Source of the DNA: Pythium myriotylum
Taxonomy: Eukaryota > Oomycota > Peronosporomycetes > Pythiales > Pythiaceae
DNA length: 64,000 nt
Reading direction: 5' to 3'
Assembly: GCA_023091665.1 (NCBI GenBank)
Contig: JALJCQ010000008.1
Coordinates: 1,426,001-1,490,000 of the forward strand
The notes under the pieces are model-generated. The model searched no databases and was not told the DNA's origin. It was given only the letters and a program-made list of their open reading frames with translations. The translations under genes were made by a program, and so were the position numbers. Of the stretch, positions 1 to 64,000 are shown one piece after another (the stretch's first letter is position 1; every line of letters starts with the position of its first letter).

Positions 1-885
1 TCCAAGCATATAAGGCGTCTGTCTCTCGCTTCGTGAGTGGGCGTTGGTCTCCGTCACCTCTCAAGTTAGCCGGCTTGGTCGCGCACGTGAACAGATTCAA
101 CAGAGCCGGATCGGGCGGCGGCGGCTGTGCAGAGTCAGGTTGGTTCGCTGGTTGCAACACTGTTCCGCTAAGCTTCGCCCGCAGCTGCGCTGTCCCGGCT
201 TTACTCCAGATCGTGTGCTGATCAGTCTTCGTTTGGCCTGTCTGTGGAAGCCCCTGCGGAGCGTGGCTCGTCTTTGTCGGCCGATCTGATGGAGCAGGTT
301 TCGACGCGGCCTTCTTCTTCTTCGGCTTTTTGCCCGCTGGCATGGTTGGTGTCGTCGGGGGCGGTTGGCCGATCGTAAATCCGTCAATCGCTGTCTGCTG
401 CGCATCTGTCGGTTGCGGCGGCGGCGAAGTCGGGGATGGAGCGGCATCTTCGATGTGCGCGTCTCCGGCGGATGCGGACTTGCGCGTTGGGTGCTGCTGT
501 TGCTCGGTCGAGATCCCGTCGGGTGGGCTCGGCTCGTTGGCCTGGGTAGGCGTCGACTGGAGCGCCGACGTCCCGGAGGGCGTCAGCGTAATCGATGACA
601 AATCCTACGCATCCACAGAGGAGGCTCCAGGCGAGGGGGTTGGGAACGCTGCCAAGTCGTGGTTGTTTGGCGACAGTGAGCTTCCCGACGGTGCTGTCGG
701 TGGGCTCTCTGCCCCCTCCACGCCTCTGGGAGCGTCTGGCGGAGGTCCGGTGTCCACTGGAAGCAGCCGAGCTGCTTCGAGTGAGGTAGGCGGCATGGCT
801 GCCGCTCGCGAGGCTTGCGCTGCCTGCTTGTCGGTCCGAGTTGAGTTGGGCTGTGCGGAACAGAAAAGGGGATCTGTTCGCTGGA
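1..885 (-). pseudogene. Antisense Pro/Ser/Thr-rich element ORF remnant, runs off left edge
   Basis: One minus-strand frame is open from about 1009 to the window edge except for a single TAG at 605-607. The product is rich in Pro, Ser, Thr and Gln with a lysine patch (PAGKKPKKKK) near 300-342, as in the disordered linkers of retroelement gag-like proteins. The overlapping plus-strand frames are Cys/Gly-rich and look like shadows. The patch resembles PAGTKAPTKKKAKK in the antisense gene of Gypsy-C (near 47550), but that is composition-level similarity only. Homology to the LNARYK repeat starts near 899, so the fragment was probably truncated there. No domain is recognised. Confidence 0.4.
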
Positions 886-898
886 AGGCGAATTCGGA

Positions 899-1046
899 AC
901 TGAATGCCAGATACAAACAATGGTGCATTGATACTGGACATAACCGTATGTTGCGTAAAGCTATCATTGAGAACGTCCGAAACGATAAGGTTGATGGAGT
1001 TGTGTTCAAATATTATGATGGACTAGTAACCCCGTTCAGTTCGTAG
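899..1046 (+). pseudogene. LNARYK-family orphan ORF, 3' fragment (copy 1)
   Basis: The translation reads LNARYKQWCIDTGHNRMLRK and ends KVDGVVFKYYDG plus a short tail, with a stop at 1044-1046. The same peptide occurs at 12150-12437 (minus) and 22896-23150 (plus). It is AT-rich beside its GC-rich retroelement neighbours. I do not recognise the family. This copy lacks everything upstream of the Leu-Asn because the left flank is unrelated sequence. Confidence 0.6.
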
Positions 1047-1458
1047 CGAACTGAAAGACAGTATTATTGATCATAGCATGTCCCCCGTACGTTCTTACAT
1101 GTGTATCGTATGCACACCAGTATACACGACAACTGGGATCTTTAGTATCACATGGCATCCTGAGTTGAAGTGTGTCAAACACCTAGTTTTCGGATGTCGC
1201 CGCATGCGTGACATGCTCTTATCGTGCTACGTAAACCCGAAATCTGTGGTGCTCCCCCGTCGTGAGGATGCTTGAACTTTCTCTCAACGAAGTCTGAGTG
1301 GTGGTGTGGACCTTAGTCACCTTTTGATCTTACCGTATGGAAGAAGAAGACACGGAGGCTCCTTCCGGGTGGAGCACCCGATCTTGGGCGTCTTTCTCGC
1401 ATAAAACACAACCGCCCATGATTTCAATTGTATTAGTTGCTTGCGAGCGACCCGTTCG
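1047..1458. repeat. Flank block repeated in inverted orientation at 9618-9993 plus 12109-12150
   Basis: This stretch matches, in reverse, two pieces on either side of the hAT transposon. At 1080-1087 it carries one copy of the octamer that is duplicated around the hAT, so it is the empty hAT site. A small ORF starting at 1337 (MEEEDTEAPSGW) runs into the Gypsy-1 LTR at 1459 and resumes after it at 6182. Confidence 0.8.
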
Positions 1459-1770
1459 TGTAATGGGCCCACAGCCCATTACAAGAGAGTAGGTTCTATA
1501 AGAGAGAGTTGTCCCTCCCGTGTCTCTGATTGGTCAGAGACGCGTGTGTTCTTGTTGCATTTCCATTGGTGGAAATTCTCTGATATTTCATCCTATCAGA
1601 GGACGACACCGCATACATAGGTTTTATTAGGGACACCAGAGTAGGTTTAATGAGGTCCAGGGATGTCTGGACCTCTCAACGCAGAGTCCAATTTACCGTC
1701 AAGTCAAGAGCCCAATCTGAGCGTCGGGACAGGGGTCTCGACGCTGTGTAACGGATCTGCGCCCGTTACA
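1459..1770 (+). repeat. Gypsy-1 5' LTR
   Basis: 312 bp with TG...CA ends; identical by eye to 5870-6181. Its terminal sequences TGTAATGGG and CCCGTTACA form a short imperfect inverted repeat. Confidence 0.93.
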
Positions 1771-1814
1771 CCTGGTAGCACTTCGTGGTCCGTCCACACG
1801 ACCAAGACATCAAG

Positions 1815-3347
1815 ATGGCCGACCTCAGCTTCGACCTCAGCCAGCTGACTCGTGCGGAACACTTCCCGCGCCTCACCCAGTTTGAATGGGAGGCCCTCGG
1901 CCGCATGGCTGAGGCCGCTGGCCCTCTTGCTGTGAAGGCCCTCCTACGCAGCGGTGACGCGGAAGCCCAACGTCTCGCTGCTCAAGAGTTCATGATGCGT
2001 GAACTCGATGACGCGCGCGCCCAGGCGCAGACTCTCGCGCGTCAGAAGAGTTCGCCGCGTGTCGAACCGCTCAAGATCGACACATCCAAATATGGTAGCG
2101 ACGAGAAGACGCCACTTCGTCGCTGGTTCTGCGAGCTGGACGAGGCAATCGATGCCCGGCTCATCGTCGACGAAGAACAGAGGATCCGCTATGCCATGTC
2201 GCAACTGACTGGGAAGGTGAAGACTTGGGCCTATGGCCTCAGGTCTGCCGACCGGAAATGCTTTCGGTCGCTCGAAGACTTCAAGTCGAAGTTGCAGTCG
2301 ACTTTCGAGCCGCCGCAGAGCGAATTCCGCATGCGTGCTGAGTTTCTTAGCGCGAAACAAGGTAATACCGACCTCCACTCTTATATCCAGCGGATGCGGT
2401 ACCTCGCATCGTGCGTCGTCGGAAAGCCGACCGACATGGCTACACAAGTCGCGATGTTTATGACGGGTCTCCGCGATGGTCCAGCGAAGACACAACTTTT
2501 CCGGACTTATCGAGATGAAGGAGAGAAGATGACGATTCGGCTTGCAGACGGCAGGCCGCGAGAAGTACCGAAGCATTCGGTACACATGAAGTATGTTCTC
2601 GGTGGATCCGAGAAGGAAGATGTGTTTTTCGCAATCGACATGGACAAGAGGTTCGATTGCATCTTCGGTTTGCCGTGGTTCGAACACCACGAACTCCGGA
2701 TCGACTGGAAAAGTCGGTCCGTGAAGAGTGTCGGCGCTGTCGCGTCCGGCACCATCGATGATGAAGCGTTCGCCGTTGTCGACGAAGTCTGGTGGATGAA
2801 CATGTCCGTATGTTCATCCGCAGCTACTACAGCCGCCACAGAGAGCGATGGCCCTGTCGGCGCTGATAGCTGCGAGTCGACCAGTTCGACTCCCGTCACG
2901 GATGCTCCATCGATGGCGCCGTCGACGCGGCGTCGACGACGAGCTCGACGCAAGTCGGGCTCACATGCTGGGAAGCGCAAGCGTCTGCGCGCGAAACGTG
3001 CGCGCGCTGCACACGAGGCGTCGGTCGATTACATCGTCGACGCATTTCTTGCTGAAGAGGAAGCGCAACGTGGCGGTTCCACAACGATTTGTGAAGATGA
3101 CGCCGGCTTAGAGACCGGGTCCCAAGATTGCGATGAGAAACCGTGTCTCATCGCTTGCGAAGATGGAGACCGTGTATGCGACGAGAAACCGTGTCTCGTC
3201 GCTTTGGAAGACGGCGAGGAAGACATCCTGGCGGCTGTCTATACAACCGCGGCGCCGGCGTTCCAGCGCATCCGAGCGTCAACCCCCCCCCCCCCCCCCC
3301 CCCCCGTATGGCAGCGGAGATCGTGCAATGTGGCACGATCTCGATGA
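1815..3347 (+). pseudogene. gag: Gypsy-1 gag with fused protease C-terminal remnant
   Basis: An in-frame start exists at 1785, but the ATG at 1815 (MADLSFD), 44 bp after the LTR, is the likely start. Residues about 20-240 form a retrotransposon gag domain (LRRWFCELDEAIDA, LTGKVKTWA, FRMRAEFLSAKQG). Around 2515-2535 the gag passes directly into the C-terminal half of an aspartic protease (RFDCIFGLPWFEHHELRIDW). Compared with Gypsy-A (54155-56725), the end of gag and the protease core with its D-S-G-A motif are deleted. A basic tail and the 23-C tract at 3283-3305 follow; beyond the tract this frame soon stops. No zinc knuckle is seen. It should form particles but cannot process itself. Confidence 0.85.
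3283..3305 (+). repeat. Poly-C tract (23 C) at the gag-pol frame junction
   Basis: A run of 23 consecutive C separates the gag frame from the pol frame. Both frames read it as poly-Pro. One extra C, or a -1 slip, would fuse the two frames. Confidence 0.95.
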
Positions 3348-5596
3348 AGACATTTCTGAAGGATCTCAAGCGTGGTGAGATCGAACAGGTGTGCGTGATC
3401 GTTGCAGAGGATGATCACTTCATGACAGCGTCGACAATGAATTCCGACGCGACCTCAAAGACCCAGCGTGAGCAGCGCTACGCAGCGCAGTCTCTAGAGG
3501 CCCTCAAGGAATCAGGTAGCAAGGCGTACGAACTCGTCTTGGAGTTCCAAGACATCTTTCCGGACGAAGTCCCGAAAGCATTACCGCCTGACCGCGGTGT
3601 TCGACACGAGATCGATCTCGTGCCAGGCTCAAAGTACTGTGTGATGCGCCAGTGGTCGCTTCCCCGCGATCAAGTTGAGGCTATTGATGCCTTTTTCGAG
3701 GCCCGCAGACAAGCAGGTCACGTTCGTGAGTCGGTTTCCCCGCACTCGAGCCCAACATTCTGCGTCAAGAAAGCTACTGGCGGCTGGCGGATTGCTCACG
3801 CATTCAACAAGCTGAACGACGCTACGATACCGGCACAAACGCCGATACCTCGGAAGGACATGATCCTGGACTCGATGTCCGGGTCGGTCGTGTTCAGTGC
3901 CATCGATTTGATGGATGGCTTCTACCAGATCCTTATGCGCGAGCAGGATGTCCCGCTCACGGCTGTCAGCACGCCGAGTGGAATGCTCTGGGAGTGGTTA
4001 GTGATGCCTCAGGGTCTCAAGAACGCACCAGCGACCTTCAACAGGATGGTATCGCACGTGCTGCGGCCGTTCCGCAGCTTTGCGCCGAGCTACTTCGACG
4101 ACATCTTTGTCCACAGCAAGGCCGAGGACGGCAGGGCGCCGGAGGATGTTCACACTGAACATCTTCGCCAAGTGTTCGAAGCGATGCGAACACACAAGCT
4201 CTACGCGAATCTGAAGAAGTGTGTATTCTTCGCACCGGAAATTCCGGTGCTAGGCTGCTATGTGAGCAAGGACGGTGTCCGTTCCGATCCTGAGAAAGTC
4301 GCCTCGATCTGTGCCTGGCCAATGCCCAAGGACCAGAAGCAACTCCGGCAGTGGCTGGGGCTCGCAAATTATCTGCACAAGTATACGAAGAATTATGCAG
4401 CCCTCGTCCAGCCGCTGTCGCAGCTTCTGCGGAAGGATGTCGAGTGGAAATGGTCCGCTGAGCACCAGCAGGCCTTTGACCCGGTCAAGTCGAGCCTACA
4501 AGAAGCGCCGATCTTGGCGCTCCCCGACTACGATCGATCCTTCCACGTCGTTTGCGACGCGAGTGACTATGCTATCGGCTGCGCCCTCATGCAGTTTGAT
4601 GCTGAGGGCCGTGAGCGAGTGATCAGCTACCAGTCACGGCAGCTGAAGACGGCCGAGCGGAATTACCCGGTCCACGACAAGGAACTCCTTGCCATGAAGT
4701 ACGCACTCGCCAAGTTCCGAGTGTATCTGCTGGGCGAACAGCAGTTCGCCATCTACACGGATCATGCGTCGTTGCGAACGGCGAGGAAGTCTCCGCACCT
4801 GTCCCAACGTATGGCCCGTTGGCTGTCGTTCTTCGCCGAGTACAACTTTGTTGTACACTACAAGCCGGGAAAGAGTAACATCCTTGCGGATGCGCTCTCA
4901 CGTCGCCCGGACTACGACCCGCGCGCGCCGATCGATGAGTCGTCGGCGCCCCAAGAATGTCCAAGGTGCGTTGAGGAAGGTCTCAACGCTTTGATTCACT
5001 CTGTGCAGTCGTCGCTCACCGACGACATTCGCCGAGCCTACTATAGCGTCGATAAGACCGACGCTCCTAGCGTCGTCGTCCCCAATGACGACGACATTCG
5101 ACTTCGTCTCTTCCACGAGCATCATGATGCGCCCGTCGGAGGTCATTTAGGGCGAGAGAAGACATTTCTCTCACTTTCGAGGAACTATTACTGGCCTCAT
5201 CAGTACAAGTGGGTGCGGAAATGGGTCCGCACGTGCGAAGTTTGCCAGCGCGTGAAGCCGTCACCCGCTCAACAGGCGCCGCTCCGGCCTCTCCCAGTCC
5301 CACGTGATGTCTGGGACTCCGTCAGCCTCGACTTCGTCTTCGGATTCCCCAAAGACTCGCAAGACCGTGATGGGATCATGGTCTTTGTGGACCGTCTCTC
5401 CAAGATGGTTCATCTCGCGGCGGTGAAGCAAACGATCACAGCAGAAGAGGCCGCCGCTGTGTTTCTCGAAAGTGTCTTCCACCTCCACGGCCTCCCGGAG
5501 ACCATCGTGTCGGATCGAGACGTTGCTGCCGTCGTGACTTCCGTTGTCGCCGCCGTCGTTGGCGTCGTTGTGCTCGGCGCCACTGTCGTTGCTTGA
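3308..5596 (+). pseudogene. pol: Gypsy-1 pol: RT, RNase H, truncated integrase
   Basis: The frame is one base off from gag. RT carries the YFDDIFVH catalytic box. RNase H carries CDASDYAIGC, KELLAMKYAL and YTDHASL. Integrase has the H2C2 zinc finger (HEHHDAPVGGH to CEVCQ) and the first two acidic catalytic residues (SLDFVFGFP, VSDRD). Just after VSDRD, at about 5520, homology stops and a low-complexity Val/Ala-rich tail leads to a stop, so the third acidic residue (Glu) and the chromodomain are absent. On the minus strand the joined segment (5521-5860) is open and Thr/Ala/Pro-rich. RT and RNase H look intact, but the element could not integrate itself. Confidence 0.9.
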
Positions 5597-5869
5597 GTTG
5601 TCGTTGTCGTCGGTGCGTCCGCGTTGCCGCGGGCGCCAGCTTGTTGTTGCGACGGTAGAGCCATCGCGCCTTGACGTCTGGGTGTCTTGGTGCCGTCCGA
5701 AGAAGATTGAAGACTGCGCTGGCCTCCGCCGGCGCTCTCGCCTAACTGCCTGATCCCGGGTGCGCCGGGATCGCCCGTTGAAGAAAGCGCGCGCGCCCGC
5801 TCGTGCGCGCTCCGTGTCCTCGTCCCTTGGGTTGACTTCCCGTTGGTCAGTTCTTGAAGAGGGGGATGA
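5521..5869. other. Foreign segment joined to truncated integrase, upstream of the 3' LTR
   Basis: This stretch has no pol homology. Its minus strand is open and encodes a Thr/Ala/Pro/Gln-rich peptide resembling a disordered gag linker. The polypurine-like tract lies at its right end. It may be captured antisense sequence or rearranged internal DNA. Confidence 0.5.
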
Positions 5870-6181
5870 TGTAATGGGCCCACAGCCCATTACAAGAGAG
5901 TAGGTTCTATAAGAGAGAGTTGTCCCTCCCGTGTCTCTGATTGGTCAGAGACGCGTGTGTTCTTGTTGCATTTCCATTGGTGGAAATTCTCTGATATTTC
6001 ATCCTATCAGAGGACGACACCGCATACATAGGTTTTATTAGGGACACCAGAGTAGGTTTAATGAGGTCCAGGGATGTCTGGACCTCTCAACGCAGAGTCC
6101 AATTTACCGTCAAGTCAAGAGCCCAATCTGAGCGTCGGGACAGGGGTCTCGACGCTGTGTAACGGATCTGCGCCCGTTACA
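5870..6181 (+). repeat. Gypsy-1 3' LTR
   Basis: 312 bp, reads as identical to 1459-1770; followed by TSD copy GTTCG at 6182-6186. Confidence 0.93.
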
Positions 6182-6488
6182 GTTCGTAGATACGTTAAGC
6201 TTCAATACGAAGTCACAGACCGGTCTCAACCTTGGCTTGCAATTGCTTATTTGCGCTTCTCCCGTCGCTACATAGTAACCCTACAGAGCTCAATTGAGTC
6301 CGCTTCTCCTGTCGCTCACAACCGACATATTGTTCAAGGAGTCGCTCAGGATAGGTGGCAAATCACTACCACCTCGCTACTCTCGGTTTAGACAGGCTAT
6401 CAGAGAGATGCTGTTGTTGTTCCTACGTCCTGTCCAACGAAAGCTGCACCAAGCAAAATGAAAATACATTCTCCTAAAAAACTGACAC
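6182..6488. repeat. Composite flank: 6182-6328 repeats 9465-9615 inverted; 6329-6488 repeats the CRN 3' flank
   Basis: The left part continues the small ORF interrupted by Gypsy-1. The right part (ATATTGTTCAAGGAGTCGC onward) matches 13278-13441 downstream of CRN copy 2 and its mirror near 17296-17460. No separate gene is seen. Confidence 0.75.
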
Positions 6489-8231
6489 TCAATCGCAATG
6501 CAAGCGGGACCACATCGCGTCAAACCAATACGCATCATGGGCAACTCGAAGAGGCTTCCCTGACTCCGCTCCTGGTGGCCACATTATCTCTGGGTTCATA
6601 AACGGCGGGTACGTGTCAGCTCCATCTTTTCCAGACCAATCGAAATCAATCAGTGCGACTCGATGTTTGACAGGATCCCACATAACGTTCTCTCGAAGAT
6701 CGCCATGGACGAGAGAGGCAGCTGCCAAACGACTCTTGATCTCAATCAGTTGGCCACAAACCATCCTACCATTGACTTTTTCCACTCGCGAAAGTGGTAT
6801 CAACGGAAGTCTTTCCATGACGACGAAAAACCAACCATTGGGCAAGGATTCACAGCAGATCAGCGCTGGAGCAAACCCTGCACTCGAACAATACTGATGG
6901 ACTTCCATACCATATCGCTTGGCAAACTTGACGATAACTTCATTTCCGTCTTGAACTTTCGCGACAAAAACGTACCGCTGCACCACTTCGACGTATTGCA
7001 GTGAGATAGTTGCCCCGTTAACTTCGACAGAATCTTTGTACGGGAAACTCAATCGATCGAGGTCGATTGCATACTGACATCTCGCGAGATTTCGACGGTT
7101 GGCAACGAGCTGCTGGCATTCCTCCGTGAGTTCCCTTAGTGCAGCTTTTAGAGACACACACGCACGAGTCAACGACACCATTAACCACTCGTTGTCGAAG
7201 AAAAGAAGCGGAAAGCTCATGACTAGAGGCTCGCAAATCGCATTTTCGTCGCCAGTGTTCACAATTCCAAACACGCTCATGAGTGGTCCACATATATCCA
7301 CCAAAAAACATGGGAACTGGCGGTCGATCTCGTCTGGCAAGTTCTTGATGTAGTAAGCAACGTTCTGCATTGTCGGATCTCCACCACCATCTCCTTTCTG
7401 GAGTTTGCATTCCAAGTTCAACAGCAGCGTTTCTCCGTAGCGATACGAACCATCTGATACTGATCCATTGACCGTCATAGGCGTGATCGTCGAAGCAGGA
7501 AAGTCAGCAAGCAGATACTCTTTCAGCAATTCCCGTGCCTTTTCGGCAAAAGCTGCTTCGCTTTCGTAAGGAGTTGACATGCCATGGCAAAGCTTCGTCA
7601 CAAACTCGCAATCTTCGTTGCCAAACTCGATCTGCTTGCAATTCTCCTCGAACCGCGCGAACGTCTTGTTCAACAGCACAAGCGGAATCGGCGTCTCGTC
7701 GACTGAACGTTCGATGCGATGACACTCAATCTGACCATCGAGTTTTCTCAGCCATTTCACCCAGCTACCGCCTCCCTTGCACTTTGCAAAAGAAGACGGC
7801 GTGATTAATTCCCTCACTTGAGCGAGTTTTCTTTTCTTGACAACAGCGACCACCTCTGTCGAGACAAACGATTGCGCAGGAAGCACCACCAACACGTGAA
7901 TTTGCTTGGTTTTCAGTTCTGGCATCACCTCGAGAACCTCCTCAAGGCCAAACTCTCCCTGCAGTTCATTGTCTTTGTGTGTCAGCGCTTCGATTAGAGC
8001 AGTCTTTTCCCCTTTCTTGAGCTTCTTCACGTCATCTGTGCTTGATTCGAGCCACGTGTCGTCGCCCTTCTTGGCGAGGAACAGCTCCAGTTCCCGTGGA
8101 TCACACTTGATCTTGTTCTCATTCTTCGCCTTGATCGCTTTCTTCAAGTGGTCCACTAACCTGCTCGCATCGATGTCGATGGAGAACGCGGATCCCTTCA
8201 CGCCGACGAGCGCGCACACCAGCGTCACCAT
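6489..8231 (-). CDS. CRN: Crinkler (CRN) effector with kinase-like C-terminus, copy 1
   Basis: CRN proteins are oomycete host-targeted effectors. The likely start is the internal Met of MVTLVCALVGVKG, the canonical CRN opening; an upstream in-frame Met would add 15 residues. The N-terminal ubiquitin-like LFLAK domain carries LELFLAKKGDDTW, and the DWL region ends in HVLVVLPAQ near residue 130. The C-terminal ~430 residues end in a kinase-like fold with HGDLREN...ALIDFDWSG. This copy has a 3-bp deletion near 6690 relative to copies 2 and 3, removing one of two adjacent Asn in the catalytic loop. Other changes include VLEVMPE and RMVCGQL. The frame is open for about 580 aa. No classical signal peptide is evident. 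Confidence 0.85.
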   Translation of the reverse strand: MVTLVCALVGVKGSAFSIDIDASRLVDHLKKAIKAKNENKIKCDPRELELFLAKKGDDTWLESSTDDVKKLKKGEKTALIEALTHKDNELQGEFGLEEVLEVMPELKTKQIHVLVVLPAQSFVSTEVVAVVKKRKLAQVRELITPSSFAKCKGGGSWVKWLRKLDGQIECHRIERSVDETPIPLVLLNKTFARFEENCKQIEFGNEDCEFVTKLCHGMSTPYESEAAFAEKARELLKEYLLADFPASTITPMTVNGSVSDGSYRYGETLLLNLECKLQKGDGGGDPTMQNVAYYIKNLPDEIDRQFPCFLVDICGPLMSVFGIVNTGDENAICEPLVMSFPLLFFDNEWLMVSLTRACVSLKAALRELTEECQQLVANRRNLARCQYAIDLDRLSFPYKDSVEVNGATISLQYVEVVQRYVFVAKVQDGNEVIVKFAKRYGMEVHQYCSSAGFAPALICCESLPNGWFFVVMERLPLIPLSRVEKVNGRMVCGQLIEIKSRLAAASLVHGDLRENVMWDPVKHRVALIDFDWSGKDGADTYPPFMNPEIMWPPGAESGKPLRVAHDAYWFDAMWSRLHCD

Positions 8232-8376
8232 GTTTCCGATTGCTTTCTGCGAGTGAGGGACGTTCTCCCTATTCATATTTCAGCCAATCAAACGGCGCAA
8301 CCCAACGTTGGGTGTCTGACAGAACCCATTTGGGTGATTTAGTACAAAATATATTTATCTATATAGACAAAAAAGC
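8232..8376. promoter_or_regulatory. Shared divergent promoter region between CRN copy 1 and an orphan ORF
   Basis: The two reading frames diverge from this AT-rich gap. It contains the 14-bp palindrome ACCCAACGTTGGGT at 8300-8313, the weaker CCCATTTGGG, and an inverted CCAAT near the CRN start. The same arrangement is present upstream of CRN copy 2 (palindrome at 15253-15266). Promoter function is inferred from position and conservation. Confidence 0.5.
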
Positions 8377-8946
8377 ATGGATACTACATATCTATCCGAT
8401 ACCGATGATACTGGTTATGTTGAAGATGTCAAACTGCACATACCGGTAGATACCGATATAACCAGTGATTTGTATGAGTACCCAGAATTAGAAAAGCATT
8501 CAGCATCAGAAATAATACAGCTTTGTAAGGCAATTGATTTAATCAGTACCACTTTAAAGAAGTGTCAGAACATCAACGAAAAGCACACTAACCAGAAAAA
8601 ACACGTATTCTGTCGTTCCCTCATCACAGAGCTTCGATGTCTGGGTAACCACGACCACATCCAGATCTATCACTGCATGGGAGAACTCTCGGCGCAGAAC
8701 CAGCAGCTGATAAAGGACGTTGATGCGAACGTCATCTATATAATTAAAAGCCTACATCGTTCAATGACCTCCGTCCCAAAGCCCAACACTATAGTAAAAC
8801 TAAGACGTTTTCCTCTCTTAAAGCCGAAATTTGGTGCGTGTCATCTCTACATACCAAGAAGAGACCGATTGGCCGCTATTTTGGCACCAGGCATCAGAAA
8901 CTCCACATGCCACTGCTATCTAGCTGCTCCCATAGACAGCAATTGA
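8377..8946 (+). CDS. Orphan ORF divergent from CRN copy 1
   Basis: A 189-aa ORF begins MDTTYLSDTDDTGYVEDV with an acidic, Asp/Tyr-rich N-terminus, followed by a helical Lys-rich middle and a basic C-terminus. The first ~37 residues are repeated at 15331-15440, where the frame is cut by the inverted-repeat junction. I recognise no domain, signal peptide or membrane segment. Repetition of its start with the CRN promoter suggests the two were duplicated together. It may be a genuine small gene or an element-derived fragment. Confidence 0.4.
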   Translation: MDTTYLSDTDDTGYVEDVKLHIPVDTDITSDLYEYPELEKHSASEIIQLCKAIDLISTTLKKCQNINEKHTNQKKHVFCRSLITELRCLGNHDHIQIYHCMGELSAQNQQLIKDVDANVIYIIKSLHRSMTSVPKPNTIVKLRRFPLLKPKFGACHLYIPRRDRLAAILAPGIRNSTCHCYLAAPIDSN

Positions 8947-9436
8947 CCGCATTTTGCAAACCAGGCATCAGAACCTCGACATGCCATTGCTGAATCTTAG
9001 CTCACAGGCATTGGCGGGTCTCTCTCTCTCTCTCTTTCTCAGGACGTGGGGACAGTGCTTCTGTTTGGTTCCTGTCTTCTTGATCCGATCACAGCAACGA
9101 AAAGCAGGTCAATCCCAATGGCTTGATACGACAACTTGACATATCTGTGTGTGCGAGAAAGAGCGAGAGAGAGAGAGATGCTCTCCAAGTCAAGTTGCGC
9201 TGTAGTGCGTGATCGTCGTATACACGACTAGATGACAGGCAGCGAAACGAGCACCTGGGTCCCATCCTGGCCCACGCCACCGAGCCGCTCCGCTTACACG
9301 TCGAGGTGAGTATGCGAGTGTTGTGTCTTAGCATGTCTAATTGAAGTTCGATGGAGAGTTCGATGCCGGACCTCAGCAATCGCCTTGAGAGTCATCAAAC
9401 GACAGCGACCAATCATGATAGAAACAGTGATGGCAA
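8947..9436. other. Non-coding stretch with short duplication and TC/GA microsatellites
   Basis: A CCAGGCATCAGAA...CATGCCA segment occurs twice (near 8887 and 8961). A (TC)n run near 9019-9035 and a (GA)n run near 9161-9178 face each other as a loose inverted pair. I see no gene. Confidence 0.5.
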
Positions 9437-9736
9437 TCAGGCTGCCACCAAGGGCGAGGTATTGGAGTGGTGTTGTCGGTTGTGAGCGACAGGAGAAGCG
9501 GACTCAATTGAACTCTGCAGGGTTACTATGTACCGACGGGAGAAGCGCAAATAAGCAATTGCAAGCCAAGGTTGAGGCCGGTCTGTGACTTCGTATTGAA
9601 GCTTAACGTATCTACGAACGGGTCGCTCGCAAGCAACTAATACAATTGAAATCATGGGCGGTTGTGTTTTATGCGAGAAAGACGCCCAAGATCGGGTGCT
9701 CCACCCGGAAGGAGCCTCCGTGTCTTCTTCTTCCAT
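9437..9736 (-). CDS. Small orphan ORF, intact copy of the ORF split by Gypsy-1
   Basis: A 99-aa minus-strand ORF begins MEEEDTEAPSGWSTRSW. The same reading frame exists at 1337-1458 and 6182-6328, where Gypsy-1 interrupts it. This copy preserves the uninterrupted target (one GTTCG, here CGAAC, near 9613-9617). Function is unknown and coding status uncertain; it may be a shared repeat rather than a gene. Confidence 0.35.
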   Translation of the reverse strand: MEEEDTEAPSGWSTRSWASFSHKTQPPMISIVLVACERPVRRYVKLQYEVTDRPQPWLAIAYLRFSRRYIVTLQSSIESASPVAHNRQHHSNTSPLVAA

Positions 9737-9993
9737 ACGGTAAGATCAAAAGGTGACTAAGGTCCACACCACCACTCAGACTTCGTTGAGAGAAAGTTCA
9801 AGCATCCTCACGACGGGGGAGCACCACAGATTTCGGGTTTACGTAGCACGATAAGAGCATGTCACGCATGCGGCGACATCCGAAAACTAGGTGTTTGACA
9901 CACTTCAACTCAGGATGCCATGTGATACTAAAGATCCCAGTTGTCGTGTATACTGGTGTGCATACGATACACATGCAAGAACGTACGGGGGAC

Positions 9994-12108
9994 CAGTGTT
10001 CCTCACAATGCCAATATGTATTGATTGGGTCTTTTTTTTCGACCCAATCAATTATTGCCCAATATCAATACTTTTTCCAATATCCGTGTATTAACGTGGA
10101 GCTCAGTCTGTGCGTGGTTTCTTCTTCCCGTTCTCCTTACGAGCAATCGCAGCCTTTCGGAGAGCTTCAGCAACAGTGTACACGTCCCACAGAGAGTCGT
10201 TGTACTCAAGAATGAGGAGTTTCTCGAGCGTTGCGGGATACAAGCGGTGTCGACGCTCTGTCAACACAAGGCCAGCGCGAGAAAAGAGGCGTTCAACCTC
10301 GTTCGAAGTACCAGGGATCCACTGCAGATTGATGTTTGCCGAAGTCTTCGTATTTGCGACTGCCTCGCACTCGTCTGCAAACGACATGTCCTAATCATCG
10401 TCGTCGCTGTCGATCTCAACACGTTCCAATCTCCTCAAGCTAATGGCTTCGGCTGGACTGAGGCTCTCCTCACGCCCTCGCAACACTTTGACGATGCCGC
10501 TCTCGAAGTCCGGTGACTTCAGAACAGTCTTTCCATGACCGTCGACGGGTCGAGCCACTAAGTGAGTCTTCGCAGCAGCAAACTTGGACATTACGCCGTC
10601 AAAGAGAGCTCGAATGTCCGACAATGTAGGTGTCGATTTTAATTTCTTTGGAGTTCTCTTGCGGTTGACAGAGCCGTCGTCTTCAACAGTCGTACAATCC
10701 TGCCAATCATGGACAGGATCGGCTTGCAGGCGCTTGCTCACGCTTTCTAGCTTCTTTAAGTCGTTCAGAAGAGATTTGAGCTGTTGTTCTTGGCGAGGAG
10801 AAAGGTAGACATCGATGAGAGAATCGTCATCTGGATCCAGGAAGGGCTTCAACTCGAAGTATCTTTTCGCCATCTCAAATGTACTGCTCCAACGCGTCGC
10901 GTTCCTAAAGATCGGCATGGGCGCGTCCTTATCGCCAAGTTCGGCTCGTCGTTTCACGGTGTCGAGGCGTACCATCATCTCGTGCACCATCGTAAGGAGT
11001 TTCTCCGACGGCTCAAGTATCTTGCCGACGGCAAGTTGCAGACGGTGGCTGGCGCATCCGATCATGGGAACCTGGGCCTTCTTAGCAAACGCGGAGTTGA
11101 CGCTTGCGTGGTCACACACCACGAAGCAAAGCTGCTTCGCTTCGAGAGAGTACCGGTCGAGCACGAAGTCGAACAGCTCAATAAAAGCGTCAGCGTCTTG
11201 TTTCGTTTCGTCACGAAAGGGTGTAAAGCACAGTAAGAACTTGTCGGCTCTGGAGTCATCGGTCTTCGACGGGGTGATGGCAATTACAGCGACGTAGTGG
11301 GTGCCCGCTTCTGTCCAGGCGTCGAACATCAGGCCGAAACGCGCGCCTGCGAGGCGTGACGCGATGCGGACGCGTACTTCCATCTCGACAGCACTGAGGT
11401 AGGACTTGAATGTCGCTTCGCCGACTGGGGTGAGGGACGAGTACTTGCGAACGCGAGGCTTGGTACAGAAAGAGAGCTCACGGTGTTCATGGATGGCCCA
11501 ATCGAGCCATCGGTATGCGTTCGTGGCAGTTGCATCCACAACTACCTCGGCGTAGTCCTTAATAGTCGCGGATGTCTCGCGAAACTCATAGTACGCGGAG
11601 ATGTACTGGTCGACGTGCTTTCTCGTACGGAGATGGTTGGCGAAGTTAGAATGCCCACCGTTGCTTCCTGCCTTGGGGATTGCGCTGCAGAGACGGCATT
11701 GACGCCGCCCATCGGGGAGGAGGACCGAGAGCACACGAGCCAACTCCGCTGGACTTGGGACGGGCAAGGCGCGCTCGGTGGAAGGGACGTTCGGTGATAC
11801 AGTTGTCTGCATTGCTTCAACTTGGCCAATGGAAGAATGAGCGTTAGGATCGATGGAGCACCTCAGACTGCTGAGCCTCCCTCCGCCACCAACATCGGGA
11901 TGGAGTCTTCAATCCACTCAAGTTGATCAGCACGAGCTGGCCACGACGGGGACACAGATCGGGTGGCCAGTGGGCACCATGTTCGTCTTGGGCGGTGACG
12001 ATTCCTCCGAACGACGTTATTTGGGGGTATTGAATCTGGCTCCAATAAATTATTTCAGCTAGATTTATTGATAATATTGGTCTTCCAATATATTGTTGAG
12101 GAACACTG
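9994..12108 (-). mobile_element. hAT-superfamily DNA transposon with 8-bp TSD
   Basis: The 2,115-bp element has terminal inverted repeats CAGTGTTCCTCA (9994-10005 and complement at 12097-12108). It is flanked by a perfect 8-bp duplication CGGGGGAC (9986-9993, 12109-12116), the TSD length typical of hAT. The inverted paralogous block has a single copy of the octamer at 1080-1087, so the pre-insertion state is preserved. It encodes one transposase on the minus strand, interrupted by a single stop. Confidence 0.95.
10103..11812 (-). pseudogene. hAT transposase with one in-frame amber stop
   Basis: The first segment (11812-10391, 473 aa) begins MQTTVSPNV. It contains a BED-type zinc finger (CRLCSAIPKAG...HSNFANHL), a catalytic-core motif GLMFDAWTEAGTHYVA, and the CASHRLQLAVGK region. 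It ends in an acidic stretch at TAG 10391-10393. The second segment (10387-10103) lies in the same frame two codons on and carries the hAT C-terminal dimerisation motif (WIPGTSNEVERLFSRAG). The two were almost certainly one protein of about 570 aa. The stop would remove the dimerisation domain unless read through. Confidence 0.9.
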
Positions 12109-12149
12109 CGGGGGACATGCTACGATCAATAATACTGTCTTTCAGTTCG

Positions 12150-12437
12150 CTACGAACTGAACGGGGTTACTAGTCCATCATAATATTTGAACACAACTCC
12201 ATCAACCTTATCGTTTCGGATGTTCTCAATGATAGCTTTACGCAACATACGGTTATGTCCAGTATCAATGCACCATTGTTTGTATCTGGCATTCAGTATT
12301 GTTAGTGGGATTTCAAGATAATCTCCTTTGCTAACAAATCCATCTTTGAGTAAAGATTCTCTATCTTTTGTAAATATCTCTTCTTTGAAGTATTTTGATA
12401 TGAATGTTCCAACCTTTTTTTGAGCTAATTCAGATCG
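12150..12437 (-). pseudogene. LNARYK-family orphan ORF fragment (copy 2)
   Basis: Read on the minus strand, the frame runs SELAQKKVGTFISKYFKEE through FVSKGDYLEIPLTILNARYK to VVFKYYDG and a stop at 12150-12152. It continues upstream across the TRIM into the outer inverted-repeat arm (MNRIRRYRDTGLNEVAPKDY on the minus strand below 12920). This is the longest version of this unrecognised, Lys/Ile-rich, AT-rich family. Confidence 0.6.
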
Positions 12438-12802
12438 TGAGACAGATCAGATTCTGAGCTAATTGGAGTGGTTACGACTCCGGGGCCTGGTTAACCCTTT
12501 TGGCCGAGTCGTTTAACCGTCTCACGTTATCAGCACTGAATGCTCATCAGTGCGGGTTCGATTCCCGCTGGCGCGCGAGTTTCTGATTGGTCAGAATAGC
12601 AGAGCCTCCTGCCGAGTTGCACCCCCATTGGCCGGGAATGGGAGATAGTCGTTGGACTGATCTGATTGGTTGCATCCGAGAACCAAGCTTGGTTGGTTGC
12701 TCGTCTGAGGGGGACTGAGACTGATCAGATTCTGAGTTAATTGGAGTGGTTACGACTCCGGGGCCTGGTTTCCCCTTTTGGCCGAGTCGTTTAACCGTCT
12801 CA
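12438..12802 (+). mobile_element. TRIM: 365-bp miniature LTR retrotransposon
   Basis: Two 87-bp LTRs (12438-12524, 12716-12802), TGAGAC to GTCTCA, differ at about four positions. The TSD is GATCG (12433-12437, 12803-12807). The mirror arm near 17928-17945 has the uninterrupted site. Immediately after the left LTR is CGTTATCAGCACTGA, and before the right LTR a purine tract GAGGGGGA. The same LTR ends and primer-site sequence occur in the Copia element at 58678-59018, so the TRIM is probably mobilised by that Copia family. It has no coding capacity. Confidence 0.9.
12525..12568 (+). promoter_or_regulatory. TRIM primer-binding site and tRNA T-arm-like segment
   Basis: CGTTATCAGCACTGA (12525-12539) is nearly complementary to the D-stem/anticodon region of a tRNA-Ile type molecule, which suggests half-tRNA priming as in Copia. 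Positions 12551-12568 (TGCGGGTTCGATTCCCGC) form a T-arm with a perfect B-box. A-box-like TGGCCGAGTCG lies in the LTR at 12501. Acceptor-stem pairing is absent, so this is not a tRNA gene. Confidence 0.55.
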
Positions 12803-12939
12803 GATCGAAGATACTCGAATTCTTTCATTATTACATCGATTCTACGATAATCTTTTGGAGCAACTTCATTAAGTCCAGTATCTCTATAACGTCTGATTCT
12901 ATTCATAATTATTAGAACGAAGTTCGAAAAGTCACAGGG

Positions 12940-13139
12940 ATTTTCGAACAAGTTCTCTAAGCCCCGCTCTATATCAACGAAGCGAAACTTCTGTGTGGGG
13001 CAAACATAACAACAAATCCGTAAAGTGGATTGTTGAGAACGATACCCAATATTTCAATTGGATGTGTAAAAATGAATATATCAAGAATAAATGCCCATCA
13101 TTGAAAGAAAACCTGAACGAATTTTCAGCACAGAATTAA
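12940..13139 (+). pseudogene. Open frame with ExoX-C-terminal-like motif (left arm)
   Basis: Without an ATG, an open frame reads VWGKHNNKSVKWIVENDTQY, then FNWMCKNEYIKNKCPS, and stops at 13137-13139. The G-K-x-x-x-K-S...V...D-x-x-Y-x-x-W pattern resembles the short C-terminal module of exonuclease-X-like proteins. The mirror copy is at about 17600-17800 on the minus strand. It overlaps a minus-strand LNARYK-family frame, so one of the two is a shadow. Confidence 0.3.
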
Positions 13140-13441
13140 AAAAATCATTTTGTTTGTCTTAACCTCCATATGTGAAACTGGTATGTGAATTGTACCATCT
13201 GTCAAGTCGTTGTCACGGTTCTGCAGGTTATTAAATCATAATAGAGGTGATCAGAACCAACAAGCGTAGGGAAATCAATATATTGTTCAAGAAGTCGCTC
13301 AGGATAGGTGGCAAATCACTACCACCTCGCTACTCTCGGTTTAGACAGGCTATCAGAGAGATGCTGTTGTTGTTCCTACGTCCTGTCCAACGAAAGCTGC
13401 ACCAAGCAAAATGAAAATACATTCTCCTAAAAAACTGACAC

Positions 13442-15184
13442 TCAATCGCAATGCAAGCGGGACCACATCGCGTCAAACCAATACGCATCATGGGCAACTC
13501 GAAGAGGCTTCCCTGACTCCGCTCCTGGTGGCCACATTATCTCTGGGTTCATAAACGGCGGGTACGTGTCAGCTCCATCTTTTCCAGACCAATCGAAATC
13601 AATCAGTGCGACTCGATGTTTGACAGGATCCCACATAACGTTGTTCTCTCGAAGATCGCCATGGACGAGAGAGGCAGCTGCCAAACGACTCTTGATCTCA
13701 ATCAGTTGGTCACGAACCATCCTACCATTGACTTTTTCCACTCGCGAAAGTGGTATCAACGGAAGTCTTTCCATGACGACGAAAAGCCAACCATTGGGCA
13801 AGGATTCACAGCAGATCAGCGCTGGAGCAAACCCTGCACTCGAACAATACTGATGGACTTCCATACCATATCGCTTGGCAAACTTGACGATAACTTCATT
13901 TCCGTCTTGAACTTTCGCGACAAAAACGTACCGCTGCACCACTTCGACGTATTGCAGTGAGATAGTTGCCCCGTTAACTTCGACAGAATCTTTGTACGGG
14001 AAACTCAATCGATCGAGGTCGATTGCATACTGACATCTCGCGAGATTTCGACGGTTGGCAACGAGCTGCTGGCATTCCTCCGTGAGTTCCCTTAGTGCAG
14101 CTTTTAGAGACACACACGCACGAGTCAACGACACCATTAACCACTCGTTGTCGAAGAAAAGAAGCGGAAAGCTCATGACTAGAGGCTCGCAAATCGCATT
14201 TTCGTCGCCAGTGTTCACAATTCCAAACACGCTCATGAGTGGTCCACATATATCCACCAAAAAACATGGGAACTGGCGGTCGATCTCGTCTGGCAAGTTC
14301 TTGATGTAGTAAGCAACGTTCTGCATTGTCGGATCTCCACCACCATCTCCTTTCTGGAGTTTGCATTCCAAGTTCAACAGCAGCGTTTCTCCGTAGCGAT
14401 ACGAACCATCTGATACTGATCCATTGACCGTCACAGGCGTGATCGTCGAAGCAGGAAAGTCAGCAAGCAGATACTCTCTCAGCAATTCCCGTGCCTTTTC
14501 GGCAAAAGCTGCTTCGCTCTCGTAAGGAGTTGACATGCCATGGCAAAGCTTCGTCACAAACTCGCAATCTTCGTTGCCAAACTCGATCTGCTTGCAATTC
14601 TCCTCGAACCGCGCGAACGTCTTGTTCAACAGCACAAGCGGAATCGGCGTCTCGTCGACTGAACGTTCGATGCGATGACACTCAATCTGACCATCGAGTT
14701 TTCTCAGCCATTTCACCCAGCTACCGCCTCCCTTGCACTTTGCAAAAGAAGACGGCGTGATTAATTCCCTCACTTGAGCGAGTTTTCTTTTCTTGACAAC
14801 AGCGACCACCTCTGTCGAGACAAACGATTGCGCAGGAAGCACCACCAACACGTGAATTTGCTTGGTTTTCAGTTCTGGCATCCCCTCGAGAACCTCCTCA
14901 AGGCCAAACTCTCCCTGCAGTTCATTGTCTTTGTGTGTCAGCGCTTCGATTAGAGCAGTCTTTTCCCCTTTCTTGAGCTTCTTCACGTCATCTGTGCTTG
15001 ATTCGAGCCACGTGTCGTCGCCCTTCTTGGCGAGGAACAGCTCCAGTTCATCCGGATCGCATGTGATCGTCTTCTTCTTCGCCTTGATCGCGTCCTTCAA
15101 GTGTCCCACCGACTTGCTCGCTTCGATGTCCACAGGGAACGCGTTCCCCTTCACGCCGACGAGCGCGCACACCAGCGTCACCAT
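13442..15184 (-). CDS. CRN: Crinkler (CRN) effector, copy 2 (left arm)
   Basis: About 580 aa starting at MVTLVCALVGVKGNAF. It carries LELFLAKKGDDTW, HVLVVLPAQ and the kinase-like HGDLRENNVMW...LIDFDWSG with both Asn present. From residue ~43 onward the protein is identical to copy 3. Before that it matches copy 1 for roughly the first 12 residues, then copy 3-like sequence, so the N-terminus is a mosaic. Expected role as for copy 1: delivery into host cells and, from family knowledge, nuclear action. It is transcribed outward from the palindrome centre. Confidence 0.88.
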   Translation of the reverse strand: MVTLVCALVGVKGNAFPVDIEASKSVGHLKDAIKAKKKTITCDPDELELFLAKKGDDTWLESSTDDVKKLKKGEKTALIEALTHKDNELQGEFGLEEVLEGMPELKTKQIHVLVVLPAQSFVSTEVVAVVKKRKLAQVRELITPSSFAKCKGGGSWVKWLRKLDGQIECHRIERSVDETPIPLVLLNKTFARFEENCKQIEFGNEDCEFVTKLCHGMSTPYESEAAFAEKARELLREYLLADFPASTITPVTVNGSVSDGSYRYGETLLLNLECKLQKGDGGGDPTMQNVAYYIKNLPDEIDRQFPCFLVDICGPLMSVFGIVNTGDENAICEPLVMSFPLLFFDNEWLMVSLTRACVSLKAALRELTEECQQLVANRRNLARCQYAIDLDRLSFPYKDSVEVNGATISLQYVEVVQRYVFVAKVQDGNEVIVKFAKRYGMEVHQYCSSAGFAPALICCESLPNGWLFVVMERLPLIPLSRVEKVNGRMVRDQLIEIKSRLAAASLVHGDLRENNVMWDPVKHRVALIDFDWSGKDGADTYPPFMNPEIMWPPGAESGKPLRVAHDAYWFDAMWSRLHCD

Positions 15185-15297
15185 GTCTCCAATTGCTTTC
15201 TGGGAGTGAGGGACGTTCTCCCTATTCATATTTCAGCCAATCAAACGGTGCAACCCAACGTTGGGTATTTGACAGAACCCATTTGGGTGATTAGTAC

Positions 15298-15441
15298 AAA
15301 ATATATTTATCTATATAGACAAAAAAGCATGGATACTACATATCTATCCGATACCGATGATACTGGTTATGTTGAAGATGTCGAACTGCACATACCGGTA
15401 GATACCGATATAACCAGTGATTTGTATGAGTACCCAGAATC
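15298..15441 (+). other. Inverted-repeat spacer with truncated orphan ORF start
   Basis: The 144-bp spacer carries the ATG and first ~37 codons of the MDTTYLSD ORF known from 8377. The frame then enters the right arm and stops at 15496. It equals the 8344-8480 flank of CRN copy 1, so the palindrome was built around a pre-existing CRN promoter. Confidence 0.7.
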
Positions 15442-17949
15442 AGGTACTAATCACCTGGGTTCTGTCAAATACCCAACGTTGGATTGCACCGTTTGATTGG
15501 CTGAAATATGAGTAGGGAGAACGTCCCTCACTCGCAGAAAGCAATTGGAGATATGGTGAAGTTGTTCTGCACGGTGGTCGGGGAGAAGGGAAACGCGTTC
15601 CCCGTGACGATCGATGCGAGCGAGTCGGTGGGAGACTTGAAGGACGCGATCAAGGCGAAGAAGAAGACGATCACATGCGATCCGGATGAACTGGAGCTGT
15701 TCCTCGCCAAGAAGGGCGACGACACGTGGCTCGAATCAAGCACAGATGACGTGAAGAAGCTCAAGAAAGGGGAAAAGACTGCTCTAATCGAAGCGCTGAC
15801 ACACAAAGACAATGAACTGCAGGGAGAGTTTGGCCTTGAGGAGGTTCTCGAGGGGATGCCAGAACTGAAAACCAAGCAAATTCACGTGTTGGTGGTGCTT
15901 CCTGCGCAATCGTTTGTCTCGACAGAGGTGGTCGCTGTTGTCAAGAAAAGAAAACTCGCTCAAGTGAGGGAATTAATCACGCCGTCTTCTTTTGCAAAGT
16001 GCAAGGGAGGCGGTAGCTGGGTGAAATGGCTGAGAAAACTCGATGGTCAGATTGAGTGTCATCGCATCGAACGTTCAGTCGACGAGACGCCGATTCCGCT
16101 TGTGCTGTTGAACAAGACGTTCGCGCGGTTCGAGGAGAATTGCAAGCAGATCGAGTTTGGCAACGAAGATTGCGAGTTTGTGACGAAGCTTTGCCATGGC
16201 ATGTCAACTCCTTACGAGAGCGAAGCAGCTTTTGCCGAAAAGGCACGGGAATTGCTGAGAGAGTATCTGCTTGCTGACTTTCCTGCTTCGACGATCACGC
16301 CTGTGACGGTCAATGGATCAGTATCAGATGGTTCGTATCGCTACGGAGAAACGCTGCTGTTGAACTTGGAATGCAAACTCCAGAAAGGAGATGGTGGTGG
16401 AGATCCGACAATGCAGAACGTTGCTTACTACATCAAGAACTTGCCAGACGAGATCGACCGCCAGTTCCCATGTTTTTTGGTGGATATATGTGGACCACTC
16501 ATGAGCGTGTTTGGAATTGTGAACACTGGCGACGAAAATGCGATTTGCGAGCCTCTAGTCATGAGCTTTCCGCTTCTTTTCTTCGACAACGAGTGGTTAA
16601 TGGTGTCGTTGACTCGTGCGTGTGTGTCTCTAAAAGCTGCACTAAGGGAACTCACGGAGGAATGCCAGCAGCTCGTTGCCAACCGTCGAAATCTCGCGAG
16701 ATGTCAGTATGCAATCGACCTCGATCGATTGAGTTTCCCGTACAAAGATTCTGTCGAAGTTAACGGGGCAACTATCTCACTGCAATACGTCGAAGTGGTG
16801 CAGCGGTACGTTTTTGTCGCGAAAGTTCAAGACGGAAATGAAGTTATCGTCAAGTTTGCCAAGCGATATGGTATGGAAGTCCATCAGTATTGTTCGAGTG
16901 CAGGGTTTGCTCCAGCGCTGATCTGCTGTGAATCCTTGCCCAATGGTTGGCTTTTCGTCGTCATGGAAAGACTTCCGTTGATACCACTTTCGCGAGTGGA
17001 AAAAGTCAATGGTAGGATGGTTCGTGACCAACTGATTGAGATCAAGAGTCGTTTGGCAGCTGCCTCTCTCGTCCATGGCGATCTTCGAGAGAACAACGTT
17101 ATGTGGGATCCTGTCAAACATCGAGTCGCACTGATTGATTTCGATTGGTCTGGAAAAGATGGAGCTGACACGTACCCGCCGTTCATGAACCCAGAGATAA
17201 TGTGGCCACCAGGAGCGGAGTCAGGGAAGCCTCTTCGAGTTGCCCATGATGCGTATTGGTTTGACGCGATGTGGTCCCGCTTGCATTGCGATTGAGTGTC
17301 AGTTTTTTAGGAGAATGTATTTTCATTTTGCTTGGTGCAGCTTTCGTTGGACAGGACGTAGGAACAACAACAGCATCTCTCTGATAGCCTGTCTAAACCG
17401 AGAGTAGCGAGGTGGTAGTGATTTGCCACCTATCCTGAGCGACTTCTTGAACAATATATTGATTTCCCTACGCTTGTTGGTTCTGATCACCTCTATTATG
17501 ATTTAATAACCTGCAGAACCGTGACAACGACTTGACAGATGGTACAATTCACATACCAGTTTCACATATGGAGGTTAAGACAAACAAAATGATTTTTTTA
17601 ATTCTGTGCTGAAAATTCGTTCAGGTTTTCTTTCAATGATGGGCATTTATTCTTGATATATTCATTTTTACACATCCAATTGAAATATTGGGTATCGTTC
17701 TCAACAATCCACTTTACGGATTTGTTGTTATGTTTGCCCCACACAGAAGTTTCGCTTCGTTGATATAGAGCGGGGCTTAGAGAACTTGTTCGAAAATCCC
17801 TGTGACTTTTCGAACTTCGTTCTAATAATTATGAATAGAATCAGACGTTATAGAGATACTGGACTTAATGAAGTTGCTCCAAAAGATTATCATAGAATCG
17901 ATGTAATAATGAAAGAAGTGGAGTATCTACGATCTGAATTAGCTAAAAA
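15442..17949. repeat. Right arm of the ~2.5-kb inverted repeat
   Basis: Reverse complement of 12424-15297 without the TRIM. It ends at the Helitron insertion point (17949/17950). Confidence 0.92.
15553..17295 (+). CDS. CRN: Crinkler (CRN) effector, copy 3 (right arm)
   Basis: About 580 aa from MVKLFCTVVGEKGNAFPVTI, the most canonical CRN opening of the three; an upstream Met at 15508 adds 15 residues. It carries LFLAK, HVLVVLP and the kinase-like HGDLRENNVMW and DFDWSG motifs, all intact. The C-terminal ~540 residues are identical to copy 2 on the opposite strand, pointing to recent inverted duplication or ongoing gene conversion. The upstream palindrome is slightly degraded here (CCCAACGTTGGA). 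Confidence 0.88.
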   Translation: MVKLFCTVVGEKGNAFPVTIDASESVGDLKDAIKAKKKTITCDPDELELFLAKKGDDTWLESSTDDVKKLKKGEKTALIEALTHKDNELQGEFGLEEVLEGMPELKTKQIHVLVVLPAQSFVSTEVVAVVKKRKLAQVRELITPSSFAKCKGGGSWVKWLRKLDGQIECHRIERSVDETPIPLVLLNKTFARFEENCKQIEFGNEDCEFVTKLCHGMSTPYESEAAFAEKARELLREYLLADFPASTITPVTVNGSVSDGSYRYGETLLLNLECKLQKGDGGGDPTMQNVAYYIKNLPDEIDRQFPCFLVDICGPLMSVFGIVNTGDENAICEPLVMSFPLLFFDNEWLMVSLTRACVSLKAALRELTEECQQLVANRRNLARCQYAIDLDRLSFPYKDSVEVNGATISLQYVEVVQRYVFVAKVQDGNEVIVKFAKRYGMEVHQYCSSAGFAPALICCESLPNGWLFVVMERLPLIPLSRVEKVNGRMVRDQLIEIKSRLAAASLVHGDLRENNVMWDPVKHRVALIDFDWSGKDGADTYPPFMNPEIMWPPGAESGKPLRVAHDAYWFDAMWSRLHCD

Positions 17950-17953
17950 CTAG
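17831..17953 (+). pseudogene. LNARYK-family ORF 5' part, cut by Helitron
   Basis: The frame MNRIRRYRDTGLNEVAPKDY continues to YLRSELAKN, and the last codons come from the Helitron terminus. The interrupted frame resumes beyond the Helitron at 22896 (ISKHFKEEIFTKDKESLLKD). The upstream in-frame sequence (CPTQKFRFVDIERGLENLF) extends the family further 5' without an obvious start. Confidence 0.55.
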
Positions 17954-17979
17954 GTGGAGGGTGCCCGCTCCGCGGGCAC
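17950..17979 (-). terminator. Helitron 3' terminal hairpin and CTAG
   Basis: An 8-bp perfect GC stem with a 3-nt loop, followed by CCTCCAC and CTAG on the minus strand. This is the replication-termination signal expected at a Helitron 3' end. Confidence 0.85.
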
Positions 17980-18344
17980 TTCAGTTTGCGCATGCTGGGT
18001 TGGTGGGGATATAACATGTTTTGCTATGGGGAATAGGTGGCGCAGCGCAAGCGCTGCGGCTTTTTTCGGGTTACCTTCGGCAACCCCTGTTGGTGACTGT
18101 ATGAGTACACCCACTTTTGTCATTTTTATTGTTGAACCCACAACAGTATTGACGTTGAAGTGTTTATGTTGAAGTGACAAAAGCATTCGTAGATTCATTA
18201 ATTCGTTTATTGCAGCACAATATACATCAATACACAGTTGGTTCTAGTTCGGCGCCCGTATAAGGAACCTAAGTCTAGCCAAGTGCTGCAGGACCTACTC
18301 CTACGTATTTGTTTATGGTTCACTTGGACCAAGATGGCCTTGAA

Positions 18345-19635
18345 TTACCTCTCCGTACACGATGTTCTTGACAAACGTTCCGTCTTCGTCTTCTTGACTG
18401 GATCTTGGATTGCAATTTTGATCCTTGCCTGAGAGGAAACCCTGGAGAGGGCGACATACAGTTGGCCGTGAGCGAAGATAGGTCTCGGTAGAAAGAGACC
18501 CAGGTACGGAATTGTTTGGCCTTGCGCCTTGTGGATCGTCATCCCAAAAGCAAGCTTGACTGGCAACTGACGTCTTGTTAGTTGGAATAGGAGCTTAGAA
18601 TCACTTGAAGTCTATTCGAGGCGAGGAATGATCACTCTATTCCCAGTTCCTCTACCGTTGAGGATCATCGCATCAATTAGAGTCGGCTTCAATCGGCAGA
18701 TCTGGAGTCTTGTCCCGTTGCATAGTCCGCGATCGCCTTGAAGGTTGTGTAAGAGCATTACAATTGCACCCACTTTGAGATGCAACTTGTGAGCCCTCCA
18801 AACGAAAGCGTATTGAGAAACTCTGTAGGATACGACGTTTCTACGTCACTGTCTTCGCTCTCTGCAACTGAATCCTGTGAAAGGTACACATATTCGTCCT
18901 TAGCCGTCTTTACTGGGAGCATTTCAAGAACCTTGTTGTTCATATCATCCACATCCGCGTTCCAAGGGGCGAGGATGGCACGCTCTGAAAAGTATGACGG
19001 TTCTTCGTATCGATCCGCGATGTCACCATACACATGAGATATCAATTGGGAGGATATGCCCCTGCCGACTGGTGGTTCGCCAAGGAACATGTCTTTCGGC
19101 AGCCGCCAGTAGACATTGCCGACAGACTTGTCTTTGTAGTGTCTACCTTCACCGATCTCAAGCAAAAGGTCAGCAAAAGTTCCGTGAAAGCTGTCATCTC
19201 TGCTCCCGCATGCGGATCCATCGCCGTTTTCACGCGCATGTTCTCTCGTAAGCGCACCGTTCTGAAGAATGGCCACAGTCGCGATTTTTGGATGCATGGA
19301 TCAATGATCTGTCCTGCATCGCCTCCATGGACAACAGGAAGGATCTGGCGGAAGTCACCGGCAAGAACTACGACTTTTCCGCCGAATGGAGTGAGAGGAG
19401 TGTCCATTAGCGATCGAAGTGTGGGGTCAACAGCTTCGAATGCGTGGCGATGCTGCATTGGAGCTTCGTCCCACACTATCAACGCCGTTTCTTTCATCAA
19501 CCTTCCTGATGGCGAGTCCGCTGACATGAAGCATGTGCTACGGCTATGTAGCTTGAGGAAAAGATGGAATCTCGAATGCGCTGTTCTTCCTCCGGTCAGC
19601 AACAATGCCGCAATGCCACTTGTAGCAGCTGCCAA
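18345..19635 (-). pseudogene. Helitron PIF1-like helicase, frameshifted remnant
   Basis: Minus-strand pieces in two frames reconstruct helicase order. The first (19635 to ~19240) has SGIAALLLTGGRTAHSRF, LIVWDEAPMQHRHAFEAVD (Walker B-like DEAP), GGKVVVLAGDFRQILPVV and RLRENMR. After a frameshift near 19240, another frame has FADLLLEIGEGR and SERAILAPWNADVDDMNNKV. After further stops (near 18620 and 18758), 18566-18345 has LAFGMTIHKAQGQTI and HGQLYVALSRV. All are typical of the Helitron SF1 helicase. Walker A and the N-terminal Rep are absent. Confidence 0.88.
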
Positions 19636-19921
19636 TGCAATTTTCCCGATGGCGTAAACAGACTGTTCGTATTGTCTAATATATGACGCGATTGGATAAT
19701 ATTCTTCGATTATTATTCAATGACCCTTCACCTGCTATTTTCGATTCGACACTAAAAAATGCTTTTCAAACTTAAAAAGTCTTACCGTACTTCATTGTTT
19801 TGGCTACGATACCGAGCGACTGCTCCCGCTGCTCGAGCAAACGCTTCGCTCGCGCGACCTGTTGGTCGAGCGGGAGCGAAGCCGCAATCGCCCGTCGGAC
19901 GTTTTTCAGGCCACCTGAACA

Positions 19922-20407
19922 TCACATGCAGTTAGAAGAGATAACATCACCAAAGTTAATATATGCGTACTTACTAGTGGATTCTTGGAAGTCGTTGTAC
20001 TCCCATGTAAGAGGGCTGCGCTGGTTATGCCAAGTGTTGCTTGGCATAGCCATGCAGCCCTTACAGATGGGCTCCTTGTGCTGCCTCTGGGCCTCGCTGA
20101 ACCGGCAAGGCGGCATCACCCAGAGGCAGCACTTGCACTGCCGTTGGCGCTTCCTCATCTGCGCAGGGTCGCCGAGCCACCATCGCTCGCCAAGCATGGC
20201 GCGGCACCGGCAGAGAGGAAGGCCAACGCTGGAGACGCGGGGCTCCCGAAGCGGGGGCGGAGGCACCGCTTGCGGGAGCTCCCCGGGCTCCAAACTGTCA
20301 CTGTCCGCTTCTACGTCCTCGCTCGCGTGAACAGACCGAGCGAGGACGTAGAAGCGGGCAGGCGCCCGAGACGGCCTCAGCGCGCACGGTTCGTGCAGCG
20401 GATGCAC
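19922..20407 (-). CDS. Helitron-internal ORF with CxxC...CxxC cluster
   Basis: A 161-aa minus frame contains CKCCLWVMPPCRFSEAQRQH then CKGC, a spacing reminiscent of the Stc1/LIM-like C-x2-C...FS-x2-Q...C-x2-C pattern. A Pro/Glu-rich segment precedes it. Both strands are open, and two large hairpins lie inside, so the reading may be fortuitous. It might be a captured host gene fragment. Confidence 0.25.
   Translation of the reverse strand: MHPLHEPCALRPSRAPARFYVLARSVHASEDVEADSDSLEPGELPQAVPPPPLREPRVSSVGLPLCRCRAMLGERWWLGDPAQMRKRQRQCKCCLWVMPPCRFSEAQRQHKEPICKGCMAMPSNTWHNQRSPLTWEYNDFQESTSKYAYINFGDVISSNCM
20012..20132. repeat. Two large perfect hairpins in tandem (Helitron interior)
   Basis: Hairpin 1 (20012-20061) pairs AGGGCTGC with GCAGCCCT and TATGCCAAG with CTTGGCATA around a 5-nt loop. 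Hairpin 2 pairs 20078-20091 with 20119-20132 (14 bp perfect). Confidence 0.85.
20301..20361. repeat. Long hairpin, 25-bp stem with one G-U
   Basis: Positions 20306-20325 and 20337-20356 are a perfect 20-bp inverted repeat around an 11-nt loop. Flanking bases extend the stem to about 25 bp with one wobble pair. Confidence 0.92.
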
Positions 20408-21481
20408 GTTCCCCGCCGCAGCAACATGTTGAGGCGGCGCTGACGTGTAGTAGGGTCAAAATTCGCAGCTTACTGGCGTATGTGCTGGACTTGACACTTC
20501 TCACCGCCTTCGCAGACTTTAGGGAACTTGCTTGGACTTGTTCCAAACCGGACTTGTGACTCTCAGAACTCTTTGAAGCAAGAGTTAGAGCTTGGAACCC
20601 ACCACGTATGACTGCCTCACACAGTCAACGGGCAAGCAATCGCAGCAGCAACGATCTTTAGCACCGAATCCTCTTCCACGTCCACTCAACACTGCAACAC
20701 CCGTGTACTCTGGGTGGTTGACAGTGATCGCAAACGGGAGCCTTTCGATACAAACGGGGTCTTGATTGGTTGACAGTGATCACAACCAGCGGAGTTGGAC
20801 TGAACGAAGCGCCCTTCCCACACTTGGATGTCCCTTCACCTCAGAACGGACTTGTTGACGCCGGCCGACTTCCCTGAGGTGGAGAGGAAGATCGCTATCG
20901 ATTCACTTGAGCTTGACTTGGCAAATTGGGGAGTTTCTTACTTATCGTTTTTCCTACTCTGTGTTTTCCTGAAAAGTCGCCTAGGGGGTCCCTCCTTGAG
21001 ATCTTTTGTGAAGGGTCGCGATGTCACTATCGACCCCTCCGGTAGTGACCAACTGGTCACTACCGATGATAATGTCACTATTCAAAGGAGGTCCCTATCC
21101 TAGCGGTTTCTGTCCTAAAATATGTACTGCAGTAGACTGCACTAGAATAAAAAGAACTTAGCTGATTCTTGGGCCGATCGCCGAAGCGCTACTTGAAATG
21201 ACAGTGATCATAACCACTGCCAAAGACCCGGTTCTTGAACTACTTCCGATGACAGTGATCGCAACTACTGTCAAGGCTTGATTTTCACTGACGCTGCACT
21301 TGATACTTCTGGACTCGGCGGCTGGTGCCTTCGCCGAAATCGTGATGAGTCTTGCCACCACTGGGGCCCGGGAAATCGCCAGCCACTTCACGTCAGCGCT
21401 GCGCGGTGCGCTGCGAGGTCATCGTTATGCGCGGCGCACCGCGCGGCCTCAACATGTTGCTGCGCTGGGCGGGCCGCCGGT
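20408..21481. other. Helitron interior without recognisable gene; dispersed GACAGTGATC motif
   Basis: The motif GACAGTGATCRYAA occurs at 20720, 20772, 21200 and 21250. An 11-bp hairpin (CGGTAGTGACC/GGTCACTACCG) lies near 21041-21066. No coding homology was seen. Confidence 0.5.
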
Positions 21482-21890
21482 GGCCTCTGCACCACGTCGC
21501 CAGAGCGTGGTGGAGAGGCCTCCGCAGCGACGTGTGCCCGGGCCAACCGCGGCGAGCGACGTGGCGCGGCTGGCCGTGGCACATCGCTCGCCGCGGCTTT
21601 CGCTGCCGCCCCGGAGGTTGGCGTCGCTGCCGACGCGAGGCGCTGCGACCGGCGCATCAGCGCGAACAACCATAGGGGCAGCGTGGCGCAGCAGCGCGGA
21701 GAAGGAGCGGCGCAGAGGAGGAGCGTGGCGCGGCGCGGCGGAGGAGCGTGGGGGCGCGATGCGGCGGTGGGCGGCGCGGAGGAGGCTCGCGGTGGAGGAG
21801 AGGCGAAGCAGAATGAGAAATGGCCTCCCACCGCTCGGGGCCCCGCCGTGGGTGACTGACCTTGGTGTCAGTCACTCTCAGTCACCCACG
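21482..21890. repeat. GC-rich hairpin cluster (Helitron interior)
   Basis: Stems: 21482-21496 with 21506-21520 (7+7 bp, one mismatch); 21547-21559 with 21584-21596 (13 bp perfect); 21852-21860 with 21867-21875 (9 bp) competing with 21847-21859 with 21878-21890 (13 bp). Several long ORFs on both strands here are GC artefacts. Confidence 0.8.
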
Positions 21891-21939
21891 TAAGTGGTAG
21901 GCTATAGTGGATTACAGGTTTTTTTAGATAGTTCTTTAA

Positions 21940-22202
21940 CCCTTTCGCAATCAAACGTGTAAAAATTACACGTTCTGAGGGTTTCTCATAAGCTGGTGTG
22001 ATTGAACCCTCAGAACGTGTAAATTTTACACGTTTTACAAAACCCGTCATTGAAGTTTCGCAAAACCTCAACATAACCTCAAAACCTCTCAAGGTTAAAT
22101 AGCAATAACCTCGAAACTTATTTGCAATACACGATCTGGAAATTTTGACTTGATTAAAGTATCAATACAATCCCTGTTTGCACGGAGGTGATTGCGAAAG
22201 GG
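21940..22202. mobile_element. piggyBac-like MITE, 263 bp, TTAA target
   Basis: The ends CCCTTTCGCAATCA and TGATTGCGAAAGGG are a perfect 14-bp terminal inverted repeat. They abut TTAA on both sides (21936-21939, 22203-22206), the piggyBac target. Inside, ACGTGT...ACACG and AACCCTCAGAACGTGTAAA form subterminal palindromes. No transposase. Confidence 0.9.
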
Positions 22203-22206
22203 TTAA

Positions 22207-22880
22207 GAAGTGTAAAAATAAGAATGAGAGGTAGTCCTGTGTTATATCTTAAATCAGTTGAAAAATGGCCCTTCAGACGGTGTCCAGGTAGCAACACTGG
22301 CAGCGAGGCCGCGCCGCGAAAATAATCAGCACGGCGCTGGCGACCATGGAAACCTGTCTTGGTTGACTTGAATATGCTCTGTGCCAATTCTTACGGCGTA
22401 ACTCGTCGTAGAAGCTGATGGTGCCGATGCCATTTTTGCATGTTGGATACAACAGCAGTTGTACCGGGAGTGGAGGGGGAGCACAGACCAACTCTTTCAA
22501 TATAAACCCAATGAACGTGAAATTTTGGAATTAGACGTGTCCTACCCTGTCATTTGTCGCACCAAAATTTGGCGGCGATCGGCGGGCTCCTCGCGGAGCC
22601 AGCCCCGGATCTCTCCAGCGCCCGCATCTCCATGTGCGAGCCCGAGGAAACCCACTGACCGTGGTTATTTCTGGTCTCCGTCTGGCGACTGACAGATTCC
22701 GGCCCGAGGGGTAGGTTTAGGAGGCTTTTGGAGAAATTCAATGCAAAGAGTGCTAAATAAGTGGATTCGGCCCCTCCCCCCACGCGGGGCCCCCGAAATC
22801 CACTGCCCGAAGGCCGGTTCGCGGTTCGCGCGGTCCTGTCGTAACCGCCCTCGCTACGCGAGAGCGTTACGACCGTTCCG
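22207..22880. other. Helitron 5' region, no recognisable gene
   Basis: Mixed-composition DNA between the MITE and the Helitron 5' end. Short frames exist on both strands with no recognisable domains. Confidence 0.5.
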
Positions 22881-22895
22881 CTTTTAGTATATAGA

Positions 22896-23140
22896 AAAGG
22901 TTGAAACATCCATATCAAAACACTTCAAAGAAGAGATATTTACAAAAGATAAAGAATCTTTACTCAAAGATGGATTTGTTAGCAAAGGAGATTATCTTGA
23001 AATCCCACCAACAATACTGAATGCCAGATACAAACAATGGTGCATTGATACTGGACATAACCGTATGTTGCGTAAAGCTATCATTGAGAACATCCGAAAC
23101 GATAAGGTTGATGGAGTTGTGTTCAAATATTATGATGGAT
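22896..23140 (+). pseudogene. LNARYK-family orphan ORF fragment (copy 3)
   Basis: The frame continues the ORF broken by the Helitron: ISKHFKEEIFTKDKESLLKD, FVSKGDYLEIPPTILNARYK, IIENIRNDKVDGVVFKYYDG. It is then joined near 23140 to unrelated sequence. Homology to copy 2 is high, with scattered substitutions. Confidence 0.6.
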
Positions 23141-23629
23141 ACGACAGATTACGTGTCTCAATGGCCAGACGTGTGACCTCGAGCTTCATCTCGATGGCGA
23201 CGTTCTCCTCGATCGAGTTGAATCCTTGGTTGCTTCCCGTCGCGCGACCACACGAATGTGCCATAGCGCTCTTGAAGTCGTAGTCCATGATGCTGGCATG
23301 AAAGACGAGCTTTGCTTTGCAGTTCCGTCGCCAAAAGCTGCAGCCACAAACGATTTTGACCGACGTGATGCTTGCGTGAGTGAACTCGAAGCCGCTCCAG
23401 TAGATCTTGGTCCTTCCCGTCAAGTATTTTCTTCGTCGTGGTGACGACGCCAGCTTCTTCTGCCTTGCGCTTTGGCGAAGGCGCTTGGCCATCCCGAATC
23501 AGCGCAAGGACGGCGTCGACTTGGGCAGATGTGAGAGGCCTTGCATTTGGCAACTCGGGTGGTGGAGTGAGCCCTGAATGAGACTGGCTCGGCTGGACTA
23601 GGTTCTCCCAGTCCCACGATGTGGTAGCG
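23130..23629 (-). pseudogene. Probable MULE/FLYWCH-type zinc-finger fragment
   Basis: Two minus frames, joined by an apparent frameshift near 23400, give a Lys-rich N-terminal part and then IYWSGFEFTHASI, CGCSFWRRNCKAKLVFHASI and AHSCGRA. The W...C-x-A...H-x-C spacing resembles the FLYWCH/WRKY-like finger at the N-terminus of Mutator-like transposases. The 5' side abuts the Gypsy-A LTR and the 3' side ends at the LNARYK junction. No DDE domain is present. Confidence 0.4.
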
Positions 23630-23931
23630 TGTAACGGTCCGCGACCGTTTACAGCACCTGCGCTTGAGGAAGCGTGAGCAGCCGCTCCGAGTCGACCCCT
23701 GTCGACGAGCGCCAAGGACTTGGCAAAAGGCGAACTGATTGTATTCAGATTATTCGCCTGGGGAATAATCCCCCTATACCTGATATCCCTGGTATCTAAT
23801 ACCCAGGGATATCACCTACTGAAACTAATAAAAGAGAGTCACTACTTAGGGTAACTTTTCCCCTAAGTGGACCACACACATTATGTACCTACACAACCTA
23901 ACCTACTTGTGTAACCTTGTACCCTGTTACA
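23630..23931 (-). repeat. Gypsy-A 3' LTR
   Basis: 302 bp, roughly 97% identical by eye to 56765-57067; TGTAAC...GTTACA ends. Outer flanks of the two LTRs do not share a TSD. Confidence 0.88.
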
Positions 23932-23948
23932 CCACCCCCCCACCCAAA

Positions 23949-24888
23949 ATGAGGAACACCCTTGTCCCTGATTTAAAAACAGCCGTGTCCTAGAAAAGGA
24001 AGACTAGCCTATTCCAGGACGGAATTTCCGAGGACCCACACGGAAATGGGTACAGACTCATGGCGACCATGAGCGCGAAGTCGCGTGTCGATTTTTCGAC
24101 AACGACTGATCGTGAGCCGCAGCGGCTTGGCGCAACACCTCGCTGCGTCATGAGACGCATGCAGACGTGCGCGCGGTCGCCAGCGACCACTGGATCATGA
24201 TGATCCCCCAAAACTGGGCCATTTTGCCGTCTGACGGCGGCAAGCCAAAATGGCATGGTCAGACGACCATTGCGAGACGAGCAGAGCTCGCGGCAAGCCC
24301 AAACTTCGCACACACACCCAATGCGATGGGTTCTTGCCTTGTGCAAGCGTACAGACCTGTACGATGCGAACTCGCAAACTTCGTCTCTTGACGGTGCCCA
24401 GAACTGGGTCCAGTCCAATACTGGAGACTGTGGTCGGTGGGTATCCACCGCGAGTACTACCAAGTACTCGAGAGGCTGGCTAGCCTCATCCAACGACTCA
24501 ACTGAGTGCGTGGAGTGCGGGGATACCCGTGGCAGTCGAACAACGACGTTGCCGGACAACTTCGTGTTGTCGGCCACACGCTCGGGCGTGATGGCTACAC
24601 CGCAGAGAACTGCTCGGTGTACCAACACCAAACTGAGCCAGCCACTCTGGCTTGATGTGAGCGTTGTCCAACGCAACCGATGGGGTCGGTGGACATTGTC
24701 GATGCTTCGACTGCGCCGAACGCGGCGTTCTCGCCATCTTCATGGCCTTCTGCTTGGGTCTTGTACCCATGTCTACAATAGACAGGGACAGTCGACTTGA
24801 CTGAGAAGGACCTTCCGTGTGCTCCACTGAGCGTCTTCCTTGAGGAACTTGAGACACTTCTCATCTTGATGGAGGTGGTCGGTCCCAC
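23949..24888. other. Gypsy-A 3' untranslated region, unusually dense in short hairpins
   Basis: No convincing gene on either strand. Nearly every 20-30 bases a perfect small inverted repeat occurs, such as CGAGTACT/AGTACTCG (24451-24470), CGTACAG/CTGTACG (24348-24363) and TCATGG/CCATGA (24058-24072). Confidence 0.7.
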
Positions 24889-26562
24889 CTACTGGAACCA
24901 TCCAGGATGATCATGTTCGCATGCGCGAACAAGATCAGAGCAATCTTGCCTGAGAACACTCTCATCGACCCAGGAGCTCTGGTTGCTTGGATATCCAAGC
25001 CACTTGACCAAGAGCTGGCGGACGCCATTGTGCACACGCACACTGTCGAGAGACTCGACGTGATAATGGCGTTCGCCATTCCTGTCGATCACAGGCAAAG
25101 TAGCGCGCACCGGTTGCAGCGCTTTCCTTCTGGTCTTCACACCAGTGTCGGGGATCCGACGTGCTCCTTCGGGTTCGGCAAACGTAACCCGACGTCGTAG
25201 TGACGACGCTGCGGTCGCATTTGACGGCCATGTCGCACTTCGACGGGCTTGAGCAAGCCATGCCGAGCGTCTTGGCGCTTCGCTGTGTGGGTAAACCACG
25301 CCACTTGCAGAACCCTGCACTGCGACAGAGTCGCTAGAGGAATCATCCGTGACTGGCACGTTCTCGTGCGCGACTGTCGGTGGTTGCATATCGGCGGCAA
25401 CTCCGCTTGGAATTGTTTCCGACGACTCTTCGTCCGATTCATCTCCATCAGGGCGGAGATACGGCTTGAGCAAGCCGACGTAGAACGTCGGGTGCGTCGG
25501 CAACCATGTTGGCAGATCGACCCTGTAGGAGTTTCCACTCCGCTTCAACACCTTGAACGGGCCGATATATCTCGGCAGCAGCTTCGAGCTGCCCAAGCTG
25601 GACACAGCATTCTGAGACAGGTTCTTCGTGCTGACAAGCACATAGTCGCCTGGCTTGAACACATGCGTGTTCTTCCGACCGTGCTTGTCGGCTTGTTCCT
25701 TCTGAACATCTTGGGCAGCTGCCATCGCGTCACGCACGCGGGTGATGACATTCACACGTGTCGACAAGAACTCGTCGATCTTGCGGCGCTCCGCCGACTT
25801 GGAAACACCTTCCAACTGGGAGGCAAGTAATTGCCGAGCCCCTCCCCCACCAGACTGGGCACTACCCATGAGACAGAGCGGCAACGCTGGGTGTCTCAAA
25901 CCGTTCACGAAGAACGGCGACAGACCTGTCGACGAATGAACAGAGTTGTTCATGGCGAACTCGACCATGGCGAGAGTATCGCTCCACGATGTGGGATTAT
26001 CTCCACAGTACGAACGGAGGATATCCTCCACGACCCGGTTGGCCCGCTCGGTCTGGCTATCGGTCTCCGGATGATCCGTCGTCGACATGTCGAGCCTGGT
26101 GCCCAGGATCTGGAAGAGACCTTCCCAGAAATCACCAGTGAACCTGGGATCCCGATCCGATACGATTGAGTCGGGGAGACCGTGTAGTCGAAACACGGTG
26201 TCGACGAAAAGTCGAGCACAGTCGAGACCTGTGCAGGTATCCGAAACCGGAACAAGATGCACCATCTTGGACAAACGGTCAACAAAGACCAGCACACCAT
26301 TGTGCCCAGCGGACGTCTTTGGCATGCCAAAGAAGCCCATGCTCACTGAGCGCCAGCAATCGCTGGGGACAGGCAAGCTCTGAAGCGGAGCCTGAGAGTG
26401 TGCACTTGGCTTCACTCGTTGACAGACGTCACACGTGCGGACATACCGCGACACCCACTTGTACATCTTGGGCCACCAAAACCTTGGGCTGAGAAGCGCG
26501 TACGTCTTCTCACGGCCAAGATGGCCAGCACCAGATGCGTCGTGAGCACCATACGCGATCAC
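24889..26562 (-). pseudogene. pol: Gypsy-A integrase with chromodomain, first catalytic Asp lost
   Basis: About 557 residues. It has an H2C2 zinc finger (HDASGAGHLGREKTY to CDVCQ) and a catalytic core with VSDRDPRFTGDFW and the Glu of DSQTERANRVVEDI. A GPY-like region (LLPRYIGPFKVLKR) and a C-terminal chromodomain (YHVESLDSVRV, LLVKWLGYPSNQSSWVDE) follow. The first acidic residue, expected in SMDF..G, is replaced: the DNA reads W-R-S-V-S-M-G-F-F-G with a one-codon deletion near 26332-26346. A TGA at 26566-26568 separates it from RNase H in the same frame. It should be inactive for integration. Confidence 0.9.
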
Positions 26563-26565
26563 GTA

Positions 26566-27266
26566 TCACAGATCTTCGTCTGCTGGGACGACTATGCGAG
26601 ATTCTTTGCTGTCCGAGACCTGATACTTCAGGAGGCCGTCTTCAAACGTGTACCGATGGAGTCGGGCTCGAACGCGAGGCGAGAGAGACTTCTCCGAGTC
26701 TGACGACTTGAGAGCACGAATGATCTCTGCACACTGTGCGTCGCCTGCGTAGGCGTCACGAATCAGGTCGTAGACATCAGAAGCAACTGATGTGAGATGG
26801 TTCATCTCGTAGTCGGGACGCCGAGAGAGTGCATCTGCCAGCACGTTGAGCCGACCCGGCTTGTACTCGACAGTAAAGTTGTATTCTGAGAAGAATGACA
26901 ACCAGCGAGCCATTCGCGGCGACAAGTGCGGAGACTGTGTCGCTGTGCGTAGAGACGCATGGTCTGTGTAGACCACGAACGGCAACGCGCCGAGAAGGTG
27001 AACGCGGAACTTCACCAAGGCGTACTTCATCACCAACAATTCCTTGTCGTGAAGTGGATAGTTCTTCTCGGCCGCTTGGAGCTGGCGAGACTGATACGAG
27101 ATGACTCTCTCGTGACCATCGTGGTCCTTCTGCAAAAGTGCACAACCGATCGCATAGTCGGAGTCGTCACAGACGACGCTGTACGGAGCGGAGTCATCCG
27201 GCAACGCCAGGATCGGCGCTTGGAGAAGACTCTCCTTGATCTTCTGGAAAGCAGCTTCCGTGTCGT
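26566..27266 (-). pseudogene. pol: Gypsy-A RT connection/RNase H segment
   Basis: From EAAFQKIKESLLQAP the frame runs through CDDSDYAIGCALLQ, KELLVMKYALVKF and YTDHASLRT, the conserved Gypsy RNase H acidic positions, to the linker before integrase. It ends at TGA 26566-26568, where neighbouring Gypsy copies continue, so an Arg codon (CGA) probably became TGA. The 5' boundary is the junction with Gypsy-B at 27267; sequence beyond it on this strand is unrelated. Confidence 0.88.
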
Positions 27267-28536
27267 GGATTGGGACATGCAGCTGGCTAGGGACGATGAA
27301 GTTCGTGCGCTCCTTCGGCTCTGCGTTTTTCCCGAGCCGGAATTCATGTGGACCGAAGAGGCGAGTATGAAATGGAGTCAATCCTGGATGTTAGATGGGA
27401 GTCCCAGCGAACTAGAGCCGGCAACAAACTGAAACGCCAGTATTTGGTCAAGTTCGTCGGGTACGACGAGCCAGAGTGGATTCCAGTCGAGAAGATCAAG
27501 GCTGGTAAGTTGCTGTACGAGTTCGACAACAGCCGCCGCGCCGAGAGTCGCTTCGCTACTATGCAGTCGGGCGACGGCGAGCCTGAGGACCGCTAGGGCA
27601 ACCTAGCGTGGATTGGGAGCTAGCATCCCCAGCGCCCAGCGTTGAAAGCTAGCGTCTTGGGTGCCAGTGCCCTTGCGCTCCGCGCAGAATACTGGCGATC
27701 TGGGAATGAAGCTTGCTGCACTCCCAACCTGCATATGCATATGTGACGGTGACTAGCACCAGCGAGCCAGTCTCCACGACTGGGTGCAAGTCGGCTGGGT
27801 CAGAGGGCGCGTCTTTCCCAGCTAGTTCCGGTTGGAATCGATGTCCGACTCGGCGAGCTAGTCTGGATGTGAAATCCATCGACCCCCTGGCCCCAGCCAC
27901 AACCATGAAAAACTGCATGTATCAAGTCGTCCGGTGAACGCTACCTATTGTTGCACACGATTTCCAGATCGTTCCAGGTCAACCTACTATTGCACAAGAT
28001 TTCCTGATCGTTCCAGGTCAACCGCGATTACGCTTCACTAGCTATGGCACGTGAGCCAGACGAATGAGCTCCACCCCTGCGAAAACGCGATGCTAGTGGC
28101 TCGCGACCTCCTAGTTCCAACCTTTTGGTGACGCCAGCCTGCCTCTACGCTACTCGTCTGAAAAGTTGTCGGCTTCTCTACGCAACGTTGACTCAGCACG
28201 TGCTGATGCGCGCTTTTATCGCCAGACGCTGTCTCCAGTTGGGTCCAGCTCGTTAGAAGCCCACGACCAGTTGCAAGAATGTCCCTAGTACCGAACGATG
28301 TCTGCGCGGACAATGGAGGTGACGCTGCTACAACAGGATCGCAGGAAGCCAGCGTCCTAAGGATGGATCCAACTTCTGGCGTCAACGACATCAAGTCTAG
28401 CACCCAGTCAGCCGTGCTATTGCGATCGATGCCCGTGCACTGGGCTCTGTGTTGTTGCCCAGATCAGAAGTACGTGAGTGCTCAGCGCCTCGACGCTTCT
28501 CTCCTGATCCGCGTCTCGGGTTGAGCAGAGGGCGGT
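27267..28536 (+). mobile_element. Gypsy-B 3' end (pol tail and 3' UTR), duplicate of 51507-52776
   Basis: 27267-29668 and 51507-53908 are direct repeats of the same length (2,402 bp), nearly identical. This first copy precedes LTR 28537-29668, so it represents the tail of an upstream Gypsy-B copy sharing that LTR. 27600-28536 is untranslated and contains no gene I can support. Confidence 0.85.
27348..27596 (+). pseudogene. pol: Gypsy-B pol C-terminus: chromodomain (copy 1)
   Basis: The frame reads EYEMESILDVRW, a short insert, QYLVKFVGYDEPEWIPVEKI and LLYEFDNSRRAESRF: a complete chromodomain fold signature. Chromodomains at the integrase end steer Gypsy insertion to particular chromatin. Upstream the frame meets a TGA near 27298 and no integrase core is present. 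An identical copy is at 51588-51836. Confidence 0.85.
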
Positions 28537-29668
28537 TGTGATAAAGTGCCCGCGTCTTTTGCAGCCTGGTCCCAGGTTGTGTGAGCTGGCACAGAGCTGG
28601 ATTAGTTGACTAGGAAATTAAATGACAAGAGTTAGTAGGTGGCGGTAGCCTGGTACACTGTACCAGCTACTCACCCACCTTTCCAGTCTGGCACAGTGTG
28701 CCAGGAGCTGGGTTCATCCACTGGACCTTCCCAGTGGGTGATTTTCTGTCTGGCTTGAGCTGGCTCCCTCCGGATGTTGACCAGATTCATCCTTTCCGGA
28801 AACCAGTTCCTACCGGTTTTCCCAGTTCGGATTGTGCCATTTCCAGTTAGACCACACAGAGTAGGGTTATTATCAGATCTGGTAGTTAAGTAGGTAGGGT
28901 TCAGGGAGCCAGTTCCTGGCTCCCCTTAGGGTTTTACCCTGTATTGAAAAGACTTCGCTTTTTGCTCTCAACTCCCCAAGTCTCCTCCGTCAAACCGCGG
29001 GAGGACCCAGCGTCAACGCCACAAGGTAAGCCTGCGTGTGTTGGATTTGCCGTAGTGGACTGTGTGCGCGTGTGTCTGGCTGCTGGTGCGTGGGTATTGG
29101 TGTGTTTGCGAGTGAGGAGAGGAGCCAACCCCCTTTCCAGCCCTTGAGGCACTTGCAAAGGGTACTACTCTGTACTAGAGACCTGGAGCACTCCATATTC
29201 TCGCGTATTCTTGTGTTGCGATAGCTGGGAACTGGTCGTAGTTCCCCAGTTAAAGTAATACACTTCATTTGGTTGAGAGAGAGTCTCCCAGATCCCAGAG
29301 GGGATTTCCAGTGTCCTCGCGGATCGAGGTCGTCCTCCGTCCCAGGCGAGACCCAGCGGATCGAAGTTAGTCTTCCGTCCTGGGTCTAAGTGTGTCGTTT
29401 GTATATGTGTATCAAAAGACTGGTCCTCATCGTTACCCAGAGCTGGTTAAGCCGTCTTGGGTTGGTGGAATACTCCAAGTGGACGTATTTCCCCATACTT
29501 CAAAGCTCAAAAGAACCGGTCAAGGGATACATAACGTGAGGTACGAAGCCAGAACTTGGGTTTTCACAACGGGCCCAAGTTCGCCTGCGTGTATTCCCCA
29601 TATACACGCTAGGTCCATACCCTTTTCCAGCTCCAGGAGCTAGCGAAAAGGCAGCGCACTTCATCACA
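28537..29668 (+). repeat. Gypsy-B 5' LTR (1,132 bp)
   Basis: Starts TGTGATAAAGTG and ends CACTTCATCACA; the termini are an imperfect inverted repeat. About 99% identical by eye to 52777-53908 and, inverted, to 36719-36778 plus 49937-51007. The gag ATG is only 10 bases beyond its end. Confidence 0.88.
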
Positions 29669-29678
29669 ACTGGTGCGT

Positions 29679-32592
29679 ATGCCAGGAGCTAGTACCGGTC
29701 GTGCGAGTATGTCCGCTATTGGTGAGTCTGGCACTAACCAGGCCGAGATGGTCAAACCATTCTCGTTTGTGGTAGATGAAGACCAGTCGACCGGTGCCCA
29801 GGAAGCTAGCCAGAGTTCCGGCACCACCAGCCAGCCTACGACCCGCTCTGGCGGTCGTGGAGCTGGTTCACGCCAGCAAGTCGTTGGCAAGATGGGGCAG
29901 TCCTCCGCTGCCCGTCGTCGTGTGCTTATGCCCGACGACGACGAAGAAAAGGAGCCTTCTGGCTCGGCAATCCCACGCCGAGCTAGCCCGCGCAAAGGAA
30001 GCACTGAGTATGGCTCACCTCGTGCTAGTATCAGCAGTCTTGATCTGGGTGACGTCGCTTTGTGAGCTGGTAAGACCAAGTCCAGCCTCCAAGACCAAGC
30101 CGAGGCAGCTTCGAGCCAGTCGAAGGCTAGGAAGAAGGCTGGGAAGCCAGGAAAAGGTCGTGGTGGCAAGCCAGTAGCTGGGAAGTCGCCAAGTACCAGC
30201 TCGACCGACGAAGTCGTGAAGTCGCGACCTGGAACCGAGATGACGGCCCGAGACGACCGTGCGAGGGACCTAGTTCATCCAGGCGATGAGCTGGGAGACG
30301 TTTCAGCCGCCAGAAGTGGTCGCTCCAAGATTCACGACGCCTTCGTGATCCAGGAGTGCGTTGACATCTGGAGTCACGCACCGGAAGACCGTATCCTGCC
30401 TTGGGAAGCTGGATCGCCCAACCTCGGGCCCAGACAAGTCATCGAGCGAAGCTCGGATGTGCTGGACAAGTTTCACGAGCCAGGCTCGTGGTTGAAGCTT
30501 TTCGACATTATCAGCACGACGAATCCGCTGTCGCCACGAAACGTCCTGCACTTTGTCCGACTAGAAGGTCTATCTGGCATCGAAATGTTGGCGTTGATCC
30601 GGTCTGCTCTGTTCGAAGCTGGGTATTCGTTCATGAACCTGGTCCCAGCTGCACTTCGTCATGCTCCAGAGTTAGCAGGCCTCCATCTGCACGAAGTCGA
30701 GGTGAAGGTTCGGTCAGCTAGATATCTACTCTCGCTGCAAGTCCAGGAGTGGATCAGGTTTCGAAGTATTCGACCCGAGCAACGGTCTCCGACGGTGTCG
30801 TCCAGATCCCCAGTCGACGTCCACGCCATGCGCAAGCCAGAATCGATTCTGAGCTCGAGTGACGGTATTCCAGGCCGGCAATCGAGTCTTCGAACTAGTC
30901 AGTTCTCGTTTTCGGCGCCGCAAGCTAGCACAAGTGCACCGACAGACCTGGTTCAGCCTTTATCGAGCCAGTCAGCCGGTCAGAGCCTTGCGTTTGGTCT
31001 AGCTCGACCAGAAGTCCAACCACAGCGGTTTGTTGACCCTAACAACTACCGTTTCCAGCAACCTGCCGTTGCTCCAGTGGTTTCGGCGTCACTTGCGTTT
31101 GGTTCGCATCTGCAGCAGTCAACTCATGCGCCTCCAGCACCAGCACTCGTGAATACGCCTTACCCGGCTCCTGCTGTCACTTTTCATGCTGCTCCTGCTC
31201 TGGCCCAGCCAGCGGATGCGTCGTTCTATCTGGGATCGGGAGTTGGCGATCGCGCTGGAGGTTTTGCTTCGGGTAGGCCAACACCACGTCGAGTGGATGC
31301 CCAGGCAGCCTCCGCGCCGTTGTCAGCTCCGGTTCCAGTCCACGCAGAAGCTTTTCCAGCTGGACGTTACACCAGTGATGGTGCTGGAGAGCCCAGAGCT
31401 CGTAGAGTGCCCGACTATGGCGCTAATGAGCTGGGAAGTGCTTTACCAGCCCCCGTGATGCCACCGAGCCAGCTAGGCCAGTCAGTGCCACGACCGTTTG
31501 TGCCAAATCGGTATCTAGACAAGTTCACTGGTCTGGAGTCACTAGCTGACCGCAAACTATGGTATAAGAGTATGTGTACCTTGCAGACAGTGGTTACTGG
31601 ACTGACATCGAGCGGTGCGGAATATCGAGTTATACCTTCGCGGTCCAGCTGAGGCCTGGCTCCAACAACTTGGTTCAGCTCGCCGGAGCTGGAACTCGCT
31701 GAGTTCAGCGTTCCAGAGCGAGTTCTGCGTCGCTAGAGGGTCTCCGTTCGAAACGTACTTTGGATTGACCCAGCGGAAGGACGAGACTCCGCTCCAGCAT
31801 CTATGGCGTTTGAATGCAGCGGCAGTCAAGGCTCGCATCCCGCTGACCAGCTCGACTGACCTCAAGAACCATCTGGATCGCTTCATCAAGAGCCTGGCTA
31901 GCGAAAGCGCTAGGAATGCGTTCAGAGGGCGTTCTTACGAGTCGCTGGCCCAGCTCGAGGACGCAGCCAGAGATCTGGACCGAGAAGTGGACCGGGATGA
32001 CTATCGTCGCTCCAGTTGGCACCAGGAACGCGATCGCGAACGCGAACGCTCGATTCCCAGGTCGGCGACCGTCTATTATGCTTATGACGGCGACGAAGAT
32101 GGTGAAGAAGCTGGGTGGGGACTGGGTGATGAGCGTCCAGTGCATTTCGATGACGATGAGCCAGGCGATTGCTACGCTGAGTCGGTCTACCAGTCGTCAG
32201 GCCGCGTTCAGAACCAGCATCCAAGTCGCTGGAGGCCAGGTAGCCAGGATCAGAGTCACCCTGGTCGATACGCTCCAAGCTCTAGCCAGTCAAGTCGTCA
32301 CGCTATGGCTCAAAGTCCAGCCTCGCACCAGTCGGGTCAAGCTCCTTTCGCTCGCTCGGCCCAGCTTCCCAGCTCCGGCACAAGTGTTTCTGGCTCAGCC
32401 GGTCGTTCTCGACCTGGCTTAAGCGTTCAGAGTCCTCGCGGACCGAACTGCTTCAATTGCGACGAAGGTTTCTGTTCTCTCTGCGAGGCACCAGGTCATC
32501 GCCCTGAGTCGTGCCCAAGGAAGTGCTCGTTCTGTGACGAGGTGCACTCTCCAGGCGACTGCGAGCTGAAGAAGGCTCTCAAGCTTGGTTAA
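29679..32592 (+). pseudogene. gag: Gypsy-B gag and nucleocapsid, two lesions
   Basis: The start ATG at 29679 (MPGASTGRAS) lies directly after the LTR. A Ser/Pro-rich disordered N-terminus runs to a TGA at 30063-30065, after which the same frame stays open to ~31650. Conserved helical gag sequence (KLFDIISTTNPLSPRNVLHF, LIRSALFEAGYSFMN) is followed by a second disordered stretch. A frameshift near 31600-31620 moves to the frame with IELYLRGPAEAWLQQL and RKDETPLQHLWRLNAAAV. The C-terminus has a modified zinc knuckle (CSLCEAPGHRPESCPRKC) and stops at 32590-32592. Homologous in layout to Gypsy-C gag. Confidence 0.88.
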
Positions 32593-32724
32593 GGGTGAGG
32601 CGAAAGCCAGTGCTGCTCCAGCCGGCCCAGCCCAGCCTTTAAACTAGGCAGCTCGCCGGGGACCCGAGGGGATCCGGTACGCGTCGAGCTTCAAGTCCCT
32701 CAGGCGACACAAGAAGCCCAAGTC

Positions 32725-34378
32725 ATGCATGTGTTTGCATATGTTGGTAGTGAAGACATTAATACCAACAACAAGTTACCAGTTGGCCAAGGTGAAAACG
32801 AAGCGCGTTCGTTCCTTGTTTGTGCTGGTGACTCAAGTCCTGGTCTGGAAAGACACTTCCAACTCCAGCCAGGCGAACGTCGTGGATGGTGGTCCATGCA
32901 CCCTGAGCCAGTTGGCCAGGCCAGAAATGCCATCGTCAACGGTGCCGTGTGCGACCGTAGAGCCCCCATCTTGCTGGATTCCGGCTCATCGTCTAGTATG
33001 GTCAGTCTGGACCTAGCTAGGAAGCTGGGACTTCAGCTCAAGTTCGGTGACCGGCTCAAGGTCAGCGGCATTGGCGGCGGCGTGACCTACGCCACAGCCA
33101 GAACCAGGGTTAAGGTGACGCTCGGCATGAGTGTCGCCTACTTTCTGGACCTCTGGGCTGGGAATATTGGCGAGGGCATCGACTGCTTGCTGGGACTCGA
33201 CTTCATGGTCCGGGCAGGAGTCCGGCTCTGTGCCTACGAAGGGTCGGTCCGGCTGCCAGACGAAGAGTGCATCCTGCTGGCCGCAGCTGGTCAAAGACCG
33301 AAGCTGCCAGAACGAGTGTCAGTCAGCACCCTGGAAGACATTTACTTGTCGCCGGGTCGCAGCACGCTGGCGCCAGCTCGTCATCGAGCTGGAAAGCTTC
33401 AGGTCTGGGCGTGTCGTCAAGACAACTGGGTGACAACCGTCGTCGTCGGGCCAGACGGCCAGCTTCAGGCCGTCCGAGTGACGAATGTGTCACCTCAGCC
33501 GATCATGATCCCAGCTCGGACGCCAGTCGCTCACCTGGTCGAGGAAGGCCACCTGCCGCTAGGCCAGAGGTGTGCCAGGCTCAACTCAACTAGGTATCTT
33601 GAGTGGCAGGTGCTGGTCTACGAGGGTTCTCACTCTAGCCGTTTCATCCGGGCGCAGGACGAGCTCATCGACGCCTACAACGCCAGTCTGCCTCCAGCTG
33701 TGGTTAAACCAGCCTACGACGCACCTAAGAAGATTCTGCCAAGGGGCGAGGTGCTCGTGGAGCTGGAAGATGTGCCAGATCTTCGTGTAGGTGCGTCTTC
33801 CCAGTTGGACCAAGCTGCTGTGGCATCGTCTGAGCCAGGAGGGCGATCTGCTCAAGGTGTCAGCGCCGAGCGACCACGCAGCGAGCCTGAGCCAGTCCAA
33901 GCGCGCGATCCAGGTTGTGCTCAACACGTCCAGCCAGAAGAAGTCGCTTTGGAGCTGGAAACAGCCGCGCCACCACCACCACGACAAGATTCCGTGCTAG
34001 CAACACTAGCTGCACGACTGCCCGAGCCAGGCACCAACTTACCCAAAGTGGCCGCTCCAAGCGTGCCTGTTGTACCGGCGAGCTCGTCATTGACGAGTGA
34101 GCTTACCGCCGAGGCGGGGTCTGCAGGCGCCGGAGTGGTTATGATTGATGGCTCTTGACCAGGTGCCAGACTCAGGCGAACCTCACTTGCTGCAAGTCGA
34201 GCCAGGGCGGCAACACTCACTGCCGGCTCGGCGACCCAGGACTAGTCAGGGGGCGACCTCTACAGCAAGTGTTCCAAGTGTGGTGGAGCGGCCCAATCCA
34301 GACGGGACGTGGCACAAGCAGCTGCGGAGGATGGGCCGACCCAGATCGAAGGGTGGCACCCAAGGCATTTGATGCAAG
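32725..34378 (+). pseudogene. pro: Gypsy-B protease and linker to RT, interrupted by C2
   Basis: Frame 32725-34158 has an aspartic protease core with active site ILLDSGSSSSMVSLDLA, the flap-like GIGGGVTYATART, and DCLLGLDFMVRAG. A long Pro/Ala/Glu-rich linker follows to the stop. A different frame then leads to VAPKAFDA at 34378, exactly where C2 is inserted; that frame resumes at 36104 after the C2 TSD. So pol was continuous here before insertion, apart from one frameshift near 34150. Confidence 0.85.
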
Positions 34379-34669
34379 GTGATCAGGACTTCGGGTAACA
34401 ACGGGCAACATCAAGGAGTCGGCATGAGTGTCGTCCGAAGCGGTGAACCGACCGCCCGCCCAAGGGAGGGCAGGCGATCGGCGGGAAGTGTGTTGAACTA
34501 ACCCAACGGCCAGGTGATCCGGCAGACGCCTTCAACCAGACGCACGGCCGCCGAGTGTCAAAGGAACCCCGAAGCGCCTAGGTGATCGACCGGTTCGAAC
34601 TACTGTGAGACGATCATCGAGATGCCCACCCGATCGGCCAAGCGATCCCCCGACCGCCTGGTGGAAGTA

Positions 34670-34749
34670 CGGATCGCCTAACATATCGACGGATCGGCTG
34701 AGGCATCTACCGATCGGCTGAGACATCTACGGATCGCCTGATGATTAGA
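34670..34749 (+). repeat. Tandem repeat, four 20-bp units in the C2 LTR
   Basis: Four consecutive 20-bp units of the form CGGATCGGCTGAGRCATCTA, each with a few substitutions. Confidence 0.85.
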
Positions 34750-35472
34750 CGGCACCCGGGTGGTTGCGCATACAGTTGTAGGGTTGTAGGGTTAGGGGCG
34801 TGTACCCAGTGTGTGAATCAGATAGTGTAGGACTCTAGGAAGGCAGGAAAACTCCAAAGGAATAGACTCTGCATTTCGCGACCAAGTACACAAGTCCCCA
34901 AGACGTACAAGGGAGTGCAGGGCTCACACAAGTCCCGTCACCGGCAGGGAGGTGACGTTAAAACCCCCGAGCCGCGCCAAGCAGCTCGCCTCAAGGCAGG
35001 CAGCCGGCGCGCGTCAGACGACCGCGCACCGCCGCCACAAGGAAAGGAAAGGCAAGGAAGACCAAGGGCGATCGCGAGACGATCCCCGGCGTTGTGAGTG
35101 CTTGACTTAGTCGCACGAGCGCGCCACCAAGCCCGAAGCGCCCGCGCTTCGCCCCACGCATCCGGCACAACCGTGTTGAGGTTGATCCGATCGGCTCTGC
35201 GTTTGACCGGCCGGCTGCGCGTCCTCGATCTACACGCAGCCACCAGAGCCGGAAAACCAAGGGATTCACGACCCCTTGGTCTCTCTCTCCCCCCGACTTC
35301 GGAGTCCAGAGCGCCCACGGTCCAGGCCACAGCGATTTTCAAGGCCTGTCGACGTCAGTGGTAAGTTGCTGCCCCTCGAATCAAGGATCAAGGTCTGTTG
35401 TGTGCACGGCTCGGCTGCTGAGGGGTTCGCTGTCCCCCAGTTTTAGCCGGCCGCGTTACCACAGTTGTGCGT

Positions 35473-36099
35473 ATGCCAGGAGGTAGCACTTCCATGGGCC
35501 CGAAGTCGAAGAGATCGACTCATCCAAAGCCGCCCGCCCCGTCGATCCCAGGCGGCCAAGGATCAAGAACTCGAGGATCGTCCGTAGCGGAGCCAGGTGG
35601 AGGGTCCCCACCGTCCGCTACGCAAGAACAACATGCTACCGATCGTAATGGACCCCCACGTGTTGACGTGGTTGGATCGGAGGGCGTCAGCGTTGCCCGC
35701 AACCTGACGCCCGAACTTGAAGAAGAAGGGAAGTCGGACACTTCAGAGACGGTCGACTTCATGGACGACGTCGCCGAAACGATCGACCTCACTAGTGCGA
35801 TCACGGAAGCGACAAGCGTACCTGACGCTCCGCAGACTCCCATCACACGAGCGGTCAATGCTGTGCCGCCGCAAGTCGACCCGACCGGCCCCAGAGTGTC
35901 ACCCGCTCGCGTGCTCGAGGTGCTGTGTCAGAAGCACGACGCGCTCAAGCATCTGCAAGTGACCAGGGTCGGCACAGGTACCAGTGTGCGCGATCCCGGT
36001 TTTGCGTCGATGATGAGCACGGCCGAAGTCCTCAACGGGATCATCTCCGTGTTCAACACTGCCGGCTACAGTGTCATGATCGCCGACCGCGTTACCACA
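35473..36099 (+). pseudogene. gag: C2 gag N-terminal fragment
   Basis: Starts MPGGSTSMGPKSKRS and matches the Gypsy-C gag N-terminus: disordered acidic region, PQTPITRAVNAVPPQVDPTG, ARVLEVLCQKHDALKHLQVT, ISVFNTAGYSVMIADR. It is then truncated; reading continues by accident into Gypsy-B to a stop at 36144. The nucleocapsid and all of pol are missing. Confidence 0.88.
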
Positions 36100-36103
36100 C
36101 AAG

Positions 36104-36718
36104 TCCTCAAGCTCCTGCCCAACCGCAGCTCACCATCGGTATGAAGCTAGTTCAGCGCCGAGTGAGCCGAGAAAGCACACCGATCCAGCGTCTCGCGTGC
36201 ACGTTCAAGCTGGTTTCGTCTCGAGATAACCAGGGTGACGACGATGCGGTCTCGTTTTACCACGAAGGCACCGACTTTGTGCTGCTCGACGAGCTCCGGG
36301 ACCAGCTCGCAATGCTCCCGGACCAGATCGACCTGGAAGCTCCAGTCGACATGGCCAGCGCCGATGTTGGCGAAGAAGGCGTGACCAGCCCAGTCCAGGA
36401 CCAGCTCATACGCGACGTGATCAACAAGCATGCGTCAGCGTTCCTGGGATCTGGCAACGCGCTTCCGCCTCCAGCTAGGGGCGTCGTCTGCGACATCGAA
36501 GTCGAGCCAGGAACCAGGCCAGTCGCCGAGAAACCCAGGCGAATCAAGTCGCACCTGCTTCCCCAGGTCTACGAGCTGCTCAAGAAGCTCCTCGATGCTG
36601 GAATCATCGAGTATTCTGACTCGGAGTGGGCCAGCCCAATTGTCATCGTCATGAAAAAGAACATCCGGCTTTGCATCGACTACCGGCGCGTGAACCAGCT
36701 GATCAAGCTCATGAACTA
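36104..36718 (+). pseudogene. pol: Gypsy-B reverse transcriptase N-terminal fragment
   Basis: After the C2 TSD the frame reads through MKLVQRRVSRES to the RT entry: ARGVVCDIEVEPGTRP, VYELLKKLLDAGIIEYSDSE, WASPIVIVMKKNIRLCIDYR, RVNQLIKLM. It stops being RT at 36718, before the fingers-palm catalytic motifs and the YxDD box, where an inverted Gypsy-B LTR begins (TGTGATGAAG). Confidence 0.88.
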
Positions 36719-36778
36719 TGTGATGAAGTGCGCTGCCTTTTCGCTAGCTCCTGGAGCTGGAAAAGGGTATAGACCTAG
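36719..36778 (-). repeat. Inverted Gypsy-B LTR, 3'-terminal piece (continues at 49937)
   Basis: Reverse complement of 29609-29668. The rest of this inverted LTR is at 49937-51007, on the other side of Gypsy-C. CTAG (36775-36778) is the Gypsy-C TSD. Confidence 0.9.
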
Positions 36779-37796
36779 TGTGGTAAAGCGGCCGAGAATT
36801 TTAGGGCACTAGACCGAGGTGATAGGCAGAGACTCTGGGTAGTACCGTAGGAGGCTCCAGACTAACCCATACTATTACTATACTCGGTATCAGCCGCCGG
36901 TATTACCGGCGGAACGGATACTGAGACGATTGTGCCATCCCATAGCCGATTGGCTAAAATGGGGGTCGATTGCGTAGCCGAAAGCCGCAGTCATCACCTG
37001 GATACAAGGGGGATGATCGGCAGGATACTGGCTGAATCGGCAGAAGAAGGGCATGTATTCAGCAGTAGTAATGGGTGTAGAGCCGGTAGCGAACTTAGGG
37101 CAGCCGAACTTAGCGTAGGGGTACTTAGATCAGCTGATGAGACCAAGGTAATAGACTTCCACTTTCACCGCCAAGCCCGCAAGCAAGCCGCGTCGTCTTG
37201 GCAAGGAACGTCGCATCAAGGCTCGCCGTCACCAACAGGAGGTGACGTTAAAGAAGACCCCGGTGGAACCTGGCTTTTGCTGTCAGGGGAAGCCGACGAA
37301 TCTCAAGCGGCCGACTTGAAGCGCTGGGGCAAGACTGCCAGCGGCGTCGGCTGCATCAAGGACAAGGACGCTCGTGTGCGCCGGTGGGATTGTCCCCCCG
37401 CCACGACAAGGCAAGGTTACGGTCTCTAGTGCTGAGCACTAGCGGATCTCACGCCCCAAGGAAGCCGCAGCCGTCTCATCGGCTGCGCACAAGTATTCCG
37501 AGCCCCTGCGTGTTGAGCAGGCGTGTTTCTCGGCCCGGTACAACCCCCGGCCCAACTCTGCGAGACGGTCTCCTCTCGGAGCTCAGCTGGCCGACCCCAG
37601 AGGCTTCACGACCCTCTGGCTTCCCCTCCCCCGACTTCGGTACCAGAGCGCCCACGGTTCACCCCCACAGCGACTTTCGTGGGGTGTAACGTCTGTTGGT
37701 AGCTCACTAGCACCAAGAATCTGAAGGCCTGTTGGCGAGTGGTCAGCTGTCACAAGCAGTCGCTGTGCAGTGATTTTGCTGACCCACTCTACCACA
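36779..37796 (+). repeat. Gypsy-C 5' LTR
   Basis: 1,018 bp, TG...CA; ends 9 bases before the gag ATG (37806). Includes the ~222 bp absent from the 3' LTR. Confidence 0.92.
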
Positions 37797-37805
37797 GCGG
37801 TGCGT

Positions 37806-39686
37806 ATGCCAGGATCTAGTGGCTACATGGCATCGAAGTCGAAGAGACCGCCAAGGTCGAAGTCACCTGTCCAAGCGGCCGCAGGTGACTTAGACTCGAA
37901 TCGAGCTAGGCCGCAACCGAGTTCTGCTGGAGAGCCCCCACCTGAACACGGTGACCAAGAACATGTCGATCTCGAAGGGCCCCCACGCGTGAGCGTGGTC
38001 GAAGGACGGTCGACATCGGATGACTCCATCACCCGCAACCTCCTCCCAGACCTCGACGAAGAAGCCAAGGACGGCGCCAGCGACGCTGGCTCGGAAGACG
38101 TCGACCTGAGTGGCGACATCGCGGAGCTGAACGTCGGCGACGATGCGACGGCTCCGACGACCCCGATCACCCGTGCCGTCAACTCGGTGCCGGTGAAGAT
38201 GGATCCCACCAGGCCGACAGCCGTGCCGGCACGGATGATCGAGGTGATCATGTCGAAGCACGATGGTCTCAAGCACCTCCAGGTGACCCGAGTCAGTGCC
38301 GCTGCTGATGTCCGCGACCCTGGCTTTGCGTCGATGAAGACTCAGCAGCAGGTGCTGCACGGCATCATCGGTGTCTTCAACACCGCCGGGTACAGCGTGA
38401 CCATCTTGGACAACGCCAAGATCCTCGCGACACGACGCGACAAGTTGATCGCGGGCGCTCAGGCGATCTTCGAGCTGTTCCTGCGCCACCAGTCTCAGCG
38501 CAAGCTCGAGCAAGCCATCGGTGCGAACCGTGGTGGGCTTATGGATGCTAAATCGCTGCAGAAGATCGCGGAGCAGGTCATCGGACGCTCCAGGGAAGAA
38601 GTCAAGCAGATGGAAGAAGAGATCATGCTGAAGGACAAGATGCTCAAGGATCTCGAGAACTACCTGCAAGACTTCGCCGACAGAGTCGCATCAGGTGAGC
38701 TGACCGCAGCTCAACTTGCGTCGGTGTCGACTGCGGCCGCGCCGACCGTTGCCAGTGCCGAGGTGAAGCCGACGGTCAATCCAGAGCCGAAGGTCAAGGC
38801 CGAGAAGCCGACTCCAGTCGCTAAGTCGCCGGCAGCCTGGTCCTCGACCGACTACCTGGCCGACATCTACGACGAGTGCGTCGCGCCAGGCGTCAGCGCC
38901 ATGACTCGCCTGCGGCAGTCAGCCTGTGCCGATCTGAAGTCGTTCGACGGCAAGTCTCGCGACGAATATCGCGGCAAGGCCTTCATCAGTTCGGTCCGTT
39001 CGGCGTTCCGCCAAGACGAGATGACCGATGGCCAATGCTGCCTGAAGTTCCCCGAGCTGCTCACCGGCGCGTCAAAGATCTGGTACAAGCAGCTGAAGAA
39101 GTCGACGCGTGCCAACTGGTCGCTCCTCCAAGCTGAGTTCGAGCGTGAGTACAGCGGTGCGACGGTCACGGCTCACCAGCGCTACTACGAGCTGCGCCGG
39201 AAGCCGAACGAAGAGCACCTCGACTACCTGTACCGACTCAACGTCCAAGCCATCGAAGCCGGCATCGACTATGAGGGCGCTGCGGCATCCTTCCACGTGA
39301 CTCACTTCCTCGACACGTGTGAAGATGCCGAGCTCGCACGCCAGTTCGGTCTTGTCAAGCCGACAACGGAGGAGCAGCTCCGTCAAGCGTTGAAGGAGCT
39401 GCTGCGCCAGAACCAGCGGTCGAAGCGCGACGAGTCGGCCAAGTTGCGCGCGGACAAGCGCGACAGCAAGCCGAAGCCGTTCATCGCCGGTTCCAAGCAG
39501 CGACCGATCGCCGTCAACGCGTTGGCGAAGCTGCTCGGGTCCTCGAGTCGAGCTGCCGAAGTCGACCTGTCAAGCGTGTCTGAGTCGAGCTCGGATGGCA
39601 GCGAGTCGGAAGACAGCGGAGCTGAAGATGGCGAAGGTGACGAAGGCGAAGATGCAGTGGAAGTTGCGGCTTGGCGACGATGCTAG
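37806..39686 (+). CDS. gag: Gypsy-C gag
   Basis: 626 aa from the ATG just after the LTR (MPGSSGYMASKSKRPPR). A disordered acidic N-terminus leads to a conserved helical region (ARMIEVIMSKHDGLKHLQVT, GVFNTAGYSVTILDNA), a coiled coil (about residues 255-300), and the capsid-like domain (EYRGKAFISSVRSAF, ASKIWYKQLKKSTRANWSLL, LRRKPNEEHLDYLYRLNVQA). It ends in a Ser/Glu/Asp-rich tail. The zinc knuckles are not in this frame but in the overlapping next one, so nucleocapsid would need a frameshift at 39671-39686. Confidence 0.92.
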   Translation: MPGSSGYMASKSKRPPRSKSPVQAAAGDLDSNRARPQPSSAGEPPPEHGDQEHVDLEGPPRVSVVEGRSTSDDSITRNLLPDLDEEAKDGASDAGSEDVDLSGDIAELNVGDDATAPTTPITRAVNSVPVKMDPTRPTAVPARMIEVIMSKHDGLKHLQVTRVSAAADVRDPGFASMKTQQQVLHGIIGVFNTAGYSVTILDNAKILATRRDKLIAGAQAIFELFLRHQSQRKLEQAIGANRGGLMDAKSLQKIAEQVIGRSREEVKQMEEEIMLKDKMLKDLENYLQDFADRVASGELTAAQLASVSTAAAPTVASAEVKPTVNPEPKVKAEKPTPVAKSPAAWSSTDYLADIYDECVAPGVSAMTRLRQSACADLKSFDGKSRDEYRGKAFISSVRSAFRQDEMTDGQCCLKFPELLTGASKIWYKQLKKSTRANWSLLQAEFEREYSGATVTAHQRYYELRRKPNEEHLDYLYRLNVQAIEAGIDYEGAAASFHVTHFLDTCEDAELARQFGLVKPTTEEQLRQALKELLRQNQRSKRDESAKLRADKRDSKPKPFIAGSKQRPIAVNALAKLLGSSSRAAEVDLSSVSESSSDGSESEDSGAEDGEGDEGEDAVEVAAWRRC

Positions 39687-40030
39687 CGCCGGAGTCCGTG
39701 CAAGCGGTGACCAAGCTCGTCGCCGTCCTCCAAGGCCGTGACAGGGTGGGCAAGCCGAAGGGTGAGGTGTCGAAGCCTCAACACCCATGCTCGCACTGCG
39801 GCTCGAAGCGCCACCAAGACCGCGATTGTTGGAGTCGTATCACTTGTACGGTGTGCGGTCGGCTCGGTCATCCGGCCGACTATTGCTACCACCGTTGCAA
39901 GGGGTGCGGCAATGTCCACGATCGTGGTGCTTGCCCGCTGGAGGAGCTCGCAAACCACCTGAAGGCGTGGTTCGACCCGACGAAGCACGCTGGCGTCCTG
40001 CCGGCGGCCGTCGAAAAGTGGTTAAACTAA
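39671..40030 (+). CDS. Gypsy-C nucleocapsid, -1 frame relative to gag
   Basis: 119 aa in the frame overlapping the gag end by 16 bases. It has two canonical knuckles, CSHCGSKRHQDRDC and CTVCGRLGHPADYC (C-x2-C-x4-H-x4-C), and a third variant CKGCGNVHDRGAC, then a short helical tail. In Gypsy-B the single knuckle is in the gag frame, so the frame change is either element-specific translational frameshifting or a mutation. Confidence 0.85.
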   Translation: MATMLAPESVQAVTKLVAVLQGRDRVGKPKGEVSKPQHPCSHCGSKRHQDRDCWSRITCTVCGRLGHPADYCYHRCKGCGNVHDRGACPLEELANHLKAWFDPTKHAGVLPAAVEKWLN

Positions 40031-40080
40031 GCCGCCCGCCAGTTTGGGGACTGGTACGCGCCGGGCGGCAACCCGAGGTC

Positions 40081-42201
40081 GCAGTGTATGCGTTCGTAGC
40101 CAGTAGACAGCTACAGCGTAACAAACAAATACACTCGATTCTTGATCAACCACTTGAGTTCGAACGTCATGCTTTTATTCAACGGCTTACTCTACACCCT
40201 GGTGAGCGGCGTGGGTACTGGCGGTTCTACAACCAGAAGTCCCATCGCCAAACCATCGTAAGGGCGCAGATCGACGACCATAACGCGCGGGTCCTGTTGG
40301 ACTCGGGCGCCGAGGTCTCGATCCTCGACTCCGACTTTGCGCGTAAGATCGGAGCCGAGGTAGACACCAGTGTGTCTCTGCGCTGCGAAGGTGTTGGAGG
40401 ATCCGGCTATCCCACCGAGGGCCGGGCCTGGATAAAGGTGGTGCTGGCCGGCGAGCTGGCGTACCAGGCCGAGGTCTGGGTCGGTCACCTTGGCAACGTT
40501 CAGGCGATTCTCGGTACCGACTTCATGACCCCGGCCGGCATCCGCCTCGACTTGGCCGGAGGCGTCGCCCTCATGCCGGACGAAGTTCGCGTCCAGTTTG
40601 AGGGCCGCCGAGCCGTCTACAGTGACAAGGCAGAGCAAGTCAGGGTCAAGCGAGAGGTGACGATCCAGCCAGGTGAGTCACATTACCTGCGGATCAAGCC
40701 GAACGCCTCCAAGAAGCTGTGGGTCCGCCGCGACGAACGCTGGGTCACGACTGCCGAGTGCAACGAGCGTGGCCTGCCGACGCGGGTCAAAGTGACCAAC
40801 ATCTTCACGGTGCCGGTTACCTTGCCCACGCAGACGATTGTTGATCTCTGGCTGAGCTCGGGCGCCGCACCTCGACGCTCCGGGTACGTCTCTCTGGGCT
40901 CGAGGCGGTACGACGAGTGGTGCACCCTCGTGTACGAGGCCGAGCCCGAACCGGAGCTTGAGGCACGGCGCCAAGCTGAAGCCAACGCGGTCCGGGCGGC
41001 GCAGCCACCGGCGGTCGAACGACGCCCGTATGTGGTGCCGCGCGCGATCTTGAAGCATGCCGACGCCGCGGTGGCGACGCCGCCGAGGGCGGGTGACTCG
41101 AGGAGTGAGCTCAAGGTCTCCGTCGAAGACACGCTCGGGGGGGCGACATCCGGCGACGAAGACCAAGGCGACGTCACGACGAAGCCGAGAGCCGGACAGC
41201 GTGTCGTCACGACGAAGATGACGACGTCCGACTGGGCCAAGGTGGCGATACTCTTTGTCGCAGCCAAGTCCCCGGCCGAAGTCGTCGACAGCCAAGGCGA
41301 GCTGAGCGAAGCAGTCTACGTGCATGAAGGAGGCGATATCAGCGCTGAAGACATCGACGGCCAAATGGCCATGATCCCAGAGGTCCCAGCCGGAGACGAC
41401 GAGATCACGCCTGCCAACATCAAGATCGCGGCAGGCGAAGATGTCAGTGCCGAAGACGTCGAGCGTGTCCGCGAGATGGTGTGGAGGCGACGCCCGTACC
41501 TCATGGGCAAGGGCAATGCTCGGCCGTTGCCGGCCAAAGGCGTCGTCTGCGACATAGACGTCGGTGACGCCAAGCCCATCGCTCAAGCGTGCCGCAAGGC
41601 GCCGCCACAGTACGTGGAGAAGCTCTACGAGCTCCTTAAGGGACTCCTCCAGGCGGGCTTCATCGCGCCATCGACATCGGCTTGGGCGTCTCCCATTGTG
41701 ATCGTCGTCAAGAAGAACGGTGTTGATATTCGCCTCTGTATCGATTACAGAATGGTGAACGCCCTCACTAGGCTGATGGTCTACCCTATGCCTGTCATTC
41801 ATGACCTGTTGGAAAATCTCGGCTCGCTACGATGGCTTTGCTCACTAGATATGGCGTCAGGATTCTGGGTCGTGCGAATGACTGCAAGGGCTCGGGCGAT
41901 TTCGGCTTTCGTGACACCCTTCGGGTTGTTTGAGTGGCTAAGGATGCCGTTCGGATTGAAAAACGCTCCCCAGATATATCAACGGCTTCTTGATAACGCG
42001 CTCTATGGCTACCTGAAGCTGACGCCCAAGCACCTGCAGGACAAGGAAGCTGATGTGTTCGAAGATGGTAAGCCGGCCGGAGCCGAGACGCGACCAGCGA
42101 TAGGTCGAACATCGTACATTCACGACATCTTGTTCGGCGGCGAGACTTGGGATCAGATGTGTGAGCGGTTGGAGAGACTGCTGCAGGCCTGCGAGGAGTA
42201 G
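40081..42201 (+). pseudogene. pol: Gypsy-C protease and RT, RT catalytic box altered
   Basis: A third frame. Protease active site VLLDSGAEVSILDSDFA and partner QAILGTDFM. A disordered linker (~41000-41230) is followed by RT entry (KGVVCDIDVGDAKPIA), WASPIVIVVKKNGVDIRLCI, SLDMASGFWVVRMT and FEWLRMPFGLKNAPQIYQRL. The catalytic box reads Y-I-H-D (42112-42123) instead of Y-x-D-D, a GAC-to-CAC change. A ~33-residue insert precedes the box (KHLQDKEADVFEDGK region). TAG at 42199-42201 cuts the frame before the thumb. Confidence 0.88.
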
Positions 42202-45200
42202 GGGCTTTCGATTAGCCTCCCGAAGAGCGAGTTCGGCATGAGCCGTGTCGACTACCTAGGGCACTCGGTTTCCGCGAAGGCATCAGAGCGAAGCCGAAAA
42301 ACCTCTCCGAGCTGCTGCAACTCGAGTTTCCTAAGACTCTGAAGGGGATTCAGTCGTATTTGGGCTCTCTGAACTATTATCATCAGTTTATTGAGCACTT
42401 TGCGGTCTATGCGGCCGCACTCTACGAGGTTACCCAGGCAGACTTGGCCAAGGATGCGCTAGAGCCCGGTCATCTCGCGTCTGCTCGACGGGCCTTCGCA
42501 GAGCTCCAGCAGAAGTTGGCGAATGCGCCGATCCTGAGGCACTTCGACGCCGAGAGGCAGCTGGTGGTCATCATTTACTCGAATCCGTGGGCTGTCGCTG
42601 CCACACTGGCGCAGGAACACGATGGGAAGCTGTTGCCGGTGAAGTTCTTCAGCAGGGTGCTGAAAGTCCACGGAGCCAAGTTCTCGCCAGCCGAGAAGGA
42701 GATCCTTGCTCTGTTCCACGTGCTGTCCGGAGCGGCGAATATGCTGAGTGGCCGCGCTATCCAGGTGCTGACGCGGTTCTCCACGTTCGGTTGGTTGTTC
42801 AAGGCGAAAGGTCTTCAAGGTCGTTTGGAGCGGTGGGCTACTGTGCTGAGTTCATGGACGCTCGAGATCGTAAAGATCAAGAAGGACGAAGATGGCTTGA
42901 GCGGATTGGTCGCAGCCGCCACGGGCCCTGCGGACAAGATGGACGAGATGCTTGGCGACATTCAGCCGAGGAAAGGCGTCGCAGGTGAACGACATCGACT
43001 GCCCGTGCCGACATTAGCGAAGGATGAGGCCGCGTGGGTTGTGTCTTTCGAAGGATCGGCGAAGCCGAAGCGGAACGGGGCAAGTTGCGGCGTCATCCTG
43101 TGGTCGTTGCCAACGTGGAAGGTAGTCGCTGCCGAGACGTGTTTCTTCGCCGACGGAACGGTTAATGAAGCCGAGTACAGGGGTGCTATAGCTGCCATGG
43201 ATCTGGCTATACGACACGGTGTCCAGGATGTGATCGTCTGCGGCGACTCCCGCATCGTGATCCAGCAGCTGAGAGGTGACATCGAGTGCCGTACAGCAGG
43301 GCTCCAGGTTCTACGCGCCGAGGCGCTGGCGAAGCTGAGCGTGTTCAAGTCGGCTTACCTCGTACATGTCGCTCGAGACTTCAATGCGGCCGCCGACCTC
43401 ATCACGGGCAAGGCGCTGCAGCGCTGTGCCGGCGGAGTCGTCGACCCGGCCGAGCATGCCGGTATGAGAATGCTGAACCGCCTCCCTGAAGTCCTCAGGC
43501 CGAGTGAAGACGAGCCGGCCGCGGCTGTCCACGTGGTGACGCGCGGCGGTGCCGCCACGGGCGCCGATCATGGCCAAGACGCGACCCGACAGCACGAGGA
43601 GGCCGAAGGGCAAGCGAGCAGCGGCGATCGAACTCACGGGCGTCTCCGACGGCGCGCAGGCGACAATGACGGGGTCGAGAGAGCTGCGGCGCTGCCACAG
43701 TCGACAGAGCTCAACGGAGCCGCTGACGGAGCGACGGGGCGCACAGGCGCACGTAAGGTGAATAGCCGGGACGTTCCAACTCGCCAGCGCCGTGAAGGCC
43801 GGCGTGGGAACACAAGCGACGAGGCGCCCACAAGCGACCCGAGCCGGCGAGTCACGTTTGATCTTCCAGCAGTCGGCAGCGAAGCTCCAGACGATTCCGT
43901 CGATCGTCCAGCAGTGCGCGAGCGTCCAGCTATCAACGAACGTCTGCCTGCTGACGCGATGGCTACAACTGAGAAGGGCACCGATGGACGCGTCGCCAAG
44001 GCTCGAGAGTCAGTCGAAGATTCAGCGATGTACCCAACGGACATAGCCAGGCGCGGTGCGCACCATCAAGAAGCGACACGGCCAGATGATGACGAATCCA
44101 GTATCGCAATCAACGATGACGCGAACATAGCCAGGGCGGACGGCCCACACTTCGGCGTTGACCAGCGTGATGACTGCGCAAGCCCGGGGGACACTTCGCG
44201 GGACCCGACAGTTGAGTCCGGCACGGCGTGGGTCGAGCGACTGCGCGCGGAGCGCATCTCGACGGCGCAAGACGAAGAACGATGGAGCGCCAACGTCAAG
44301 CGCTTCCTCATGGGCGACGTCGCCGCGCTCAGCGACCAAGAGCGCGCCGCGTGCGAGAAGCTCGCGCCGTCGTATGAAGTCGTCGACCGCTTGCTCTACT
44401 ACGTCGGCTACCAGAAGACGAAGGATCGAGAGCGACGCGAGCTGCGCCTCCGACTCGTCGTGCCGTCTACTCTACACCGTGAAGTCCTGCATCACTACCA
44501 TGTCAGCTTGGCTGGCGGCCACCAAGGGGTGAGCCGCGTGTACGAGAAAGCCCGCCGTTATCTATTCTGGAGGAATATGTACGCTGACGTTCGCGACTAC
44601 GTGGCTGGGTGCCCAGATTGCCAGTCCGGCAAGGGTCAGCCGCGGATTCAAGTCCCGTCGCCAGGGAATATCGTCGCGACTCGGCCGTTTGAAGTGGTCG
44701 GCATGGACCACGTACCGTCGCTGCCTAAGTCGCATCGCGGGAACACAGAGCTCTTAATTTGGTTGGATCAGCATACGGGCTTCGTCATCGTATCGGCAAA
44801 CCGGTCTCGAGAGGCCCAAGAAGTGGCGGAGTCGTACGAGCGTTGCGTGTATAGGCGCTTCGGTGCGAGCCGAGTCATTCGACACGACCGCGAGCCGGCA
44901 CTTATGTCGGCCGTCTTCCGCGCATTCAATCGACTGATCGGCCAGAGGAGTCGTGCTACGCTCGCCTATCGGCCTCAGTCTAACGGCATGACGGAGCGAA
45001 TGGTACAGGCGGTCGTCCACGCCGTCAAGCTCTATGTGTCCGATCCTCAGCAAAGAGACTGGGACGATTATGCAGAACGGCTCGTGTTTGCGCTCAACTT
45101 GGCTCACGATCGCGTCCGCGGCGACTCGCCATTCTACCTGCTACATGGGTGGGAGCCTCGAACGACTCTCGAATCTGTGCTGCCGACGGCAGACCAAGAC

Positions 45201-45872
45201 GGCCACGCCGATGCGAGACGATGGCGATCGGCCGTCCAGATCCAGTACCAGAAGGCACGGCAAGACGTGGTTCGGCTACTCCGTCAAGCGATGGAAGAGC
45301 GTCGAGAGGCGAGCGAGTCAGCAGCCCGCGGCGACACGTCCGCGATAGTCCCGGGCGCTAAGGTGTGGGTCTACATTGACCAAGTCAAGCCAGGTTTCGC
45401 ACGTAAACTCGCACATCTATGGCACGGCCCATTCAGAGTGCTAGAGCGACCGGCCACGCACTTGGTCAAGCTGGAGATCGAGGGCTCGGCTTACCGAATC
45501 TTCCCCACCGTTCACGTCTCGCGCTTGAAGCTGTGGCGCAGCTTCGAAGATCGCCCCGCCACAGAGCTGGAAGTTCCAGCTGACGCTCGGCTCGACTTCG
45601 ACGAGGCGCTGCTTCCCGAAGTCTCGCTCGAGCCGGACAACGACGAAGGACATTACGAGGTCGAGGCGATTATCGGCCACCGCGACGTACGCTCTGCTCG
45701 CCAAGGGCGGCCTATTCGCGAGTACCACGTGAAGTGGGTCGGCTGGGACACGCCAGATTGGATCGCCGAAGACGACATGAACGCGCCGAGCCTCATCGAA
45801 GAGTACGAGCGACAGCTGCGCGCCGAAGGACGCTTTGCCGCGATGGCGACCGAGATCGAAGAGGAGGAATAA
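42202..45872 (+). pseudogene. pol: Gypsy-C RT thumb, dual RNase H, integrase and chromodomain
   Basis: After TAG, GLSISLPKSEFGMSRVDYLG continues; a frameshift near 42270 leads to REGIRAKPKNLSELLQ, and the frame is then open to 45872. The conventional RNase H (42500-42950) has lost acidic positions (IIYSNPWAVAATL, VLTRFSTFGWL). A second, archaeal-like RNase H follows (43030-43440: VVSFEGSAKPKRNGASCGVI, EAEYRGAIAAMD, CGDSRIVIQQLRG, DFNAAAD). A disordered linker precedes the integrase with H2C2 finger (HHYHVSLAGGHQG to CPDCQ) and an intact D-D-E (GMDHVPSLP, RHDREPAL, GMTERMVQ). A chromodomain ends it (YHVKWVGWDTPDWI). Confidence 0.92.
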
Positions 45873-46188
45873 TACTCGGCCAGCTGCGCAGTGATCAACG
45901 CCGTCCAGGAGGCGGCGTCCGATGCTGTATGGCTCCGAGTTGGCGTAACTAACGCCGGGGTTAGTCAGGTCGTTGCCCTGGCTAGCTGACTGCGGCGAGG
46001 TTGTGGCCGGTGGGAGGCACCGGCAAGCCATTCGGTGGACATGCATATTGTATAACGTGACGTGAAAAGATGAAGGAGACAAGTTCGACTGCCTACGGAT
46101 CAAGTGAAGAAGAGAAAATGAAGTGATTATTACGATTATCTGCGAAGACGATTTCCTATGGTGTTCAACTGCTACCGAGCTAACAGCG
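45873..46188. other. Spacer between Gypsy-C pol end and the antisense gene
   Basis: About 316 bp between the sense stop (45872) and the antisense stop (46189-46191); the two genes converge here. Minus-strand frames extending into pol are Arg-rich shadows. Confidence 0.6.
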
Positions 46189-48923
46189 CTAGATCTGCGC
46201 AGGAGCGGCCTTCCCTGGGCTGATACTCGAAGCTTCAGCGGTCGACCCGGCACGGGACGCATCAGCGGTAGCGGGAGGCAGCAGGCTCGAGGGAGCCGCC
46301 GACGGCTTGGCAGACGCGGGCGTGGTCGGTCCTTGAGGCGCCAAGCTGCTTGAAGGCGAAGGTGTGCGACCGCTGGTAGCGGTCGACGCGTCGGCTCCCG
46401 TGCGACCCGACGGTTTCGCAGTATCGACAGCTTGAGACTTGGTCGCGGCCACGCTGGACATCTTCGGCTTACCGCCGCTCGTAGGCGATGAAGGAGTGCT
46501 CTTCGTGCGCCATGGCTGCTCATCCGCCGTCGAATCGTCGTTGCTCTCCTCCACACCCTCCTTCTCCTCCTCATCGGAGGAGACCTCGAGGCGCTTCCGC
46601 TTCCCTGACACACGACCCGACGCCGACGGAGACGACGGGGCACTCTTGGACGGCGAATCGCGCCAGAACTTGTGGTAGATGCGGCTGCGCACCGATTGGG
46701 AAGGGTGAGCCTCTGGCTTGAGCAAGAAGAAAGCACGCTCTGGTTCGGCTTGATCAACACGATCAGCAGCTGCAAGCACAGTCTCGTTGGGCATCGGCAG
46801 CAGGTACACAGTGCCGATCGGCGGAGCAATGAGGAAGAAAGGGTCCAACAGTAGATCGGCGTCGATGTCAGGATTGTCGTCAAGGAACTTGGACAGACGC
46901 CGACAATGGGCCTTGACCTGAGTCTTCGTAGTCGAATGCCGCTGCTTGCGCTCCTCGCGCCACTGGCGATCGACCGACGACGGCACGACCAGGTAATGCG
47001 TCCGCTCGTAGAAGGTGCGAATCACCAGCCTGTAAAAGGCCATGGTCTCAGTGTAGAGCCCCACGAAACGATCGTCGGCATAATTGAAGGTGATCGGCTT
47101 GGGGATCATCTTCAAGAACTTCTTCCACCGAGCCGCGGCGTTCCAAAGGGTGATCTCAGCAGCGTCGACGTCGAGGCGAGCATTGGCTTCTGTGAGGAAC
47201 TTTGTGTCTTGGTTGTAGTTTGGGGCCACGGCTTCGCAAGGGAACAAGCCCAACCGCCACGCGAGTCGCTCGATCTGATCAGCCGACAACGTCGAAGGCG
47301 GCCCACTTTCCGGCCATCCAGCTGCCCAGATCGGATATGACTCGCGCATCGAATTCAAGGTCGACTGAGAGACGTAGTTGGCGCCTCGCTCGGCCGACGG
47401 GCCCGCGGTAGTGGCTGAAGACTTTCAGCCCTGATTCTTCGGCACCGGTGATCCACGCGAGTCGGTGAGATCCACGACGTCCTGCGGAGTCGGATCCGGA
47501 GAAGGTTGGCTCTGCGGCTGCGCCACGGCAGCAGCCCCCTCTCGGTTCTTCTTCGCCTTCTTCTTCGTAGGTGCCTTCGTGCCCGCCGGCGCAACACGAC
47601 CAGAGACAGCGGCGTCCGGGCTCGGGCTGCGGGCGGAGTTGCCGCCTCGCGCCTGCGACGACGGAGCCGCGCTGGCCGAAGAGTCGCCCGTTGAGCCTAG
47701 CTGTCCGGCGATAGTGCCGCCGAAGCCGCCACCAAAGAGGGAGCCCTGCTCGAACAGCGACTCGAGCTCGCCGCCGCCGAGATCTTTCAAGAACTGCTCA
47801 ATGTCGTCGTCTGGCCGAAGATTCTCAATCTTCTCCATAAGACGAGTGCAATCGTTGACAATCTTCTGCCATATCATGAACGTGTCAGTGGGCACGGAGG
47901 GGTCGGCCTTCGATATCTCGGCAGCCATCGTGGTCAGGGCATCAGATCCGCTGATCCGAAAGGCGTTCGGTGTGAGGCGTGACACCAGTTGATCAAAGAC
48001 AGGCGTCAAGAACCCCAGGGTGACACGGGGAGCCGAAGGGTTCGCTTCGCCGCGAAGCTTGTTGAGGACACCAAGAGCCGTCGACACTGCACCTGCCTCG
48101 CGAAAACCAGTGAGCAAGACAGGGCCGATCAGCTTCTCATACTTGAGCAAGGCGGCTCGCGCTTGGGCGAAGATCGCCTGGTCACGGCATCGGCCGTCAT
48201 CCGCCGACGAATTGCCCCTACCGTGCCGAAGCCACGGTAATTCGCAATCTCTTGGTTCATATCGCGAAGTGAGCCCAGACTGCCGAGGCGCCTGTAGGCC
48301 TTGTACTTCCGCTCGAGATCCGCCTGCTCCGCTGTCGCAGCTGCGGCCACCTTCTCGGCCGCGTCGAGCCGGTCGCGCAGTGAATCGCGCTCCTGAGTCA
48401 CAGTGTTCAGCGTCAAAGCGTCGCGCTCGCGTTCATCACGATAAAGCTCGAGCCGACGGCGAAGGTCAGCCACCTCGTCAGAGGCAGGTGTCGACGAGGG
48501 AGCGTTCGCAGGTGGAGGACTAGCAAGTTGTCGACTGGCCTCAGCCTGGGCACCGGAGTCAGCTAGGGAACGGAGGCGGGCGGCACGGCGGACGGCAGCG
48601 ATGTATAGACGCACCTTTGACCGTTCGAGTTCTTCGAGGCGCTGAGCCTTGGCCCGCAGGTCGATGAGCTCGACGTCCGCACTCTTCACTCGCGACTTCA
48701 ACGAGGCGAGCTCGGCAGCGAGCGTGCTGCTCACTGATTCGAGGAAGCTTGAGCAGGCGTCGGAAGACTAAAGAGCGGTCGAGGCGCGTTCCAACAGCGC
48801 AGTCAACCCACGCAGTTGCTCAACGGACAGCGGGACTGTCAGGTCAGAAATCGCCTCGAACAGATCACCCGCGACGCCTGCCAGCTTGGAGCGCGCGAGT
48901 TTGACCAAGCGCGCTTCACTCAT
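46189..48923 (-). pseudogene. Gypsy-C antisense gene (~900 codons), three lesions
   Basis: Starts at the minus ATG 48923 (MSEARLVKLARSKLAGVAGD). The frame holds to a TAG (48768-48770), then continues into a coiled-coil-rich stretch (SLKSRVKSADVELIDLRAKA; LRRRLELYRDERERDALTL). A frameshift near 48160-48180 leads to LLKYEKLIGPVLLTGF and a helical domain, then a Ser/Pro-rich region with a basic patch (KAPTKKKAKKNRE). A TGA at 47425-47427 interrupts it, followed by a second folded region (ARWKKFLKMIPKPITFNYAD, MAFYRLVIRTFYERTHYLVV) and a tail with SGKRKRLEVSSDEEE (nuclear-localisation-like). It begins ~210 bp inside the 3' LTR on the opposite strand. I recognise no family. Confidence 0.65.
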
Positions 48924-49136
48924 CTGCAGAGCGATGTGAGCAAGCGAACAACTCCATGATGACCGGAGAAGAAGCGGTGCGTACCGTCAAGGGAAGACCG
49001 GAGGAGAAGACGAAGTGAAGGGGCCGAAAGCTGTGCGGCTGCTCCAACGGCGTGATCGGCTGATGTGTGGTGACTCGGCCGAGAGGAGTTCTCCCATCAC
49101 CCAAGGTCTGCGACCAGGCCGATGGGAGACGGGCGC

Positions 49137-49932
49137 TGTGGTAAAGCGGCCGAGAATTTTAGGGCACTAGACCGAGGTGATAGGCAGAGACTCTGGGTAG
49201 TACCGTAGGAGGCTCCAGACTAACCCATACTATTACTATACTCGGTATCAGCCACCGGTATTACCGGCGGAACCGATACTGAGACGATTGTGCCATCCCA
49301 TAGCCGATTGGCTAAAATGGGGGTCGATTGCGTAGCCGAAAGCCGCAGTCATCACCTGGATACAAGGGGGATGATCGGCAGGATACTGGCTGAATCGGCA
49401 GAAGAAGGGCATGTATTCAGCAGTAGTAATGGGTGTAGAGCCGGTAGCGAACTTAGGGCAGCCGAACTTAGCGTAGGGGTACTTAGATCAGCTGATGAGA
49501 CCAAGGTAATAGACTTCCACTTTCACCGCCAAGCCCGCAAGCAAGCCGCGTCGTCTTGGCAAGGAACGTCGCATCAAGGCTCGCCGTCACCAACAGGAGG
49601 TGACGTTAAAGAAGACCCCGGTGGAACCTGGCTTTTGCTGTCAGGGGAAGCCGACGAATCTCAAGCGGCCGACTTGAAGCGCTGGGGCAAGACTGCCAGC
49701 GGCGTCGGCTGCATCAAGGACAAGGACGCTCGTGTGCGCCGGTGGGATTGTCCCCCCGCCACGACAAGGCAAGGTTACGGTCTCTAGTGCTGAGCACTAG
49801 CGGATCTCACGCCCCAAGGAAGCCGCAGCCGTCTCATCGGCTGCGCACAAGTACTCCGAGCCCCTGCGTGTTGAGCAGGCGTGTTTCTCGGCCCGGTACA
49901 ACCCCCGGATTTTGCTGACCCACTCTACCACA
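49137..49932 (+). repeat. Gypsy-C 3' LTR (internally deleted)
   Basis: 796 bp; matches the 5' LTR except for a 222-bp gap after GTACAACCCCCGG (~49908) and about three substitutions. Probable antisense promoter for the gene at 46189-48923 (inference). Confidence 0.9.
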
Positions 49933-51007
49933 CTAGCGTGTATATGGGAATACACGCAGGCGAACTTGGGCCCGTTGTGAAAACCCAAGTTCTGGCTTCG
50001 TACCTCACGTTATGTATCCCTTGACCGGTTCTTTTGAGCTTTGAAGTATGGGGAAATACGTCCACTTGGAGTATTCCACCAACCCAAGACGGCTTAACCA
50101 GCTCTGGGTAACGATGAGGACCAGTCTTTTGATACACATATACAAACGACACACTTAGACCCAGGACGGAAGACTAACTTCGATCCGCTGGGTCTCGCCT
50201 GGGACGGAGGACGACCTCGATCCGCGAGGACACTGGAAATCCCCTCTGGGATCTGGGAGACTCTCTCTCAACCAAATGAAGTGTATTACTTTAACTGGGG
50301 AACTACGACCAGTTCCCAGCTATCGCAACACAAGAATACGCGAGAATATGGAGTGCTCCAGGTCTCTAGTACAGAGTAGTACCCTTTGCAAGTGCCTCAA
50401 GGGCTGGAAAGGGGGTTGGCTCCTCTCCTCACTCGCAAACACACCAATACCCACGCACCAGCAGCCAGACACACGCGCACACAGTCCACTACGGCAAATC
50501 CAACACACGCAGGCTTACCTTGTGGCGTTGACGCTGGGTCCTCCCGCGGTTTGACGGAGGAGACTTGGGGAGTTGAGAGCAAAAAGCGAAGTCTTTTCAA
50601 TACAGGGTAAAACCCTAAGGGGAGCCAGGAACTGGCTCCCTGAACCCTACCTACTTAACTACCAGATCTGATAATAACCCTACTCTGTGTGGTCTAACTG
50701 GAAATTGCCCAATCCGAACTGGGAAAACCGGTAGGAACTGGTTTCCGGAAAGGATGAATCTGGTCAACATCCGGAGAAAGCCAGCTCAAACCAGACAGAA
50801 AATCACCCACTGGGAAGGTCCAGTGGATGAACCCAGCTCTTGGAACACTGTGCCAAACTGGAAAGGTGGGTGAGTAGCTGGTACAGTGTACCAGGCTACC
50901 GCCACCTACTAACTCTTGTCATTTAATTTCCTAGTCAACTAATCCAGCTCTGTGCCAGCTCACACAACCTGGGACCAGGCTGCAAAAGACGCGGGCACTT
51001 TATCACA
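49933..51007 (-). repeat. Inverted Gypsy-B LTR, main piece
   Basis: Reverse complement of the Gypsy-B LTR, continuing 36719-36778 across the Gypsy-C insertion. The inverted homology extends ~60 bp further to 51068, matching 52716-52776 upstream of the direct LTR. 49933-50998 contains only shadows of LTR frames. Confidence 0.9.
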
Positions 51008-51066
51008 ACCGCCCTCTGCTCAACCCGAGACGTGGATCGAGAGAGAAGCGTCGAGGTGCTGAGCAC

Positions 51067-51672
51067 TTGCCAACTGTCGAGTCGACTACCAGCATGGAGA
51101 GCGAGCACAGCGGCGGCGCGGGAGATCTGGAGCTGGGCACGAGCGCGCGTCAGACTGAGTTGTCCGAGTCCGGACGGCTGGCGCCAGCTCCCAACGATCC
51201 TGGCGCAGCGACGTCGCCATCGCTTCCGTCTGCGCAGCCAGAACTTGGCGTATCGACTGGTCGTGGTGCTTCAAACGAATCGGTTCCAGCAACCGATCTG
51301 GGTCCGTCGTCCGGCGATACGGTACCGGATCCAGCAGCTAGTCGATCGGCACTGCGCGAAGAGGCTAGCGTCATTGCAGGGGAGCTTCGCAAGAATCTAG
51401 AGCAGATCGTCGAACGTGGGAACCGCGAAGCCGATGACGAGAACGACACCTGGGTTCAGGACCTCCACGACACTCAGCGCCGGCTCCGAGCCTTATTCCA
51501 GCGTTGGGATTGGGACATGCAGCTGGCTAGGGACGATGAAGTTCGTGCGCTCCTTCGGCTCTGCGTTTTTCCCGAGCCGGAATTCATGTGGACCGAAGAG
51601 GCGAGTATGAAATGGAGTCAATCCTGGATGTTAGATGGGAGTCCCAGCGAACTAGAGCCGGCAACAAACTGA
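51067..51672 (+). CDS. Gypsy-B internal ORF upstream of chromodomain, unknown
   Basis: 201 aa, beginning MPTVESTTSMESEHSGG. The first ~110 residues are Ser/Gly/Pro/Ala-rich, then a helical segment (ALREEASVIAGELRKNLEQI; DDENDTWVQDLHDTQRRLRA). The end overlaps the chromodomain in another frame. The first 440 bp are absent from the other Gypsy-B 3' end (27267). It resembles a disordered gag or linker region, but I do not recognise it. Confidence 0.4.
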   Translation: MPTVESTTSMESEHSGGAGDLELGTSARQTELSESGRLAPAPNDPGAATSPSLPSAQPELGVSTGRGASNESVPATDLGPSSGDTVPDPAASRSALREEASVIAGELRKNLEQIVERGNREADDENDTWVQDLHDTQRRLRALFQRWDWDMQLARDDEVRALLRLCVFPEPEFMWTEEASMKWSQSWMLDGSPSELEPATN

Positions 51673-51836
51673 AACGCCAGTATTTGGTCAAGTTCGTCGG
51701 GTACGACGAGCCAGAGTGGATTCCAGTCGAGAAGATCAAGGCTGGTAAGTTGCTGTACGAGTTCGACAACAGCCGCCGCGCCGAGAGTCGCTTCGCTACT
51801 ATGCAGTCGGGCGACGGCGAGCCTGAGGACCGCTAG
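51588..51836 (+). pseudogene. pol: Gypsy-B pol C-terminus: chromodomain (copy 2)
   Basis: Identical in sequence to 27348-27596, including EYEMESILDVRW and QYLVKFVGYDEPEWIPVEKI. The integrase core that should precede it is missing, replaced by the unrelated ORF at 51067. Chromodomain folding looks intact. Confidence 0.85.
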
Positions 51837-52776
51837 GGCAACCTAGCGTGGATTGGGAGCTAGCATCCCCAGCGCCCAGCGTTGAAAGCTAGCGTCTTGG
51901 GTGCCAGTGCCCTTGCGCTCCGCGCAGAATACTGGCGATCTGGGAATGAAGCTTGCTGCACTCCCAACCTGCATATGCATATGTGACGGTGACTAGCACC
52001 AGCGAGCCAGTCTCCACGACTGGGTGCAAGTCGGCTGGGTCAGAGGGCGCGTCTTTCCCAGCTAGTTCCGGTTGGAATCGATGTCCGACTCGGCGAGCTA
52101 GTCTGGATGTGAAATCCATCGACCCCCTGGCCCCAGCCACAACCATGAAAAACTGCATGTATCAAGTCGTCCGGTGAACGCTACCTATTGTTGCACACGA
52201 TTTCCAGATCGTTCCAGGTCAACCTACTATTGCACAAGATTTCCTGATCGTTCCAGGTCAACCGCGATTACGCTTCACTAGCTATGGCACGTGAGCCAGA
52301 CGAATGAGCTCCACCCCTGCGAAAACGCGATGCTAGTGGCTCGCGACCTCCTAGTTCCAACCTTTTGGTGACGCCAGCCTGCCTCTACGCTACTCGTCTG
52401 AAAAGTTGTCGGCTTCTCTACGCAACGTTGACTCAGCACCTGCTGATGCGCGCTTTTATCGCCAGACGCTGTCTCCAGTTGGGTCCAGCTCGTTAGAAGC
52501 CCACGACCAGTTGCAAGAATGTCCCTAGTACCGAACGATGTCTGCGCGGACAATGGAGGTGACGCTGCTACAACAGGATCGCAGGAAGCCAGCGTCCTAA
52601 GGATGGATCCAACTTCTGGCGTCAACGACATCAAGTCTAGCACCCAGTCAGCCGTGCTATTGCGATCGATGCCCGTGCACTGGGCTCTGTGTTGTTGCCC
52701 AGATCAGAAGTACGTGAGTGCTCAGCGCCTCGACGCTTCTCTCCTGATCCGCGTCTCGGGTTGAGCAGAGGGCGGT
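51837..52776. other. Gypsy-B 3' untranslated region (copy 2)
   Basis: Non-coding; nearly identical to 27597-28536. A short repeated segment (TATTGTTGCACACGATTTCC / CTATTGCACAAGATTTCCTG) occurs near 52190 and 52230, as in copy 1 near 27950 and 27990. Confidence 0.7.
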
Positions 52777-53908
52777 TGTGATAAAGTGCCCGCGTCTTTT
52801 GCAGCCTGGTCCCAGGTTGTGTGAGCTGGCACAGAGCTGGATTAGTTGACTAGGAAATTAAATGACAAGAGTTAGTAGGTGGCGGTAGCCTGGTACACTG
52901 TACCAGCTACTCACCCACCTTTCCAGTTTGGCACAGTGTTCCAAGAGCTGGGTTCATCCACTGGACCTTCCCAGTGGGTGATTTTCTGTCTGGTTTGAGC
53001 TGGCTTTCTCCGGATGTTGACCAGATTCATCCTTTCCGGAAACCAGTTCCTACCGGTTTTCCCAGTTCGGATTGGGCAATTTCCAGTTAGACCACACAGA
53101 GTAGGGTTATTATCAGATCTGGTAGTTAAGTAGGTAGGGTTCAGGGAGCCAGTTCCTGGCTCCCCTTAGGGTTTTACCCTGTATTGAAAAGACTTCGCTT
53201 TTTGCTCTCAACTCCCCAAGTCTCCTCCGTCAAACCGCGGGAGGACCCAGCGTCAACGCCACAAGGTAAGCCTGCGTGTGTTGGATTTGCCGTAGTGGAC
53301 TGTGTGCGCGTGTGTCTGGCTGCTGGTGCGTGGGTATTGGTGTGTTTGCGAGTGAGGAGAGGAGCCAACCCCCTTTCCAGCCCTTGAGGCACTTGCAAAG
53401 GGTACTACTCTGTACTAGAGACCTGGAGCACTCCATATTCTCGCGTATTCTTGTGTTGCGATAGCTGGGAACTGGTCGTAGTTCCCCAGTTAAAGTAATA
53501 CACTTCATTTGGTTGAGAGAGAGTCTCCCAGATCCCAGAGGGGATTTCCAGTGTCCTCGCGGATCGAGGTCGTCCTCCGTCCCAGGCGAGACCCAGCGGA
53601 TCGAAGTTAGTCTTCCGTCCTGGGTCTAAGTGTGTCGTTTGTATATGTGTATCAAAAGACTGGTCCTCATCGTTACCCAGAGCTGGTTAAGCCGTCTTGG
53701 GTTGGTGGAATACTCCAAGTGGACGTATTTCCCCATACTTCAAAGCTCAAAAGAACCGGTCAAGGGATACATAACGTGAGGTACGAAGCCAGAACTTGGG
53801 TTTTCACAACGGGCCCAAGTTCGCCTGCGTGTATTCCCCATATACACGCTAGGTCTATACCCTTTTCCAGCTCCAGGAGCTAGCGAAGAGGCAGCCCACT
53901 TCATCACA
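52777..53908 (+). repeat. Gypsy-B 3' LTR
   Basis: 1,132 bp, TGTGATAAAG to TTCATCACA, then an abrupt junction with the Gypsy-A RT at 53909. Confidence 0.9.
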
Positions 53909-56725
53909 GATCTCTTCGGCACCGAAGATACACTTATCCAAGTTGGCATAAAGCTTATGCTCCTCGAGGTATTCGAGAACTTGGCGGAGGTGATCCTCAT
54001 GGAGCGTTTCCAGATCACGACCAGCCTCTGGCTTCGTGTGGACGTAGATGTCGTCGAAGTACGTCTGCGCGAACGCTCGCAGGGGACGGAACAAATGGGT
54101 CACCAAGCGATTGAACGTCGCTGGGGCGTTCGACAGCCCCTGTGGCATCACGAGCTACTCCCAGAGCATACCGCTCGGCGTACTGACGGCAGTCTTGGTG
54201 ATACCCCCACGCTCCATGAGCACTTGGTAATAACCGTCGACCAAGTCGAGAGAACTGAACTTCTTCGCGCCGGACATCCGGTGGATGATCACATCCTTCC
54301 GAGGGATCGGAGTGGACGCAGGGATCGTCTGCGCGTTTAACTTGTTGTACGCGTGGACAATCCTCCACTTGCCGTTTGGCTTGCGCACACAGAACGTTGG
54401 TGCGCTGTGCGGCGAGACGCTCTCGCGTACCAGGCCAGCCTTGGCTTTCTTGGCAAAGAATTCATCAATGAAGTCCGATTGTTCGGCCGGCAGAGCCCAC
54501 TGGCGAACGGTCGCATAGCTCGAGCCAGGCTTGAGCTTGATCTCGTGGAGAACGCCACGATCAGGGGGCAGCCCCGCCGGCGGGTTCTTGCTGAGGCAAG
54601 TCTCCGCAAACCGCTTGACCAGCGGATAGAACCGATCCTTCGGATTTTTGAGGATGTCCGAACCACGGCGAGCGTCAAACTTCTGACGAAACTCAACGAG
54701 GACATCCTCGTCAATCACCGTCGAGGTGTTGAGTTGAGCGAGGTCTCGCTCAGATCGGAGGATCACAACCTCAGCGATCTCACCAGCTTTGAGCTCGCGG
54801 ACGAAATCGTTCATAGGGAGTTCCTCCAAGCTAGTCAGCTCGGAGAACTCTGGCAACGGTGCCATATCGACCGTGGACGGATCGATCGACGACCCCGTCA
54901 TCACATCAATGATGTGCACGTCATGCGACGCGCCCGAGAGCGGGAGTGGCTCAGGCATGGGTTCGGTCATATCCGACGACCCTGAAAGCGGCTCGACCGC
55001 ACGCGGACACGCGACAAGGGGACACATCCCGGAGGCATCTTCCATGCTGGTACTCGGAGGGGGCGGAGACAACTCGACGCCCTCTTCTACGCCGTACTTC
55101 ACGGCAGACAGCACGACCGTCTCCAGAACACCCGAGGTGTCCATGGCGTTCACTACGCCAATGAAGTAGGCACTTCCATCTTCTTTGATGGGGCTCATCA
55201 GCCGGCGGGCGAAGGAGGGTTCATGACGCTCCTGAGCTCCGTTCCTGCCGGGAGACGTGCTCCCAATCGACTTGGTTCTCCAGTCGATCCATGGGTCGTG
55301 GCGCTCAAGCCACGGCATGCCGAGGATGAGGTCAAACCTCTCATCCATGTCGAGCACTGTAAAGCGCTCGACCGAGTCGAAATCGACAAACGCAATGCGT
55401 AGATCGACTTCGATCTTCTTCGTCTCTGCGACGATGCCCGTCGCAAGACGCACCGAGACTCTTCCGAGATCTCGCTCACAAGCTTGAGCAAACAAAGAAG
55501 CATTCTCAGCAATACTTTGCTTGCGACCGTAATTGCGCGTCGCACCAGAGTCGATTAAGACTCTGAAGGGACGTGCAAATCCCTTCACTTGCGCAGTGAC
55601 GACGATGAGCTCGCCACTGATGCGCAGCTCATCAACTGCTGAGAAGAGATCTTCTTCCGGGGGCACCCCGCCTTGCGATACTGCCGAACTCGGCGTCGCG
55701 GAGCGAGGAGTGATCGCCCCAGTAGACTGCCCCGCGTCTACTGGGAACTGTCTAGGGTCGATCGCACGCAAGTCGACCGTGCTGAGATCGACTCCACTGA
55801 GGTCGATGACACTCAGATCCATCGGTTCGATGACCGGTGGTGGAACCGGCGTGACCGGAGGCGGCGGTGCCGGACTCGCGGATAAACCGCGCGAGAGACG
55901 CTGAACGTAGTCCTCCCGCAGCGCGACGACGAACGCGTCTTCTAGGAGCATGGGCTCCTCGCGGAAAACTGCAGCCTTCTCAGGACCGGGATCCATCCCT
56001 TCCATGAACGTCGTCAGCATGACGTCTTCTGCGAGCGCATTCGCAGCCATGTTGGCACGGAGTTGACGTAACTCCTGCACATACATGTGCAGCTCGCGGC
56101 CACCTTGCCGACAGGCGAGAAACGCAGCTCGCTGGCGATGCGCTACATTTGGCGGTTGAAACATCGACTTCATCGCCTTGGCAAGCGTTGCCCAGTCGGA
56201 AAAACATCCGGGATGCGACGTCTCGCACGTGAGGGCCCAGATCTTCGCCCGGCCCGTCATGTTCGAGATCGCAAAGGCGATCTTCTGCCGTTCATCACGG
56301 ATGCAGCCGGCTGCTGTGGCGAGTTCGATCTCGCGTTGCCAGAAGGCAAGATTGTCGCTTTCTTCACCCGAATACGGGGACACCGTAACCTTCACGGCCT
56401 TCGGACGTTCCGGAGGTGCCGGCGACGGCACATACGTGACTGTCGGCGGCACCTGAGCTGGCTGGGCAGCCTGAGTCGCGGATACACGGGACGTCACGAC
56501 GTCGAGAAGATACTTCTCGAGAGCTGTCTCGTAGTCGCGAAAACGCGCGACATGGGCGAGGACTTCGCCGGAGCCGCGTCGGAGCAGCTCGATGACACTT
56601 GCACGGCCATTGATGGCCTCCATCTTCTGGAGATAGCCCCACTGGGCCTCATCCAGGTACGGATGGTCTTGACGCGACAGCGTCGGATGGCTTGACGCCA
56701 TCACGAAGTCGGAAGCTTCGGACAT
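53909..56725 (-). pseudogene. gag-pol: Gypsy-A gag-protease-RT, one nonsense codon, truncated
   Basis: A single frame from ATG 56725 (MSEASDFVMASS). Gag domain (NLAFWQREIELATAAGCIRD, MTGRAKIWALTCET, HRQRAAFLACRQGGRELHMY), no zinc knuckle, and a linker with repeated DLS-x2-D units. The protease has VLIDSGATRNYGRK and RFDLILGMPWLERHDPWIDW. RT has WRIVHAYNKLNAQTIP and SSLDLVDGYYQVL. At 54155-54157 a Trp codon (TGG in Gypsy-1) is TAG; the frame then continues MPQGLSNAPATFNRL and the catalytic YFDDIYVH to CIFGAEEI. There the Gypsy-B LTR interrupts it. Gag and protease look functional. Confidence 0.92.
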
Positions 56726-56747
56726 AACGATGTCGGCGTCGGATTGA

Positions 56748-56764
56748 CGGCAAGTGCTACCAAG
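56748..56764 (-). promoter_or_regulatory. Gypsy-A primer-binding site
   Basis: CTTGGTAGCACTTGCC follows the 5' LTR on the minus strand. Gypsy-1 has the same TGGTAGCACTT core at 1773, so both likely use the same primer tRNA. Confidence 0.65.
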
Positions 56765-57067
56765 TGTAACGGTCCACGACCGTACACAGCACCTGCGCTT
56801 GAGGAAGCGTGAGCAGCCGCTCCGAGTCGACCCCTGTCGACGAGCGCCAAGGACTTGGCAAAAGGCGAACTGATTGTATTCAGATTATTCCCCTGGGGCA
56901 TAATCCCCTCTATACCTGATATCCCTGGTATCTAATACCCAGGGATATCCCCTACTGAATCTAATAAAAGAGAGTCACTACTTAGGGTAACTTTTCCCCT
57001 AAGTGGACCACACACATTATGTACCTACACAACCTAATCTACTTGTGTAACCTTGTACCCCGTTACA
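56765..57067 (-). repeat. Gypsy-A 5' LTR
   Basis: 303 bp, TGTAAC...GTTACA; ~97% identical to 23630-23931. Its outer edge abuts the ATPase coding sequence at 57068. Confidence 0.9.
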
Positions 57068-58545
57068 TTTTTCGAAGCGACTTTTCCAAAGCGTACGAGC
57101 TCTTTGGCAGTAATGGCCGTCGTGTCATCGCCATCGCTTCTCGTCGCTTCTCACCAGAGGACGACACGGCGTTTTCGGCCGAGGCCAAGAACTTCCCTCA
57201 AAATGACTTGTGCTTTGTTGGCATGATCGCGATCATGGATCCTCCTCGTGACGACGTCCCAGAGGCCATTAGAAAGTGCAAAGAGGGCGGCGTGAAGGTG
57301 TTCATGGTCACTGGCGACCATCCTCTGACAGCACAGCCAATTGCACGTGAGATAAAATTGCTTGACAGTTCGGCTAGGCCCCTTGAGTTGCTCGCTCCAC
57401 CAGCTAGTGACAAGGAATTTATCAACTCAGTTGACTGGGAACGATACGACTCTGCTGTCGTCCACGGCGCAGTAATCGACCATCTTCCTCCGGAACAGTT
57501 CACCAAGATCCTTCGCAAGAATGCCGTTGTATTTGCTCGTACGACACCGCAACATAAACTCCAGATCGTTCAGATGAGTCAATCAATCGGTGAGTGCGTC
57601 GGCGTGACTGGCGACGGAGTGAAAGACGCGCCGGCATTGAAACAAGCCGACGTCGGCGTCGCCATGGGCAAGAACGGAAGCGATGTTGCATGTGAAGCAT
57701 CGGGCATCGTGCTCATGGACGATAATTTTTCCTCAATCGTACGCGGCATTGAGCAAGGACGTGTCATCTTCGACAACCTCAAAAAGACCATCGCGTACAC
57801 GCTCACGCACCTATGGCCTGAGATTGCGCCGGTTGCAATCAACCTGGAGTTTGGTATGCCTGCAGGACTATCCTCACTCCAGATTCTCAGCGTTGACCTA
57901 GGAACCGAACTCGGTCCTGCCATCTCACTCGCCTATGAACCCGCCGAGAGTACGATCATGCAGCACCCGCCTCGAAACCTCGCAAAGGACCGCCTTATGT
58001 CTCCACCGCTACTTATTTACGCTTACGTCGTCGCTGGGATGATCAACGCCATCGGCTCACTGCTCGCCTACGCGTCGGTGTACTGGCGCCACGGTTTTTC
58101 ACTCTCAGATATTTACATGACTGGTGACGACTACTGGCAGGATGATTCGCCGAGAATCTGCAACTCGAATGGCCGATGCTTTGACGCAGATGCTCAGGTT
58201 GTGATCTACCGCAAGGCTTGCGCTGCGTGCTACATCGGCCTCGTTTTCTGCCAGTTCTTCCACGTCTGGATGTGCAAGACTCGTCGCGTTTCGCTCTTCC
58301 GCCACGGCATCTTCAGCAATGCGCCAATGATTTACGGTACGATTGTTGAGGTCTGCTTGCTCGTCATCTTCGTGTACGTGCCAGGACTTCAGGACATTAT
58401 GGGCGCTGCCCCTGTTGACTATGTTCCCTGGCTCATTGCCGTCGGGTCGGGTATGCTCACGTGGACCTACAGTGAGTCAATCAAGGCCTACGCGCGCCGC
58501 CAGCCTGGACAGGAGAACGCAGTAGTGCGCAATCTTGCCTGGTAG
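57068..58545 (+). pseudogene. Na+/K+-type (P-IIC) P-type ATPase, 3' part only
   Basis: About 492 residues of open frame, fused in frame to LTR codons. It begins in the nucleotide-binding domain (DFSKAYELFGSNGRRVIAIA) and continues with MIAIMDPPRDDVPEAI, VFMVTGDHPLTAQPIA and the hinge motif as TGDGVKDAPALKQAD (family norm GVND). M5-M10 membrane segments follow (VDLGTELGPAISLAYEPAES near M6). The C-terminus KAYARRQPGQENAVVRNLAW ends at a normal stop. Missing are M1-M4 and the phosphorylation site D-K-T-G-T, so the protein cannot pump ions. No introns are seen. It is the only housekeeping-type gene here, broken by the retroelement or copied as a fragment. Confidence 0.88.
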
Positions 58546-58611
58546 ACAGCTGGTCAAACTATTTTGGACGACGACACTCACGCTCGAACTTTTCGACTGC
58601 ATCATTCACAA

Positions 58612-58669
58612 TTTTTCATTGTTTCTTTCTCAATATATTAAAATAAATTGAGAAAGAAACAATGAAAAA
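58612..58669. terminator. Perfect 23-bp hairpin with AATAAA in the loop, downstream of the ATPase
   Basis: 58612-58634 and 58647-58669 are perfect inverted complements around a 12-nt loop. AATAAA spans 58642-58647. It lies 66 bp past the ATPase stop; it may act in 3'-end formation or be a MITE relic. Confidence 0.7.
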
Positions 58670-58677
58670 TCGAATAT

Positions 58678-59003
58678 TGAGACAGTTCCTCCATGTTTAC
58701 TCTATGTTTACATGTGATTCCTGGGAATCAGTTGCCGGCGCGTCACCAAGGATTGTGAGCGCCGGGCAATGATGGACGCCGCCACAAATGATGGCTGCCA
58801 CCACGATTGATGGGTGAATAAATCCAGGCCATGTAGGACACAGAACTCTGCAGCGCTAGCTCCCTACACCCACCATTTTCATCCCAGGAAATATAGCTCA
58901 TTCGGTCTTCTACCATCTACTGCTCAAGTCAACTCGCCCCTCCTAAGTCAACCTCGGCCTCGCCTAAGTCCACCCTCGGTCCCGGCTAAGTCAACCCGTC
59001 TCA
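58678..59003 (+). repeat. Copia 5' LTR
   Basis: 326 bp. Upstream flank AATAT would be the TSD; the other copy is beyond the window. Ends shared with the TRIM LTRs. Confidence 0.8.
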
Positions 59004-59274
59004 CGTTATCAGCACTGAGACTCGCCGCCAAGCCGACCCGACCCGTCAGCCCGGACCTCTCGCCGACCCGACCCGCGCAGGCTGTTGGACCGCTCGCTGA
59101 CGCGAACCTCTCGCCGTCCCTCTGCCCGCCGCGCAAGACCCGCTTGAACCCGACCCGTGGACTGTCCCCCGGTCCCTGCGTTGGCCTGCCCGTTCAAGCC
59201 GAAGCCCCTGCTGTAATTGCCGTGGATCCGTGGCGTGGCCTCTAGCCGAGTTGCCTGCCCCCATTCCCGCTTGC

Positions 59275-59757
59275 ATGGGTACGAGTGCCGCCAAGACAAC
59301 GAAGACGAAGAAGGTGCTCAACCTCTCCGCCGCTGGGCCAGCCGTCAAGACCGTCAAAGTCCGGAGCCGCCGCCGTTCTCGCCACGTCCAGACGTTCGAC
59401 TCGCGCTCCGACTTCAAGCGCATCCGCTCCCTGAAGGAGGACGACCAGAAGGCGCTCGACAAGCTCCGTGACGACCTCCAAGCCTCCATCGAGCGCACGG
59501 TCCGGCTCCAGCACCGCTTCGTCGAGGAGCTCAACAAGCACGCCGTCGGCTGCAACCGCACGAAGGCGATCGTCAAGGCTCTCGGCATTCTCCCGTTCCA
59601 TTCGGACTGCCAGCGCAAAGTCGTCGACACCGCCATCTTCGACATCTTGCGGTCGGACGAAATCGCTGCCAAGCAAGCCGCCGACGAAGCTGCGAAGAAG
59701 AGGCGCGAAGCGCACGACAAGAACTGCTTCTCCTGCTACGCTTGTGTCAACTACTAG
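59275..59757 (+). CDS. Extra basic ORF upstream of Copia gag
   Basis: 160 aa from ATG 59275 (MGTSAAKTTKTKKVLNLSAA). Lys/Arg-rich N-terminus (KTVKVRSRRRSRHVQTF), then a helical region (LDKLRDDLQASIERTVRLQH) and an Ala/Lys-rich helix ending in CFSCYACVNY. It sits between the primer site and gag with 40 bp to the gag ATG. Basic charge suggests nucleic-acid binding (inference). I know no standard Copia protein in this position. Confidence 0.6.
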   Translation: MGTSAAKTTKTKKVLNLSAAGPAVKTVKVRSRRRSRHVQTFDSRSDFKRIRSLKEDDQKALDKLRDDLQASIERTVRLQHRFVEELNKHAVGCNRTKAIVKALGILPFHSDCQRKVVDTAIFDILRSDEIAAKQAADEAAKKRREAHDKNCFSCYACVNY

Positions 59758-59797
59758 CTTGTAACTTGTTCTAAAAGACACTTAGTTCGTTTCCAAA

Positions 59798-60163
59798 ATG
59801 TCTGACTTGGAAAAACTCAAGTTCCCAGCACTTGATGTTGCTGGAACGAACTACATCGTTTGGGCACTTGAGGCGTACAACTACCTCTGTGCCGATGGTC
59901 TTGGAGCAACGGTTGACCCCGCGTTTGTCGTACCTGTTACAAGCAATGCTCAAGCAGAAGAGAGACGTCGGAATGCTGCCCGTGCTGTGTGCCTGATCCT
60001 CTGGCACTTGCACAAGGACTTGAAGTTCAACTACTTGGAAGAACAGAACCCTGCCGTGATATGGCAGAGTCTGAAGCTTCGGTTTGACACTGTGGTTAAG
60101 TTCTCGAAAGCATACCCTTCACTTCACAGTGCATTTCTCTCACTCTTCTTCTCCAAATGGTGA
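59798..60163 (+). pseudogene. gag: Copia gag 5' part, interrupted by insertion
   Basis: MSDLEKLKFPALDVAGTNYI is the classical Copia gag opening (FPALD...NY..W). It continues to VIWQSLKLRFD at 60088, where a 326-bp insertion starts; readthrough gives a short tail to the stop at 60163. The gag frame resumes after the insertion as DRKQAMLPLLNDEW (60417 onward). Confidence 0.88.
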
Positions 60164-60414
60164 TCAGCCCACAAGGTGAGAGCACTTCGTCAGTTGGAGC
60201 GACTGCTTTGCACGCCTCAAGTACACGTACAGCCATGAAGTGCAATGTCTTTGATGGTGCAGACAAGGGGTACTTCGCGCGTGGTCGTGCGAGTGGTCGC
60301 AATAGAGAAAGCCGACTCGATGGAACCTGGTCACTGTTTCACCCTTGAAGTAACCCTCCGTTGGCAACGGATACTCTTGGCTGGTTGGCGGGAGGTCCCC
60401 CTTTCTGCACGGCG
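60089..60414. mobile_element. Unclassified 326-bp insertion in Copia gag
   Basis: Flanked by TTGAC (60084-60088, 60415-60419). Removing insert plus one repeat (331 bp) restores the gag frame exactly. No terminal inverted repeats, poly-A or TG/CA ends are visible, so its class is unknown. Confidence 0.7.
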
Positions 60415-60431
60415 TTGACCGGAAGCAAGCA

Positions 60432-63400
60432 ATGCTGCCTTTGCTGAACGACGAGTGGAATAAGTTGTGCTTTTACAACTTCAAGACGGTAACAGAGTAC
60501 ACGACAAAGCTTTATGGCATCACGAGCGAGCTGTCATGGTGTGATCGCAAGATCACTGAGGCTGAGAAGATTGAGAAGACTCTGACGACTTTCCACCCGT
60601 CAGAACGTATCCTGGCGATGCAGTACAGACGCATGAACCATGACACCTTCGACAAGCTTGTTGCTGTGCTGTTGCTCGACGAGAAGCACGGCTTGCTGCT
60701 CCAACGCAATCATGATGAGCGCCGCTTGCCCCCAACACCTGGTTCCACACCCGAAGTGAACTATGGTGATGCTGGTGGACAGAACCAGCAGAAGCAAAAG
60801 CGCGGAGGCAAGAAGCAGTGGAAAGGACGGCACGGCAAGCGTGGTGGCTATCGGAACGCCAAGCCCCATGCGAGGAACGGACGCAAGGTGACATCACAGA
60901 AGGACGCATGCCACAAGTGCGGGCTGTTCGGACACTGGGCCAAACAGTGCAATACGCCTGCATTCCACTGTAAGTTGTATCAACAGTCTCAGCATGCAAA
61001 GTCCACTGACAGTACAAAAGGCAAGAAGACAGTCTCCGGCAAGAGAGTCTCGTTCATGTCCGACTTCTCCGATGACAGTGAAAGCGAATCGCACTGTGTT
61101 GAGAGCTTCGTTAGCGTAGTCGCTGAAGGGGGAGATGGGGCCTTGTGTCTCATCGACTCCGCTACGACGCATGTTATACTCAACGAAAAACAGTTCTTTG
61201 TCAGTCTTGATCCCTCTCTAGCACCGAGTAGCGTTACGACTGTGGGTGGATCGAGTCCGATCGCGAAGGCAGCTGGACACGCCCGCATTGCTTTGCCGAA
61301 TGGCACTGTGATTGACGTCCAAAGGGCTGTGTACGCGCCAGCATCCCCTCGTAACTTGCTCAGCTTCCATGATCTGCGGAAGAATGGCCTCCACATCCAC
61401 ACGGCGACCTCGTCGGATGGAGCAGAGTGTCTAAGGCTAGTGGACAAGGACGGAAATGTGATGGAGGAGTGCTCACAGGCTGGCAATGGCCTATACTTCT
61501 CGCACATCAAACCCACGTCTTCGCTCAACGCCACCTACCTTGCAGAAGTGCCTTCACGCGACAAGGATGCGTTGCTGTTATGGCATGATCGCATGGGCCA
61601 TCCAGGACGAGGAATGTTGAAGAAGATTACCAAGGCCGTTCGGGGCATACCTTTGAGCGCTCTTAGTATCCCAAGGCGTCTCCCTCGGGTCTGCCCGCCT
61701 TGCACGATGGGGAAGCTTCCGAACAAGAAGAAGAATTCGTTCTCCAGAGAGAAGTTCAAGCCTCACAGCCACTTCGAGACCCTCGTGAGCGACGTGTGTG
61801 GGCCCATCTCGCCACCCTCAGGACCATTCAGCTACTATATGGTGGTGAAGGACACATCGGCGCGCTTCTCCAAGGTACAACTCCTCACTTCCAAGAACGA
61901 GGTGATTCCAAAGCTGCTTATCGCCATCATCCAGCTGAAGGCACAGTTCCCAAGTCACCCCATCAGGAACGTCCGCGTCGATAATGCCTCGGAGTATGTC
62001 TCGAAGTCATTTCAAGAGTTCTGCGCCTCGTCCGGCATAACCTTGGAGACCTCTGTACCCTACGCACACAACACGAACGCTGAGAATTTCGTGAAGCTTG
62101 TGCAGATGGTAGCTCGCCCCCTACTCCTTCGTTCAAATTTACCTATGTCGTGTTGGGGACATGCTGTACTCCGTGCTGGCGACCTTCTCCTGTACAGACC
62201 GTCAGCTGAGAATGTTCTGTCACCGTACGAACTTGCGCATGGCTTCTCGCCGTCTGTCGCACACCTGAGGATCTTTGGCTGCGCGGTGTATGTGCCCATA
62301 CCGCCTCACCAAAAGTCTAAGTTCGGACCGAAACGACAACTTGGAATCTATGTTGGCTTTCAGTCGCCATCTATCATCCGGTATCTAAGTCCCGAGACTG
62401 GTGACTTGTTCGTCGCTCACATCACTATGTGTGAGTTTGATGAGTCTACATTCCCAAAGCTGGGAAGCACTGAGGATGATGACAGCCGCGATCAGTTCGA
62501 CTTCGATCAGTCACGCACGAAGGAGTCCCACCGTGACCCATACACCGGTCAGGGGGAGAAGGATGTGCGTCGAATCCTACATCTCCACCGTATTGCGCAG
62601 AACGCTCCAGATGCCTTCGCGGCTACTGAGCGCGTAACGAGATCGTCGGTCAACGAAGCAACCAACTACCCAGCACCAGTAGCTGTCGATCCAACCCCAG
62701 CTACTGTGGTGGCGCCACAAAACAATAAACGTGGTCGCCCCAAAGGTGCCAAAGACCTTGTGCCGCGGAAGCGTCGGACCAGAGCCGAGCTTCATGGTAG
62801 CGCAGTTGCTGTTGAGCCTCCTGCTGAGTCACACCCCGATGTCCATACTGGTGCGTCGGTGGATACGCTTGCAGAGGCCAACTTGAGTACGTTCCTTACT
62901 CTCAAGGATCAGGATGCCGACCCAACGACAATTGAAGATTGTCGAGCATCGCCCGATTGGCCACAGTGGAAGGCTGCAATCAAGGTTGAGCTCCAATCGT
63001 TGCTGAATCGCAAAGTGTTTGGTAGTGTGCAAGAATGCCCTCCAAGTCATAAGCCGATTGGGTGCAGATGGGTCTTCAACCGGAAACGAGACCAAACAGG
63101 CAAAGTAGTTCGCTATAAGGCGCGCCTGGTTGCACAAGGATTCACGCAACGGTTCGGCATCGATTACTCAGACACGTATTCGCCAGTCATGACCATGACA
63201 ACCCTTCGTTGGTTGTTAGCGTTCGCTGCCAGGAACGACATGAAAGTGAAGCAAGCAGACATTGAGACTGCCTACTTGTATGGAGTCATTGACGTCGAGC
63301 TCTACATGAGAGTGCCCGAGGGTTTACGTGTTGAAGGGGAGGAGTCGCTGAGGCTCCCATGTGTTCGGATACACAAGTCTCTCTATGGGTTGAAGCAAGC

Positions 63401-64000
63401 TGGCAGAATTTGGTACTTGCACTTTTCGCAGTACTTAGAGAAGTGTGGTTTTCAGACGCACGAGTGCTCCCCATGCTTGTTCGTCAAGCGAAGCGGCGCC
63501 GAGATCGCCATTATTGGGATCTATGTCGATGACATCGTCATGGTGGGCTCTGACGCGGCAGTAGAAGCTGTGATGACAGCATTGAAGGCCGAGTTCAAGG
63601 TGAAGGACCTTGGTCTACTCTCATTCTGTCTGGGGTTGCAGATCCATCAGAACCCGAAAGGGATTATGTTGCATCAAGCAACGTACATTGCGAAGCTGCT
63701 GGAGCGCTTCAGCATGGGGGAGGTCTCGAGAGCCGCTAAGACGCCCATGGTGGTGCGCAGCTTGAAGCCAGAGAGTGACGTATACGGCCCAAGACGCGGC
63801 AGTGAAGAAGTCCTTGGCGAGAAGTATCCGTACAGAGAGGCCATCGGCGCGCTCTTGTACCTTGCCAACTGCTCGCACCCAGATATCGCTTTCGCCGTTA
63901 ACGTGCTTGCACGCTATTCATCTGAACCCACCAAGAGACATTGGTCTGGCGTAAAGCAACTGATGAGATATCTGGCTAAGACCAAGGACTACGGTTTGTT
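60432..64000 (+). CDS. pol: Copia gag C-terminus and pol (protease, integrase, RT), open to window end
   Basis: By hand translation one frame is open from before ATG 60432 to base 64000, about 1,190 codons. The order is: rest of gag (TVTEYTTKLYGITSELSWC), zinc knuckle CHKCGLFGHWAKQC, protease LCLIDSATTHVI, integrase H2C2 (WHDRMGHPGRG to CPPC) and core (VSDVCGP, RVDNASE, NAENFVK). A basic linker (NNKRGRPKGAKDLVPRKRR) precedes RT (RYKARLVAQGFTQRFGIDYS, KQADIETAYLYG, YGLKQAGRIWY, YVDDIVMVGSD). The start of the RNase H lead-in is reached at the edge. No lesion was seen, so pol may be functional although gag is split. Confidence 0.92.
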   Translation, partial: MLPLLNDEWNKLCFYNFKTVTEYTTKLYGITSELSWCDRKITEAEKIEKTLTTFHPSERILAMQYRRMNHDTFDKLVAVLLLDEKHGLLLQRNHDERRLPPTPGSTPEVNYGDAGGQNQQKQKRGGKKQWKGRHGKRGGYRNAKPHARNGRKVTSQKDACHKCGLFGHWAKQCNTPAFHCKLYQQSQHAKSTDSTKGKKTVSGKRVSFMSDFSDDSESESHCVESFVSVVAEGGDGALCLIDSATTHVILNEKQFFVSLDPSLAPSSVTTVGGSSPIAKAAGHARIALPNGTVIDVQRAVYAPASPRNLLSFHDLRKNGLHIHTATSSDGAECLRLVDKDGNVMEECSQAGNGLYFSHIKPTSSLNATYLAEVPSRDKDALLLWHDRMGHPGRGMLKKITKAVRGIPLSALSIPRRLPRVCPPCTMGKLPNKKKNSFSREKFKPHSHFETLVSDVCGPISPPSGPFSYYMVVKDTSARFSKVQLLTSKNEVIPKLLIAIIQLKAQFPSHPIRNVRVDNASEYVSKSFQEFCASSGITLETSVPYAHNTNAENFVKLVQMVARPLLLRSNLPMSCWGHAVLRAGDLLLYRPSAENVLSPYELAHGFSPSVAHLRIFGCAVYVPIPPHQKSKFGPKRQLGIYVGFQSPSIIRYLSPETGDLFVAHITMCEFDESTFPKLGSTEDDDSRDQFDFDQSRTKESHRDPYTGQGEKDVRRILHLHRIAQNAPDAFAATERVTRSSVNEATNYPAPVAVDPTPATVVAPQNNKRGRPKGAKDLVPRKRRTRAELHGSAVAVEPPAESHPDVHTGASVDTLAEANLSTFLTLKDQDADPTTIEDCRASPDWPQWKAAIKVELQSLLNRKVFGSVQECPPSHKPIGCRWVFNRKRDQTGKVVRYKARLVAQGFTQRFGIDYSDTYSPVMTMTTLRWLLAFAARNDMKVKQADIETAYLYGVIDVELYMRVPEGLRVEGEESLRLPCVRIHKSLYGLKQAGRIWYLHFSQYLEKCGFQTHECSPCLFVKRSGAEIAIIGIYVDDIVMVGSDAAVEAVMTALKAEFKVKDLGLLSFCLGLQIHQNPKGIMLHQATYIAKLLERFSMGEVSRAAKTPMVVRSLKPESDVYGPRRGSEEVLGEKYPYREAIGALLYLANCSHPDIAFAVNVLARYSSEPTKRHWSGVKQLMRYLAKTKDYGL

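What the first reader, a model, noticed from the sequence alone, without database searches (positions are those of the whole stretch)
46189..48923. A ~2.7-kb antisense gene between pol and the 3' LTR of Gypsy-C
Seen: on the minus strand, starting about 210 bp inside the 3' LTR, a reading frame of roughly 900 codons is open except for TAG 48768-48770, a frameshift near 48160-48180 and TGA 47425-47427. The frames on both sides of each stop continue coherently. The product has a coiled-coil N-terminus, two folded-looking regions and two nuclear-localisation-like basic patches. It converges with sense pol. Inference: the element ancestrally encoded a second, antisense transcription unit driven from the 3' LTR. 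Antisense ORFs are known in a few large plant LTR elements, but I recognise no family for this protein. It is the best candidate here for an undescribed system.
Basis: partly seen in the sequence, partly recalled or inferred. Interest (0 to 1): 0.75.

Follow-up and report, generated by a model that had tools for sequence, protein, structure and literature searches.

The report
Conserved antisense gene in oomycete retrotransposons
A family of jumping genes in what is probably an oomycete (water mould) carries an extra protein gene that runs backwards relative to its other genes; the copy in this window is broken, but relatives elsewhere in the same genome show that selection has kept the gene as a protein.

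Summary
The window copy has a broken antisense frame of about 900 codons between pol and the 3' LTR. Its start codon lies 213 bp internal to the LTR, not within it. Neither of its stops occurs in the 10 other near-full copies; 2 of 11 copies have the frame unbroken. The frame is under purifying selection: dN/dS-like ratio 0.24 for shared variants (p=1e-18), 0.49 for singletons. The element has gag, PR, RT, RNase H, a second archaea-like RNase H, integrase and a chromodomain, the published layout of the Chronos group of oomycete Ty3/Gypsy elements (PMC5348765). Relatives of the protein (27-39% identity) sit at the same place and orientation in other families. Of 108 scored RNase H places in the genome, 61 have an antisense-protein match downstream on the opposite strand: 34 of types A-E, 27 of type F, whose homology to A is probable only. 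One subgroup seems to lack it. No known domain is recognised: coiled-coil start, basic linker with a SUMO-binding-like motif, conserved C-terminal region. Antisense genes here are known in plant Tat/Retand elements and fungal Boty; my searches listed none for oomycetes. New variant of a known kind; function is inferred.

The parts
36775..36778 (.). target-site duplication CTAG, left
   Evidence: sequence; matches 49933-49936
36779..37796 (+). 5' LTR, TGTGGTA...TACCACA
   Evidence: alignment to 3' LTR, 769/772 identical plus 25 bp at the end; end motifs
37806..39686 (+). gag ORF, 626 aa from ATG
   Evidence: Retrotrans_gag PF03732, E=8e-5, just below the curated cut-off
39787..42201 (+). protease and first part of reverse transcriptase
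   Evidence: gag-asp_proteas, RVT_1
42360..45872 (+). rest of pol: native RNase H, second (archaea-like) RNase H, integrase, chromodomain; pol is not one open frame between 42201 and 42360 in this copy
   Evidence: RT_RNaseH, RVT_3, Integrase_H2C2, rve (just below the curated cut-off), Chromo
43038..43449 (+). archaea-like second RNase H domain
   Evidence: matches solved RNases HI 3hst, 3aly, 2ehg, 4e19 at E 3e-11 to 7e-9
46189..48923 (-). antisense gene, broken in this copy by two stop codons and one frame-changing deletion; 915 and 921 aa in the two unbroken copies
48180..48923 (-). N-terminal coiled-coil-rich part of the antisense product
   Evidence: tblastn segment; sub-threshold coiled-coil-type matches; long helices in a low-confidence model of relative P0001
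47464..47478 (-). VVDLT, SUMO-interaction-like motif in the linker, downstream of basic KKKAKK
   Evidence: VVDLT in family A, LVDLT in B, VLDLT in P0001; motif identity recalled, not from a call
46650..47320 (-). conserved C-terminal region of the antisense product
   Evidence: conserved in families A, B, C, E and P0001
48924..49136 (.). 213-bp spacer between antisense start codon and 3' LTR; candidate antisense promoter region
   Evidence: promoter function inferred
49137..49932 (+). 3' LTR, 222 bp shorter than the 5' LTR through one internal gap
49933..49936 (.). target-site duplication CTAG, right

Best explanation
The region is the 3' accessory gene of a Chronos-like Ty3/Gypsy retrotransposon of an oomycete, encoded on the strand opposite to gag-pol. 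Shown: the gene is a protein gene maintained by selection, and relatives of it follow pol on the opposite strand in several element families. Inferred: it is transcribed from an antisense promoter in the 3' LTR or the 213-bp spacer, from the integrated copy; the product multimerises through its N-terminal coiled coil, enters the nucleus through basic linker patches, and acts on the element's own chromatin or expression, partly through a SUMO-binding-like motif. It would thus be a regulatory accessory protein acting after integration, comparable in place and perhaps role to plant Tat-lineage antisense proteins and, by analogy only, to HTLV HBZ. The window copy looks like a recent insertion (3 LTR mismatches in 772 bp) whose antisense gene and pol are both broken.
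For: Eleven near-full copies, 2 unbroken and 9 broken; the window's stops are found in 0 of 10 others. Antisense frame: shared variants 52 nonsynonymous / 104 synonymous against about 104 / 49 expected, ratio 0.24, p=1.2e-18; singletons 0.49, p=2.3e-8; codon positions of shared variants 27/26/103. The 3' end of pol in the same copies gives 0.13 and 0.40. Family B is 35-39% identical over 743-822 positions, family C 33% over 273 residues, E 30% over 171 residues; each lies antisense after pol. 61 of 108 RNase H places (56 of 103 after merging pieces of one element) are followed within 8 kb by an antisense-protein match on the opposite strand, 34 of types A-E and 27 of type F; the 3 same-strand hits fall near two further elements. 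An independent relative, P0001, 980 aa, E=3e-30. VVDLT/LVDLT/VLDLT is kept in an otherwise loose linker and VVDLT is present in 10 of 11 family-A copies. Published: nuclear localisation of the Grande antisense protein and a promoter upstream of its gene (passages of PMC7264820).
Against: No RNA or protein evidence was available. No recognised DNA-binding or enzymatic domain. Both structure models are poor, mean pLDDT 39.6 and 45.2. The SUMO-type motif is clear in 3 of 6 protein types (A, B, P0001) and not in C, E or F. A subgroup with the dual RNase H seems to do without the gene (27 of 28 places at 44-48% identity; one representative looked at, L054), so it is not required for every such element. 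Type F, 27 of the 61 matches, is only probably related to A, and 5 of those 27 rest on weak hits (E 3e-7 to 7e-5). Nuclear action is inferred from basic patches only.
Confidence: 0.5

Rival explanations
1. The antisense product is a structural or packaging partner of Gag or of the particle (coiled-coil assembly protein), not a nuclear regulator.
For: Coiled-coil-like N-terminus (sub-threshold matches; low-confidence model); faster evolution than pol (about 35-39% against 61-80% between families A and B), which would suit an assembly protein.
Against: It would be made from an antisense transcript, that is from an integrated copy rather than with the sense RNA; basic linker and SUMO-type motif point to the nucleus (inference).
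Confidence: 0.2
2. The antisense RNA is the functional unit: it pairs with sense RNA and feeds silencing or self-limits copy number; the protein matters little.
For: Convergent genes give overlapping transcripts in principle; small RNAs of both strands map along two Gypsy-type elements of Phytophthora infestans (passages of PMC3522703).
Against: RNA function does not explain codon-position bias 27/26/103, ratio 0.24, or protein conservation at 27-39% identity between families.
Confidence: 0.08
3. A captured host gene or a nested insertion of another mobile element, later kept.
For: It does not look like a known retroelement domain.
Against: As an explanation of the present state it is weak: same place and orientation in several families and at 61 of 108 places. 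As an origin it is open: no cellular relative was found in three protein searches, which see only relatives sharing short exact words.
Confidence: 0.1
4. Chance open frame produced by high GC and codon mirroring.
For: GC 62%; spurious antisense frames up to 480 aa exist in the same element.
Against: 915 codons against a maximum of 392 in 500 shuffles; the other five frames have 19-28 stops; purifying selection in this frame; homologs.
Confidence: 0.01

Closest known systems
Chronos group of oomycete Ty3/Gypsy elements (Ustyantsev et al. 2017, PMC5348765)
   Same: Dual RNase H with an archaea-like second domain, plus a chromodomain at the end of pol next to integrase; reported from Peronosporales and Pythiales and one copy in Aphanomyces.
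   Different: The paper's main text has 0 occurrences of 'antisense', 'additional ORF' or 'ORF3' (I read parts 1 and 2 of 5 and searched the main text; supplements not read). The antisense gene would be an addition to that description.
Plant Tat lineage / Retand, Grande, RIRE2 antisense ORFs (TRP28, PF04195)
   Same: Antisense gene between pol and 3' LTR; conserved; suggested nuclear or DNA-binding role (PMC11963269, PMC7264820, passages). Tat elements also have a dual RNase H (PMC10508981, passages); that Retand, Grande and RIRE2 belong to Tat is recalled.
   Different: No match to PF04195 in a Pfam scan of 6 oomycete-type proteins at E up to 5; these elements have a chromodomain, Retand is described as non-chromovirus.
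Boty antisense ORF of Botrytis cinerea
   Different: Sequence not available here; relation and RNase H layout not tested.
HTLV-1 HBZ
   Same: Antisense gene of an integrated retroelement; nuclear localisation (PMC11963269 passage).
   Different: No sequence relation claimed or tested; HBZ start and splicing differ (recalled).

Membership tests
Chronos group | Archaea-like second RNase H after native RNase H | tested here: met
   Pfam RVT_3 after RT_RNaseH; matches to solved RNases HI including 3aly (ST0753), 2ehg and 4e19 (that these are archaeal or archaea-like is recalled)
Chronos group | Chromodomain at the 3' end of pol | tested here: met
   Chromo PF00385, 26.3 bits, cut-off 25.1
Chronos group | Groups with Chronos in an RT phylogeny | not tested
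   No reference RT sequences of Chronos were held; no tree was built
Chronos group | Oomycete host | tested here: inconclusive
   Crinkler effector domain gene in the window fits an oomycete; organism not named by the tools
Plant Tat/Retand antisense ORF (TRP28) | Transposase_28 domain PF04195 | tested here: not met
   0 of 6 proteins of alignment A1 match at E up to 5; one protein each of E and F at E up to 0.5 also none
Plant Tat/Retand antisense ORF (TRP28) | Antisense, between pol and 3' LTR | tested here: met
Antisense additional ORF (aORF-3R) of LTR retrotransposons, as a kind | Present in most copies and in related families, conserved like other element genes | tested here: met
   but a 44-48% subgroup lacks a match at 27 of 28 places
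Antisense additional ORF (aORF-3R) of LTR retrotransposons, as a kind | Transcribed antisense to gag-pol | not testable with these tools
   no RNA data held
Retroviral env or env-like gene | Sense orientation after pol | tested here: not met
   gene is antisense in the window and in L052, L053, L055 and L057

The most novel reading that the evidence does not exclude
Elements of plants (Tat lineage) and oomycetes (Chronos) that independently gained a second, archaea-like RNase H also independently gained an unrelated antisense regulatory gene at the same place, so that the two additions belong to one recurrent, retrovirus-like way of life. The oomycete gene defines a new protein family whose SUMO-binding-like linker ties the element to host chromatin.
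Probability: 0.3. Interest if true: 0.78.

Novelty: new variant of a known kind. Interest (0 to 1): 0.6.

Why it matters
Why LTR retrotransposons repeatedly evolve an antisense gene between pol and the 3' LTR is open; the plant cases have no agreed function (PMC7264820, PMC11963269). A second case with no detected sequence relation, in a distant group of hosts and again in elements with a second RNase H, gives an independent replicate with many copies, a subgroup that seems to lack the gene, and features (coiled coil, SUMO-type motif, conserved C-terminal region) that can be tested. It would also add a gene to the description of the Chronos group, which that paper counts at 1,555 in Phytophthora infestans (PMC5348765, Table 1).

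Tried and rejected
Protein database searches: full-length query found nothing at E<=1e-3; a C-terminal query found one metagenomic relative, P0001; P0001 as query found only itself. Viral contigs: 112 pattern matches, none confirmed. Pfam, NCBIfam and PDB gave sub-threshold coiled-coil or chance matches only. PHROGs, PADLOC and genome contigs were not searched. Structure prediction gave models of low confidence, so no fold search was made. A first substitution count mixed strand orientations and is void; one search replaces it. In one search one sense-strand frame also shows low ratios (0.26 shared, 0.59 singletons), because its third positions mirror those of the antisense frame; the three sense frames of that region carry 19, 25 and 28 stops, so I do not read it as a gene. 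Relation of type F to A: profile comparison score 31.4 against a maximum of 24.8 in 200 column shuffles, but HHalign probability is only 6% and 14% and HMMER gives nothing; I call it probable, not shown. (The script printed a misread probability of 9; its full output shows 13.9.) No promoter was established: one match to an oomycete initiator consensus (recalled) at -96 was not tested against chance; the bacterial-type scan is not informative here.

Counts: the list of 80 antisense places was typed by hand, adjacent pieces of one copy collapsed; four very weak places were kept, and six further F-type places rest on E 3e-7 to 1e-4, five of which are among the 61. The 108 RNase H places are the scored part of 560 candidates; they are places, not elements, and merging pieces gives 56 of 103. 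Fourteen of 40 places at 36-43% identity and 2 of 3 at 50-52% had no antisense match; in one of these another Gypsy follows pol (L056), others may be lost or too diverged. 25 of 80 antisense places had no scored RNase H place near. Identity bands stand in for a tree; no tree was built.

Full report
What is there. The window (G000:C8:1426001-1490000, a 58.7-Mb genome in 55 contigs) holds an LTR retrotransposon at 36779-49932, flanked by the 4-bp duplication CTAG. To its left lies other Gypsy-like coding sequence that it seems to have interrupted. Its LTRs differ at 3 of 772 aligned bases, and the 3' LTR is 222 bp shorter. On the + strand it has gag, protease, reverse transcriptase, RNase H, a second RNase H, integrase and a chromodomain. 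The second RNase H matches solved RNases HI of archaeal type (type recalled). This layout is the published description of the Chronos group of oomycetes (PMC5348765, abstract and parts 1-2 of 5 read). A Crinkler effector domain in another gene of the window fits an oomycete host.

The antisense frame. The start codon is 213 bp on the internal side of the 3' LTR, not inside it; the spacing is 213-214 bp in the 8 of 11 copies checked. The stop codon is about 320 bp from the end of pol, so the two genes converge.

Other copies. The region has 11 near-full copies in the genome: the window's own and 10 others at 91-95% identity to it, plus 14 partial matches. Two of the 11 have an unbroken frame (915 and 921 aa) and nine are broken. 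Neither of the window's two stops occurs in any of the other 10 copies. Two copies on contig C31, 99.6% identical, share one frame-changing gap.

Selection. Among the 11 copies, shared variants in the antisense frame fall 27/26/103 on codon positions 1/2/3; the nonsynonymous-to-synonymous ratio is 0.24 of expectation (n=156, p=1.2e-18). Singletons give 0.49 (n=256, p=2.3e-8). Expectation used the observed mutation types placed on the same sequence; each variable site is counted once. The last 993 bp of pol in the same copies give 0.13 (n=46) and 0.40 (n=74) (one of the 11 covered only 386 of 993 bp). The antisense gene is constrained, somewhat less than pol. A sense-strand frame shows mirrored low ratios (0.26 and 0.59) but carries many stops (19-28 in the three sense frames). 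Open frames in 500 dinucleotide shuffles reach at most 392 codons.

Relatives in other families. A protein search of the same genome found relatives far outside family A. Family B (L052) has a stop-to-stop frame of 810 codons, 35% identical over 822 positions by tblastn and 39% over 743 aligned codons, with third positions changing most (0.49, 0.41, 0.67). Family C (L053) keeps the C-terminal part at 33% over 273 residues; upstream of it the frame is cut by at least one stop. Family E (L057) has 762 codons, 30% identical over 171 residues, E=1e-16. In B, C and E the gene lies after pol on the opposite strand. A further type, F (L055), has 699 codons at the same place and orientation; its relation to A is probable but not shown (profile score 31.4 against a maximum of 24.8 in 200 shuffles; HHalign probability 6% and 14%). 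A metagenomic protein, P0001, 980 aa, is 34% identical to the C-terminal query region, E=3e-30.

Linkage to pol. With a 380-aa dual-RNase H query, 108 places were scored of 560 candidates. Of these 108, 61 have an antisense-protein match within 8 kb downstream on the opposite strand; merging pieces of one element gives 56 of 103. The 61 are 16 of type A, 8 B, 8 C, 1 D, 1 E and 27 F, five of the 27 on weak hits. Three same-strand hits fall in that range; they lie near two further elements. By identity band: 16 of 18 (90% or more), 17 of 19 (57-64%), 1 of 3 (50-52%), 1 of 28 (44-48%), 26 of 40 (36-43%). The 44-48% group seems to lack the gene: one representative (L054) has integrase and chromodomain but no antisense frame of 150 codons or more in the first 3 kb after pol. 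55 of 80 antisense places are accounted for by a scored RNase H place.

The protein. Alignment of two family-A copies, two B copies, C and P0001 shows an N-terminal part with coiled-coil character, a loose linker with basic stretches and VVDLT (A), LVDLT (B) or VLDLT (P0001), and a conserved C-terminal region (for example PKPITFN..D.RF..LY, ERTHY, DLLLDPFF, PERAFFL in A). VVDLT resembles a SUMO-interaction motif (recalled). It is present in 10 of 11 family-A copies and is not clear in C, E or F. No Pfam, NCBIfam or PDB family is recognised. Predicted structures are of low confidence and were not used for fold searches.

How it most likely works. Shown: a protein gene, under purifying selection, following pol on the opposite strand in several families. 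Inferred: transcription from the 3' LTR or the spacer of an integrated copy; nuclear entry; multimerisation; action on the element's chromatin or expression. The strand argues for a role after integration, since an antisense message cannot come from the genomic sense RNA. The plant analogue Grande GENE23 is reported as nuclear and has a promoter upstream of its gene (passages of PMC7264820). I give the gene itself 0.95 and the regulatory mechanism about 0.35; the stated 0.5 is a blend.

What is known. Antisense genes at this place are described in plant Grande, RIRE2, Retand and PvRetro13 and in fungal Boty (passages of PMC7264820); 97% of the Retand clusters studied encode a TRP28 domain antisense (passages of PMC11963269). 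TRP28 was not found here. For oomycetes, the titles and abstract openings listed by my searches (two searches listed nothing) name no antisense ORF in an oomycete element; the Chronos paper and the 2023 follow-up have 0 occurrences of 'antisense' in the main text. Subscription papers, supplements and Repbase were not seen.

Convergence. Plant Tat and oomycete Chronos elements are reported to have gained the dual RNase H independently (PMC5348765 read in part; PMC10508981 passages). Both lineages now also show an antisense gene at the same place, with no detected sequence relation. The 44-48% subgroup without a match argues against a strict link, and Boty's RNase H layout was not checked. This is the bold reading, probability 0.3.

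Noticed in passing
window 6489-8276 (-), 13442-15229 (-), 15508-17295 (+): Three 595-aa open frames; the first scores as a Crinkler effector N-terminal domain, the other two were not scanned. DNA from about 6.3 to 17.9 kb holds three long repeat pairs at 97-99% identity, one direct and two inverted.
   Followed up: partly
window 12981-13137 and 17600-17756: Two matches in opposite orientations to L052 8171-8327, perhaps inside the 3' LTR of family B (one TGTGGTA at L052 7727), flanking two of the 595-aa open frames.
   Followed up: no
G000 contig C22, about 649-821 kb; L054: Eight scored RNase H places of a Chronos-like family (44-46%), mostly about 21.4 kb apart (18.6-26.4 kb), on both strands. 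L054, from this family, has no antisense match after pol but a sense frame of at least 947 aa about 2 kb after pol, with no significant Pfam match and no similarity to the window's gag.
   Followed up: partly
window 32725-36778: Gypsy-like coding sequence left of the element (protease domain; RT-like stretch); a 63-bp stretch at 36442-36504 is 71% identical to the element's own 41501-41563.
   Followed up: no
G000:C31:690850-693596 and C31:730604-733350 (L008, L006): Two copies 40 kb apart, 99.6% identical, sharing a frame-changing gap: a segmental duplication or a defective copy that was mobilised.
   Followed up: no
window 10391-11812 (-): 473-aa frame with only a weak BED zinc-finger match (E=0.03).
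   Followed up: no
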